Positions 1 to 64,000 of a stretch of DNA of 64,000 bases are shown one piece after another (position 1 is the stretch's first letter; each line of letters begins with the position of its first letter). The stretch covers positions 1,243,667 to 1,307,666 of the forward strand of contig JABBOT010000080.1 of assembly GCA_016165875.1 (NCBI GenBank). The letters are read 5' to 3'. A program made the translations under genes and the position numbers. The notes below the pieces were generated by a model. That model saw only the letters and a program-made list of their open reading frames with translations. It did not search any database and was not told where the DNA came from. This stretch comes from Acanthopleura granulata. Taxonomy: Eukaryota > Mollusca > Polyplacophora > Chitonida > Chitonidae.

Positions 1-773
1 ATGAACTTCGAGTGAAAAAGTATGATTGATCTACGTTAACCAAGCAGTGTCTCTGTGGCTAATAGCAAAGCACAGGGCCAAGCGACAGAGACGTACAGGG
101 TCTAGTTAAGCCATGGTTTCCATTTCAAGTAAGGTTATGTTTTCGCTGCTGTTATTTGTCTGTCAGTCTGTTGGGATATTAGCAATTCACGGGAACAAAC
201 CAATTACATTTAGGTAGATATTTTTAAACAATTTTTCACCGCCGAGAGATACTGTATAGCAGAATACTCTCCAATTGTTTGAACTTATTTTAAACTTGTC
301 GTACTTTTTTCGAGCGTTTGGTGAAGGAAGGGAGCAGGTAATTAGCGATGGCAGATATTTGCGCACCAAGTGTCGTCTAGTTAACTTTATGTATTTCAAT
401 TCTGTTTAACACCAAGCTCAAGCATTATTCACTTCAGCCATGACAATCCGTTTTATGGGTGAACGAAAGCGGAGTAACCGAGGATAAACGACGTACATCC
501 ATTGTTTCTTGTCCTCTAGACGCCGCGATATAAACAATGAGAGCTGCAACATCTAAAATCTGCCTAACGCAAGAATCGTGAACCAGAGATTTGGATACTT
601 GCGCACATTACCACATCTTTGCTTATAACATCAAACGGAACCTTACCACTCTTCATATTAAAACCACTGCAAACCGAGTTCTAAGTGTAATACTCAAAAG
701 CAAAGTGAAATGGAAAACGGTTGTTTCATGTTGTCTCTTCAATACTGCATTCAGGTTTAAGCTTTTGAGTTTG
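1..773. other. Unassigned flank, no gene recognised
   Basis: I see no convincing coding region, RNA gene or repeat here. The open frames at 187-399 (minus) and 591-1001 (plus) are short. The second one lies antisense to the 3' part of the fibronectin-like gene and has no protein-like motifs. Part of this stretch is probably the 3' UTR and downstream flank of the 774-1388 gene, but I found no clear AATAAA in the expected orientation. Confidence 0.4.
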
Positions 774-1388
774 TCACATGTCCTCCAGTTCGATAGAAGG
801 GCCTGTAGATCTGGCGCAGGTTCTTATGAATTTGTCATGCCGAGATTTATCCATCCACCATTTTGCGATTCCGACAAGAACACCTATCGCTATAGTAACC
901 AATGTCACCAAGACAGCGATGACACTGTCTGTTCTAATGTAAGGTATTGTACTGATGTCGGCGCAAGACACTTTGATGAAGTATGTTTTGGAAGACAGTA
1001 AATTATATTCATTTTTTACTCGAACTGACACGCAAACTGAATAAGACGTGTCCACTTCTAAACCTCGAATCATGAAGAATTCCTCCTCCAAAGGCAGCTC
1101 ATCCGATTTGAATTCCTCATCTCCGATTTTGTAGCGAACATTCCACGAAGTGAAATTACCTCGCAAATTGTCATCACTTGTCATCCAGTGAATTTTCAAA
1201 GTCGTCGTTGTTTTTCCCAGCACTTTTATTTGAAATCCAGGAGAAAGAGCGTATGGCAAAACGTCAAGCTCCGGCAAATCTATGAAGTATTTCTCACCAG
1301 CGCGTAAAGAGGGGAAATCATGTGCTGGGACAGCACACAATCCGGCTAGAAATATACCAACAAATACAATCAACATTTTGCTCTTCAA
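774..1388 (-). CDS. Small type I membrane protein with a fibronectin-III-like domain
   Basis: A single open frame of 204 codons, starting at the ATG at 1386-1388 and ending in TGA (774-776). Residues 1-22 form a signal peptide (charged MKSK start, hydrophobic IVFVGIFLAGLCAV, then PAHD). Residues ~50-142 look like one fibronectin type III fold: a KIHW tryptophan (68), WNVRYKIG in strand C, and the typical late-strand pattern LEVDTSYSVCVSVRVKN (110-126). NFT at 78-80 is an N-glycosylation sequon. Residues ~155-177 are a membrane span, followed by a short basic-then-acidic tail (WWMDKSRHDK to ELEDM). The predicted topology is extracellular FN3, one span and a ~27-residue cytoplasmic tail, resembling short cytokine-receptor-like or adhesion proteins. 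No family is certain. It could also be one exon of a longer receptor, but signal peptide, span and stop lie in one frame, so a complete intronless gene is the simplest reading. Confidence 0.6.
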   Translation of the reverse strand: MKSKMLIVFVGIFLAGLCAVPAHDFPSLRAGEKYFIDLPELDVLPYALSPGFQIKVLGKTTTTLKIHWMTSDDNLRGNFTSWNVRYKIGDEEFKSDELPLEEEFFMIRGLEVDTSYSVCVSVRVKNEYNLLSSKTYFIKVSCADISTIPYIRTDSVIAVLVTLVTIAIGVLVGIAKWWMDKSRHDKFIRTCARSTGPSIELEDM

Positions 1389-2571
1389 AATTCAACACAA
1401 CGATTTAGAAGTAAGTGAATTATGTTAAAAGTGTGTGGAACCTGTTGTTGTTGTGGGGCAAAAAGCAAGGAACAATGTTTTACTGTCTCAGAATTCATTG
1501 TCGTATAACTCCTCCACTTGTTATCTTCAAATGAGTCCGGTATGAACAGATGTGCCTGGGTGTTCCGATATCGAAAGATGTATCCAAGTGTTCAAAGCAA
1601 CTTGTCATCAGGTGTCTTTAGGCCACGCTCACATCATATGTTTCTCTGCAATAAGAAATGTAAGCAGGTATTTATAAAATACTCAAAATAAAATATTTGG
1701 TGATGGAAATTGAATCGAGGCACTCAAGAGTTAGTCAAGATATCAACAAGCCCTGGCATTTTCCAATAACTTATCCAGGGCGGGAATACCCGTTGTAATC
1801 ATCCAACACATGCAGGTACCTGAGACAGAGAGAAGATTCTGTCATAAAACAAAATGATTTAAAAAATACATGATCGAGTGAAATTAATCCAGACTAGATT
1901 AGAATCTTGCTTTCAAGCCCTGCGTTGAATGATTCACAAAGCTATAACGGTACTAAGAGCAATCCACTGGCTGAAATACTTGCGGACGGCACAGTGGGAA
2001 CCTCCCGTTGTCCCCAACATACGTGTGTGCACATGTTGACCCTGATAGTGCAGTGGGCTCTGTACAGGATAAACTATACTAGCTACGGGGGAAATTTGTC
2101 ACATTAGTAAAAAAATTGCGGAACACCCGATGTAGTGATCTTAACATTGATTTCCAACCCATCAACAGTCGACAATCCAGCACGCCCATGATAAATGCAG
2201 CACTCGCGCTCAAAAAGGCGGAAGGTTAACTCTATTGAACCCGATCTGTTAATTAACGATGCAAAAATGCATTAATTGCTTGAATATTCTCTATCAATAA
2301 AAATTTCTTCTTTGGCCGAGAGCCAAATATCTTGGAACTATTTGCACGTGGGTTTGGAAGTACATAAACCAAAAACTGGAATATGTGCGTGCTTTTTTGT
2401 TGCTTGTTTGGGCTTGCCGACCATCTGGACATTTGAATCACGGTCATGTTTCGACGGTGTCTCCTTGTAGCGGGCCTGTCCCAGTCAGGATATATTTACA
2501 GTGGCTTGTCAGTGACAGGCCAAGACATGAGACGTTACACCTTGGCCAACCAGGGCACTGGGGGCCGTCGA
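1389..2571. other. Unassigned intergenic DNA
   Basis: No recognisable gene. A TATA-like palindromic stretch (TATTTATAAAATA, ~1670-1682) lies about 285 bp upstream of the start codon at 1388 and could belong to that gene's promoter, but nothing else supports it. The overlapping short frames at 2253-2597 on both strands look like chance. Confidence 0.35.
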
Positions 2572-3149
2572 TAGTACAGTTAATACTGGGGGCCTAGCAC
2601 AGTAAATAATGGAAGCTACGCTGGGACAGTTAATGCTGGGGGGGGGGGGTCTTCGCTAGCACAGTTAATACTGGATAGCCACGCTAACACAGGAAATAAT
2701 GGAGGCTACGCTGGCACAGTTATTACTGGAGGCCCTTCGCTAACAGAGTTAACACTGGATGGCCACGCTAGTACAGTTGATAATGGAGGGGGGATCCATG
2801 CTAGCACAGTTAATACTGATGCCCTTCTCTAGCACAGTAAGTACTGGAGGGCCACGCTAGCACAGTTAATACTGGAGGGCCACGCTAGCACAGTAAATAC
2901 TGGAGGCCCTTCGCTAGTACAGTTAATACTTGGGTGCCCTCACTAGCACAGCTAATACTGAGGACCCACGCTAGAACAGTTAGTGCTGGGGGTACGCTGG
3001 CACAGTTAACACTGGGGGACCTTCGCTAGCACAGTTAATACAGGGGGCCCTCGCCAACAAAGTTTGTACTAGAGGGTCCTCGCTAGCACAGCTAGTAATG
3101 AGGGAGCTCACTAGCACAGTTAATACTGTGAACCCTCCCTAGCACAACT
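2572..3149. repeat. Degenerate ~28-bp minisatellite, about 20 copies
   Basis: The core CTAGCACAGTTAATACTGGA recurs about every 27-30 bp with many substitutions and small indels. GGCCACG- and CCCTTCG-type spacers alternate between cores. A run of ten or more G's (~2638-2650) interrupts it. The unit has no coding potential, and the heavy divergence between units indicates an old array. Confidence 0.9.
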
Positions 3150-6100
3150 ATAGCTAAAAGATTGGCCTCACTGCAACCTGTTGGCCTCTGACCAAGGATT
3201 GCTCGAATACTGCTCTTGATGTCGTAAATTTGGCTGAGGTTATAATGCAGGTTTTGCAAAGGATGCTGACTGTGACATTACGATTTCTTCTACCCGAAAT
3301 CTTCACAGCCGTCACAAATGACACAGTCTTGAGCCTGGTGGTAACACCACATAAATAAATGTGTACTGACACCGCGCTGACGTGTGCTTAGACCTTCACC
3401 TGTAGGTGAGCCCCAAGTCAGCGAAGAGCTTAGATGATAGCACTGGGGCTTGAACTTCATTCAATTTCACTATCTGAAGTGGCATTTCTAGCACATAGGC
3501 CAACTGGTTGGGTAGAAAAAGAAAGATATACAGCAGTCACGTTACATTTCCTTGTCTTTAATTCTGTTTGATGTGAAAATGAATCGCATTTCGTTTACGA
3601 TTTTCTGTTAACGGCGATATACTTCCATGAGAGGTTTACCGGCCGTTGTTATTGTGCTACGGTAATGCACCGATGCTGGTCGTTGTGAAGACAACAAGAC
3701 GATAAAACGTGAAACACGGCCATGTACCCTGCTTGCCACAGGGACGGGGCGATCAAGTAGATATATACAGACGTAGATGAAAAACCAAATACATTCATTT
3801 GTTGTTCATTGGCTAAAAACTCATGAATTCATCACACATGGTTCCAAAAGTCACCTTGAGAAATATACAAAGACAAGGCCGGTGATTTGTTACCAAAGGG
3901 TAGTTGTGTTGTGTACCCGATCCAACAGTTTTATTGCCATGAACTACTGAATTGCCCGACACCTACTTGCTGGAACACCGTATGTGCACTATAAATAACA
4001 AAACTGTGCAAATTTACCCATTGTCCTTGGCTGTGTGATTGCCAACTAGGTGCGGTGTTTCTGTGAAGAGCTGGCAATGACTGACGTAGACAACAATACC
4101 CCCGGAAACGGCAGATGCTTCCCAGCATGAACTTAGTTAATGTCACCCACCGTGTCACAGCTAGCAGTCCGCCAACATCTGTGAATTACAACTTGTGCAC
4201 AGGTGTTTCCCGTTTCACTATGGCTCCCATTTGTAGGCCAGCTACAAACCTCCGTGTTAGAGCCACAGCGTCCTGTGTCTTTCAGACAACAGTGCCGATG
4301 TACTATAAACACACAACCACAGCATTCCACCCTTGGAGTAGGGATATAGATACTGGTAGTCGAGCCAGTCTTCACCGCGTCGACCACATGCCCGCTACAG
4401 CCGTCAGTCCGGCGATGCTCGATGGATATACACGTGAACCGGACCGGCTGGCTGCTGGCGGCTGTATAATCAATTGCTACGCAAGTGTGCCCCATTAACT
4501 GCGCTTCGCTTTGTCGCGGTGTCGGACAAAAGTGCTCGAGCCGTGCTACTTACTGTGAGGCACTGAATCGCTGGGAATGTCAATTATTGAAGTTACTCAC
4601 GGAGCCATGGCGGAGTCTCCCCAGGTTCAAAACAAATCACGTATCTGGACGTGGACGTTCTAATTCAGGTATCTGAGCAGTCGTAATTGCACGTGGCGTA
4701 ATAGGGACAGGAACTGACCTTTTGTGGATACCAGTCGCAAAAATGATATCACCACAGTCAAATTCCTCTAAATCGCCTTCTGAGGAAAGGTTTTTAAAAC
4801 ACTAGAAAAAACTTGTTACTGATAAAGCTGCTGGGAGGTAATTGATTATCAATTGACATCCTAAATTGTTCTTTACAAATTGATTAATTTGAAGTAATAT
4901 TTAATAGAACGCCTAACTGATATGTTGGTCACGTTTATACATAATGTATTCCCGGGTTCATAACTCTGTTGAGATAGGTTATGTAGCTAGCGCAAAAGAG
5001 GAATCAAAGGGTGGGAGCAATTCCGTTCCCTGCGCTTCTGGAAAAGAGTATAAATGAACTCATTCGTAAACATAATGTAGCCATGTATAGGGATTTTCCC
5101 CTGGTGATTGAATCAGTTCCGAACACTGGGAAATGGTCGCACAAAGGATCGCCAATGCATGACAGCCTGGAGAATTCCTTTTGGCATTTTAACCTAACTT
5201 GATGAAGTACACTACAAAGCATACAACCACTTTTACGATCGCATCGGATATCAGTGGAATCAATTATTTATAAAACTGGTTAGTGTATGTCAAGGTTGTG
5301 CTTACCATATTACTTGTTATATTAGGCTGTATTTACCATATCGCTTGGGGACCAAGAGAGACAACTGCTTTGTGTAGAGGATCCCAACAATAATGGCCGA
5401 GTGGTAGACCAAATTCAGCGCAGCGTTTTGGTGCCTTGAATGATGACAATAACAGGCAGAAGCCGGATTCATGGCCCTCCTGACGTTAATAGGCATCTCA
5501 CAACTTCATCGAACAGTCTGCACTGAAATCAGCTGATATTAAAAGCTGATTGATCTATTAGTCCATTACATACAGCGTATGTCTGAGTGACCTTCACCCT
5601 AACCGTGCTGAAGCCAACCGTGATCGTCCTGTACTTGTACTGAATCACTCATGCCCGTGTGACGTAACAAAAACTGCTGAAATTTCCTGCATGTGCCACA
5701 TGCCTGACTAAACACAGTGAATACAGCGTATCTTGTAAGAATGTATAACATTCTGGCCGATCGAGGCATATGAACTTTGTTGTGTAGGTGCACAGGCTTA
5801 AAAGTTATAATGTGTGACTGTCGAACGACTCACAGGAGGTGTGAACTGGTTAATCTGTCAACCCACTTAAGGTACCTGTGTCATGCTGACTTCAGGCCCG
5901 CTGGAACCGTCTTCACAGCAAATCATGAGAGGTCCCTTTACCCGAAATTGTGGAACAAATGACACTTTCGTCATACCCACTCCAATTTCCCCAATATATT
6001 TGGAATATTCTTGAATACTGCGTAATGTGAAAAACATAAAGTTAAGCTATTACATCTTAATGATCTACATTTGTCTGTTGGAGATTATTTATTTTCATCG

Positions 6101-8287
6101 TTTGTTTGCCTTCCTCCCGTACCATTCTTTTCGGACTGGATTTTTTGGAACATTTTCAGAGTTTTTCAGTATAAAATCCCAAACCTGCGACCTAGGGTTC
6201 ATCGGCACATAGATCATCTGATATTTCCACTGGCAATCACCGACCACCACCTCCCCCTCCCCTTGACCATCACCCCCGATGCTGTGGTTGCTCTCATAAC
6301 TGCAGCTGATTGGCGCCATCTCACCAAGTCGGAGGAGCTGAACATATCCTGTAGAGTTTGATCTGAATAGGAAGTCGTCATGTTCTATTGGTTTGGTCCT
6401 AGCAGGGACAGAGGCATGCTACTTCTCGGCTTGAGCACGGTTTACCACAGGTCAAGTTCTCTGGCAATCAACCAATTAAATTCCATAGCGGAGTTTAATA
6501 ATTTAAAACCGTTGGAACATGCAACTTACGTCATTTCTCGACTTCGTCAGGATGATTTCAGGCGGACTGATGTGTGCCTTGGAATCAGTCTGTCATGGGC
6601 CTTAAGGCTGACACCGGCTGAGCTACACTGAACAAGTCGCTCACCCGATACCATCTATTCTTCATGGGAAGATGCTGTAAAGTTACCATTATACAAGTCA
6701 TGTGGACCAATTGCTGTGATGACGACGGTGGTGTAAATACTGAAAGAGTAAATCAGTTTTTTACTAGGCCAATTGGCGAGCAATTTTGTGTATCTGTTCC
6801 GTGAGATTGAATGTAAAGTATAATCGTCATCCGCTGACAGTCGGAAGCAACTACAGCATCAATGGAAAAAAGTCCCGGAATTACAGAACAACCCAGCTAA
6901 GAGCGGCGGGGCAATAAATCCAGTCTAGTAGACCCCTGAATGAGCGTTTCGAGCTCACTGACATCACTAAAATGCTAGAAATCACGGCACATTTATCCGT
7001 GTTTCAGCTAATGCTAAAGTTAACCAGTGTAACCAGTGTAACCAGCGGGGAATCATTATCCATGGAACTGATAGTAACCAGTTCTGTTTGAGACAATTAC
7101 AGGTTGAGATCTAGTGACAGGAAATATACTGGTGACAGTAGAATTCTTCTGAAACACATTCGTCAAAGATATAGCCTCGACCGGTAATATCCTTTCCATG
7201 ACATCTGTTTATGTATTGATTAGGTGTACATGTATTCCAAAGCCAAGAAGGTCATTCTAGCCAACTACGTTGGAACTCAATCGATTTTACCCACAGGCCT
7301 ATTTGTTAGGCCGCGACAGTGAGAACATGACGACAGTACGGCCTACACTCAAATCTTATCCAGGTACCATATTTTAGTCAACTGGTCCTTTCAAGGCAAA
7401 AATCCTTTCACAATGAGGTGTAAAACTTGCGGAGATTTTCCACTGTTAAAATGTTAGGGTCAGTGTCCCAAAGGAGATCGATTGTGTTCAGGACCACAGC
7501 TTTGTGCAGCCTTAACCCAGTTATGAAGTCGTGCTCGGTTTCATCTATTATGGTGTCTCGAAATGGAGGAGAAAACATTATAAACAGTGTAAAGTTTTAT
7601 ATTTTCACAAATCATGGTTGAATTGTTCTTTGACTAAAAAACATTTGAAAGTTGGGTGTGACAGGGAACGACAAGATGTCTTCAATTGCAGAAAGGAGCT
7701 CAGAGAATATGGTCAATTTGGCTGTCCACCAAGTAAAGGACCACAAACAGCACCTAACTCCTTCATTTCCCTCAATCTAGACCGATATACGAACATTTTG
7801 AATTTTTGATAATGCAGTATCAATCATCGCCATATCCTATAGGGTTTACCTGAACCGCGTATAGAATTCTTACTTGAACATGGATTTGTTTGTACCGTAG
7901 ATTTGTTTGCACTGTATGACAATTTATGCACTTATGCATGATTGTGATAACAAATTTTCGTGTAGATATAAGCCTAATTGCAATAACATCTCACAGCTTC
8001 GCTCGGATATAGGCCTAAGCGTAATAACATTTTACAGCTTCGGTGGATTAGGAATCAAGATGGTTTAGGCCTCCTGTCCATGATGCAAGGTGCTTTCAGA
8101 TAAAATTAAGAATAATTTTGATTTTTCTCACAATTAAGTGAATAATAATCTGAGGGTTTATTGCATCAAGCTGAGAACATGCACCCACGCCATAATTACT
8201 AACCCTTTGCGAACTGAGGCATTTGGTGTTTAATTTCCAAGGTTAAGCTGACTGCACCCAAATCTTCATGTACCTAAAATTAAATTT
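3150..8287. other. Unassigned DNA, no firm gene
   Basis: About 5 kb with no feature I can name. Two long frames overlap antisense at 4115-4498 (plus, 127 codons) and 4133-4495 (minus, 120 codons). The minus one is cysteine-rich but matches no family I know, and at most one could be real. A 63-codon frame at 5011-5202 (plus) reads protein-like towards its end (FPLVIESVPNTGKW, HDSLENSFWHF) and may be an exon or mobile-element fragment, but I cannot identify it. At 7019-7045 a GTAACCA motif is repeated three times. Confidence 0.3.
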
Positions 8288-8730
8288 TAAAAGTGAAAGA
8301 CAGTTCATGACCCAAGTTGGCCAAAAAGGTTGCACAATATTATGTTCATTTCTGTAAACTATATTTTTCTAACAGCTACTACGACAGCGGAAACTGACAT
8401 TTGACCGTGCCTCATCGACTAGCATGAAACGCCACCATTCTTACTCGGCTGTGACGTAATTGTTCCAAGCGCGGAACACTCTTGTCACTTGAGGCTGTAG
8501 TAAGCTGCTAGGGTCGTGTTTGTGACTTGAGTATGCATATCAATTTATAACACGAAATTATCGACACACTTGCTACCACCACAACACGATGGTCTGGAAT
8601 TACGTTGCATTGTTCACTAATGTACTTGTTATAATTAGAACATGCAGCATTACAGTGTACTGTTCCTATGTTATCACATGATGCGTTAGCTCAGAACATT
8701 TACACAGTTTATACACACTTGATATGTCCT
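8288..8730. repeat. Dispersed repeat family 1, copy 1
   Basis: This segment aligns with 45850-46272 over most of its length at roughly 70-75% identity. Shared blocks include AACAGCTACTACG, TTTGACCGTGCC, GATGGTCTGGAA and GTGCTGTTCCTATGTTAT. Neither copy has a coding frame or terminal repeats I can define, so it is most likely an old non-autonomous transposable element. Confidence 0.7.
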
Positions 8731-9893
8731 AGCCTACGTGACCGCTGTGAACCAATGAGGAATGGTGAAATTACTCTCTCTGACCGCCGCGCTTTTTTGG
8801 CATGCTGCTGCTGCTGCCGGAGTATACAAGCACCGGTATATTTATTTATAAAAACAACTCCTGGAGTACACCCGTGCACTCATTTTTTTTTCTCTTCACC
8901 AATCACCGCTCAGATAATTCCAAGACCATTACTTTCGTTTAGATCCGCGCTGCTGCTGTATAGCCTGTGAGCATTGGTGACAGACGCACAGTCACTCTAC
9001 TGCATTTCTGCGGGAGCTGATTTCACGACAAAAAGCAAGAGAGAGGAAGATTATGGATTCACTCACGGAGATGATTATTCGATTACGGGACTGCCCCAGC
9101 GTAGTGGTACGTACAGGGGACATCGAAACGGATGGACTACCGGTATGGCGATTCTTCATGAAGACCCCCGTGGGGTTCCCGGGAGTGAAAAGAATAGGGC
9201 CCCAGTTCTCTAGGAAGCTTGTCGTACGAGGCGACTAACCTAGGGCTCTCTCAAGTGGTTCCGGTGAATAGAATAGTTCCACAGCCTCCCCGGACTTGTC
9301 GTACAAGGCGACTAAAAGGGGCAACCTGTTTGCCGTGGGTTGCGACCCGTGATGGGGGAAGACGGGATCCTGGTGGCTGAGGGTGGGTTCATCTTGCGAG
9401 ATCCTCACGCCCAACACTCCACTTCGGCCCTTACTTCTCCAAAGACGGGCGGTCGGATGGCCCGCTCCGATCAATCGGCTGGTCACGCCAGTCCAGACGT
9501 CCGGATATCAACCTTCATATATATTCATTTGGTATAGAGTCATTGCTGTCCGTGTTGGAAGTTTTTAAGTCAGATGTTCGGATGTTTGGGCGGTGGCTTT
9601 AGGGTCAATCGAGTAGGTCGTTTCTAATTTATTAGATTCGGCTTGCTCGAGTATGAGCGAAAAACCCATCTTATCGAGGATGGCGTGGAACTCTCGTCTC
9701 TCCTTCTGCTGGTGACTCGCAGGAGGGGTTTCGTCGTACATGTATTGACACTCCGAGGCGGATGAGAGACACGGCGCTATGAATCATCCAACCGTCTCGC
9801 TATGTCTACCTCTAATTCCCCTACTCCAAATGTTTCTATGTCACAGCCTTCCCCAGTTGTGGGAAAAAAAGGAAAAACGAGATACCACTGGAT

Positions 9894-11148
9894 GTGGAAT
9901 CGGGAAGTTCTCACTTCCCATCCTTTCTGGTGATATCTAGTAAAAATGAGAATCAGGCAAAGTTGAAAATCAATCCTTTCGTATTGAATAAAACTTTGAA
10001 GAGCTACGCAGGCACTTTGAAACAAGTGAAAAAGTTAAACTCTGGCAAAATTCTTGTAGAATGTTTTCGAAAACAACAAAACATTAACTTACTCAGAATT
10101 GAAAATATTGGGAAGCAAGCTGTTTCTGTTACCCCACATAAAACCTTAAACTGCTCTCACGGCATCATTCGTGACGGAGACCAAGATCTACACGACATGA
10201 CCGAGCAAGAAATAACAGAGCAACTGAAGGACCAAGGCGTACTCAACGTCAAACGTTTTACCATCAAGAGAGATGGGAACTTCATTAAAACAAATACGTA
10301 TCGCGTAACGTTTAATAACCCGTCTCTCCTAACATCAATGTTCATTGGGCCGTACAGTGTGCTGGTAGAATTATTCATACCTAACCCGACCAGGTGTTTC
10401 TCCTGCCAGAGGTTTGGCCATGGCAGGGGTCAATGCCGAAACAAACTGGTCTGTTTCAGATGTGCGGAAGCTGGTCACGAGGGCTTCGAATGCACAAACA
10501 CCATAAAATGCTGGAATTGCAGCGGAGCCCACATGGCCTCTTCCAAGGATTGCCCTGTCTTCAAAAAGGAAATGGAAATCATAACGCTTAAATGGAAAAA
10601 TAACTTATCGTATCAAGAAGCCAAACGTCTTGTCTCTGTCACCAATGGCCTTACTAAATCTGCCTATGCCAATGTTGTCAAGAAACCCTCCGTTTCGGTA
10701 GGAGTTCAAACATCATTCACTTGGCCCATTGGTATAGAGAAGCCACAGAAACTGGTCGTAAATCCCTTGGAAAACACGACCAGTTCTTCATCACAAACCG
10801 ATATCAATCTTACTGAAAAACCCGCTACTTCATCTAATTCTCCATCTCACCACAAACCTTGTGCAAATAAATACAAATCCTCTAAACCCGTTGAAACCAC
10901 TAAATGCAGCGGGTGATAAACATCACAAGAAAGGTAAACCTAGTGGCCCCACAGAACGTCCCTCCAACTCTACTATGGACCCTATCCGAACTTTCACCAA
11001 GTTTGGGTCGTTGCAGGACGTCGGTCCTTCAACGTTCGATGCGGACATGATGGATACATCATCTGCATCGGGCAGATCTACTAGTAGGTCTCCCAAAAAG
11101 GGTTGTGCACGGTCCAGGCAAAAATCCCCCATACGCCTCCCTCCATAA
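9894..11148 (+). pseudogene. LINE ORF1 (gag-like, three CCHC knuckles), frameshifted
   Basis: ORF1 encodes the RNA-binding chaperone of the retrotransposon particle. Three zinc knuckles lie in tandem at roughly 10392-10560 (CFSCQRFGHGRGQC, CFRCAEAGHEGFEC and CWNCSGAHMASSKDC). The N-terminal part resembles an RNA-recognition-like fold, with ILVECFRKQQ near residue 51. The frame has no ATG. The natural start (ATG at 9802) lies in another frame, shifted by an indel in the A-rich run near 9862-9876. A second frameshift near 10890-10916 ends the frame, and the C-terminal part continues in the frame 10861-11148. Its final TAA overlaps the ORF2 start. Confidence 0.8.
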
Positions 11149-11150
11149 TG
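11146..11150 (+). promoter_or_regulatory. ORF1 stop / ORF2 start overlap TAATG
   Basis: The ORF1 stop TAA (11146-11148) and the ORF2 ATG (11148-11150) share one base. This UAAUG arrangement is known from other LINEs (SART1) to allow stop-restart translation of ORF2. Here it is inferred from position only. Confidence 0.55.
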
Positions 11151-11182
11151 ACTTCCTTAGACAAAAATTATACAGTAGAATT

Positions 11183-14100
11183 GTCGAGGTCTTAAAATAA
11201 ATTTCATTGAAATAACACAGTTAGTTCAATCTTTAAATCCAACTGCCCTCTGTCTTCAGGAAACTCACCTGAAGACATCTGACAAAGATACAATATCACT
11301 GAAAAATTATACACTCTACAACACTTACTCTAATGAGGAAGAGCGAGCTTGTGGCGGCTCCTCTATTTTAGTGAATAATAATATAATTCACAGCCCTGTT
11401 GCTCTCGACACAGAGCTTCAGGCTGTAGCCGTCCGTGTTTCCTTATCGGAAACAATCACTTTATGTTCAGTTTATGTTCCTCCTCATTCTTCTTTGTCAT
11501 TTTGCCAGTTGCATAATTTAAAAGAACAACTGCCAACTCCTTTCATAATTATGGGAGATTTTAATGCGCATAACCCCCTATGGGGTAGTAATAATATAAA
11601 CGATAAGGGCAAAATAGTAGAAGATTTCTTATGTAAAGATGAACTATGTTATTTCAATAATGGTTCTAATACCTACTTACATCCAGGTAATGGTTCATAT
11701 TCTGCCATCGATCTCACCATCACCGATCCATCACTTCTCCCGGATTTTTCTTGGAAGGTGCATGACGATCTTTGTGGTAGTGATCATTTTCCTCTTGTCC
11801 TAGAGCATCTCACTTCTAATTCTTTAGAACACGTAGCTAGGTGGAAGTTCCATAAAGCAGATTGGATGGCATTCGAGATGTTCTGTGAGGCTGACATCAC
11901 TCCAGAGAATATTAATGCTGCAGATGATCCTTTGCTTACATTTAATGAACTCCTATTAACAGCAGCCGATAGAACCATCCCCAAGACCTCGACAAATACC
12001 AAATCCAAAAGTAAACCCTGGTATGATAATGACTGTCGTAAGGCTATAAAAGACCGAAAAAAGGCCGAGCGCAGATTTAATCATTATCCTGATGATAATA
12101 ATTTAAACCAGCTTCGTATACTTGGAGCCAAGTCTCGTCGATTAATTAAGTCCAAGAGACGATCTTGTTGGCGGAACTTCGTTTCAGGCATTACGTCCAA
12201 AACACCCATGCGCAAGGTCTGGAACATGGTTAAGAAACTTAAGGGCAAGAACAGTAAAGCCAGAGTTCAACACTTAAAGGATGGTGATACCTTATTAACT
12301 TCACCACATGATATAGTAAATGAAATAGCTGAAACAATATCCCACAAATCTTCATCTGGGAATTATTCTCCTGAATTCCAGCATATTAAAAACCAGAAGG
12401 AGAAAATTAAATTGCCCTTTTCTTCTAAGAATTTAGAAGACTATAATCGTCCATTTTCAATTGAAGAGCTTAAAACATGTCTAAAAAAGGCACACGATAC
12501 TGCGTGCGGCCCGGATAATATATATTACAAGCTTCTGAACCACTTACCATCTGAGCCATTGGAGACATTCTTGGACCGGTAAATTTCCCCAATCATGGCG
12601 AGAGGCGTATGTTATCCCGGTCCCTAAACCGGGTAAGGATCAGAGTGATCCGAGAAATTACCGTCCCATAGCTCTTACCAGTTGCGTCTGTAAGACTATG
12701 GAACGGATGATAAATGATAGACTTGTTTGGTTTCTTGAAGCCAACATGTTTTTATCAAACATTCAATGTGGTTTTCGTCAAGGTCGATCCACTATGGATC
12801 ACCTTGTTCGATTTGAAACCTTCATTCGTGATGGTTTTATTATTAATGAACATGTGGTATCGATATTTTTCGACTTGGAAAAGGCCTATGACACCACATG
12901 GAAATATGGTATTTTAAAAGACCTTGCTGATATGGGTTTAAAAGGTCGCTTACCTTTATTTATATCTCAGTTTTTATCTGATCGTCAGTTTAAGGTACGA
13001 GTGGGGTCCACTCTTTCGGACTCTTATGAACAAGAGATGGGTGTGCCCCAGGGCAGTATCCTTTCACCAAAACTGTTCAGCACAAAAATTAACAGCTTGG
13101 CTCAAACATTAACATCTGGTATTGAGGGTTGTTTATATGATTTCCTAATATGCTACCGCGCTAAAAATATGAATAACATCGAGCGGCAACTGCAGCTTTG
13201 TCTCAATAAGATCGAGAAATGGGCAGTTGCCAATGGTTTTAGATTTTCTACGTCTAAAACCGTGGGTATGCATTTCTGTAATAAACGCAAACTTCATCTA
13301 GACCCTGAGCTTAAATTTTGTGGTGAACCAGTGAAAATTGTTGGAGAAAATAAATTTTTAGGGGTTATATTCGACAGTAAATTATCCTTTATAGCTCACA
13401 TAAAAATGCTTAAGGCTAAATGTACACAGGCTCTGGATATAATCAAGGTCGTGTCTAGCACTGAGTGGGATGCTGACTGATCAGTTTTACTTAATTTGTA
13501 TCGTTCTCTGGTGAGGTCTAAATTGGACTATGGGTCCATCATTTATGGTTCCGCTAGGAAATCATATCTTAAAATGTTGGATCCGGTCCATCACCAAGGT
13601 CTGAGGCTCAGTCTTGGTGCCTATAGGACCTCACTGGTAGAGAGTTTATACGTAGAGGCTAATGAGCCTTCTTTATATCACAGGCGTATAAAACTCAGCC
13701 TTCAGTACGTCGCTAAGCTTAAAGCTCACCCAACAAACCCTGCCCACGACTGTGTTTTTAGTCCATCATACGCAGATAAATATAATAAATGTCCCAACAA
13801 AATTTCCTCCTTTGGTCTTCGTGTTCGGGACCATATTGTGGATGCTAACATCAAGCTGGAGGACAAAGCTCCGGTTTCTTTCCCGGAGTCTCCTCCCTGG
13901 CTTCTTCCACAGCCTAAATTAATATTTGACCTACGTCAACATAAGAAATCCGATACAAACCCTCTTATAATTCAGCAAAGTTTCGCTGAAGTAAAAGCTA
14001 ATTATCCCCATTATAAATTTATATAAACTGACGGGTCAAAGGATGGGGACAGGGTGGCGCCTGCGGCTGTCTTGGAACAGCGAGTCACCTCTCTTCGCAT

Positions 14101-14803
14101 TCCATCCTCGTCTTCAATATTTTCTGCCGAGGCCAGAGCTATACTTCTGGCTTTATCATACGTTTCATCCGGCGCTGCCAACATCATATGCAGTGACTCG
14201 TTGTCCTGCCTTTTGGCAATAGAGCAAAATAAATTTCCAAAGCCGTTAATACTAGAAATATTAGCCGCCCATAGAAAGCTAATTAAAAGAGGGAAAGATA
14301 TTGTATTCTGTTGGATACCAAGTCATACGGGTATTCACGGAAACACAGTCGCAGACAGGGAAGCGAAAGTTGCTCTTGGTAAACCCATGTCTAAGATTAA
14401 AACTCCTTATACTGACTTTAAATCTAATATTCTTAAATACATTTGTCGCCTTTGGCAGGATGAATGGGACCTGCAGGTCAATAACAAACTGCACGCCATT
14501 CACCCTGTCATAGGCTATGACTCTTATACGTTTGGTATGTCTCGTAGAGACCAAGTGGTTTTAACAAGATGCCGCGTTGGGCATTCTCGTCTAACACACA
14601 ACTTTATCCTGGATGGGGGCAGTGCTCCCAAGTGTGTTGGATGTGATGCGCAGTACGGCATCAAACACATCCTGGTTGACTGTGTGGACTTTGCCCATGT
14701 GCGGCAAAGGTTCTACACAGTAAACTCCGTATATGATTTGTTTGACAGCATCGCTGGCGACGCTGTCATAAAATATTTGAAGGCCATTGACCTTTATCAT
14801 TAA
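11183..14803 (+). pseudogene. LINE ORF2 (AP endonuclease, reverse transcriptase, RNase H), inactivated
   Basis: ORF2 would nick the target, prime reverse transcription and degrade the RNA strand. Endonuclease motifs: NCRGLK at the start, ETHLK, MGDFNAHNPLWGS (~11551) and GSDHFPL (~11778). Reverse transcriptase motifs: FFDLEKAYDTTW and GVPQGSILSPKLF. RNase H motifs: TDGS (~14027), SAEARAI, SDSLS and WIPSHTGIHGN. Breaks seen directly: the ATG frame at 11148 runs into a stop before joining the NCRGL frame; a frameshift or deletion near 12579; the YxDD active-site motif is reduced to LYDFL by an apparent 6-bp deletion (~13136); TGA at 13478-13480; TAA at 14024-14026 just before the RNase H TDGS. 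A cysteine/histidine-rich end (CVGCDAQYGIKHILVDC) closes the protein. Confidence 0.85.
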
Positions 14804-15237
14804 ATGCAAATTTTATTCTCAAAATAAACATTTGTTATGAAATTCCCTTAATATGCTGGTTTTCGAGTTTTAACTGTTTTGTTTTTCTTACCTGTTTTTA
14901 ACCCATGTCCGAACTCTTTTCTTTTCTTTTTAATGTTCTCCAGTGACTATCGAAAACCTTTACTGTCTCGTGTTTCCACCTTGTTCTCGCCACGATGTGG
15001 CTGAGATATTGCCGATGTGGCGTTAAGCCATAATCATTCATTCATCCTTCATGAAGAAACGACTGGAATACTTTTACACGGAGTATGAAACCGCCCACTT
15101 AAAATACATGGAAGCCTTGGAGCGAGAGGTACTGGCGGGGCCTGGTGTAGAGTTTATTATGTTATTGTGTTTCTTTGTTATTTATATGTCTGTGATTGTC
15201 TTGACGTCACACACCATGATGTCCCATAATCAAACAA

Positions 15238-15239
<2 letters not shown>

Positions 15240-15324
<85 letters not shown>
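15240..15324. repeat. (TA)n microsatellite, ~42 units
   Basis: An uninterrupted TA run of about 85 bp, 190 bp beyond the LINE tail and about 50 bp before the left edge of the homeobox array. Long open frames crossing it on both strands (alternating Tyr-Ile) are artefacts. Confidence 0.97.
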
Positions 15325-15327
<3 letters not shown>

Positions 15328-16477
15328 ATAAATACGACACACTATGCTATGAAACTGTATACTTATAATGGTATAATAAGTGTAATGACTCACGCGAAAT
15401 TGTCTTAAACTTATCCCTTCAGAGATGATGAAGCCTTTATGTCGAAGTTCGTCTACATCTAAGGATAAGAGAACTTCATACAAAAGGCACACTTGCTGGT
15501 TAATTGTGTGTGGCTCTCTAAAGTTGTAGCATGCAGTCAGTGAATTCTCCCAGGTTAAAATTTCAAATCGCCAGCCTAACAACAGCAGCTTAGATATTAT
15601 ATATTCCCAATTTTGCACACAGAGAGTGAAAATATTGAAGATTGATTGCGGGTAGCTGACTCTGGTATTGCGTTTAGGCATTGCAAGGTAAAGTAAAGTA
15701 AAATTTAGGCTGTTTTCTAATGGCAGGCTGGTAGACTTTTCTTGTTTCAAATAAGTGAAGAATACATTAAACTGCAGTGATAAGTTTCAAATGGTGTTGA
15801 CGGTCAACCAATGATTTGGCTCGGTGTGAACTGATGCTCACCTTTCCTGGTTTGTTGAGCCTTTGCAGATGTGAAGGTGCTGATGCTTTAGTAACTGTAT
15901 CAGATTCACTTCCCGAACACAATGGGTGGGCGGGCTTGATTGGGGTGGGGATGCGTGCAGTGATTCTATTATTTCTGAAACTGTCTTAAACTGTACACAG
16001 CAGAGGTGATGAAGTCATTATGTCGAAGTTCGTCTACATCTAAGGATGAGAGAACTTCATATACCAGGGTCAATGACTGGATAATTCTGTGTGGTTTAGC
16101 AAGTGGCAATACTTAGTCAATGAATTATTTGATGATGAATATTATAGGCGCAGACCAAATAATATCCTATATTACATGTTCCCAATTTTACATGTAGAAA
16201 GTCCAAGGTTTGATGACTGATTACAAGTAGATATTTCCTTGAGTGGTGGTGGACTCATTTCGTATTGTGCAACATGTATTTTATGTAATGTTTTGCTTTA
16301 AGCTGGCTTAAAACCGTACCCTTCGAGGTTTTGCTTGTTTCAAATAACCGAAGGTGCGTCGGAAATTCGACTACAGTCATCTTCATTTTTTCAACATCAG
16401 ATCATGCAATATCTGAAAAGAATAAAAATTTAACTTTGTGAGGATAACAGGACAAAATCAATCTTCAACTTAACTCG

Positions 16478-16483
16478 TTTTAA
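16478..16483 (-). terminator. Possible poly(A) signal ATTAAA of TALE copy 1
   Basis: On the minus strand an ATTAAA variant lies about 100 nt beyond the TAG stop (16584-16586) and is repeated at the same place in every unit. No canonical AATAAA in the right orientation is closer. Weak evidence on its own. Confidence 0.35.
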
Positions 16484-16583
16484 TATTGTTTTTATCTCGT
16501 TGTTTTCATTAACATGTCGTATTGTAGCACTATAATGACTGAAAAAAGAAAAGCACTGCATTTACAATTGAAAAGGTTTCAAG

Positions 16584-17603
16584 CTACATCATCATAGATC
16601 GCTTCCTCTTAACGCTTGCAATGTGTGTTAAGGACCTGGTATTGGCTGAACGATTCCTCTTGTTGGCAAACCACTTTTTCACTTGTTCCTGAGATAAACC
16701 ACCTGCTCTAGCTAAGCTTTCACTCTCAATGGGTGAAGGGTAAGGATGGTCGATGTGCTGCACGTACCACTGCTCCAACAATCGGATGGATGATTTAGAC
16801 AAAAGGGATCTGGTTCTTAAACCAATAGATCTCCGGGTGATGTGGGCAGCCAAGTCCTGGGCGTCTTTGCTCATAACGGTATGTCCGATGCCACTGTCTT
16901 CTAATAAGGTGACGCTGGTCTCTACCCTGTCTATAATGAGGCCTAGTTCCTGGTCGTAGTAATGGTTTAGAAGCCCTTTCGTCTGGGGCTGTGAGTCGCC
17001 TAGCATAAGACTGCGGTATCTCTCAGTCTCCACTAAGGCTGTCTGGTACTTGTAAAAGTCCTGTAGCTCCCGGACCCTTTCTGGTTGATGGGATTGCAGT
17101 TTATTCAGTCTGCACAACAGTTTGGTCTCTCTGGCTATCATGGGTTCAGACTGAGACAGCAAAGTGCTTTGAAAGAGGTTTACAGGCAAACATCTGTCCT
17201 GGCATTCCATCTCGAGGTCTGTCCTCAAGTCTTTTGGAAGGGCAGGGTATTGTAAAACTGGGTATTGCCAAGACAAGGGCAAATAATCTCCTGGTCGACA
17301 TTCTGTCACAGGGCTGGGGCAACTTTCTGTCTTGACTGTGACCTGCCCCGATTCAAGCTGACAGCGATGATTATCGAGGCCATGGACGGACTCCACTTGG
17401 CTTTTAAATGCTATACTTGATGGTTCAGACTTAATGTCACCCTGGAAATTTTCTTTCGACGTGCAAGGCGACGATATACCGACGAGGTCGCACAGTGTTT
17501 GCAAAACATCTTTGCAAGCGTCATCCTTTGAAATAGTCCTCTCAACGCCTGTAGCTGATTGGGAGCAAAGGTTTTGGTGACTGGAGAAGTTACAAAGTGC
17601 CAT
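16584..17603 (-). CDS. TALE-class homeobox protein, array copy 1 (candidate SPILE gene)
   Basis: Single-exon frame of 339 codons, ATG at 17601-17603, stop TAG at 16584. An in-frame TGA lies three codons upstream, so this ATG is the first possible. The homeodomain is at residues ~261-323: 63 residues with the three-residue TALE insertion, PYP at 287-289, LSQEQVKKWFANKRNR in helix 3 with the invariant W311, F312, N314 and R316, and HD position 50 = Ala. Residues ~160-235 are helical and charged (LLCRLNKLQ, RVRELQDFYKYQTALVETERYR). The N-terminal 110 residues are Ser/Cys-rich with KSEP and KTESCPSP motifs that could be SUMO or phosphorylation sites. A basic tail (KRKR) precedes three Met. No MEIS, PBC, IRO or TGIF motif is seen. 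The likely role is sequence-specific DNA binding in the nucleus. It differs from the other copies by Y119, D129 and S290. SPILE assignment is inference; TALE class is well supported. Confidence 0.88.
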   Translation of the reverse strand: MALCNFSSHQNLCSQSATGVERTISKDDACKDVLQTLCDLVGISSPCTSKENFQGDIKSEPSSIAFKSQVESVHGLDNHRCQLESGQVTVKTESCPSPVTECRPGDYLPLSWQYPVLQYPALPKDLRTDLEMECQDRCLPVNLFQSTLLSQSEPMIARETKLLCRLNKLQSHQPERVRELQDFYKYQTALVETERYRSLMLGDSQPQTKGLLNHYYDQELGLIIDRVETSVTLLEDSGIGHTVMSKDAQDLAAHITRRSIGLRTRSLLSKSSIRLLEQWYVQHIDHPYPSPIESESLARAGGLSQEQVKKWFANKRNRSANTRSLTHIASVKRKRSMMM

Positions 17604-17637
17604 AATAGTTCAGCGATTTGTGCTTAGTTAAATTCCA

Positions 17638-17697
17638 CTTGCAAAAGTGACACTTAAAACTCAATGTCGGTTGGCTTTAAAGCAAGTGGTGTCTTAC
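17638..17697 (-). promoter_or_regulatory. Possible 60-nt 5' UTR intron and CCAAT element upstream of TALE copy 1
   Basis: On the minus strand, CAG|GTAAGAC (junction between 17698 and 17697) is a perfect 5' splice consensus about 95 nt upstream of the ATG. CTTTTGCAAG|TGG (ending at 17638) is a usable acceptor, giving a 60-nt intron in the leader. A CCAAT box (minus strand, 17723-17727) and a TATA-like CTAAATATCA (17741-17750) lie just upstream. All are conserved in each unit, but the units are so recent that conservation proves nothing. Needs transcript evidence. Confidence 0.3.
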
Positions 17698-17764
17698 CTG
17701 CTGAGTAGATAGGAGCAATTTGATTGGTCAGTGAGGTGATTGATATTTAGGCTGAACTGATGAA

Positions 17765-18260
17765 CTCGTTCCATGCGAACTGATGTTCACCTTTCCCGTT
17801 GTGTGGCTTAACATTTGTTAAGGCCTTAAGGCTTTACCAACTGTGGTAGATTTACTAGCCTATAAACTGGGTGGCCGACATGGGGGGTAAGTGTAATGAC
17901 TCACACGAAATTGTCTTAAACTGTTGCCTGCAGAGGTGATGAAGCCATTCTGCTGGAATACGTTTCTGTCAAAGGCTGAGAGCAATTCATATTCCAGGGA
18001 ATATTGCTGGATAAATCTGTGTGGCTTTGGAAAGTGGTAGTATGCAGTCAGTGAATTATCCCAAGTTAAAGATTCCTATCGCCAGCCTAAGAAGAGAAGC
18101 TTACATATTACATATTCCCAATTTTACACACAGGAAGTGAAAATATTGAAGATTGGTTGCAGGTAGCTGGCTCTGGTATTGCGTTTATGCACTGTTTTAC
18201 TTTAGGCTGTCCTCTAATGGTAGGCTAGTAGACTTTCCTTGTTTCAAATAAGTGAAGAAT
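17765..18260. repeat. Upstream duplicated block, proximal copy (in every unit)
   Basis: Begins GAACTGATGTTCACCTTTCC and includes GTGTAATGACTCACACGAAA, GTCTTAAACTG, GCAGAGGTGATGAAGCCATT and CCCAATTTTACA, ending near TTTCCTTGTTTCAAATAA. It aligns in the same orientation with the block at about 18320-18850 at perhaps 60-65% identity. The same pair recurs in each unit, so the duplication predates amplification of the array. Confidence 0.75.
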
Positions 18261-18319
18261 ACATTAAAATGCAGTGATAAGTTTCAAATGGTGTTGACGG
18301 TCAACCAATGATTTGGCTC

Positions 18320-18850
18320 GGTGTGAACTGATGCTCACCTTTCCTGGTTTGTTGAGCCTTTGCAGATGTGAAGGTGCTGATGCTTTAGTAACTGTATCAG
18401 ATTCACTTCCCCAACACAATGGGTGGGCGGGCTTGATTGGGGTGGGGATACGTGCAGTGATTCTATTATTTCTGAAACTGTCTTAAACTGTACACAGCAG
18501 AGGTCATGAAGCCATTATGTCGAAGTTCGTCTACATCTAAGGATGAGAGAACTTCATATACCAGGGTCAATGACTGGATAATTCTGTGTGGTTTAGCAAG
18601 TGGCAATACTTAGTCAATGAATTATTTGATGATGAATATTATAGGCGCAGACCAAATAATATCCTATATTACATGTTCCCAATTTTACATGTAGAAAGTC
18701 CAAGGTTTGATGACTGATTACAAGTAGATATTTCCTTGAGTGGTGATGGACCCATTTCGTATTGTGCAACATGTATTTTATGTAACGTTTTGCTTTAAGC
18801 TGGCTTAAAACCGTACCCTTCGAGGTTTTGCTTGTTTCAAATAACCGAAG
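18320..18850. repeat. Upstream duplicated block, distal copy (in every unit)
   Basis: Diverged partner of 17765-18260: GAACTGATGCTCACCTTTCC, GTCTTAAACTG, GCAGAGGTCATGAAGCCATT, CCCAATTTTACATGTAG and TTGCTTGTTTCAAATAA occur in the same order. It lies immediately downstream of the next gene's 3' end. The 89-codon frame on its minus strand (18614-18883) is broken by TGA in unit 1, so I treat this as non-coding. Confidence 0.75.
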
Positions 18851-19080
18851 GTGCGTCGGAAATTCGACTACAGTCATCTTCATTTTTTCAACATCAGATC
18901 ATGCAATATCTGAAAAGAATAAAAATTTAACTTTGTGAGGATAACAGGACAAAATCAATCTTCAACTTAACTCGTTTTAATATTGTTTTTATCTCGTTGT
19001 TTTCATTAACATGTCGTATTGTAGCACTATAATGACTGAAAAAAGAAAAGCACTGCATTTACAATTGAAAAGGTTTCAAG

Positions 19081-20100
19081 CTACATCATCATAGATCGCT
19101 TCCTCTTAACGCTTGCAATGTGTGTTAAGGACCTGGTATTGGCTGAACGATTCCTCTTGTTGGCAAACCACTTTTTCACTTGTTCCTGAGATAAACCACC
19201 TGCTCTAGCTAAGCTTTCACTCTCAATGGGTGTAGGGTAAGGATGGTCGATGTGCTGCACATACCACTGCTCCAACAATCGGATGGATGATTTAGACAAA
19301 AGGGATCTGGTTCTTAAACCAATAGATCTCCGGGTGATGTGGGCAGCCAAGTCCTGGGCGTCTTTACTCATAACGGTATGTCCGATGCCACTGTCTTCTA
19401 ATAAGGTGACGCTGGTCTCTACCCTGTCTATAATGAGGCCTAGTTCCTGGTCGTAGTAATGGTTTAGAAGCCCTTTCGTCTGGGGCTGTGAGTCGCCTAG
19501 CATAAGACTGCGGTATCTCTCAGTCTCCACTAAGGCTGTCTGGTACTTGTAAAAGTCCTGTAGCTCCCGGACCCTTTCTGGTTGATGGGATTGGAGTTTA
19601 TTCAGTCTGCACAACAGTTTGGTCTCTCTGGCTATCATGGGTTCAGACTGAGACAGCAAAGTGCTTTGAAAGAGGTTTACAGGCAAACATCTGTCCTGGC
19701 ATTCCATCTCTAGGGCTGTCCTCAAGTCTTTTGGAAGGGCAGGGTTTTGTAAAACTGGGTATTGCCAAGACAAGGGCAAATAATCTCCTGGTCGACATTC
19801 TGTCACAGGGCTGGGGCAACTTTCTGTCTTGACTGTGACCTGCCCCGATTCAAGCTGACAGTGATGATTATCGAGGCCATGGACGGACTCCACTTGGCTT
19901 TTAAATGCTATACTTGATGGTTCAGACTTAATGTCACCCTGGAAATTTTCTTTCGACGTGCAAGGCGACGATATACCGACGAGGTCGCACAGTGTTTGCA
20001 AAACATCTTTGCAAGCGTCATCCTTTGAAATAGTCCTCTCAACGCCTGTAGCTGATTGGGAGCAAAGGTTTTGGTGACTGGAGAAGTTACAAAGTGCCAT
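19081..20100 (-). CDS. TALE-class homeobox protein, array copy 2
   Basis: Intact 339-codon frame with the same start context, stop and homeodomain residues as copy 1. The protein has H80, N119, A129 and T290 and is identical to that of copy 6. Compared with copy 1 this replaces an Asp at 129 and a Tyr at 119 outside the homeodomain, and a Ser by Thr directly after PYP inside it. Spacing to copy 1 is 2497 bp with no other gene between, so each copy has its own complete 5' and 3' flank and could be transcribed independently. Confidence 0.88.
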   Translation of the reverse strand: MALCNFSSHQNLCSQSATGVERTISKDDACKDVLQTLCDLVGISSPCTSKENFQGDIKSEPSSIAFKSQVESVHGLDNHHCQLESGQVTVKTESCPSPVTECRPGDYLPLSWQYPVLQNPALPKDLRTALEMECQDRCLPVNLFQSTLLSQSEPMIARETKLLCRLNKLQSHQPERVRELQDFYKYQTALVETERYRSLMLGDSQPQTKGLLNHYYDQELGLIIDRVETSVTLLEDSGIGHTVMSKDAQDLAAHITRRSIGLRTRSLLSKSSIRLLEQWYVQHIDHPYPTPIESESLARAGGLSQEQVKKWFANKRNRSANTRSLTHIASVKRKRSMMM

Positions 20101-21576
20101 AATAGTTCAGCGATTTGTGCTTAGTTAAATTCCACTTGCAAAAGTGACACTTAAAACTCAATGTCGGTTGGCTTTAAAGCAAGTGGTGTCTTACCTGCTG
20201 AGTAGATAGGAGCAATTTGATTGGTCAGTGAGGTGATTGATATTTAGGCTGAACTGATGAACTCGTTCCATGCGAACTGATGTTCACCTTTCCCGTTGTG
20301 TGGCTTAACATTTGTTAAGGCCTTAAGGCTTTACCAACTGTGGTAGATTTACTAGCCTATAAACTGGGTGGCCGACATGGGGGTAAGTGTAATGACTCAC
20401 ACGAAATTGTCTTAAACTGTTGCCTGCAGAGGTGATGAAGCCATTCTGCTGGAATACGTTTCTGTCAAAGGCTGAGAGCAATTCATATTCCAGGGAATAT
20501 TGCTGGATAAATCTGTGTGGCTTTGGAAAGTGGTAGTATGCAGTCAGTGAATTATCCCAAGTTAAAGATTCCTATCGCCAGCCTAAGAAGAGAAGCTTAC
20601 ATATTACATATTCCCAATTTTACACACAGGAAGTGAAAATATTGAAGATTGGTTGCAGGTAGCTGGCTCTGGTATTGCGTTTATGCACTGTTTTACTTTA
20701 GGCTGTCCTCTAATGGTAGGCTAGTAGACTTTCCTTGTTTCAAATAAGTGAAGAATACATTAAAATGCAGTGATAAGTTTCAAATGGTGTTGACGGTCAA
20801 CCAATGATTTGGCTCGGTGTGAACTGATGCTCACCTTTCCTGGTTTGTTGAGCCTTTGCAGATGTGAAGGTGCTGATGCTTTAGTAACTGTATCAGATTC
20901 ACTTCCCCAACACAATGGGTGGGCGGGCTTGATTGGGGTGGGGATACGTGCAGTGATTCTATTATTTCTGAAACTGTCTTAAACTGTACACAGCAGAGGT
21001 CATGAAGCCATTATGTCGAAGTTCGTCTACATCTAAGGATGAGAGAACTTCATATACCAGGGTCAATGACTGGATAATTCTGTGTGGTTTAGCAAGTGGC
21101 AATACTTAGTCAATGAATTATTTGATGATGAATATTATAGGCGCAGACCAAATAATATCCTATATTACATGTTCCCAATTTTACATGTAGAAAGTCCAAG
21201 GTTTGATGACTGATTACAAGTAGATATTTCCTTGAGTGGTGATGGACCCATTTCGTATTGTGCAACATGTATTTTATGTAACGTTTTGCTTTAAGCTGGC
21301 TTAAAACCGTACCCTTCGAGGTTTTGCTTGTTTCAAATAACCGAAGGTGCGTCGGAAATTCGACTACAGTCATCTTCATTTTTTCAACATCAGATCATGC
21401 AATATCTGAAAAGAATAAAAATTTAACTTTGTGAGGATAACAGGACAAAATCAATCTTCAACTTAACTCGTTTTAATATTGTTTTTATCTCGTTGTTTTC
21501 ATTAACATGTCGTATTGTAGCACTATAATGACTGAAAAAAGAAAAGCACTGCATTTACAATTGAAAAGGTTTCAAG

Positions 21577-22588
21577 CTACATCATCATAGATCGCTTCCT
21601 CTTAACGCTTGCAATGTGTGTTAAGGACCTGGTATTGGCTGAACGATTCCTCTTGTTGGCAAACCACTTTTTCACTTGTTCCTGAGATAAACCACCTGCT
21701 CTAGCTAAGCTTTCACTCTCAATGGGTGTAGGGTAAGGATGGTCGATGTGCTGCACATACCACTGCTCCAACAATCGGATGGATGATTTAGACAAAAGGG
21801 ATCTGGTTCTTAAACCAATAGATCTCCGGGTGATGTGGGCAGCCAAGTCCTGGGCGTCTTTACTCATAACGGTATGTCCGATGCCACTGTCTTCTAATAA
21901 GGTGACGCTGGTCTCTACCCTGTCTATAATGAGGCCTAGTTCCTGGTCGTAGTAATGGTTTAGAAGCCCTTTCGTCTGGGGCTGTGAGTCGCCTAGCATA
22001 AGACTGCGGTATCTCTCAGTCTCCACTAAGGCTGTCTGGTACTTGTAAAAGTCCTGTAGCTCCCGGACCCTTTCTGGTTGATGGGATTGGAGTTTATTCA
22101 GTCTGCACAACAGTTTGGGCTATCATGGGTTCAGACTGAGACAGCAAAGTGCTTTGAAAGAGGTTTACAGGCAAACATCTGTCCTGGCATTCCATCTCTA
22201 GGGCTGTCCTCAAGTCTTTTGGAAGGGCAGGGTTTTGTAAAACTGGGTATTGCCAAGACAAGGGCAAATAATCTCCTGGTCGACATTCTGTCACAGGGCT
22301 GGGGCAACTTTCTGTCTTGACTGTGACCTGCCCCGATTCAAGCTGACAGCGATGATTATCGAGGCCATGGACGGACTCCACTTGGCTTTTAAATGCTATA
22401 CTTGATGGTTCAGACTTAATGTCACCCTGGAAATTTTCTTTCGACGTGCAAGGCGACGATATACCGACGAGGTCGCACAGTGTTTGCAAAACATCTTTGC
22501 AAGCGTCATCCTTTGAAATAGTCCTCTCAACGCCTGTAGCTGATTGGGAGCAAAGGTTTTGGTGACTGGAGAAGTTACAAAGTGCCAT
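21577..22588 (-). pseudogene. TALE-class homeobox, array copy 3, frameshifted by an 8-bp deletion
   Basis: Relative to its sister copies this unit lacks 8 bp (TCTCTCTG or an equivalent phasing) near 22118. The frame from the ATG (22586-22588) therefore ends after 164 codons. The first 157 match the family (R80, N119, A129) and the remainder is out of frame. The homeodomain half is still open as a separate frame (21577-22110), but it has no ATG at its start: the first codons are TTG TGC AGA, and the next in-frame ATG lies well downstream. Everything else in the unit is intact. The result would be a truncated protein without a DNA-binding domain, or a short homeodomain-only protein if an internal ATG were used. 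The deletion removes part of a CT-rich run, so a sequencing or assembly error is also possible. Confidence 0.85.
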
Positions 22589-24065
22589 AATAGTTCAGCG
22601 ATTTGTGCTTAGTTAAATTCCACTTGCAAAAGTGACACTTAAAACTCAATGTCGGTTGGCTTTAAAGCAAGTGGTGTCTTACCTGCTGAGTAGATAGGAG
22701 CAATTTGATTGGTCAGTGAGGTGATTGATATTTAGGCTGAACTGATGAACTCGTTCCATGCGAACTGATGTTCACCTTTCCCGTTGTGTGGCTTAACATT
22801 TGTTAAGGCCTTAAGGCTTTACCAACTGTGGTAGATTTACTAGCCTATAAACTGGGTGGCCGACATGGGGGGTAAGTGTAATGACTCACACGAAATTGTC
22901 TTAAACTGTTGCCTGCAGAGGTGATGAAGCCATTCTGCTGGAATACGTTTCTGTCAAAGGCTGAGAGCAATTCATATTCCAGGGAATATTGCTGGATAAA
23001 TCTGTGTGGCTTTGGAAAGTGGTAGTATGCAGTCAGTGAATTATCCCAAGTTAAAGATTCCTATCGCCAGCCTAAGAAGAGAAGCTTACATATTACATAT
23101 TCCCAATTTTACACACAGGAAGTGAAAATATTGAAGATTGGTTGCAGGTAGCTGGCTCTGGTATTGCGTTTATGCACTGTTTTACTTTAGGCTGTCCTCT
23201 AATGGTAGGCTAGTAGACTTTCCTTGTTTCAAATAAGTGAAGAATACATTAAAATGCAGTGATAAGTTTCAAATGGTGTTGACGGTCAACCAATGATTTG
23301 GCTCGGTGTGAACTGATGCTCACCTTTCCTGGTTTGTTGAGCCTTTGCAGATGTGAAGGTGCTGATGCTTTAGTAACTGTATCAGATTCACTTCCCCAAC
23401 ACAATGGGTGGGCGGGCTTGATTGGGGTGGGGATACGTGCAGTGATTCTATTATTTCTGAAACTGTCTTAAACTGTACACAGCAGAGGTGATGAAGCCAT
23501 TATGTCGAAGTTCGTCTACATCTAAGGATGAGAGAACTTCATATACCAGGGTCAATGACTGGATAATTCTGTGTGGTTTAGCAAGTGGCAATACTTAGTC
23601 AATGAATTATTTGATGATGAATATTATAGGCGCAGACCAAATAATATCCTATATTACATGTTCCCAATTTTACATGTAGAAAGTCCAAGGTTTGATGACT
23701 GATTACAAGTAGATATTTCCTTGAGTGGTGATGGACCCATTTCGTATTGTGCAACATGTATTTTATGTAACGTTTTGCTTTAAGCTGGCTTAAAACCGTA
23801 CCCTTCGAGGTTTTGCTTGTTTCAAATAACCGAAGGTGCGTCGGAAATTCGACTACAGTCATCTTCATTTTTTCAACATCAGATCATGCAATATCTGAAA
23901 AGAATAAAAATTTAACTTTGTGAGGATAACAGGACAAAATCAATCTTCAACTTAACTCGTTTTAATATTGTTTTTATCTCGTTGTTTTCATTAACATGTC
24001 GTATTGTAGCACTATAATGACTGAAAAAAGAAAAGCACTGCATTTACAATTGAAAAGGTTTCAAG

Positions 24066-25085
24066 CTACATCATCATAGATCGCTTCCTCTTAACGCTTG
24101 CAATGTGTGTTAAGGACCTGGTATTGGCTGAACGATTCCTCTTGTTGGCAAACCACTTTTTCACTTGTTCCTGAGATAAACCACCTGCTCTAGCTAAGCT
24201 TTCACTCTCAATGGGTGTAGGGTAAGGATGGTCGATGTGCTGCACATACCACTGCTCCAACAATCGGATGGATGATTTAGACAAAAGGGATCTGGTTCTT
24301 AAACCAATAGATCTCCGGGTGATGTGGGCAGCCAAGTCCTGGGCGTCTTTACTCATAACGGTATGTCCGATGCCACTGTCTTCTAATAAGGTGACGCTGG
24401 TCTCTACCCTGTCTATAATGAGGCCTAGTTCCTGGTCGTAGTAATGGTTTAGAAGCCCTTTCGTCTGGGGCTGTGAGTCGCCTAGCATAAGACTGCGGTA
24501 TCTCTCAGTCTCCACTAAGGCTGTCTGGTACTTGTAAAAGTCCTGTAGCTCCCGGACCCTTTCTGGTTGATGGGATTGGAGTTTATTCAGTCTGCACAAC
24601 AGTTTGGTCTCTCTGGCTATCATGGGTTCAGACTGAGACAGCAAAGTGCTTTGAAAGAGGTTTACAGGCAAACATCTGTCCTGGCATTCCATCTCTAGGG
24701 CTGTCCTCAAGTCTTTTGGAAGGGCAGGGTTTTGTAAAACTGGGTATTGCCAAGACAAGGGCAAATAATCTCCTGGTCGACATTCTGTCACAGGGCTGGG
24801 GCAACTTTCTGTCTTGACTGTGACCTGCCCCGATTCAAGCTGACAGCGATGATTATCGAGGCCATGGACGGACTCCACTTGGCTTTTAAATGCTATACTT
24901 GATGGTTCAGACTTAATGTCACCCTGGAAATTTTCTTTCGACGTGCAAGGCGACGATATACCGACGAGGTCGCACAGTGTTTGCAAAACATCTTTGCAAG
25001 CGTCATCCTTTGAAATAGTCCTCTCAACGCCTGTAGCTGATTGGGAGCAAAGGTTTTGGTGACTGGAGAAGTTACAAAGTGCCAT
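24066..25085 (-). CDS. TALE-class homeobox protein, array copy 4
   Basis: Intact 339-codon frame. The protein has R80 like copies 1 and 3, but N119, A129 and T290 like copies 2, 5 and 6, so it shares variants with non-neighbouring units. The homeodomain is identical to copies 2, 3, 5 and 6. Its upstream flank carries private differences from its neighbours, such as GGCATAACATTTG in place of GGCTTAACATTTG near 25289, showing that it is a real separate unit rather than an assembly duplicate. Confidence 0.88.
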   Translation of the reverse strand: MALCNFSSHQNLCSQSATGVERTISKDDACKDVLQTLCDLVGISSPCTSKENFQGDIKSEPSSIAFKSQVESVHGLDNHRCQLESGQVTVKTESCPSPVTECRPGDYLPLSWQYPVLQNPALPKDLRTALEMECQDRCLPVNLFQSTLLSQSEPMIARETKLLCRLNKLQSHQPERVRELQDFYKYQTALVETERYRSLMLGDSQPQTKGLLNHYYDQELGLIIDRVETSVTLLEDSGIGHTVMSKDAQDLAAHITRRSIGLRTRSLLSKSSIRLLEQWYVQHIDHPYPTPIESESLARAGGLSQEQVKKWFANKRNRSANTRSLTHIASVKRKRSMMM

Positions 25086-26562
25086 AATAGTTCAGCGATT
25101 TGTGCTTAGTTAAATTCCACTTGCAAAAGTGACACTTAAAACTCAATGTCGGTTGGCTTTAAAGCAAGTGGTGTCTTACCTGCTGAGTAGATAGGAGCAA
25201 TTTGATTGGTCAGTGAGGTGATTGATATTTAGGCTGAACTGATGAACTCGTTCCATGCGAACTGATGTTCACCTTTCCCGTTGTGTGGCATAACATTTGT
25301 TAAGGCCTTAAGGCTTTACCAACTGTGGTAGATTTACTAGCCTATAAACTGGGTGGCCGACATGGGGGGTAAGTGTAATGACTCACACGAAATTGTCTCA
25401 AACTGTTGCCTGCAGAGGTGATGAAGCCATTCTGCTGGAATACGTTTCTGTCAAAGGCTGAGAGCAATTCATATTTCAGGGAATATTGCTGGATAAATCT
25501 GTGTGGCTTTGGAAAGTGGTAGTATGCAGTCAGTGAATTATCCCAAGTTAAAGATTCCTATCGCCAGCCTAAGAAGAGAAGCTTACATATTACATATTCC
25601 CAATTTTACACACAGGAAGTGAAAATATTGAAGATTGGTTGCAGGTAGCTGCCTCTGGTATTGCGTTTATGCACTGTTTTACTTTAGGCTGTCCTCTAAT
25701 GGTAGGCTAGTAGACTTTCCTTGTTTCAAATAAGTGAAGAATACATTAAAATGCAGTGATAAGTTTCAAATGGTGTTGACGGTCAACCAATGATTTGGCT
25801 CGGTGTGAACTGATGCTCACCTTTCCTGGTTTGTTGAGCCTTTGCAGATGTGAAGGTGCTGATGCTTTAGTAACTGTATCAGATTCACTTCCCGAACACA
25901 ATGGGTGGGCGGGCTTGATTGGGGTGGGGATACGTGCAGTGATTCTATTATTTCTGAAACTGTCTTAAACTGTACACAGCAGAGGTCATGAAGCCATTAT
26001 GTCGAAGTTCGTCTACATCTAAGGATGAGAGAACTTCATATACCAGGGTCAATGACTGGATAATTCTGTGTGGTTTAGCAAGTGGCAATACTTAGTCAAT
26101 GAATTATTTGATGATGAATATTATAGGCGCAGACCAAATAATATCCTATATTACATGTTCCCAATTTTACATGTAGAAAGTCCAAGGTTTGATGACTGAT
26201 TACAAGTAGATATTTCCTTGAGTGGTGATGGACCCATTTCGTATTGTGCAACATGTATTTTATGTAACGTTTTGCTTTAAGCTGGCTTAAAACCGTACCC
26301 TTCGAGGTTTTGCTTGTTTCAAATAACCGAAGGTGCGTCGGAAATTCGACTACAGTCATCTTCATTTTTTCAACATCAGATCATGCAATATCTGAAAAGA
26401 ATAAAAATTTAACTTTGTGAGGATAACAGGACAAAATCAATCTTCAACTTAACTCGTTTTAATATTGTTTTTATCTCGTTGTTTTCATTAACATGTCGTA
26501 TTGTAGCACTATAATGACTGAAAAAAGAAAAGCACTGCATTTACAATTGAAAAGGTTTCAAG

Positions 26563-27582
26563 CTACATCATCATAGATCGCTTCCTCTTAACGCTTGCAA
26601 TGTGTGTTAAGGACCTGGTATTGGCTGAACGATTCCTCTTGTTGGCAAACCACTTTTTCACTTGTTCCTGAGATAAACCACCTGCTCTAGCTAAGCTTTC
26701 ACTCTCAATGGGTGTAGGGTAAGGATGGTCGATGTGCTGCACATACCACTGCTCCAACAATCGGATGGATGATTTAGACAAAAGGGATCTGGTTCTTAAA
26801 CCAATAGATCTCCGGGTGATGTGGGCAGCCAAGTCCTGGGCGTCTTTACTCATAACGGTATGTCCGATGCCACTGTCTTCTAATAAGGTGACGCTGGTCT
26901 CTACCCTGTCTATAATGAGGCCTAGTTCCTGGTCGTAGTAATGGTTTAGAAGCCCTTTCGTCTGGGGCTGTGAGTCGCCTAGCATAAGACTGCGGTATCT
27001 CTCAGTCTCCACTAAGGCTGTCTGGTACTTGTAAAAGTCCTGTAGCTCCCGGACCCTTTCTGGTTGATGGGATTGGAGTTTATTCAGTCTGCACAACAGT
27101 TTGGTCTCTCTGGCTATCATGGGTTCAGACTGAGACAGCAAAGTGCTTTGAAAGAGGTTTACAGGCAAACATCTGTCCTGGCATTCCATCTCTAGGGCTG
27201 TCCTCAAGTCTTTTGGAAGGGCAGGGTTTTGTAAAACTGGGTATTGCCAAGACAAGGGCAAATAATCTCCTGGTCGACATTCTGTCACAGGGCTGGGGCA
27301 ACTTTCTGTCTTGACTGTGACCTGCCCCGATTCAAGCTGACAGTGATGATTATCGAGGCCATGGACGGACTCCACTTGGCTTTTAAATGCTATACTTGAT
27401 GGTTCAGACTTAATGTCGCCCTGGAAATTTTCTTTCGACGTGCAAGGCGACGATATACCGACGAGGTCGCACAGTGTTTGCAAAACATCTTTGCAAGCGT
27501 CATCCTTTGAAATAGTCCTCTCAACGCCTGTAGCTGATTGGGAGCAAAGGTTTTGGTCACTGGAGAAGTTACAAAGTGCCAT
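26563..27582 (-). CDS. TALE-class homeobox protein, array copy 5
   Basis: Intact 339-codon frame. Unique H9D change (SSDQN instead of SSHQN), from a single base change at 27558 (GGTCACTGG in place of GGTGACTGG on the plus strand), plus a synonymous change near 27418 (GTCGCC for GTCACC). It carries H80, N119, A129 and T290. The homeodomain is unchanged. Upstream, TATTTAAGGTGAAC (27723-27736) replaces the TATTTAGGCTGAAC of units 1-4; the same variant occurs upstream of copy 6. Confidence 0.88.
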   Translation of the reverse strand: MALCNFSSDQNLCSQSATGVERTISKDDACKDVLQTLCDLVGISSPCTSKENFQGDIKSEPSSIAFKSQVESVHGLDNHHCQLESGQVTVKTESCPSPVTECRPGDYLPLSWQYPVLQNPALPKDLRTALEMECQDRCLPVNLFQSTLLSQSEPMIARETKLLCRLNKLQSHQPERVRELQDFYKYQTALVETERYRSLMLGDSQPQTKGLLNHYYDQELGLIIDRVETSVTLLEDSGIGHTVMSKDAQDLAAHITRRSIGLRTRSLLSKSSIRLLEQWYVQHIDHPYPTPIESESLARAGGLSQEQVKKWFANKRNRSANTRSLTHIASVKRKRSMMM

Positions 27583-29059
27583 AATAGTTCAGCGATTTGT
27601 GCTTAGTTAAATTCCACTTGCAAAAGTGACACTTAAAACTCAATGTCGGTTGGCTTTAAAGCAAGTGGTGTCTTACCTGCTGAGTAGATAGGAGCAATTT
27701 GATTGGTCAGTGAGGTGATTGATATTTAAGGTGAACTGATGAACTCGTTCCATGCGAACTGATGTTCACCTTTCCCGTTGTGTGGCTTAACATTTGTCAA
27801 GGCCTTAAGGCTTTACCAACTGTGGTAGATTTACTAGCCTATAAACTGGGTGGCCGACATGGGGGGTAAGTGTAATGACTCACACGAAATTGTCTTAAAC
27901 TGTTGCCTGCAGAGGTGATGAAGCCATTCTGCTGGAATACGTTTCTGTCAAAGGCTGAGAGCAATTCATATTCCAGGGAATATTGCTGGATAAATCTGTG
28001 TGGCTTTGGAAAGTGGTAGTATGCAGTCAGTGAATTATCCCAAGTTAAAGATTCCTATCGCCAGCCTAAGAAGAGAAGCTTACATATTACATATTCCCAA
28101 TTTTACACACAGGAAGTGAAAATATTGAAGATTGGTTGCAGGTAGCTGGCTCTGGTATTGCGTTTATGCACTGTTTTACTTTAGGCTGTCCTCTAATGGT
28201 AGGCTAGTAGACTTTCCTTGTTTCAAATAAGTGAAGAATACATTAAAATGCAGTGATAAGTTTCAAATGGTGTTGACGGTCAACCAATGATTTGGCTCGG
28301 TGTGAACTGATGCTCACCTTTCCTGGTTTGTTGAGCCTTTGCAGATGTGAAGGTGCTGATGCTTTAGTAACTGTATCAGATTCACTTCCCCAACACAATG
28401 GGTGGGCGGGCTTGATTGGGGTGGGGATACGTGCAGTGATTCTATTATTTCTGAAACTGTCTTAAACTGTACACAGCAGAGGTCATGAAGCCATTATGTC
28501 GAAGTTCGTCTACATCTAAGGATGAGAGAACTTCATATACCAGGGTCAATGACTGGATAATTCTGTGTGGTTTAGCAAGTGGCAATACTTAGTCAATGAA
28601 TTATTTGATGATGAATATTATAGGCGCAGACCAAATAATATCCTATATTACATGTTCCCAATTTTACATGTAGAAAGTCCAAGGTTTGATGACTGATTAC
28701 AAGTAGATATTTCCTTGAGTGGTGATGGACCCATTTCGTATTGTGCAACATGTATTTTATGTAACGTTTTGCTTTAAGCTGGCTTAAAACCGTACCCTTC
28801 GAGGTTTTGCTTGTTTCAAATAACCGAAGGTGCGTCGGAAATTCGACTACAGTCATCTTCATTTTTTCAACATCAGATCATGCAATATCTGAAAAGAATA
28901 AAAATTTAACTTTGTGAGGATAACAGGACAAAATCAATCTTCAACTTAACTCGTTTTAATATTGTTTTTATCTCGTTGTTTTCATTAACATGTCGTATTG
29001 TAGCACTATAATGACTGAAAAAAGAAAAGCACTGCATTTACAATTGAAAAGGTTTCAAG

Positions 29060-30079
29060 CTACATCATCATAGATCGCTTCCTCTTAACGCTTGCAATGT
29101 GTGTTAAGGACCTGGTATTGGCTGAACGATTCCTCTTGTTGGCAAACCACTTTTTCACTTGTTCCTGAGATAAACCACCTGCTCTAGCTAAGCTTTCACT
29201 CTCAATGGGTGTAGGGTAAGGATGGTCGATGTGCTGCACATACCACTGCTCCAACAATCGGATGGATGATTTAGACAAAAGGGATCTGGTTCTTAAACCA
29301 ATAGATCTCCGGGTGATGTGGGCAGCCAAGTCCTGGGCGTCTTTACTCATAACGGTATGTCCGATGCCACTGTCTTCTAATAAGGTGACGCTGGTCTCTA
29401 CCCTGTCTATAATGAGGCCTAGTTCCTGGTCGTAGTAATGGTTTAGAAGCCCTTTCGTCTGGGGCTGTGAGTCGCCTAGCATAAGACTGCGGTATCTCTC
29501 AGTCTCCACTAAGGCTGTCTGGTACTTGTAAAAGTCCTGTAGCTCCCGGACCCTTTCTGGTTGATGGGATTGGAGTTTATTCAGTCTGCACAACAGTTTG
29601 GTCTCTCTGGCTATCATGGGTTCAGACTGAGACAGCAAAGTGCTTTGAAAGAGGTTTACAGGCAAACATCTGTCCTGGCATTCCATCTCTAGGGCTGTCC
29701 TCAAGTCTTTTGGAAGGGCAGGGTTTTGTAAAACTGGGTATTGCCAAGACAAGGGCAAATAATCTCCTGGTCGACATTCTGTCACAGGGCTGGGGCAACT
29801 TTCTGTCTTGACTGTGACCTGCCCCGATTCAAGCTGACAGTGATGATTATCGAGGCCATGGACGGACTCCACTTGGCTTTTAAATGCTATACTTGATGGT
29901 TCAGACTTAATGTCACCCTGGAAATTTTCTTTCGACGTGCAAGGCGACGATATACCGACGAGGTCGCACAGTGTTTGCAAAACATCTTTGCAAGCGTCAT
30001 CCTTTGAAATAGTCCTCTCAACGCCTGTAGCTGATTGGGAGCAAAGGTTTTGGTGACTGGAGAAGTTACAAAGTGCCAT
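29060..30079 (-). CDS. TALE-class homeobox protein, array copy 6
   Basis: Intact 339-codon frame, with a protein identical to copy 2 (H80, N119, A129, T290). It is the upstream-most gene of the array. Its own 5' flank is complete for about 400 bp, then loses ~48 bp (near 30480) and diverges before ending at ~30928. The proximal promoter region shared by all units is intact, but part of the duplicated upstream block is missing. If that block carries enhancers, this copy could be expressed differently. Confidence 0.88.
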   Translation of the reverse strand: MALCNFSSHQNLCSQSATGVERTISKDDACKDVLQTLCDLVGISSPCTSKENFQGDIKSEPSSIAFKSQVESVHGLDNHHCQLESGQVTVKTESCPSPVTECRPGDYLPLSWQYPVLQNPALPKDLRTALEMECQDRCLPVNLFQSTLLSQSEPMIARETKLLCRLNKLQSHQPERVRELQDFYKYQTALVETERYRSLMLGDSQPQTKGLLNHYYDQELGLIIDRVETSVTLLEDSGIGHTVMSKDAQDLAAHITRRSIGLRTRSLLSKSSIRLLEQWYVQHIDHPYPTPIESESLARAGGLSQEQVKKWFANKRNRSANTRSLTHIASVKRKRSMMM

Positions 30080-30928
30080 AATAGTTCAGCGATTTGTGCT
30101 TAGTTAAATTCCACTTGCAAAAGTGACACTTAAAACTCAATGTCGGTTGGCTTTAAAGCAAGTGGTGTCTTACCTGCTGAGTAGATAGGAGCAATTTGAT
30201 TGGTCAGTGAGGTGATTGATATTTAAGGTGAACTGATGAACTCGTTCCATGCGAACTGATGTTCACCTTTCCCGTTGTGTGGCTTAACATTTGTTAAGGC
30301 CTTAAGGCTTTACCAACTGTGGTAGATTTACTAGCCTATAAACTGGGTGGCCGACATGGGGGGTAAGTGTAATGACTCACACGAAATTGTCTTAAACTGT
30401 TGCCTGCAGAGGTGATGAAGCCATTCTGCTGGAATACGTTTCTGTCAAAGGCTGAGAGCAATTCATATTCCAGGGAATATTATCCCAAGTTAAAGATTCC
30501 TATCGCCAGCCTAAGAAGAGAAGCTTACATATTACATATTCCCAATTTTACACACAGGAAGTGAAAATATTGAAGATTGGTTGCAGGTAGCTGGCTCTGG
30601 TATTGCGTTTATGCACTGTTTTACTTTAGGCTGTCCTCTAATGGTAGGCTAGTAGACTTTCCTTGTTTCAAATAAGTGAAGACTACATTAAAATGCAGTG
30701 ATAAGTTTCAAATGGTGTTGACGGTCAACCAATGATTTGGCTCGGTGTCAACTGATGTTCACCTTTCCTGGTTTGTTGAACTTTTACAGATGTGAAGGTG
30801 TTGATGCTTTAGTAACTGTATCAGATTCACTTCCCGAACAGAATGGATGGGTGGGGGTGATTGGGGTGAGATACGTGCAGTGACTCTATTATTTATGAAG
30901 CTGTCTTAAACTGTTCACTGCAGAGGTG

Positions 30929-31470
30929 CGATTGGATGTCTGCAAAAGGCTGACGTGATGATGATGATAAGAAGCAGTATTCTACATATCGGGCCTTTGT
31001 GTGTTCAACAAATAGTGCCGTTATTTTTTGTCATCGGTTGTATCTGTTGACGGTTTGCGTTAGCCTCGGCATGTAGGTTTTAAAAAAAACTATTAGCCCT
31101 ATGTCACATTTTTGTCAAGAATAACCACAATTCTTTGAATTCCATATAAAATTACCTATTATATCTCCCATTCCTTAACTGGGGCTTATCCTACACCAGC
31201 ACAGCTTTATAACAGTCTTATCTTGACAGATTGAGAAGTTATTGGTTTAATCCCTTTACCCTAGATGAGGTCAACGCCGCCTACCATACAAGGAGAAACG
31301 AGAAATCACGGCTCGAAAATTACATATAACAAACCTTTAATAGCCAAATTAATATAAATACAATCCCAAATTCGGAAACCCTGCTTGTCACACATTTTAT
31401 TCCTAAATTTCTTTCTCGACATTTCACTTCAATTGCAAGATTACTGCATCATCTATTGCTTCAATTTTCA
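30929..31470. other. Unassigned right flank of the homeobox array
   Basis: Homology to the tandem unit stops at 30928. I see no gene in this stretch. It includes a short GATGATGATGATAAG run (30956-30972) and AT-rich DNA without recognisable repeats. Confidence 0.35.
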
Positions 31471-32030
31471 GGTACAGGAATATCCGAAAGTTGGCTAGAT
31501 GGTACCACAGGAAATTTACATGATGTGCTAACTGGGTGGTAAGCGGTTACAATTTCTAGCCGTACACGCAGATGAGGTGGTTTTGTTCTGTACATTATTA
31601 ATCGGTTTGACTTTTGTGTCCGTGAGGATATTTTATATGCAGATACAAATAATTAAGGAAACTGTGAATGACAGTTTAAAGGAGATAAAATGATAAAGGA
31701 GAAAAATAATAAGACCTCTTCGAATGGAATTGTGTGCAACATTTAATGAACTAATGGCATTCATTCTTCAAACCTGAAAAGGGAAAGTTCCTTATCACCG
31801 GTGACTTCAATACACAACAAATCACCTCCAAGCAACTGATTTCCTAGATTTTATGTAGACGCACTATTTCTTCCCTAAAATTATAAAACCCAGAAGAGTT
31901 ACTTGCTCCACAGTGAGGCTGAGAGAAATTACATTTCAACATTTTCACCATGATAATGTCCTTTTTGAGATACTTCTTACTGACATCAGCGATCATTTCC
32001 TAATATTTGATATACACCTATCATCCGGAC
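31471..32030 (+). mobile_element. Relict LINE endonuclease domain (CR1/Jockey-like)
   Basis: Three hallmark motifs of AP-type LINE endonucleases occur in order with normal spacing: ISESWLDG (~31480), LITGDFN (~31791-31811) and TDISDHFLIF (~31979-32011). They lie in different reading frames with stops between, so it is an old, broken fragment. It is clearly distinct from the I-type LINE at 9-15 kb: the motif wording (SESWLDG, ISDHFLIF) is that of CR1/Jockey-group elements. No reverse transcriptase remains beyond it. Confidence 0.6.
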
Positions 32031-33540
32031 TAGTTTTTCAGATAGCGACGTATGTTTTCATACAATTTAATACGAAGAAAGATTTATTTACACAAATTCT
32101 GACCGGTAAGAACTAGAGCCATGTTCTGCAACGTTTCTTTCGTTACATCGGCATATATACACCAGATGCGCAGCCCATTGCACTCGGAGATTTCCAGGTT
32201 TTCACATTTGTACCAGTTTCCATTCACGTTACCTACAAATATGGGACAAATTGCGCTTTTTCGCAGTTCCATCACCATGTGCGACAAAAGTTAGAGTCAC
32301 AGGAAAGAAATATTACCAGATTCGTGATCAGGACGTCAAACCATGTCTTGTAGCATGCTTTCAATATTGTAAATTCATCCATAAACACGAATGCGTTATA
32401 GATGCATTATATCATATGGACATGCATATGCCAGACATAGTAAATCGGCCTTTTGTCAAAACTTGAAGCCCTGTAGGTCCTGTTGTTTTTTAAGGCAGCT
32501 CCAAGATTTCCAGCTCGCATACGGTATAAGTTGAACACTTTCCACTGAGCGATGTTGAGCTTTACAGCTTTGACGGTTTTCTGTCACGGCACATGCAAAT
32601 ATAAATGAAACTGCGCTTTTTCGCACTTTGTTGGCAATCTGCGATTGGACATCGCGTCCGGTTCCGGTTATTTGCTCACAAGTTGCATTCTGTTTCCTAC
32701 CAAATAATGCACAGCCAACAGTTGTTACATATGCGAACTTTCAGGTCAATCGGTTTTACAGAAAATGGCTCTCGAAAGTTTTCCGATCAACCCAATATGG
32801 CGGCTAGGTCACGTAACCTAGGACACCCAAACTTTTACTCACGAAAATAAGTCCTCATACCTACTACCTACCTAAATTTTACGCATTTCTGCCTTGACAT
32901 TTTAACCCCAGAACTTTTTCAATTTTGAAAAAACCGGGAAGTACCACTCCCGGTTTGCTGACGTCATTACCGGTTATGTAAAATTTGTCTACTTTTCTTG
33001 GGATGATATTAGGCCTTAATACTGCGTCTCTGGCTTAACTGGTTACAGAGATATACTAACTTCCGGTTTTGATGACGTCACTCCCGGTTTTCCTAAAGCT
33101 GCATATTCGGAAGCAGCCTCCAAATCTGTATCATGTAGGCCTGTTTGTAGGCCATCATCTGTACAAGTGTAGAAAGTATTAGCAAAACACGGTTTTTCGG
33201 ACACATGACACATTCATCCAATAGCGACCTTGTACAATTTTCAACAGAAGAAGTCCTCATTATGAAGTACCTAGGCTTGGTGTAACTACATTTTAAGTTT
33301 TATCTTAATCGCGTCAGCCGTTCTAGAGAGTTTCCCAACGCTTAGGTGCAAACTTCAGGTCTGTGTCTAAAACATTCTGAAGTTTCATAACTGTGTAACT
33401 TACCGTTTTCTCCAGAAACACGATAAAAAATTACCGAGATTAATAATAATATTTAAACCTGTTATCCAACAGCGCTGCCGGTCCCACGCTATTAGGGAAT
33501 TACCATTTCTGGCAGTCCGATGAAAACTTCATTTCAATAA
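32031..33540. other. Unassigned DNA with two palindromic TGACGTCA sites
   Basis: TGACGTCA occurs at 32959-32966 and 33073-33080, each within a CCGGTTT-like context (CCCGGTTTGCTGACGTCATT and CCGGTTTTGATGACGTCACT). This suggests a diverged repeat rather than independent CRE elements. TGCGCTTTTTCGCA also occurs twice (32253 and 32612). No coding region is recognised. Confidence 0.35.
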
Positions 33541-33960
33541 AATGAAGAAAACAAAAGGATAAAATTGAAAAGAAATACGCTGGATTTGAACCCGGGACTG
33601 CTATATGTTGTATACAATGGGCCTAGTAATACAGACTGCAACAAGGCAGCATGATCTCTTGCTCATAGCCGGTAACAAAACACAGAGGGGTTACGTTGAT
33701 GCAAGGTTTATTCCTGTTTCCTTGGTAAACTGCGTGATTAGTTTTACACGTCATTCCCTATTAATAAATATAGATGTCAGGGACAGCAATCCCGGGCTTC
33801 GGCCTGGAGTGTTATAGTAATGAAAGCAGTACAGGCGAAGAAAAAGCATGACAAAATTGAAAATAAATCAACTGGACTTGAACCATAACTGACAACTGAG
33901 ATACATAATCTCTAACCCTTTAGACCAGCACACACAAAGTGCAGCTTTCATCGTCGGCTT
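33541..33960 (-). repeat. tRNA-like SINE remnants
   Basis: On the minus strand GGGTTCAAATCC (33582-33593) and GGTTCAAGTCC (33873-33883) match the pol III B box. The second is preceded by GGTCTAAAGGGTTAGAG, an A-box-like and D-arm-like stretch. They look like two decayed SINE heads of a family different from the one at 46-61 kb. The next repeat, at 34243, follows a similar head, as also seen before 57575. Confidence 0.35.
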
Positions 33961-34242
33961 ACAGCCCACAGCAAACGACAGAAAGAATACATTGTCCCAA
34001 GGTCTGGAGGCGCTTTCATGACAGACTGGGGAGTAATTCAAGCTTCCAAGGATTTCGGCGGGCTTGTTGATGCTGGGAATATCGAGACGACGCTTTCTCT
34101 CTATGCCTTTGACTTAACCCACGTAAAGATTTCATCTTATGTTGAAGGAAGCTCCAGTGTTATTCAAATGGGATTTTTTGGAAAAATTTTGGTTGCTTTT
34201 TTGGTCATTACTTGAAAACTACATAATGTTCGAAAATGATTC

Positions 34243-34790
34243 TTGCAGATTTGCAATCCTGACAATAAGGAGCACCAGATAGTATGTTTGGTTAATCATT
34301 TTTACCAGTATTTAGAGGTGATGTAATTTTACGAAACATCCGAGGTCAATTACAGCCTAATTTGTATAACAAATTCTACGTGTAAGGGAAACTGAGTAGG
34401 GCCATCTACCTAGAAACAGCAAATGGAATTTCCTCTCCACAGGTGGACCAGCTTTTGAGAAGATTTTTTAAGGTTAACAATCAAATTCAAAATGACCGCT
34501 ATATCACGTGACTGGCAAATGGACACTTAACGACAAAAGTTGCTACATATGTTCATTATCAAAACTGCAAAGTTTGGATTCTCTTCCTTCCGTAGTTTGG
34601 GAGATATTGCAATTTTACGAGCGGACTAAAAATAATAAAAATGATCGGAACGATTCAAGAGGTGTCCCACAGGGAACCTGTGTGGGCCCCTAATAATAAT
34701 CCAAACGATTTCAAGGGATGTCCCACAAGGAACGTGTGTGGAGCCTGAATGACCTGAACCCCTAATAAGCGACTAATAGACGCCGTGGAC
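34243..34790. repeat. Dispersed repeat family 2, copy 1
   Basis: Aligns with 57575-58125 over ~550 bp at about 80%. Shared blocks include AGATAGTATGTTTGGTTAAT, GAGGTCAATTACAGCCTAAT, ACCTAGAAACAGCAAATGGA and TATGTTCATTATCAA. The right end holds two tandem ~50-bp units with the imperfect palindrome AGGTGTCCCACAGGGAACCT, separated by TAATAATAATCC. Probably a non-autonomous element. Confidence 0.75.
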
Positions 34791-36315
34791 CGTTTTGGAG
34801 GTGCATTTGTGCCACCGGAATACAAAAGACATTGAGACATAAAGATTTCCGGTACTTTATTAGGTGAAAAAGTGAAAAACTGGTGAAAAAAGCCCATATT
34901 TAGACATAGTATTTGTATATTTCGGATGCCTATGATTCTGCTAGTCTTAGATCGTCACATAGTTTAAACGTAAATTCTACTTGACTCGCACATGTTCTCT
35001 TAGATTTTAATCATCTGGCTTGCATAGATAACAAAAAACTTTCAGCTAGGCAATGTGGACAGCAAATTTTAAAACGCTAGAAATATAAACAAAATACCGA
35101 TATATTTTGGACAAAATAGCATATACATATTAGCACAATGATAATATTTTTAAGGACAATAATAACATCATATATGTACATATGGTACATAGGGCAATCC
35201 TTAGGAACACAAACGTTTACAGCTAAAATGTTATCAAAAATATATACACACAGTGAACTTGGAGCAAAATCGAACAAAGTTTTAAAGTGACAACAAATAA
35301 ACATTTGAATTTATTAATCACAATCACACATGTATAGCCAACTGTTTGAATAGAAATATATAACGACATAAAATCTTTACATTTGGCCACTAAGATGTCC
35401 GACTTGGTAGTATTAACAAGAAATGTACAAGTAATTTCACTGATCAAGGGACGATCATGTTACAATACCGACGTGTAAGTTGAAGGAGACAGGGAGATGA
35501 TGATACGGCGAGTTGGTGATCTGGCGGAATTCTACGCCGAAGATATTGCACGCCTTAATCATTATCGAGTGCTAACAGACTGTAGTCTTATTTGTGTACA
35601 GAACAATTGTTTATCAACTTCATTTGGAACCGCGTTGTACAGGCTCAGAAGACGTATCGATCCATTCAATGAAAGAAGGGTCTAAATATTAACAGTACAG
35701 CAATGTTTGCTGTTATTCTATGTTTTATTTTCAAAACCCCATGTGCGAGTATACAACATCTAGCTGACAACATTCGCACTTAATACTGCATACTTCTAGT
35801 TAATTTTAAATGTTCGGCGCAGACATCAACAGACAAGAATCTCGTGATTTTGACAAACGGACGGACAGTGTTGCTGAATTAGAAATAATCGTCGGATCAT
35901 TTTGCTGTATTCTTGATGAATCCACAGAAGATGGTGCCACAGCCGGAGTAATATCAGTTCCCGGAGCCTGTGCTGTTACACTGGCAGAATTGGGGAGCGA
36001 GGCTTTCTATTGAAGAAGCTCCAGACGTGAACCTAGCAATCTTAGACGGCGACAGATACTCGGCAAGTTGTTCACCACAGGGTCCGAGAGTGCGTTGATG
36101 GATGCCTGATTCTGCATTGCTCCAGGCCGATTCATCCATTGGAAAGTTCATATTACAGTATTCGTTCTCCTTGGTTGATCGCGCTCTGTGCAAGCTGTCC
36201 AGGTTGCCTGGATTATTTTAAAGTGTGGGATGAGTTATCCTGTCTTTGCAATGAGTTGGCGTGCAAATACTCAGTCACAGGAAGGCGCAATAGTTTTCGC
36301 CTTCTTGAAGTCTTC
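34791..36315. other. Unassigned DNA
   Basis: No gene recognised. AT-rich (35000-35450), followed by a more balanced stretch with short open frames on both strands (35497-35685, 35810-36013) that match nothing I know. Confidence 0.3.
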
Positions 36316-36718
36316 GTCGACTGGAATAGGGGAGTTTCGAGCTCGAACTCTTTTATCGCTTAAAGCAAGAAAAGCCCTCCTGTACCATGTGACCTGTCAA
36401 AAATGTTAGGTAAACTATTTCTGATAACATTTACTGTAACATGGGCGTCTAAGAAAAGTTTCAAAACAGATTATTTCGACTAGACGTGCGATAGGGAGAA
36501 TTAAAGAGCTGGAAGTCTTTTAATTTAAGAAGCTCCTAAATGAAGGAGAGGTCGTTTGTGCCTTCATAACACGGCGAGACAGGTGATCGGTAAATTAAAG
36601 TCAATAAAATAGCCTGACATTTTTGACAAGTCACATGACAAGGTTGAACTGTTTTCACCTTTGCGACAAAAGAGTTCGAACTGGAAACTCCCCTATAGTG
36701 TCGTATTTCTTTGTCGAC
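36316..36718. repeat. Fold-back (inverted-repeat) element
   Basis: Arms 36316-36410 and 36613-36718 are inverted copies of each other with ~80% match over ~95 bp. Shared blocks in arm orientation are GTCGAC, ATAGGGGAGTTTC, TCGAACTCTTTT, CATGTGAC and TGTCAAAAATGT. The ~200 bp between them has no frame. Most likely a MITE or a fold-back insertion. Confidence 0.7.
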
Positions 36719-36959
36719 TCCCTTCACTCGCCGTCGGCTTTTGCGCAAGCCTCGTTCAGCTCGTTCTGTTCTCGTTCATTCCGATGTGTCACTTCTGGTA
36801 GCCTTTCCGCTCCCGTTGAACTGAGGCAAAAAGTTGGATTGATGTGAACAGCGGCAGATGGTCAACTGGTTGACCAGTATTATTTGTGCAATGGATGTTC
36901 GGCGTTGGTTCTTCTGTTTTTGCACGTCTTCTGCAAAAGGTGAGATAATTAATACTGTC

Positions 36960-37532
36960 TGTCACGCCTATCTTATACTGTGAACATGTAGAACTCTCCT
37001 GTGCCAGAGTTAGTTTTGGTGACATTACATATCAGAAAATCGTCGAGGCGTATTTCTCGTTCCTGTTGTCTAAATGGCGTTCAAAGCTGACAACAACCAA
37101 ACAACCACAGTGTAAGTGTAACTTTTACAGTTAGATATGTATGTACATATAAACGGGATCATATACGGTGTTAAATTTGTTCTGAAAATAAGGCGTTTAA
37201 GGAGCACGGTGACAGTTTGAGAGACAACAACAACGCTTGTGTTGAATTGTGTGCATTTCCATGCGAACTCCGCGGGACTTATTGACACTCAATGTAACGT
37301 AGTAAATACGCATTACATAACGTTGTGTATTTGTACCATTACATTATCATTATGCCTGAACTTTCTCAACCTAGAACGTGTATGTTAAATTCAGTTGTTG
37401 ATTGTTTCTACCGACACTGTTTTATTGTGTTTCAGTTATTTACCTCAGCATGGTTCGGCAATAAAGGCGACTTGTTGCAGAACTTTGCGTAGTTATCTAA
37501 TCTGTTAAAGCCCTCCGGGGTGAGGCAGCACA
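36960..37532 (+). repeat. 5' LTR of the BEL element
   Basis: 573 bp, TGTCACGCC...GCAGCACA (TG...CA ends). The same ends are defined independently by the solo LTR at 51031-51589. The primer-binding site should lie directly after 37532 (GTAAATAAACTCTGACC...), but I cannot assign a tRNA. Confidence 0.9.
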
Positions 37533-37843
37533 GTAAATAAACTCTGACCGACTGGTTGTTTCCACGTTACCACGGACACAGGAGAGACCGCTACACGGCC
37601 AGCCTATACAGGAATAGCTACGGGCACTGGACATCGTTCATCGCACGACGCACCGAACAACGGTCAACGCCTGTTTCAGCGAACCCTTACAGCCTGTGCC
37701 ACAGTGGACAAACCTCACAAAAACGGTAACCTGCGTAAAGGACCGTTGTGTATAATACATATGTATAGCACACACGAAACATTAATTTTCTTGATTCGCA
37801 TAAGCCAGTAAGGGCATTTATACATGCTATGCTTCGGTGAACT

Positions 37844-39916
37844 GTGTCCAGGAAAATCAAGAAAACATATCCCAGTATGGATACCGATAATACAGCCAAC
37901 AGTGTTGCATCACCTTCCCAGGAAACATCAGCAAACACCATTATACGGCCAGACAAAACCATGAATAACTCTACATGCCATGAGTTGTCAGTTAAGCTAA
38001 TAAATGCTTGGGAAACAGTTGAAGAACATTTAGATCAATGTGAAAACTGTCCAAATGAGTTAATAGCACTACGTAAAGCTGAGAGAGCATTATCTCAATC
38101 TTATGATTCTTATCGGTCAGCCTCAGCTCAATATATCGCCCTACTCCACGCGACAGACACTCAAGAAAGTACTGACCAGATAGAATTTCGTGTTTCTCTA
38201 AATATCGCGAACTCCGAAGTAGTAAACAAAGCCATGTCAGATGTCAACGAGCGTATTGAGCGCGTATTGGAGACATTGTCGAACAGATCAAGAGGTTCAC
38301 GCTCTCAGCACAGTAGATCGTCAGCGGTGTCTTTAATTGCCAAGATGCATGCCAGGGCCGAGGCAGCAAAGGCTAGGACAACCTTTAGTTTACGAGAAGC
38401 TGACCTTCGTAAACGCCACGCGCAGATTAACGAACAGCAACAAATAGCCGCAGCCCGGCCAATTTGGAAGCTGATTTGGAAGTTTTACAACAGCGAAGAG
38501 ATGTAGCGGCAGCGGAAGTGGAACTCAGAGCAGTACAAGAAAGTGAAGTCAACATACCGTCACATCACGAGCCAATAAACCTCTTGCTACCATCTGAAAA
38601 CCCAGTACAGCGAACACTGCGTTATGTTGAGAAACACTCGATCGAAAATTCACATGAATGTTCCTTCGTCGGTACTAATAATCGGAATGCACAAAATTTG
38701 TCTGGTGATCCAGTTATATCGCAAACACCGACTGCGCAACCTGATGTTTCAAACTGTTATACCGATACCTCTCTTAGAGCTGGGAAAAACCTGGAGAGTA
38801 CGAATGTCGACTCTCACAACGTCACACGTTCTGACCTCGACCCGAGAGACCCAAGTTACGTACCTCAAGTTAACAGTCGACACAGTCAGGCTAACGAGAA
38901 CACAATGGCTAATGACTTTACAACGTTCTTACTCAGACGGGACCTACATCTAACAAGACTCTATCAGTTTAATGATAAGCCAGAATCTTACGCGATGTGG
39001 AAGTTGAGTTTTCAGAACGTTATGCAGGAATTACAAGTCAACCCCCGTGAAGAGCTAGACCTGTTAATTAAATGGCTCGGACCGGAATCCACGAAACACG
39101 CCCATAGTCTCCGAGCAGCCAATGCCACAGATCCAGCAATGGGACGAAAAAGGGTCTGGGAACGTTTAGACGAACGCTACGGCTGTCCAGAGATGGTTGA
39201 AGCGGCTTGAGGTCAAAGCTTTCACATTTTCCAAAGCTGACGAACAGGGATGCTCCGAAATTGTACGAACTGTGCGATGTCCTTTCAGAGATTTCATCCA
39301 TCAAGGAAGACCCTATGTACAAAGCATCGCTCTCTTACTTCGACGGCTCGAATGGGATAATTCCAATCGTGAGCAAGCTTCCGTATGGTATGCAGGAAAA
39401 GTGGACAATGCATGCTTCGAACTTCAAAAAACAAAATGGAGTTGTTTTGTGGACTTTATCAAGGAGCTCGCGAAAACGAAGAACGAAGTCTTCGAAGACC
39501 CAAGTTTTCGTTACGAAGACTCATCCCCCTCCTCCGTTAAAAACAGACAATCAGTTCAACCACATGAGAAAAGTGTTCTGACGAGAAAAACAGAAATCAT
39601 GAAATCGGAAGATCCCAGAAAGGTCCTAAATCCGAGTGTTCATTGTCCCATCCACAAGACCAAGCACCCACTTAACAAATGTAGCACGTTCAAGCAGAAG
39701 CCCATAGAAGAACGCAACAAACTCATAAAGGATTTTGGCATCTGTTTTAGATGCTGTGCAACAACCGAACACATGTCTCGTGAATGCAAGGCCGTCATCG
39801 AATGTTCCGAGTGTGGAAGCTCAAAACACCCTTCTGCATTACACAGAAATACAGAGTCTTCTGGGAAAACCGCAGCAGTTCCTTCTTCCAGAGCTAATGG
39901 CGGGGAGAAAGTCTAG
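37844..39916 (+). pseudogene. BEL gag, three frameshifts
   Basis: Gag would form the virus-like particle. The frame starts near 37844 or at ATG 37877, and the first 38464 bp boundary is a shift: the reading moves from 37844-38506 to 38464-39210 after a 1-base change near 38457. It shifts again near 39206 (after EMVEAA) and near 39440, ending in the frame that reaches TAG at 39914. A coiled-coil-like N-terminal part (residues 120-200) is followed by the capsid-like region (YAMWKLSFQNVMQEL, LYELCDVLSEISSI). The BEL zinc region comes last (CPIHKTKHPLNKCSTF, GICFRCC, HMSREC, CSECGSSKHPSALH, 39646-39845). In intact BEL elements gag and pol form one frame. Confidence 0.85.
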
Positions 39917-42900
39917 CAGGCGCAAATTCACCCTCACCCTCCTTACCAAATGTTACCTCTCAATGCACGGAGATTTGTGGAGGAGACTTTAAACGAAAAT
40001 CATGTGGGAAAACCATACAAGTCAAAGTATATCCACAGGGAAACCCACAGATTGCACAAATCATCTACGCTATTCTCGACGATCAAAGCAATGCGTCGTT
40101 AGCCCGCTCTGATTTCTTCAACCGTTTTACGTCAACTACGAGCACAATCCCATACACATTATCTTCATGTTCTGGACTTGTGCAAATGACCGGCAGGAAG
40201 GCCACGAACTTTATGGTAGAAGCCCTGGATGGGAGCACAGTTGTTCAGATTCCGACACTGATCGAGTGCAATCAGATTCCGCACATGAGACAAGAAATCC
40301 CCACACCGGAAGTTGCGCTCCACCACCCACATCTGTGCAGTATTGCTCGACATATCCCGGCCATAAATGACAACGCAGAAATTCTCCTCCTTATCGGGAG
40401 AGATGTTGTCGAAGCTCACCATGTTCTTGACCAACGTATAGGACCAAGAGGAACCTCGTATGCCCAAAAATTACCATTGGGATGGGTAATAATAGGGGAG
40501 GCATGTTCAGGGAAGGTACACCCACCGAATATGGTGAATGTAAATAAAACCCACCTCCTGGAAAATGGACGTCGCTCAGTCCTCCGCCCATGTCCAAACA
40601 GATTTGACTTGAAGCAAACGCCTACGGACTACAGATTTTCAGGGGGCCCGATGATTCTTTCTGAAGATGATTACATCGACTCATCGCTCTTTGAAATCAC
40701 AAAAAACGATAACAAAACAGGAATGTCTATGGAAGACAAGCTTTTCATAGAAATAATGGACAAAGGAGTCTACAGAGAGAAAGGAGGGAATTGGACTGCT
40801 CCGCTTCCTTTAAAAGATCCTAGACCTCGGTTACCAAACAACCGCCAACAGGCTGTAAAACGAGCAAAGAATCTCCACAACAGCCTGCGAAAGGATCCCT
40901 TAAAGCGCGAACACTTCGTCAATTTTATGCAAGGCATACTTGACCAAAACCATGCAGAACTAGCGCCGCCGTTGAAAGACCAAGAAGAATGTTGGTATCT
41001 TCCGCTTTTCGGGGTTTATCACCCTAAGAAACCAGGCCAGATACGTGGTGTATTTGATTCTTCTGCCCAGTACGAAGGATTGTCTTTGAATAGTGTTTTG
41101 CTGTGTGGACCAGACCTTACCAACAGCCTTTTAGGCATACTTCTTCCCTTTCGACTGGAACCTATTGCAATTACAGGGGATATCCAACAGATGTTTCATT
41201 GTTTTCTGGTGAGGCCAGATCACAGAAACTTCTTAAGGTTTTTCTGGTACGAAGAGAACAACCCCGACAAAAACCTCGTCGAATACAAAATGAGAGTACA
41301 CGTATTCGGCAACTGTGCCTCACCCGCAGTGGCAACATACGGTATTCGTAGAGCTGCAGAAGAAGCAGAACCCGTTTATGGATCTGACGTCAAGGAATTC
41401 GTTAATAAGGACTTCTACGTGGACGATGCGCTCAAGTCACTCTCTTCGCCCAATGATGCCATCGACCTGATGAAACGGACTCAAGAGGCTCTCATGCATG
41501 CTGGCAACCTACGTCTTCATAAAATTGCTTCCAATAGCGTAGAGGTAATGGAGGCTTTTCCGACAGAGGACCGAGCCAAAGACTTGAATGATCTGGATCT
41601 TGGATCAGATACCTTACCCCTTCAGAGAAGCTTAGGGCTTTATTGGGATCTCAAGTCCGACACATTCAGATTCCAGGTAAGCCCTCAGGACAAACCATAC
41701 ACCAAGAGAGGGATTTTGTCTACGATAAACAGCCTCTATGACCCCTTAGGTTTTGTATCACCAGTCCTTATTCGTGGAAGAATATTCCTCAGAGAACTCA
41801 TGGCGCAGAAGATGACATGGGACGAACCACTCTGCCCAGAGTTACAGGGGGAATGGAACAACTGGAAATTATCTCTCTCACTTCTCAATAATTTCCAGAT
41901 AACAAGGTCATATGTTGGACTCTTTTTGAAGCACATGGATAACGTCGAACTCCATATTTTCTCAGATGCGTCTGAAAAGGCGATTGCGGCAGTGGCTTAT
42001 CTCAGAGCTATAGACAACTATGGTAACACCCGCACTGGCTTCGTCTTAGGAAAGACAAAAGTCGCCCCTAAGCATGGGCACACGGTTCCCAGACTAGAAT
42101 TGTGCGCCGCGGTTTTAGCAGTGGAAATTACAGAGACAATCTGTGATCATCTCAACCTGCCATTGTCAATAGCTCATTTCTACACCGATAGCCGTATTGT
42201 TCTGGGCTATATCTGTAATCAAACCCGTCGCTTTTACGTTTACGTGAGCAACCGGATTGCACGCATCCGAAAGTCAACTGACCCAAGTCAGTGGAAGTAT
42301 GTTTCTACACAATGTAACCCTGCAAACCAAGCAACTCGGTCTATCCCGTCGTCAGATCTTGAAACAAGTACCTGGTTAACTGGCCCTTTCCAGCTGGAGG
42401 AAGAGGACAGGGCAGAGTCTTACCCTCTGGAAGATCCCGACAACGACAAAGAACTAAGGCCCCAAGTTGTGACACTGGACACAAACGTTCAGATAAAGTT
42501 GGGACCTCATCGATTCGAACGATTTTTTTCGTGGAAGAGACTCGTGAACGCAATCGTAAACCTGAGGAAACTTGCTATCTCTCGACATAAGGATACGAAA
42601 CAGTTGGTAGATGATGATTTATATGTCAGTGCAGAGAAATTCATCATCAGACAGGTCCAGGAAGAGGTCTACGCTTCAGAAATCAAAGCACTCAAGGACG
42701 GCAAACCCTTGCCCACGAACAGTTCTCTGCTTCCACTGAATCCTCTCCTTGATGACACAGGCGTGTTGTGCGTTGGTGGCAGGCTTAACCGCTCTAAATT
42801 GGCAACAGGAGAAAAGAATCCGTACATCATCCCCCCTCGGCATCACATTGCAACGTTACTCGTGAGGCACTATCACCAGAGTGTACAGCACCAGGGACGT

Positions 42901-43994
42901 CACTTAACAGAGGGCGCTGTGAGGTCAGGTGGATTGTGGATTATCGGAGGCAAACGGCTTATAGGTACAATCCTTCGTCGGTGCGTCATCTGTCGAAAAC
43001 TTAGGAGGAAGGTGGCATGTCAGCAGATGGCCGACCTACCTTCAGATCGACTTACAGCAGGCCCACCATTCACCTTCGTAGGAGTTGATACATTCGGACC
43101 ATGGCCTGTTGTCTCAAGACGTACAAGAGGCGGTCAAGCAAGTAGTAAAAGATGGGCGATCCTGTTCACCTGTCTCGTTTCACGTGCCATACACATAGAA
43201 GTCATCGAGGATATGACCTCCTCATCCTTTATCAACAGCCTTCGACGTTTCATTGCCGTCAGAGGAAAGGTGAAAGAGTTCCGATCGGACAGAGGGACAA
43301 ATTTTATTGGAAGTCTGGACAGTCTTGAAATTGATTCGACTAAAATCGAGAATCCGGAAGTCAAGCGCTTTTTGTACGACAAGGGCACGAAGTGGACATT
43401 CAATCCTCCACACTCCTCACACATGGGTGGGGTGTGGGTGCGGATGATCGGGGTAACGAGGCGTATCCTAGACTCCATGTTATTACAAGCTAACACCAAG
43501 AGCCTCACACACGAAGTATTGTCTATATTTTGGCTGAAGTCTCGGCAATCATGAATGCTCGACCTCTAGTGCCGGTTTCGACCGACCCTAACGAACCCAC
43601 TATTTTGTCTCCAGCGATACTCCTCACACAAAAGATGAACCAGGAAGTTGAGCTTGCAGAACATTTGGATATAAAAGACACTTACCGTGCCCAGTGGAAA
43701 CACGTGCAGGTCTTGGCCGACACCTTCTGGAAATCTTGGAGGGAGGAATACCTTCAAGCACTACAACCACGGCGCAAATGGCAGACTCCTCACCCTAATG
43801 TGAAAGGTGGAGATATTGTGCTCATGACAGATAAGGACACGCGCAGAAATGACTGGCCTATTGGAATAGTTACCAAAGTCTTTCAGAGCGCGGACGGCAA
43901 AGTTAGGAAAGTGGAGATTCGTGTGACGAGAAATGGATCCATTGCCACGTATCCTAGACCCATTTCTGAGATTGTGCCGCTTCTCTCCGAGTGA
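39898..43994 (+). pseudogene. BEL pol: protease, RT, RNase H, integrase, with frameshift and lost catalytic Glu
   Basis: Open from just after TAA (39895-39897) to 43554, then continued in another frame to 43994 after a shift near 43525. Protease: AILDDQSNASL (~40072). Reverse transcriptase: GDIQQMF (~41177) and an intact YVDD (41416-41427). RNase H: FSDASEKA, RLELCAA and FYTDSR. Integrase: an HHCC zinc region (~42841-43010), VGVDTFGPW, RSDRGTNF, then GGVWVRMIG where the family has Glu. The codon at 43438-43440 is GTG, one base from GAG, so the third DDE residue is lost. The C-terminal part carries a chromatin- or DNA-binding-like end (GDIVLMTDKD, WPIGIVTKVF). Reverse transcriptase could still fold; integration could not be catalysed by this copy. 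Confidence 0.9.
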
Positions 43995-44097
43995 TGATAT
44001 TGATTTATGACCATATTTCTTCCAGGCAGCTACTCTAGATCAGTAATCCATTGGATGACCCATGTTTGTGTTTAAATAATATCATAATCTGATATTA

Positions 44098-44363
44098 GAC
44101 GGGGAGTGTCACGCCTATCTTATACTGTGAACATGTAGAACTCTCCTGTGCCAGAGTTAATTTTGGTGACATTACATATCAGAAAATCGTCGAGGCGTAT
44201 TTCTCGTTCCTGTTATCTAAATGGCGCTCAAAGCTGACAACAACCAAACAACCACAGTGTAAGTGTAACTTTTACAGTTAGATATGCATGTACATATAAA
44301 CGGGATCATATACGGTGTTAAATTTGTTCTGAAAATAAGGCGTTTAAGGAGCACGGTGACAGT
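44098..44363 (+). repeat. Polypurine tract and truncated 3' LTR
   Basis: The purine run GACGGGGAG (44098-44106) directly precedes TGTCACGCC (44107). The LTR then matches the 5' LTR up to GGTGACAGT (44363) and stops, so 257 of ~573 bp remain. The sequence beyond is unrelated. Confidence 0.88.
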
Positions 44364-45849
44364 AGACAGACCCAAAAGAAAATTCATGTATTACCTGGTT
44401 TCCTACTCTAAAGCTGTAACAGTAAGTTGATGAGACTTATACATCACTTGAAGAAAGTAATACAGCGAGTTTCAAAGGCAAACAAAAGAATTAGCGCACA
44501 GAAATTTCTTAAATATAAAAGGCACATTTTCATGTTGGTTTTACCATTTCTATAATACCATCGGCATTAAAATGTAATATCAACTTAATAACGATTGTTA
44601 GCTTACTAGTCTGATTGTCTTTTATATGTGTCTTAAAGCCTAACATTTTTATTTAACATCGTGTTCAACATTTGTACGGCAATTTCACGATGTTGCCTGC
44701 TTTCACTAGACAGGATGAAATGTGGCAACATTGAGAGTGTTGTCTGATTTCAGCACCATATAAGGACAACATGTAACCAAACTTAACATGCCAATCAGCC
44801 ATGGTAATTTATACCGAAACCACGTCAATTAACCCTTTGACCACCCCCCAAGTGCCTTAAACCTGGGCACTTTTAAGATTTTAAAGTCCCATTTGTGTAT
44901 GAACTCTAGCAGGCATTAACTGTTCCATTTGTCCATCGCAGATCGGCAATGACGGAAACTTGTTGTCATTTAAAGGGAAAAGAAGCCGTCAGAATTCAAT
45001 AAGAATCAGTATAAATACCATTAAAAACTGTACAAGCAAATACCTTTACTTCTTTTTTCAAGACTTTTTTCACTGTATTAGATGCACTCAAACATTTTGA
45101 TAGTACGGTAGGTCTTACGGAATGTACTCATAATGTATGTCAGTCTTTTTTGGACTCAAAAGCTGGCAGTTAAGGTCACATTTGTACTTTCATGCACAGG
45201 AACTCATTGTATGAGTTCACAAGAATTTTATTCAGAACTGGAAAGAAAGGAGTGGACAAAGTTTTGCCGTGACTTTCTTGGTGACACACATGTATATTGT
45301 CAATACATTCCAAAGCGTCCACCCTACAGTCAACAAATTTTACTGCATTTAAATGGGGGCAAAGACAAATTCCACATACGTAAAAGTATTTCCAAATACA
45401 TGTGTCTTTCACTGATCTTTCTTGACATACTCATTTTTACAATTCTTCATAAGGTTTGAAAATTTAAGAAGTGTGTTCATGGTAACGCAAACCCCTTAAA
45501 ACTCATGGGTTGTCATTCAATGAGTTTTACAAGCCCTAGATGGTTTTTAAGCACTGCCTTTTGGAGCGATTGTTGGATTGTACCACTTCCATAAAGCTTT
45601 ACCTGCGACGGAACACAAATACGAGCAGGAGTAAGAGAAGTGAAAGCGATCAGCACTCCTGTCAGTGGTGGTAATGAAACTGTAAAGACATAAGAAAACA
45701 AAAGTGAAAAAAAACCCACTTGGCACACGTTCAACATATTGAAATCAGATGAACATACGTATGTAGATGACATTTCCACCAAATATTGCTTTCACACTGG
45801 TCAGAAACCCATGGTGGCAGAGCTGACATGAAGTTTCAATTTAAAGTGA
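44364..45849. other. Unassigned DNA downstream of the BEL element
   Basis: No gene recognised. Short frames at 45133-45459 (plus) and 45513-45782 (minus) lack protein-like features. The stretch around 44800-44870 may be a diverged continuation of dispersed repeat family 1. Confidence 0.3.
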
Positions 45850-46272
45850 AAGGCAGTACATGTTCTAAGTTAAGTTTACCAGAAAGGTTGGGCAATATTA
45901 GACTTACTTTGGTAAAGCAGTTTTTTTATAACAGCTACTACGGCTGTGGAAATTGATATTTGACCGTGCCCCATGGACTAACATGAAATGCAGTCAGTCT
46001 GACTGGGCTGTGATGTAATTCTTCCAAGCTCTTAACACTCCTGCCATCTGAGACTGCAGTTAACTTGAGACACTCGTAAATTTTTAACATGAAATGATCT
46101 AGATGGTCTGGAAATAACTTGCAGTGTTGCTCACACGTGTACATTTGTTATATTAAAACATGTAAGATTAAAACAGTGTGCTGTTCCTATGTTATTACAT
46201 GTACATGTTACATTGACAGACAACTCAGAAGATTTAGGTCACAATTCATATATAGCTGATATATCCTATCTC
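45850..46272. repeat. Dispersed repeat family 1, copy 2
   Basis: Partner of 8288-8730, in the same orientation: AACAGCTACTACG, TTTGACCGTGCC, TTCCAAGCTC, GATGGTCTGGAA and GTGCTGTTCCTATGTTAT occur in the same order. No coding potential. Confidence 0.7.
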
Positions 46273-46436
46273 TCTAGCTCGTAAATCTCCCATACACTTA
46301 AAAGCATGGGTATCTTCAAATAACAAGTGGACAGCAAAATACTCCACACTTCAAATGAAAATAATTCAGCAACGAATTCATGCAAATTCAAATTCAAGGT
46401 TTTTGTATTTCAGAAGAGAATTTGTAATCTTTTTAA

Positions 46437-46568
46437 TGAACATTGCCTCAGTCATGAGTTGTATTTTATTGAACATTGCCTCAGTAATGAGTTGTATTTT
46501 ATTGAACATTGCCTCAGTCATGAGTAGTATTTCAATGAACATTGCCTCAGTCATGAGTTGTAATTTAC
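46437..46568. repeat. 33-bp tandem repeat, four copies
   Basis: The unit TGAACATTGCCTCAGTCATG + AGTTGTATTTTAT is repeated four times with few changes. The period is a multiple of three, so frames stay open on both strands without being genes. Confidence 0.95.
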
Positions 46569-46839
46569 TCCACGGCATGATGTGGAACGGTACACGATAT
46601 AATTATTTATTCATTTTATAAAATTACCAAAATACAACATATGATTCACACATGATGAAGAACTTTCCAGTCCAAGGACAAGGGACCCCTAAAATGTTTT
46701 TCTTTAATCATAATAATATGGTTCAAAAACCCTAATAGCCAGAGACAGTTAACGCTGACAGTAACTCTGATTTAGGATTTCAATAGGTAAGTTTTAGGTG
46801 TTCTCTCCGCAGCAGTCGGAAACATCTGTATTATGCTTA

Positions 46840-47061
46840 TTTATTTATTTATTTCATTGGTGTTTTACGCCGTACTCAAGATTATTTCACCTCTACAACG
46901 GCGGCCAGCATTATGGTGGGAGGATACCGGGCAGAGCCTGGGGGACCTTGCTACGTACAGAAGAAGAGCAAACCAGCATGAGCTGGGCTTGAACTCACAG
47001 AGGCGGCATTATTGAGAGGCCGAGCTGGCGCGCTAACCTCCACGGCCACGGAGACCCTCGC
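46840..47061 (-). mobile_element. tRNA-derived SINE, minus orientation, with target duplication
   Basis: Read on the minus strand: a tRNA-like head (CTCCGTGGCCGTGG..GGTTAGCGCGC, B-box-like GAGTTCAAGCC), a body with CAGCATTATG/GGCGGCC on the plus strand, and the tail TTGAGTACGGCGTAAAACACC followed by AAATAAATAAATAA. It is flanked by a perfect 10-bp duplication, ATTATGCTTA (46830-46839 and 47062-47071). Confidence 0.92.
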
Positions 47062-47279
47062 ATTATGCTTACAAATGATTATCAAACTGGTATGTTTATA
47101 TGATGCCAAATGATTTGAATCCATTATGTTGCAATTGTGGACAAGATTGACCTCGTTTTAACTAAAATTCTGACTACTGTGCTTGTGCCTCAGAATAACA
47201 GAATAAATATGGATCTAAAAGCTGACAGAGAGCACTACACAGTTGTCTCCATATGAGAAAATGTCAACCTGCTAATCAG

Positions 47280-47383
47280 CTGGATTATAAGCCCTCATTC
47301 GTATTTCTGGCCATAAAACTGACCACCATCGCTTAAGTGAAAAATCCTTGGATATGGCATTAAACTTCAATCAATCAATCTCC
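47280..47383 (+). mobile_element. Partial SINE of a related family
   Basis: CTTAAGTGAAAAATCCTTGG, then ATGGCATTAAACTTCAATCAATCAATC, corresponds to the SINE/LINE 3' end but with an (AATC)n tail. Only the 3' portion is recognisable. Confidence 0.55.
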
Positions 47384-50170
47384 CAATTTTCCACAATATC
47401 TAGGCCAGAATAGATTGGCCACTGGCTTTTGAACGTTTGTTGATTTCACAAAAGATTTCGAGTTCTCTAACTCTAATCCTGACGCGTTTGCTGTAGTCGT
47501 AGTTTCTCGCCCTGGCGCAAAGATTTTTTCTCTTGGCGGTGTGTTTGCTTCCATCGTTGTTATTGCTGTCATCGTTTTTGTTGCTTTCGTCGTTGTTTCT
47601 GCCACGGTTGTCGTCTTTGTTGCTAAAGATGTTGCTGAGTTCATCCGTGTTGTTGGATTCATCCTTGTTGATGTTGTTGTAATTGCTGTTGTGGTTGTGG
47701 TTCAGTTTTGAACGATACTTCCGCTTTTATTTCTGCTCTAGTGTCATAGCTTATATGCGCGTGCCCTCACTACAGTAATGTGGAACAGGCAAATTGATGT
47801 AGACTGCACGTACATGTTTACGACGCAATATGATAACAATATATTTATACTAATGACTTTCAGTTCCATCATTTCTGTGTATTTTGTCAAATTGCATATA
47901 GCACATTCTCTGCGGCCTGATTTCTTCTGAAATAAAGGGTAGCAGTGATATAGAAGTCTCAGAAATACAATGCTAAGTTATCATTGCGCTGTAGCCTATT
48001 TTACTCCTTTTGTGTAAGACTTGGGAGCCGTATTCATGATTACCAACACTGTGTCACATAAGACTGTAGATACATCTTCTCGATCAAGCAACATATATTC
48101 CTAAAGGCCAATTTGATACCCTTTTGTGCCTTCAAGAGTGTAAAAAGGATTGGTTATTTCTCTACGGTGCTGTAATCTATATATATATATACTGTAGAAT
48201 GTCAGCTCCTTGTGTTGAATAAAATATATTTCACCAATGTATACACCTAAGTTTAAATTAGAATTTTAAGGGAATCGCCATGTAAAGTTTTCCCAATACA
48301 ACGATATGACCCCCCCCCCCCAGGAGTTGGGATATGACACCCCCCACCCCCACCCCCACGAGTTGGGAGTTTTATTGGAAAGGGGTCATTGGTCCCTTTC
48401 CAATAAAACTCCTGCAATCTTAACCCCGCATTCATGTATTATGCCATGGGCTTGTGCAATACCAGAAGAAATAATATATTCGTAAAACATATGAATATAG
48501 GCCTCCATGAACAAAGGCCTCAAAGAGAACGCTGTAACCGGACGCACATAACTTCCTGCAGATATTGAGGCATGTTTGCGGGTATATATGAGACGGCCTT
48601 GATTCAAGTCAAGTGGAACCTCTGTTCACCATAGGAATCATTTTAAATCCAAATGTTTAAGGGGAAAGACTGGGAAAGTTAATGTAATTAATCTATATAA
48701 AATGCATGCAGCACAAAGAGTAAAACCAGAGCAGCGACAACAGTTGGCAAATGGTTACAACTTACCACGAAACTCCGGCCACTTGTCAATTTAGCTTAGT
48801 TAGGGATTTATTGTAGCTGTTCATGTAAGTGTTTAAGAAGTAACAACTTACACGCCCCTAGCACCATGGCTTAAGCAGAATTAGGTAAAAAAAAAAATAC
48901 CATGATGTTAAATGCAATTAATTGGACGTCTCTGGTCCGGAAATTACTCAAAGTGCTGTGATATGTTAACACATTTATACAATCAAAGGGACCAGGCCTC
49001 GAGAATGATTAGTCCACCAGCAGAATCCCGGTTAATGCAGGAATACGACATAATATAGTCTCACGTTCAGGAAGACCATGTATTCGAGAATTTAAAGTGA
49101 CTACAAGTCAATTACTGGATACATCTATTTATTTATATATATATATATATGAACACATGTTCTGTAGAAACAATACTTACCGAATGACGGGAACATGTGA
49201 AAACACCAAAGTAACCATAGAAAGTGTTGCAAAACCGTCATTTTGAAGCTCTCTCCAGCCCTGATCTCGAATGACTGCAGTTTCCAGTTGTTTTCGCATA
49301 GCTTAACGCTTCCCTCTTCCGTGACATCATCTTTTATGTTACCTGTCACCCAGTTTCAGAATCGACCTCAATACGCCAGGGACACTCTAAAAGATGGATG
49401 GGTTTACACATATAAAACACCACAACAGGCCTTTTCGCGAATTTGCATATCAGGCTACATAAGGTTTGAAAGTGAACGCTTGGACATGCGCCGACATGTA
49501 AAATCATGTAAATATACACGATGTGGTCTATTAACATATTCCAATACGCCTGTGTTAGGGCAACTAGGACTTCTTCTCCGACGATGAAAAGCTCTAGAAC
49601 TATACACAGGCAACCATTACACCACATTGTATAGAGATACCGTAGAGTAATGATTGGAGGAATTTTCGTTGAACTATTTATATATACATGCGTAGATCTA
49701 TCAAGTTAAAACATAACAGTTTATGGTATATAATAGAGCTATATACATATGTGTATATAGACAGGCCTGTGGTTTACTGTAAAAGCGTTTGCATTTACTC
49801 ATTTCAGTACTGCGCATTTACATATTACCTTCGAAGGTGACACTCTAAATGTACACTACATATACCACAAAAAATGGCTTGCGTGCGAATGTTCATGTAT
49901 AGGGGATACCAACGCTAGTTGACACACGGGGTAAATTGCTATAACCCCGTTTGAGAGAAAAATAATCTGCTACATCGGTTCGAGCTGTTGTCTCAGCTAT
50001 ACATGCGCTGTATATGGATGAGTGAGAACGAAAGGCCCAGTGGAGTTGGAGTTGTGGGCTAAAAACTGATATTTTGACATATTTAGTAACTTTCAACATC
50101 GTTACCGTATATATATATTTTTCTACATGTTCAATTTTTGGGAACACTTCCAACTGCATAATGCTGTGAA
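47384..50170. other. Unassigned DNA with low-complexity tracts
   Basis: No gene recognised. It contains a GTT-rich stretch (~47540-47700) that yields a spurious Thr-rich frame on the minus strand, (TA)n runs (48178-48192, 49136-49150), and C-runs inside a short duplicated GGAGTTGGGATATGAC-like motif (48309-48365). Confidence 0.4.
48366..48412. repeat. Perfect 19-bp inverted repeat with 9-nt loop
   Basis: GGAGTTTTATTGGAAAGGG (48366-48384) and its exact reverse complement (48394-48412) flank GTCATTGGT. It would form a strong hairpin and is not part of a repeat family I recognise in this window. Confidence 0.9.
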
Positions 50171-50448
50171 AATTTAAAAATTAAACAAGACTTACCTGTA
50201 AGTTGAAATTTGTTGGTAATTCTACCTCATCTCAGTCAGGAACGAAAGAATTACGTGAGAGCGCGCGCAAGGGTGACCTAGTCAATCTTCAAAGCCGATT
50301 GGCCATATTTATTCACAGACGCTTGAGGGTAAAAACATATAATCACTGAAACACAGTGACAAGGAGGGCATGTAGTTCCCCTGTTCCTGACTCAGATGAG
50401 GTAGAAGTACCGACAAATTACAGGTAAGTCTCGTTTAATTTTTAAATT
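50171..50448. mobile_element. MITE-like element with 66-73-bp terminal inverted repeats containing splice consensus
   Basis: The left arm (50171-50243) and right arm (50383-50448) are inverted copies, starting AATTTAAAAATTAAAC and ending GAGTCAGGAAC-like. They differ mainly by a 7-bp indel and a few substitutions. Each arm contains TTACAG|GTAAGT reading outwards: plus strand at 50419-50428, and reverse complement in the left arm. No frame is present inside. The internal motif CTACCTCATC...ACGTGAGA recurs just outside the right end (50449-50488), so a second, partial copy may abut it. Confidence 0.75.
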
Positions 50449-51030
50449 CTACCTCATCACAGTCTACGTCACAACGAAATCACGTGAGACTTCAACGCCA
50501 ATATGACCACGAGAAAAAAGAAATAAGGATACAAATTACAGCTTTAGAAATGATTGAGTATGTATTGTACCCACACAAGGGAACACAGATATATAGTTTA
50601 CTGAGTATCATGCCAGATGTGTACAACTCGCAAATAAATCATTTACCAACATTTAGTTTCACTAACTCTGTACCAAAATTACATGACAGGTAAACAAACT
50701 TATTATAAAATTTACCAAACACTTTGCAATTCGACCATCCGGCAGGTTTCATACCGCCGAATTTCATACAGCATTCTTTAAAGCAGCGCTAGTTGAGGCT
50801 GCTCTTGTACTGTGAGTTCTAAAGACGACGGTATCAATTTCTGTAACTTGAAGCGGAAGCCTTATCCACCTGGATACCGTATCTTTACTTACTGGCTTAA
50901 AAAGTTTTTAGAAAAGTTAACAACATTTCGGAGTCCTCTCTCCTAACAGGTGCAGTTCGCTTCAAATAAACATTAATATGACGAACAACACAAAGTCTTT
51001 GTCCTGAGTATATGCCTCCAAAATAATAGG

Positions 51031-51589
51031 TGTCACGCCTACCTTGTACTGTGCACATGTAGAACTCTCCTGTGCTAGAGTTAGGTTTGGTGACATTACA
51101 TATCAGAAAATTGTCGAGGCGTATTTCTCGTTCCTGTTATCTAAATGGCGCTCAAAGTTGACAACCACAGTGTAAGTGTAACATTTACAGTTAGGTATGC
51201 ATGCACATTTAAACGGGACCAGGTACGATGTTAAATTTGTTTTGAAAATAAGGGGTTTAAGGAGCACGGTGACAGATCGAGAGACAACAACGCTTGTGCT
51301 GAATTGTGCGTATTTCCATGCGAACTCCACGGGGCTTACTGACACTCAATGAAACATAGTAAATACTCATTACATATCGTTGTGTATTTGTACCATTACA
51401 TTATCGTTATGCCTGAACTTTACCAACCTAGAAGGTGTATGTTAAATTCAGTTGTTGATTGTTTCTACCGACACTGTTTTATTGTGTTTCAGTTATTTAC
51501 CTCAGCATGGTTCGGCAATAAAGGCGACTTGTTGCAGAAATTTGCGTGGTTATCTAATCTGTTAAAGTCCTCCGGGGTGAGGCAGCACA
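51031..51589 (+). mobile_element. Solo LTR of the same BEL family, with 5-bp target duplication
   Basis: 559 bp, TGTCACGCC...GCAGCACA, flanked by ATAGG at 51026-51030 and 51590-51594. It is more diverged from the two LTRs at 37-44 kb than they are from each other, including a missing AACAACCAAAC-type block, so it is an older, separate insertion reduced by LTR-LTR recombination. Confidence 0.93.
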
Positions 51590-53562
51590 ATAGGAGCTTG
51601 CTGATAGCCCGATCTACTGTGCTCCAGCAGACTTCAAACAGAAAACACACACTGACTTTCCTGCAGATCCATATGTAAAATATTTAGGGCTTGTAATGCC
51701 TGGCTTCTGTGCCCAGTAAGTAACGTTAGGAGAGTTACTCTCCTAGAAGTTTTTCAAAGTGATATCTTCAGCAGGCGATAACAAACTTAAATATTTGAGC
51801 ACATTTACATCCCATGTTGACGAGTATCGGGGTAACGTTGGTTTCTTCTGAGACACCCCTTTCACAAACCATTCAATCAAAGGATGAGCATCAGGCTATT
51901 TGGTTTTCATTATTTAAGACTGATGAAATGGCCGACCTGGCCGTGTTAATAGCACTGTAGCCTAGAGCACTGTTAACTAGTTCAGCGAGGAAACATAATT
52001 CCCTGAGTCACAGGTGCTGAAAGTGGGTGTATCTTTTTGTCAACAAAGAACTGTCTCCATTTTGAAAGGTAACAAGTGTATTGTTGTTTGTTGCTATACG
52101 TGAAACATGACATAAAGTTAAACCTGACTGCCATCAGAGGGGTTGAAATATTTTTCAAGCATCAGTGATCTATTTGACACTCGTTTTGGCTCTTTGGCAT
52201 AAGTAATGAAGTCAGATTCTCAAACTTTACTAGGAGCCACCAAAGACATTTAGGAGCATTTGGCTCCGAAAATGCCTTTATTTCTTAAATCAGAGGGAGA
52301 AATCAGAGGCATTTTACCTACATGGGTAGATAATACATAGTGGAATCTCTATTTTTGTTATGTTTTCTTTCAGATCTGGATCACACAGCTGATGTTCAGT
52401 AGGTAGGTGTCAGATAAGCGATTGAGTTAGGTTGTTCTGACTATTCCATTGACCACATTTCGCCATGCAGTGGAGGTCATAAATAACAAGGATAACAAGC
52501 AGGATAGGTAAGAAGAAAACAATTTGTTAATAAAAACTGAACTGAATTCTTATTTTTTTAGCATGAGTCCTGTTACACATAAATCCAGCGAACACATATT
52601 TTAAAAGCTGATTTCAAAAAACTTGTAAAATATGAATTTGCTCCCTCATTGTAACTGTTAATGTTTCATTACCAAGATTTAATGCTAATTTTCATTTCTC
52701 TCCAAAGGAATGGTAACAGAAATTTAGGCCCTTTGACCATAGTTAACTGCATGTCGGAGAGAGCTTCAGACAATAGAGACTAACCCTGATTAATATATTG
52801 AACAAATCAATGCAGTGATTGTAATGTAGCATAGGGAAACTAGTAAAAATGTCATGGCTACATGATGTGATGTGGAATAGTATAATGCGAGAAAAGCAAC
52901 TTTAAGACAAACAAGATGAACCTGGTTCAAATGTTTATCAATTAGAGAGTGAGATTTCTTGGACTATATTATAAAATATGTCTTATGATCTCATAAATTT
53001 GCATGTGCATGTACAGTGCAATAGATTGTCAGAACCAATACTTATATATTGGTATATGATGATATGCAATGATATATATTACACATTGGAGGTAATAAAG
53101 TTTCCCTTTCGTTTTTCAGATTACATTCATGTATCCTTGTCCCGCGTTGTGGTTGTGTGTGATGGACATGACATTTTGGATCTGGTTAATGCAAAACTTG
53201 TTTCTTCATCATTTAGAGGGAAACATATTAAAATATCCCTTGTCTGGCCATTTGTCCTCAGTATAAATCAAACTTTCAGTGTTTAGATTAAATGTTAGCT
53301 AATTTTACAGAATAAAGTACGTTTCTGGTTATTGATGAAAATGTGAATTATATCCTTATTTATATATCAGGGGGAAAAACACTCACTGAAGCATGTGAAC
53401 AGGTTTGTGATATGTCTTGGAGAGATGTTATTATGTTTGGTTCATTCAAGCATGCCAGAAGTCATACCTAGAACCCTGTCTTATTTGGTACACTTGAACA
53501 GAACATGAATGCTCACAGGAAACTGTCATCAAAGATAAAAGCTTTCCACCAGTATGATCATA

Positions 53563-53799
53563 TTTATTTATTTACTTCAATGGTGTTTTAAGCTGCACAT
53601 AAGAATATTTCACTTATACGACGGCGGCCAGCATTATAGTGGGAGAAAACCGACAGAATCCAGGGGAAACCTTGCCACATACGTCCGGATAGGAAGCCAG
53701 CATGAGCTACACTTGAACTCACAGAGCCCTCATTGGTGGGAGGCTTCTGGGTCACAACGCTGCACTAGTGCGCCAACCAATTGAGCCATCGAAGCCCCA
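53563..53799 (-). mobile_element. tRNA-derived SINE, minus orientation, with target duplication
   Basis: Same family as 46840-47061: tRNA-like head (GGGGCTTCGATGGCTCAATTGG on the minus strand) and an AAATAAATA tail. A perfect 10-bp duplication, TATGATCATA, flanks it (53553-53562 and 53800-53809). It sits in an intron of the archease remnant. Confidence 0.92.
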
Positions 53800-54280
53800 T
53801 ATGATCATATAAATAAATCCAGTCAAGAGATACTGAGAAATTTGAGTGTTATTAATGCTGTCTGTCAACTGAAAAATCTTTAGGAAACAGAAATTAATTA
53901 CCTTTCACAACATATGATCCTCATCTGTGCATTTGTTACCGGTATTCGGAGTGACCATATACCTCATCAGAATACTAGAATTCTATGTTGCTTTTGTTAA
54001 TTGATAGTGATTGGTTTTCAGTGGATAATAAATATGTATGGTATTGACTTTGATATTTTTTTTTTTCAGGTAGCCATTACCAAGTTTGGTTACATGACAG
54101 AAATGGATAAAGTGGAAATGTCGGAAAAGGAAAGCATCGAAGCTGAGGGTGAATATAGATATAGTCAGTCACACTCTCCTGTGTATTCCAAGTGCTTAAG
54201 AATAAAGGATTGGGCAATTTTCAACCAGTTGGATTAAGTTCTTGTTTATAATTCAGGAAGCCCATGGTGTAGCTTATACT

Positions 54281-54530
54281 TATTTATTTATTTGATTGAT
54301 GTTTTACGCTGTACTCAAGAATATTTCACTTATTCTGTGGGGCCAGTATTATGGTGGCAGGAAACCAGGCAGAGCCTGGGTGAAATCCATGACTATCTGC
54401 TGGTTGCTGGTGTTGAAGCTGAGCATGATCTGAACTTGAACTCACAGTGAAAACATTGGTGAGAGGCTGCTGGGTCATTAACACGATTAAGCTGCACTGG
54501 CACACTAACCCTCCCAGCCATCTAAGCCAC
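54281..54530 (-). mobile_element. tRNA-derived SINE, minus orientation, diverged
   Basis: Head GTGGCTTAGATGGCTGGGAGGG and B-box-like GAGTTCAAGTTC on the minus strand, with the tail CTTGAGTACAGCGTAAAAC. The flanks show only an imperfect match (AGCTTATA / AGCTTTATA), so this copy is older. Intronic to the archease remnant. Confidence 0.85.
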
Positions 54531-55487
54531 ATCCAGCTTTATAGTTTAACTGGAATCCTTATACATGTTTAGAGCTTGCTACATTGGCGCAAGAGTTGCT
54601 TCATGTCTTGGAAGTCAGTTACCAAATGTGGAACTACACCTGACCAACATCATGTAAGCTTATAGCTATTACAAAATTAAGCATGTTTATAATTAACAAA
54701 TGTAATTAAATGTTTGTACATCAATTAATGCATGCATTCTATATGTTCCTTGTCTTTTGAACATTTGGATTTTCATTATATTAAATTTTTAACAGTAGTG
54801 ATGGAGTTTGAGAGATGAAAATTTCAGAAGTATTTTGCAGTGTTTATTGTATATAGAGCTTTTACAGCCAAGGCTTTCTGACCAATAGGTGATGATATGC
54901 TGTCTTTATGATTCCACTTCTTGGATGAATGGCTGTTTCTCCTCTCGGCAGAACCATTTTTTACCCCAAGGGAAAGTTTAGTGAATCTCAGTAAATAATG
55001 CATGATTAAGTTGCTCACCTTTCAATCACCTTGATGCCCAAGGTGCCAGCAAGCCTGTGAGATTCACAGGTTGTGGCATGTTTGTGACATTCAGTTGTAT
55101 TGGATGCCTTTGGTCATGTTGGTGTGCAGACCTGTATGTCAGGTGGGAATGTTTGTCAGTAACTTGCCAAAGCTCTGTGGTTTACTCCAGGCACTCCAGT
55201 TTTCTCCACACAAGAACCTGGCTGCCATAATATTATTGAAAAATGATTGAGTATGGACAATGAAATAAGTAAATATAACTAATGCTATGCTGAATTTTTA
55301 CACCAGCAATTCGTGATGTTGTCTTAAAATTAATGCCATTCAAGCTGAGATTGAGATTTTACGCAGCGATCATTAAGATTTAATACGTGATACTAAAAAC
55401 GAAATTATCTGACTGCAGAAAAGATTAAAATTTTGAAAGCCTTTCTTAACAGTATTGTATAAATGAGGTTGGGGGAGCAGGGGGCTC

Positions 55488-55742
55488 CATGGCCAGTTGG
55501 TTAGCACGCCAGCACAGCACAGTGACAAGAACTTCTCACATTGCGGTCGTTGTAAGTTCAAGCCCAGCTCATGCTTGTTTCTTCTCCACTCATACTTGGG
55601 AAGATCTGTCAGCACCCTGCAGATGACCGTGGGTTTTCCCCGGGCTCTGCTTGATTTTCGCTAACCAAATGTTCGTCGCTGCCGTATAAGTGAACTATTT
55701 TTGAGTACCGCATATAACAATAGTGAAATAAAGAAATAAATA
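55488..55742 (+). mobile_element. tRNA-derived SINE, plus orientation
   Basis: GGGGCTCCATGGCCAGTTGG head, AAGTTCAAGCCC B box, CCGTATAAGTGAACTATTTT, then GAGTACCGC and an A/T-rich tail. No clean target duplication. It lies within the last recognisable intron of the archease remnant. Confidence 0.88.
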
Positions 55743-55965
55743 TAATGAAATTAACAGAAGAAATTATAGCATTACAAACAGATTTAACTCTTGAATGTCT
55801 GTTGGTTAACCTTCAATGGCCCTCATTGCTGGTCACAGAGAATTATAATGAGGTTCATTCATTTTCATTTTTTCTCTGCAGAAAGTCGTGATAACCAATT
55901 TCAGGATCAGCGCCATAGGATACGGGGAAACCTTTGACATCAGCAAACACCAGCCATTTATCTAA

Positions 55966-57574
55966 CAAATATAAGAAGTAATAAACATGAAGATAAAATT
56001 TTCTGTGGCCTTGAATTTGCAGAGCTAATCATGTGGTCATGTCATGTCCATTACATGGAGAGTACAGTAGACATAAGGTGGGAGGTCCGCAGTTGACATC
56101 AGGTCATACCAAAGACTAAAATTGCTACTTGTTGCTACTTCACTTGACACTCAGAGGTTAGAACAAGGAAACAGGACTGGTCGACAGGGTGTCAGTATAT
56201 AATGACTGGGTGGTGTACCCTGTCTGCTGTCTTCGGCGTGGTGTGGCGGCTGCATATTGGCGTCATGGACTCGCCCTGTCACAAGAAGACATTGTACATA
56301 CATGCATTCTAAGAACCCCTTGTCATTATATAACTCAAAAAAACTGTTCAGTACAACTTGAAACCCCAAGCATACATATATACATGTACATACATTAGAA
56401 AGGTAATCTAACCCCAAGCCAGAGCTCTGAACTGTGAGTAGGTCCTTGTGTCTACTTCTCCATCAAGAGTTCCTCAAGTCACACAGAACAATACCCACAG
56501 ACAGATTTACTGGCCTCTTGATGGTCCATTATCAACTCAATGGCTTATTTATTCACAATTGGATGAGGCAAATTATAGGTAAATCTTTAGAAGTCAGGCC
56601 AGTCAAAGCATGGCCTAATTATTTCTCTGTCTCCTTGAATAAAATTTAACAACAAATATCTGAAGTTCTCCTCTGACTTGTTAGGATGAAATGTGTTTGA
56701 ATTTGAGCTCTACAGATACATCGTTGTATGCAGTGAATGTAACCTATACATTGTATGTCAAACTGGAGGTGTAGTACATGCATGAAGGGATGGTGATTTG
56801 GCAGGTACAGCCTTGACTGCCAGGCTTCAGATGATCAGTGAGGTCGCCTGTGTGAATCAGGTTTAGCAGGTACCTGCTGATGTGGCTTGCTACTACATGT
56901 CTATTTTTCTCATCTCATCCATCGGCTTGATCTGCTTGACACATGAAGTGCATGGTTAATCCCAGCCCTGAAAAGGGAATTTATAGATTTCCTCATTCTC
57001 GCTGTGCCTAGGGGTCTTGGTGACAATAAGCCATTGACAGCAGTTATGAAGTGACCTGTATAGTGTGAAGGGCATTGAAGACCTGTTCTCATCCGCGATT
57101 ATGGTACGCAAATACATGTCTGCATGACAGCCAGACGGTAAAGTCACTCAGTGAAAAAATTGTTGCCAAAGGTCGGTGGTTTAAACCAGGCACTCAACTT
57201 TCCTCCATTTAAAAAACTTAATGCAATATTGTAATGCATAAGTGAAAAATGCTTTGGTGTGGCATAAAAATCAATAATCATACAGTCAATGTTTTAAACA
57301 TGTTAACGTCCACCATAATATAAAGTGAAGTCGGCACTCTCATTCAAGTCTGGGTTTTACTTAGACAACAATAAATGACAACATGGTTTCTTCTTCAGGT
57401 TAAAAAATGAAATTTGTGGGGAAAAATTTCCATGTCAAAATGATAAGAATTAGAGTGAATTTGAGCCTCAAGGTGCTACGACTAGTCCGCAGTGCGTAAT
57501 AATTTCACGATACTTACAAAAAGAGAGAGAAAAAAGATGGCAGCATTTGTCTGGATTTAAACCTGAGACTGCCT
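55966..57574. other. Unassigned DNA with diverged SINE traces
   Basis: No gene recognised. A SINE-like 3' half (GGTTTAAACCAGGCACTCAA ... GTGAAAAATGCTTTGGTGTGG, ~57175-57270) resembles a second weak trace at ~55160-55265, inside the archease remnant. The missing last archease exon was looked for here and not found. Confidence 0.35.
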
Positions 57575-58125
57575 GATAACAAGGAGCACTAGATAGTATG
57601 TTTGGTTAATCATTTCAAGCAGTAATTAGAGGTGATGTAATTTTTACGTAACTTCCGAGGTCAATTACAGCCTAATTTGTATATCACATTTAACGTGTGA
57701 AGGAAACTGAGTCGGCTCATCCACCTAGAAACAGCAAATGGAATTTCCTCCCGAGAGGTAAAATTGTGAGAATAATATTTTTTTTAGCTTAACAATAAAA
57801 TTCAAAATGGCCGTTAAATCACGTGACTGGTCAATTGACACTAAACTTCAAATGTTGCTTCATATGTTCATTATCAAGACTGCAAAGTTTGCATTCTCAA
57901 CCTTCAGTAGTTTGGGAGACAAAGCAATTTTTCGAGAGGACTAAAAACAATAATAATAATCCGAAGGATTTCAAGAGGTGTCCCACAGGGAACCTGTGTG
58001 GACCGCTAATAATAATAGTCCGAAGGATTTCAGGAGGTGTCCCACTGGGAACCTGCGTGGACTGCTAATAATAATCCGAACAAAAACAATAGGGATTCAA
58101 GTCTGAATGGCTTGAACCCCTCATT
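57575..58125. repeat. Dispersed repeat family 2, copy 2
   Basis: Partner of 34243-34790, same orientation. The ~50-bp terminal unit (TAATAATCCGAAGGATTTCA, then GGTGTCCCAC) occurs in at least two tandem copies. A B-box-like relic (GGATTTAAACC, minus strand) directly precedes it. Confidence 0.75.
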
Positions 58126-58163
58126 ACAGGATGTAAACAATAATGGCAAAATTTTAAAAATAG

Positions 58164-58252
58164 GATTTATTTATGTATTTGAATGGTGCTTTACGCCATA
58201 CTCAAGAATCTTTCACTTGTACGACGGCGGCCAACATTATGGTAGGAAGAAA
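58164..58252 (-). mobile_element. 5'-truncated SINE fragment
   Basis: Only the 3' ~90 bp of the SINE family remain (on the minus strand: CATAATGTTGGCCGCCGTCG, then TACAAGTG, CTTGAGTATGGCG and an AAATACATAAAT tail). 5' truncation is typical of LINE-driven retroposition. Confidence 0.85.
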
Positions 58253-59521
58253 CCTTAAAAATTGGACGTACACTTCAAGCTTAAATTAAAGTGGGTTATA
58301 TATAAAAATCAAATATCTAAAAGATCTCACAGAAAGAAGGAATGATAAATCATATCAGGCATCAACAAAGTCACTTAATTTGCTATATCACTCGACCGTC
58401 CCCACTTATGTGACATACTGTAATGTTCTGTTGTTGGGGTGGGGAAAGGGGGGCACCATCTTGAACTGGTGGTTATCTTGCAGAGGAAAATTATACCTAT
58501 AATTTCTCAGTCCCGTAAGAGTCATTATTTACTCAGCTCAGTCTCCTTACAGTAGCAGAAATTAACAATTATCTTATTCTACAACTAGTTCCTTAATCAC
58601 AAATTTGACTTCCACACTGTAGTGCCTAAAAATCTGTCATTTGTTTGCTCACTTGTCTGTTAGTCATCCTTCTCACAGTAGGCAATTACATCATCCATCT
58701 GTTGTATCAAACCTTTCTTGACATTAACCTCGGGTCGAAGGTCCTCAACCATGGAACAGTTTGTCGTACCACATAAAAATCATTGTGTCAATATCTATTT
58801 AAATCTGGAATGACACAGAAAATCTTTAATAATAGAGCTACAATTACAATAACAAGCAGAGCATAAGAAGTGTCATTAAGGGTCACACACATGGACTGCA
58901 TTGTAATCAATTCGTCAGTTCATCAGTTTAAAGAGGAATTCAAACGATACACAAGTGATAAGAATATGTGGGGTTTTTTTTCGTTCTTGAATCCATGGGA
59001 AATGCAATACATTTTTTCTGTTTGTTCTGTATATTTACCTTACCACTTGCTTCTTCACTTTCGTTTGGGTGACTAAAAATCAAATCAGATCAAAAATTAT
59101 GCTCGCTGGTGGGCTGTGTCACAAGTTTGACTCCAGGTATGGTCAATTTTTACAACATCAGACAAAGCAATGGGCAGCAATGCGTTTTTCACAAAAAGAA
59201 ATAGGAAATCTAAGCTTACATACCCAAAGTCAAAACTTTGAAAGTTGATCAGAAATAAATAATTCTTTGAACGATGTTGCATTGAAAGTATCTCCCACTG
59301 AGGAATGTGGGCCTCTGTACTGTTTTCGAGATGGGGGTGGGGGTGAAAGAGGGTGGAGGATAATGCAAATGTAAATGCAACGACGCAGGTTGTGTGGCTA
59401 TTTGGGCAGTCCAACTATGCTCAAAGACCAACAGTTTGAGAACTACAGTGAGATAGTGATTTACGCTGATTTACATTTCTCCCACCCACGAACCTGACCA
59501 CTTCTCTATAAGTGAAAATTT

Positions 59522-59780
59522 TGGGGCCTTCGTGGCTCAGTTGGTTATCACGCTAGCACGGCATAATGACCCAGAAGCCTCCCACCATTGCAGTCGCTGT
59601 GAGTTCAAGTCCAGCTTATGCTGGTTTCCTATCCGGCCCTACGCGGGAAGGTCTGCCAGCAACCTGCAGATGGGGTGGGTTTCCACCAGGCTTTGCCCAG
59701 ATTCCTCCCACCATAACGGTGGCTGCCGTCGTATAAGTGAAATATTTATGAGTACGGCAAACACTAGTCAAATAAATAAA
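59522..59780 (+). mobile_element. tRNA-derived SINE, plus orientation, with 15-bp target duplication
   Basis: GGGGCCTTCGTGGCTCAGTT carries an A-box-like motif, and GTGAGTTCAAGTCC is a B box. The tail reads GTCGTATAAGTGAAATATTT, then GAGTACGGC and AAATAAATAAA. TATAAGTGAAAATTT is present on both sides (59507-59521 and 59781-59795). This is the best-preserved copy in the window and probably the youngest. Confidence 0.95.
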
Positions 59781-59870
59781 TATAAGTGAAAATTTGTTGA
59801 CCACTGCATTAAGAAAGAACTAAATAAATAAACAGATAAACAAATACATAAATATGTACTTCTGATAATA

Positions 59871-59876
59871 TTTATT
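59871..59876 (-). terminator. Poly(A) signal AATAAA of the KIAA1143 homologue
   Basis: Canonical AATAAA on the minus strand, 123 nt beyond the stop codon of the KIAA1143 terminal exon. Confidence 0.55.
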
Positions 59877-59998
59877 ACATTAATATCAAGATGCTGAAGT
59901 ATAACACGTTAAAATGAGCTTTTAGGAATAATGAGTTTATGAAATATTTATGTGTCTGAGACAGGGCTCTGGAGACAAGAATGAAATGCTCAGGTTCG

Positions 59999-60186
59999 TT
60001 ACCCATCATCATTTTCTTCTTCATCAAATGATAGCAAACTCAACTTCTTCCCTTTGGAAGATTTTTTCTTTTTGGCCTTTTGACTTGTATCATGTGTGGC
60101 TTTGCTGTCTTGGGTATGTGTATTATTCTCAGCACTTCTTTTTGTTGGTTTCTTGAATAAAATTTTACCATCAGCTGAAGGGTCGT
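59999..60186 (-). CDS. KIAA1143: KIAA1143 homologue, terminal coding exon
   Basis: Acceptor TTTCTTTACAG at 60187-60197 (minus strand), then 62 codons to TAA (59999-60001). The exon starts in phase 1, matching the donor phase of the exon at 62460. It encodes PSADGKILFKKPTK, a long Lys/Ser-rich linker (QKAKKKKSSKGKK) and the conserved end LSLLSFDEEENDD. Human KIAA1143 has the same order (PADGRIIYRKPVK, lysine-rich region, SSLLSFDNEDE). The family (DUF4604-type) is conserved in animals and small, highly charged, probably largely disordered and nuclear; its molecular function is not known. No disruption is seen, so this looks like a working gene. Confidence 0.9.
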
Positions 60187-60614
60187 CTGTAAAGAAACAA
60201 TGATTCATATTAAATAGAATTAACAAAGAAAATTAACAGTCCTTTTAAATCCCTTGTCATGGTTTGCAGGGAGCATTGCTGTAAATTTCATAACACAACC
60301 AGTTAATCCATGTTGTAAAGGTCAACAAGTTTCCTGCTACTATAGACCATTGTACACTGAAAACTGCTTCAGAAAACATCCCACTATGCTTAATTCTCAG
60401 GAAACTGTAAGGCTCATCATTACAACAATTCCCTCCTACACAAGCATGTTCCTAACAGCCTAAAAACACATGACACTCTGCAGCTAATTTGCCATTCTCG
60501 ACCACTTAGTTATAACAGCACAACTATTCAGGAAAAGTGAAATGTTACAGAAAGAATACAAAAGAGTACAACATTTGGACGGACTTGGCAATGGTCCTCA
60601 TATGCCATCAGATT

Positions 60615-60990
60615 CATAATGCTGACTGATACTTATCACAGTAATGCTGGCTCATACATATTACAATGATGGCTGATATGTATCACAGTAATGCTGGCTG
60701 ATATGTATCACAGTAATGCTGGCTGATACTATAACAGTAATGCTAGCTGATACATATCACAGTAATGCAAGCTGATACTTATCACAATAATGTTGGCTGA
60801 AACGTATCACTATAATGCTAGCTGATAAGTATCACAGCAATGCTAGCTGATAAGTATCACAGCAATGCTGTTTGATACTATGACAGAAATACTGGTTGAT
60901 ATGCATCACAGTAATACTGGCTGATACTTATCACAGTAATGCAAGCTGATACTTATCACAGTCATGCTGGCTGATATGTGTCGCAGTAAT
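60615..60990. repeat. 25-bp minisatellite, about 15 copies
   Basis: The unit CACAGTAATGCTGGCTGATA + TGTAT is repeated with frequent substitutions and a few short units. Intronic. Confidence 0.93.
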
Positions 60991-61140
60991 ATATGCAAAA
61001 AGCATTACAGGCAGAAATATGATAATGTTTAAAAGCCTATTACTTTATTGACAGGACAAAAGTGTGCCGTCACATGCCTTCCAGTTTCAGGTTTGTGAAT
61101 GTTCATCAACTATGATTTGACATCTTTCAAATCAAAACTG

Positions 61141-61407
61141 GGGTGCGTCCATGGCTCAGTCGGTTAGCATGCTAATGCAGCGCAATGACCGAAGCCTCCC
61201 ACCAATGCGGTTGCTGTGAGCTCAAGCCCAGCTCATGCTGGCTTCCTTTCCGTTCGTACGCGAGAAGGTCTGCCAGCAACATGCGTATGGTCGTGGATTT
61301 CCCCGGGGCTCTGCCCGGTTTACTCCCACCACAATGCTGGCCGCCATTGTATAAGTGAAATACTCTTGAGTACAGCGTAAAACACCAATCAAATACATAA
61401 ATAAATG
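61141..61407 (+). mobile_element. tRNA-derived SINE, plus orientation, with 11-bp target duplication
   Basis: GGGTGCGTCCATGGCTCAGT head, GTGAGCTCAAGCCC at the B-box position, and the tail TATAAGTGAAATACTCTTGA, then GTACAGCGTAAAACACC and AAATACATAAATAAAT. AATCAAAACTG flanks it at 61130-61140 and 61408-61418. Confidence 0.94.
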
Positions 61408-62459
61408 AATCAAAACTGTCTGATCTTAGACTTTGACAATCCTCTCCTCTGGTCCAGCATCTGAGGTATGGTATTTCACCAAAAGCCTGACCTGTCAAAA
61501 TGCACTTTCAGAAGCATAGGAAGACTTTAAAATGAAACAATACCTTTGGTGCCAAAGTTTAAGTATTTCTGATGAAAAATCGATCAAACTTAAAAATAAA
61601 CACTCTCATTAAGGGGCCATATAATGTGGATGAATCAATCAGAGTCAAGTAAAATATGCCATCTGAAAATACAGTATTCATGACAGATGGCTAACCAACC
61701 ATCTGGAATTGTCAACCCTTTTGACAATTCCTATATCAGTATCATAAAAAGTGGGACACATTTTGAGTCACACGTTTATATTTTATATGGCTAAGATTTC
61801 ACAAACTTACCTTGAAGCCATCACAAAAATGATCTGTAGCTTGAAAATAAATTTTACATTTTTCACTGCTCACTTATTTAATGATGTAAACTGGTCTTGG
61901 TGTTAATATTCCCACTCTCTTTACTGACCACTGGGTGTCTGATATCCTAACCCTTAGTTACTGCACGCTTTTTCCTTTAAATCTGGGAATCAGTTGACCC
62001 CTGGTAAACAACCTAATGGTAGCCTTAATAAATGGCCTAATGTAAACCAGATGCTCAGTAAATGCCGTGGCTGTCCTAATTCCTGGTAACTGCCTCACAT
62101 TCGTTGTCTGGGAGAATACAGACCATACATGCACCATTTATTCATTTGCTTAATAAATTTGATACGTGTTTTATGGGACTTTCAAAACTATATAACATTA
62201 ACAAGGTTTGTTGTTGAGACCGATCATAGCAAAAAATAATGCTGGTCACCATCGTATTGATGAAATAATCATGAGTACAAGAGTTGACATCAATCAAGAA
62301 AACATATACATAAATCTTAGAGAAAACTCCCTCCCTCTGGCAGATACCTAGTACTCCTAATGACCCAGATCTTGGTAGCCTCGTGATCCATGGTTAACCC
62401 CCCCCCCACTCCACATACACACACACTGGCAACCCCCCACCACCCTAATAAAATTCTAC

Positions 62460-62604
62460 CTTCAGCTATATGTATTTTGTTTTCTCCATCCTTAAGTCTA
62501 GCAGCCTCCTCAGCTGTCAGATCACCGTCCCTCAGAACAACAACAACAGGCTTTTCATCTTCTCCATCAATGGCGTCTTCATCACTCAGATCAAGCTCTT
62601 GACG
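62460..62604 (-). CDS. KIAA1143: KIAA1143 homologue, internal coding exon
   Basis: 145-nt exon between AATTTTTAG (acceptor, 62605-62613) and GTAGAAT (donor from 62459). It encodes an acidic stretch (DLSDEDAIDGEDE), the family core KPVVVVLRDGDLTAEEA and a basic/helical end (ARLKDGENKIHIAE). Human KIAA1143 has QVVVLKKGDLSVEE at the same place. It ends in phase 1 and joins the terminal exon in frame. The N-terminal exon (expected to resemble MSKRN..YVRPAEPAFLARF) is not in 62605-64000, so the gene continues beyond the window. Confidence 0.9.
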
Positions 62605-62729
62605 CTAAAAATTAACCAAATTGATTAAGTGACTGCAATATGTCAACTGAATGATTAGCTCGTACACGTAGAGCAGGAAGAGCAATGTGAAACTTAGGGA
62701 AAATTACAATACCTCTAACCATACATGTA

Positions 62730-63270
62730 ACTCAGGTGAGGTCAGGAAGTTGTAATACAATGGCAAGTATCTAAGCAAGGCATTACACACATAATATATC
62801 AGGTAAGCTCTAGATCTCTGATCCAATGGACATAGACAAGGCAGGACATGATACTTCAGGTCAGGTCAGGAAGTCTGATACAATAGCAAGAACACAAACC
62901 AAAGCTCACATGATTTTTCAGGTGAGGTCAGGATGTCATATAAAGTAGCAAGGACAGAGACAAGACACAGCTCACATGAGCTTCGGGTGAGGTCAGGGTG
63001 TCTAATCTAATAGCAGACAAGGCAGGGCTCACATGATACTTCAGTTGAGGTCAGGATGTTTAATCCAACAGCAAGGACACAGATAAGACAGGGCTCACAT
63101 GCTACTTCAGTTGAGGTCAGGATGTCTGATCCAATAGCAAGAACATCAACAAGACAGGGCTCACATGAGTCTTCAGTTGAGGTCAGGATGTCTGATCCAA
63201 TAGCAAGGCCATGGGCAAGACAGGGCTCACATGCTACTTCAGGTGAGGTCAAGATGTCTGTTCAAATAGC
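62730..63270. repeat. 66-bp minisatellite, about eight copies
   Basis: Successive GGGCTCACATG motifs are exactly 66 bp apart at 63091, 63157 and 63223. Earlier units (from ~62730) are more diverged and of uneven length. Core elements are CTTCAGTTGAGGTCAGGATG and TCTGATCCAATAGCAAG. Because 66 is 22 codons, frames remain open on both strands (63007-63252 minus, 63056-63280 plus) without evidence of coding. It lies in the upstream intron of the KIAA1143 homologue. Confidence 0.93.
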
Positions 63271-64000
63271 AAGAACATAGTAAGCTTGCGAATATCAAGG
63301 AAACCGTGATGACAAAAGCCTGGAGCCAAAAAGTATGTTTCCCATTCAGATGAACGGTATCCATTTCAAGCCGGTGGCCAGCGAAGCATGGAGAGTTATT
63401 TGTTTATGTTGTCAGGTAGCCTATGGGTATTGTCAAGTTTGTGCACTGCAAAGTAAAGCTTATGCAGTTGTTCACTACCTTCAATGCTCAGTGGACAGTT
63501 GGATGGTGCTAACGATTACTGCTGGTATTGCTGGCCTAGTTTATAATTTACCCCATGTGCTATGACTTCTGTGAACACTGTAAAATTTAGGTCGCACACC
63601 ATGTAAATTAATGTATACATAGTGCTCATTTCCGACAACTTGGATGTCCTGTGGAGCCTTACAGCATTCTTTCAGAAACTTGAACCCAGCTACATGTGTT
63701 CTGTTTACTCCTATGGTGTACTGGACAACCAAGGATAAATAGAACACAAAAGTTTTCAAGCCTTACACTAAGTATCCAGATGTTCAGGCAGAGACCTTGG
63801 GTAAGAACTAGGGCACTCACTTTGACAGTATGGATGGACTGCATCTTCTGATATGTGCAGAGAGATGAGATAAAATGACATTATCTGTATTTTTAGGAGA
63901 AAGCATTTCAATGCCAGATTGTTCATTTTATGCTTAGAACTACACTCTTATACACTTGCTCTCACTTTAGAACATCAGCATTGACTAGTTTATTTTTATT
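63271..64000. other. Unassigned, probably intron of the KIAA1143 homologue
   Basis: No exon or repeat recognised. The frames at 63335-63565 (plus) and 63541-63759 (minus) show no family resemblance. Confidence 0.4.

Follow-up and report, generated by a model that had tools for sequence, protein, structure and literature searches.

Blastomere fates in spiral cleavage are set with the help of SPILE genes, a lineage-specific group of factors. The systems closest to the locus studied here are the SPILE-A/C homeoboxes of two molluscs, as described by Phuangphong et al. 2021 (PMC8524836). Eight near-identical homeodomains of the A/C clade lie in tandem in the limpet Lottia gigantea (LgTALEHD 21, 22 and 29–34), and seven near-identical A/C homeodomains lie on one scaffold in the chiton Acanthopleura granulata. 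In the same account, abalone and a vent snail have A/C genes in local pairs or groups, the A/C duplications are mostly independent and lineage-specific, and zygotic expression of the SPILE A/C and B genes starts at the 4–16-cell stage.

The motif QVKK is described as conserved or semiconserved within the mollusc-restricted TALE clade VI, not as its formal definition (PMC5322547); of the Crassostrea and Pinctada TALE clades VI and VII, it belongs to clade VI. The 2018 spiralian classification (PMC6118893) later reassigned three Lottia sequences of clade VI, placing them in TALE-XV, where NfSPILE-C is found, and in TALE-XVII, where NfSPILE-A is found. According to that classification, PADRE homology is found in all adequately covered members of TALE-XV and TALE-XVII, and the SPILE clade was recovered with low support. 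The PADRE domain of SPILE-A/C proteins is described as ~87–90 residues long and located N-terminal of the homeodomain.

The window analysed here, a 64,000-nt stretch of DNA, contains a head-to-tail array of near-identical TALE homeobox genes. The array probably arose through a recent tandem expansion, specific to its lineage, of one mollusc gene of the SPILE-A/C type. The locus resembles the SPILE-A/C homeoboxes of Lottia and the chiton, compared by description, in the TALE homeodomain and the near-identity of the copies, and its head-to-tail layout can be set beside the tandem copies of the former and the single scaffold of the latter. It is unlike the bivalve A/C genes, whose homeodomains are described as of diverse types and many of which are not in tandem (PMC8524836). 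The array is a further example of a published kind and not a new class, because such arrays have already been published for the limpet and the chiton. For the same reason, the premise of the original prediction that near-identical homeobox arrays are rare is weakened. The contribution made here is the resolution of the unit, the frames and the edges at unit level: the anatomy of a 2.5-kb unit with a single-exon coding sequence, five intact copies and one broken copy, a homogenised core and diverged edges.

Organisation of the array and its coding frames

The array extends from position 15,377 to position 30,928, with edges set by self-BLAST, and by its spacing comprises ~6.2 units of ~2,497 bp. 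Most of this interval is taken up by six minus-strand units, each 2,489–2,497 bp long. Each ~2.5-kb unit consists of upstream sequence, a single-exon coding sequence and a spacer. The genes start at positions 17,603, 20,100, 22,588, 25,085, 27,582 and 30,079; four of the five intervals between successive starts measure 2,497 bp and the remaining one 2,488 bp. The head-to-tail repetition, the period of ~2,497 bp and the minus-strand orientation of all copies (six of six) had been proposed in the original prediction and were all borne out.

Six complete single-exon frames of 339 codons had also been expected, and five were found. These are copy 1 (16,584–17,603), copy 2 (19,081–20,100), copy 4 (24,066–25,085), copy 5 (26,563–27,582), which carries the variant H9D, and copy 6 (29,060–30,079), all on the minus strand. 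Copy 3 (21,577–22,588, minus strand) is broken: 8 nt are missing after codon 157, and the frame stops at codon 165. The shift precedes the homeodomain, which is thus out of frame with the ATG.

The assignment of the coding sequence to a single exon is well supported, since the open frame of the intact copies starts just two codons upstream of the ATG and no donor of the form MAGGTRAG was found within the copy 6 coding sequence. The untranslated regions may contain introns, as there is a donor-like site, CAGGTAAGAC, at about −96 relative to the ATG and an acceptor-like, pyrimidine-rich stretch ~30–45 nt past the stop codon.

Beyond the sixth gene, the array ends in a partial seventh unit of 450 bp (30,479–30,928), which contains spacer only and is ~95.6% identical to the inner units by self-BLAST. 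At the other end, the left edge of unit 1 (15,377–15,700) is diverged: over 307 bp it matches an inner unit at ~81% identity. An (AT)42.5 tract stops 52 bp short of this edge. In the rest of the window, no further copies of the unit were found with blastn (E ≤ 1e-3) and no further copies of the protein with tblastn (E ≤ 1), and no Rfam model matched the window at its gathering score. A 94-codon open reading frame in the spacer (28,593–28,877), for which Pfam gave no match at E ≤ 0.1, was not counted as a gene.

Divergence among the units and the history of the array

Units 2–6 are 99.52–99.96% identical in pairwise comparisons, indels aside. Among copies 2–6, pairs differ at 0–3 nt of the coding sequence, 0–6 of ~399 upstream nt and 0–3 of 1,078 downstream nt, and the coding sequences of copies 2 and 6 are identical. 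Copy 1 differs from these five copies at 7–10 nt of the coding sequence and at 0–3 upstream nt. Its downstream part differs at 41–42 of 1,064 nt, with 28 additional gap columns, and most of the change falls within the ~300 nt nearest the edge of the array. Because the centre is homogenised, the edges are diverged and a partial unit is left over, we infer that the array may have been built and maintained by unequal crossing-over.

The five intact copies vary at 10 codons, with five synonymous and five replacement changes; variants specific to single copies occur, for instance, in codons 9, 80, 119, 129 and 290. As the sites number 222 for synonymous and 795 for replacement change, this is an excess of synonymous changes (one-sided binomial p = 0.046) and suggests a weak signal of purifying selection among the copies. 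Copies 1 and 2 differ at 8 of the 1,020 sites of the coding sequence and at 7 sites in the next 800 nt. To judge from these counts, conservation is not clearly higher in the coding sequence of copy 1 than in the spacer next to it, and so neutral expansion has to be reckoned with.

The alternative to be taken most seriously, though it falls well short of likely, is a mostly non-functional macrosatellite, in which one functional homeobox gene sits in a unit that unequal crossing-over expands passively and the extra copies are recent, neutral and decaying. The counts for copy 1 are in line with it, as is the frameshift already present in one of the six copies. The spacer of each unit, moreover, contains an older internal duplication of ~150 bp with ~77% identity (self-BLAST). 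Against it stand the intact frames of five of the six copies and an excess of synonymous changes that points, weakly, towards selection. This alternative is compatible with a SPILE identity of the gene, and the confidence given to it therefore overlaps with that given to the SPILE-A/C reading.

If the array is an expansion of a SPILE-A/C-type gene, its copies would jointly provide a single near-identical protein. Zygotic expression from the 4–16-cell stage and a part in specifying tiers or quadrants of blastomeres would then be expected from the analogy with mollusc SPILE-A/C genes. A step further, which we put forward only tentatively and by analogy, is that the array could be a functional homeobox macrosatellite, in which concerted evolution would keep several identical intronless SPILE-type genes, and a sufficient amount of a single blastomere-specifying factor could thereby be made in a very short early cell cycle. 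The D4Z4/DUX4 macrosatellite has an intronless homeobox ORF in a kilobase-scale head-to-tail unit and is tied to cleavage-stage activity. The two systems are alike in working layout; however, DUX4 has two homeodomains of the PRD class and the array protein one of the TALE class, and homology is claimed for the homeodomain fold alone. If true, a functional macrosatellite at this locus would be a spiralian counterpart, independently reached, of D4Z4/DUX4 or of tandem histone genes. Resolution at the level of the unit allows one to ask whether the repeated and independent expansions of SPILE-A/C genes are selected for dosage or reflect neutral macrosatellite turnover.

The encoded protein and its place among TALE homeodomains

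Two copies were scanned against Pfam. Copy 1 matched PF05920 Homeobox_KN (E = 3.3e-14) and PF00046 Homeodomain (E = 1.9e-8), and the result for copy 6 was similar. In copy 6, Pfam and PDB matches place the TALE homeodomain at approximately residues 261–318 (29,126–29,299, minus strand), with Homeobox_KN at 279–318. The three-residue loop extension PYP (residues 287–289) and, in the WF.N.R pattern of the recognition helix, the residues W311, N314 and R316 agree with the TALE assignment made earlier, the latter three being invariant in all five intact copies. Each of the two scanned proteins contains one homeodomain stretch, and SPILE-B, with its two homeodomains, does not describe them. Neither a PBC nor a MEIS_PKNOX_N domain is among the Pfam matches listed up to E = 1 for copies 1 and 6; models for both are presumably included in Pfam. 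Matches to YdaS_toxin and Med26 fell below the cut-off (E = 0.12–0.15) and were taken as noise.

Among PDB entries, the best matches are PKNOX1 and EXD; the homeodomains of EXD/PBX1, MEIS, yeast MATalpha2 and TGIF were also matched, and those of SIX1 and DUX4 more weakly. The AlphaFold2 model of the five copies has a mean pLDDT of 47 overall, and for this reason only the homeodomain part of the fold was used. The modelled homeodomain superposes on those of EXD and MEIS2 with a TM-score by target of 0.88–0.89, at no Foldseek E-value of 0.001 or below, and its fold also matches the TGIF1 homeodomain. Together with a C-terminal KRKR basic cluster, the TALE homeodomain suggests that the product of every intact copy would be a DNA-binding factor of the nucleus.

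An 88-residue region of copy 6 (residues 153–240; 29,360–29,623, minus strand) ends ~20 residues N-terminal of the homeodomain and is predicted, at low pLDDT, to be mostly helical, chiefly over residues 153–236. The size and position of this region would fit a candidate PADRE-like domain.

The homeodomain is 28–40% identical to ten references, with MKX the best (24 of 60 positions), and the values are 32–35% for PBX/EXD and 33–36% for MEIS1/PKNOX1. The references are canonical TALE homeodomains, with provisional sequences for IRX1 and MKX, and MATalpha2. Since pairs among eight of the ten references are themselves 31–71% identical, the query is about as distant from them as separate families are from each other. 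In an 11-row tree, the query grouped with MATalpha2 on a long branch (85/79); in a 10-row tree, from which MATalpha2 had been dropped, it grouped weakly with PBX/EXD (50/56). AU tests rejected none of the placements tried (MEIS+PKNOX, 0.368; TGIF, 0.178; IRX+MKX, 0.195). The exclusion of the gene from the canonical families therefore rests on the absent companion domains, the low identity and the motif of the recognition helix, and not on the tree.

The recognition helix reads QVKK-WFANKRNR, with QVKK at residues 307–310. This motif is present in none of the ten references, and the ARRR end of the helix (WF[AI]NARRR in the IRX, MKX and TGIF references) is absent from the query, where this part is WFANKRNR. 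In the position numbering that we take to apply, the query shares A50 with the IRX1 and MKX references and K52-R53 with PBX. QVKK here is the motif of clade VI, described as the first home of the three reassigned Lottia sequences, although a motif of four residues could recur by chance.

The proposal that these are SPILE genes thus stands in part. SPILE membership is the best candidate, given the orphan-looking homeodomain without a PBC or MEIS domain, the QVKK motif and the precedent for recent near-identical tandem copies, which is not strictly defining; its weak side is that the AU tests leave every canonical placement tried standing. It is rather unlikely that the gene expanded in tandem belongs instead to an orphan spiralian TALE clade other than SPILE-A/C, such as TALE-I, TALE-XIII or a genus-specific one, and has a role that is perhaps later in development. 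Such clades are several: sequences termed non-SPILE in transcriptomes are classed as TALE-I, -XIII and -X in PMC6118893, and some TALE clades described there are genus-specific and multi-copy, such as the 15 Helobdella sequences of TALE-XIX B–P. The homeodomain trees, too, give the query no firm placement. Nevertheless, QVKK points to clade VI, and the near-identical tandem sets described in PMC8524836 are of the SPILE-A/C type.

Origin from a canonical TALE gene is improbable. The array would then be a divergent retrocopy of PBX, MEIS or PKNOX that had lost its introns and its companion domain before it was amplified, and the single-exon coding sequence, PKNOX1 and EXD as the top PDB matches, the outcome of the AU tests and the weak preference of the 10-row tree for PBX/EXD could all be explained in this way. 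However, membership in PBX/PBC agrees neither with the identity to PBX1 and EXD nor with the lack of a PBC family among the listed matches, and the same is true of MEIS/PKNOX with respect to MEIS1, PKNOX1 and the MEIS_PKNOX domain. In addition, the ATTAAA found 100 nt past the stop has no poly-A tract beside it in the sequence printed.

Inflation of a single gene or a short array by misassembly or unmerged haplotypes, to which the identical coding sequences of copies 2 and 6 and the near-identity of units 2–6 could be attributed, is improbable in view of the substitutions peculiar to each of copies 1, 4 and 5, the deletion in copy 3, and a diverged outer unit and edge fragments (~80–96% identical) unlike the product of plain duplication.

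Relatives of the protein were also sought beyond the window. A scan of viral contigs gave no relative (four pattern matches). In prokaryotic genome contigs, 26 stretches matched the pattern, and one of them, in a Devosia MAG, gave a match of 34% over residues 115–195. This stretch lies outside the homeodomain and was picked up via the octapeptide EMECQDRC, which it contains exactly in a frame open for 77 residues; we regard the likeness as due to chance.

Array edge and spacer

A perfect (AT)42.5 tract at 15,240–15,324 stops 52 bp short of where the TALE homeobox gene array begins on the left, and could be the sign of a junction that is fragile or difficult to assemble. Inside the array, self-BLAST revealed that about 150 bp of the spacer is duplicated (17,907–18,059 and 18,474–18,625). 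The two arms are ~77% identical, and this older duplication recurs at the corresponding positions of other array units.

Flanking retroelements

To the left of the array lies a non-LTR retrotransposon (9816–14,803, plus strand). Its regions for endonuclease (Exo_endo_phos_2), reverse transcriptase (RVT_1) and RNase H are distributed across several frames, and its first ORF (9816–10,916) had no Pfam match. A BEL/Pao-type retroelement of several ORFs lies to the right (37,841–43,994, plus strand), featuring Peptidase_A17, DUF5641 and an integrase core match slightly below the family cut-off. No Pfam match was found for its ORFs 1–3.

Window ends

Two minus-strand ORFs are located near the window ends. 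The ORF at 774–1391, containing a fibronectin type III domain match and a hydrophobic stretch, is perhaps a membrane protein exon. The exon-like ORF at 62,317–62,604 matches DUF4604, the KIAA1143-like family, at the threshold (28 bits, cut-off 28) and perhaps belongs to a host gene. Short-period satellites with units of 28 bp (2645–3146), 25 bp (60,617–60,990) and 66 bp (62,846–63,277) were also found.
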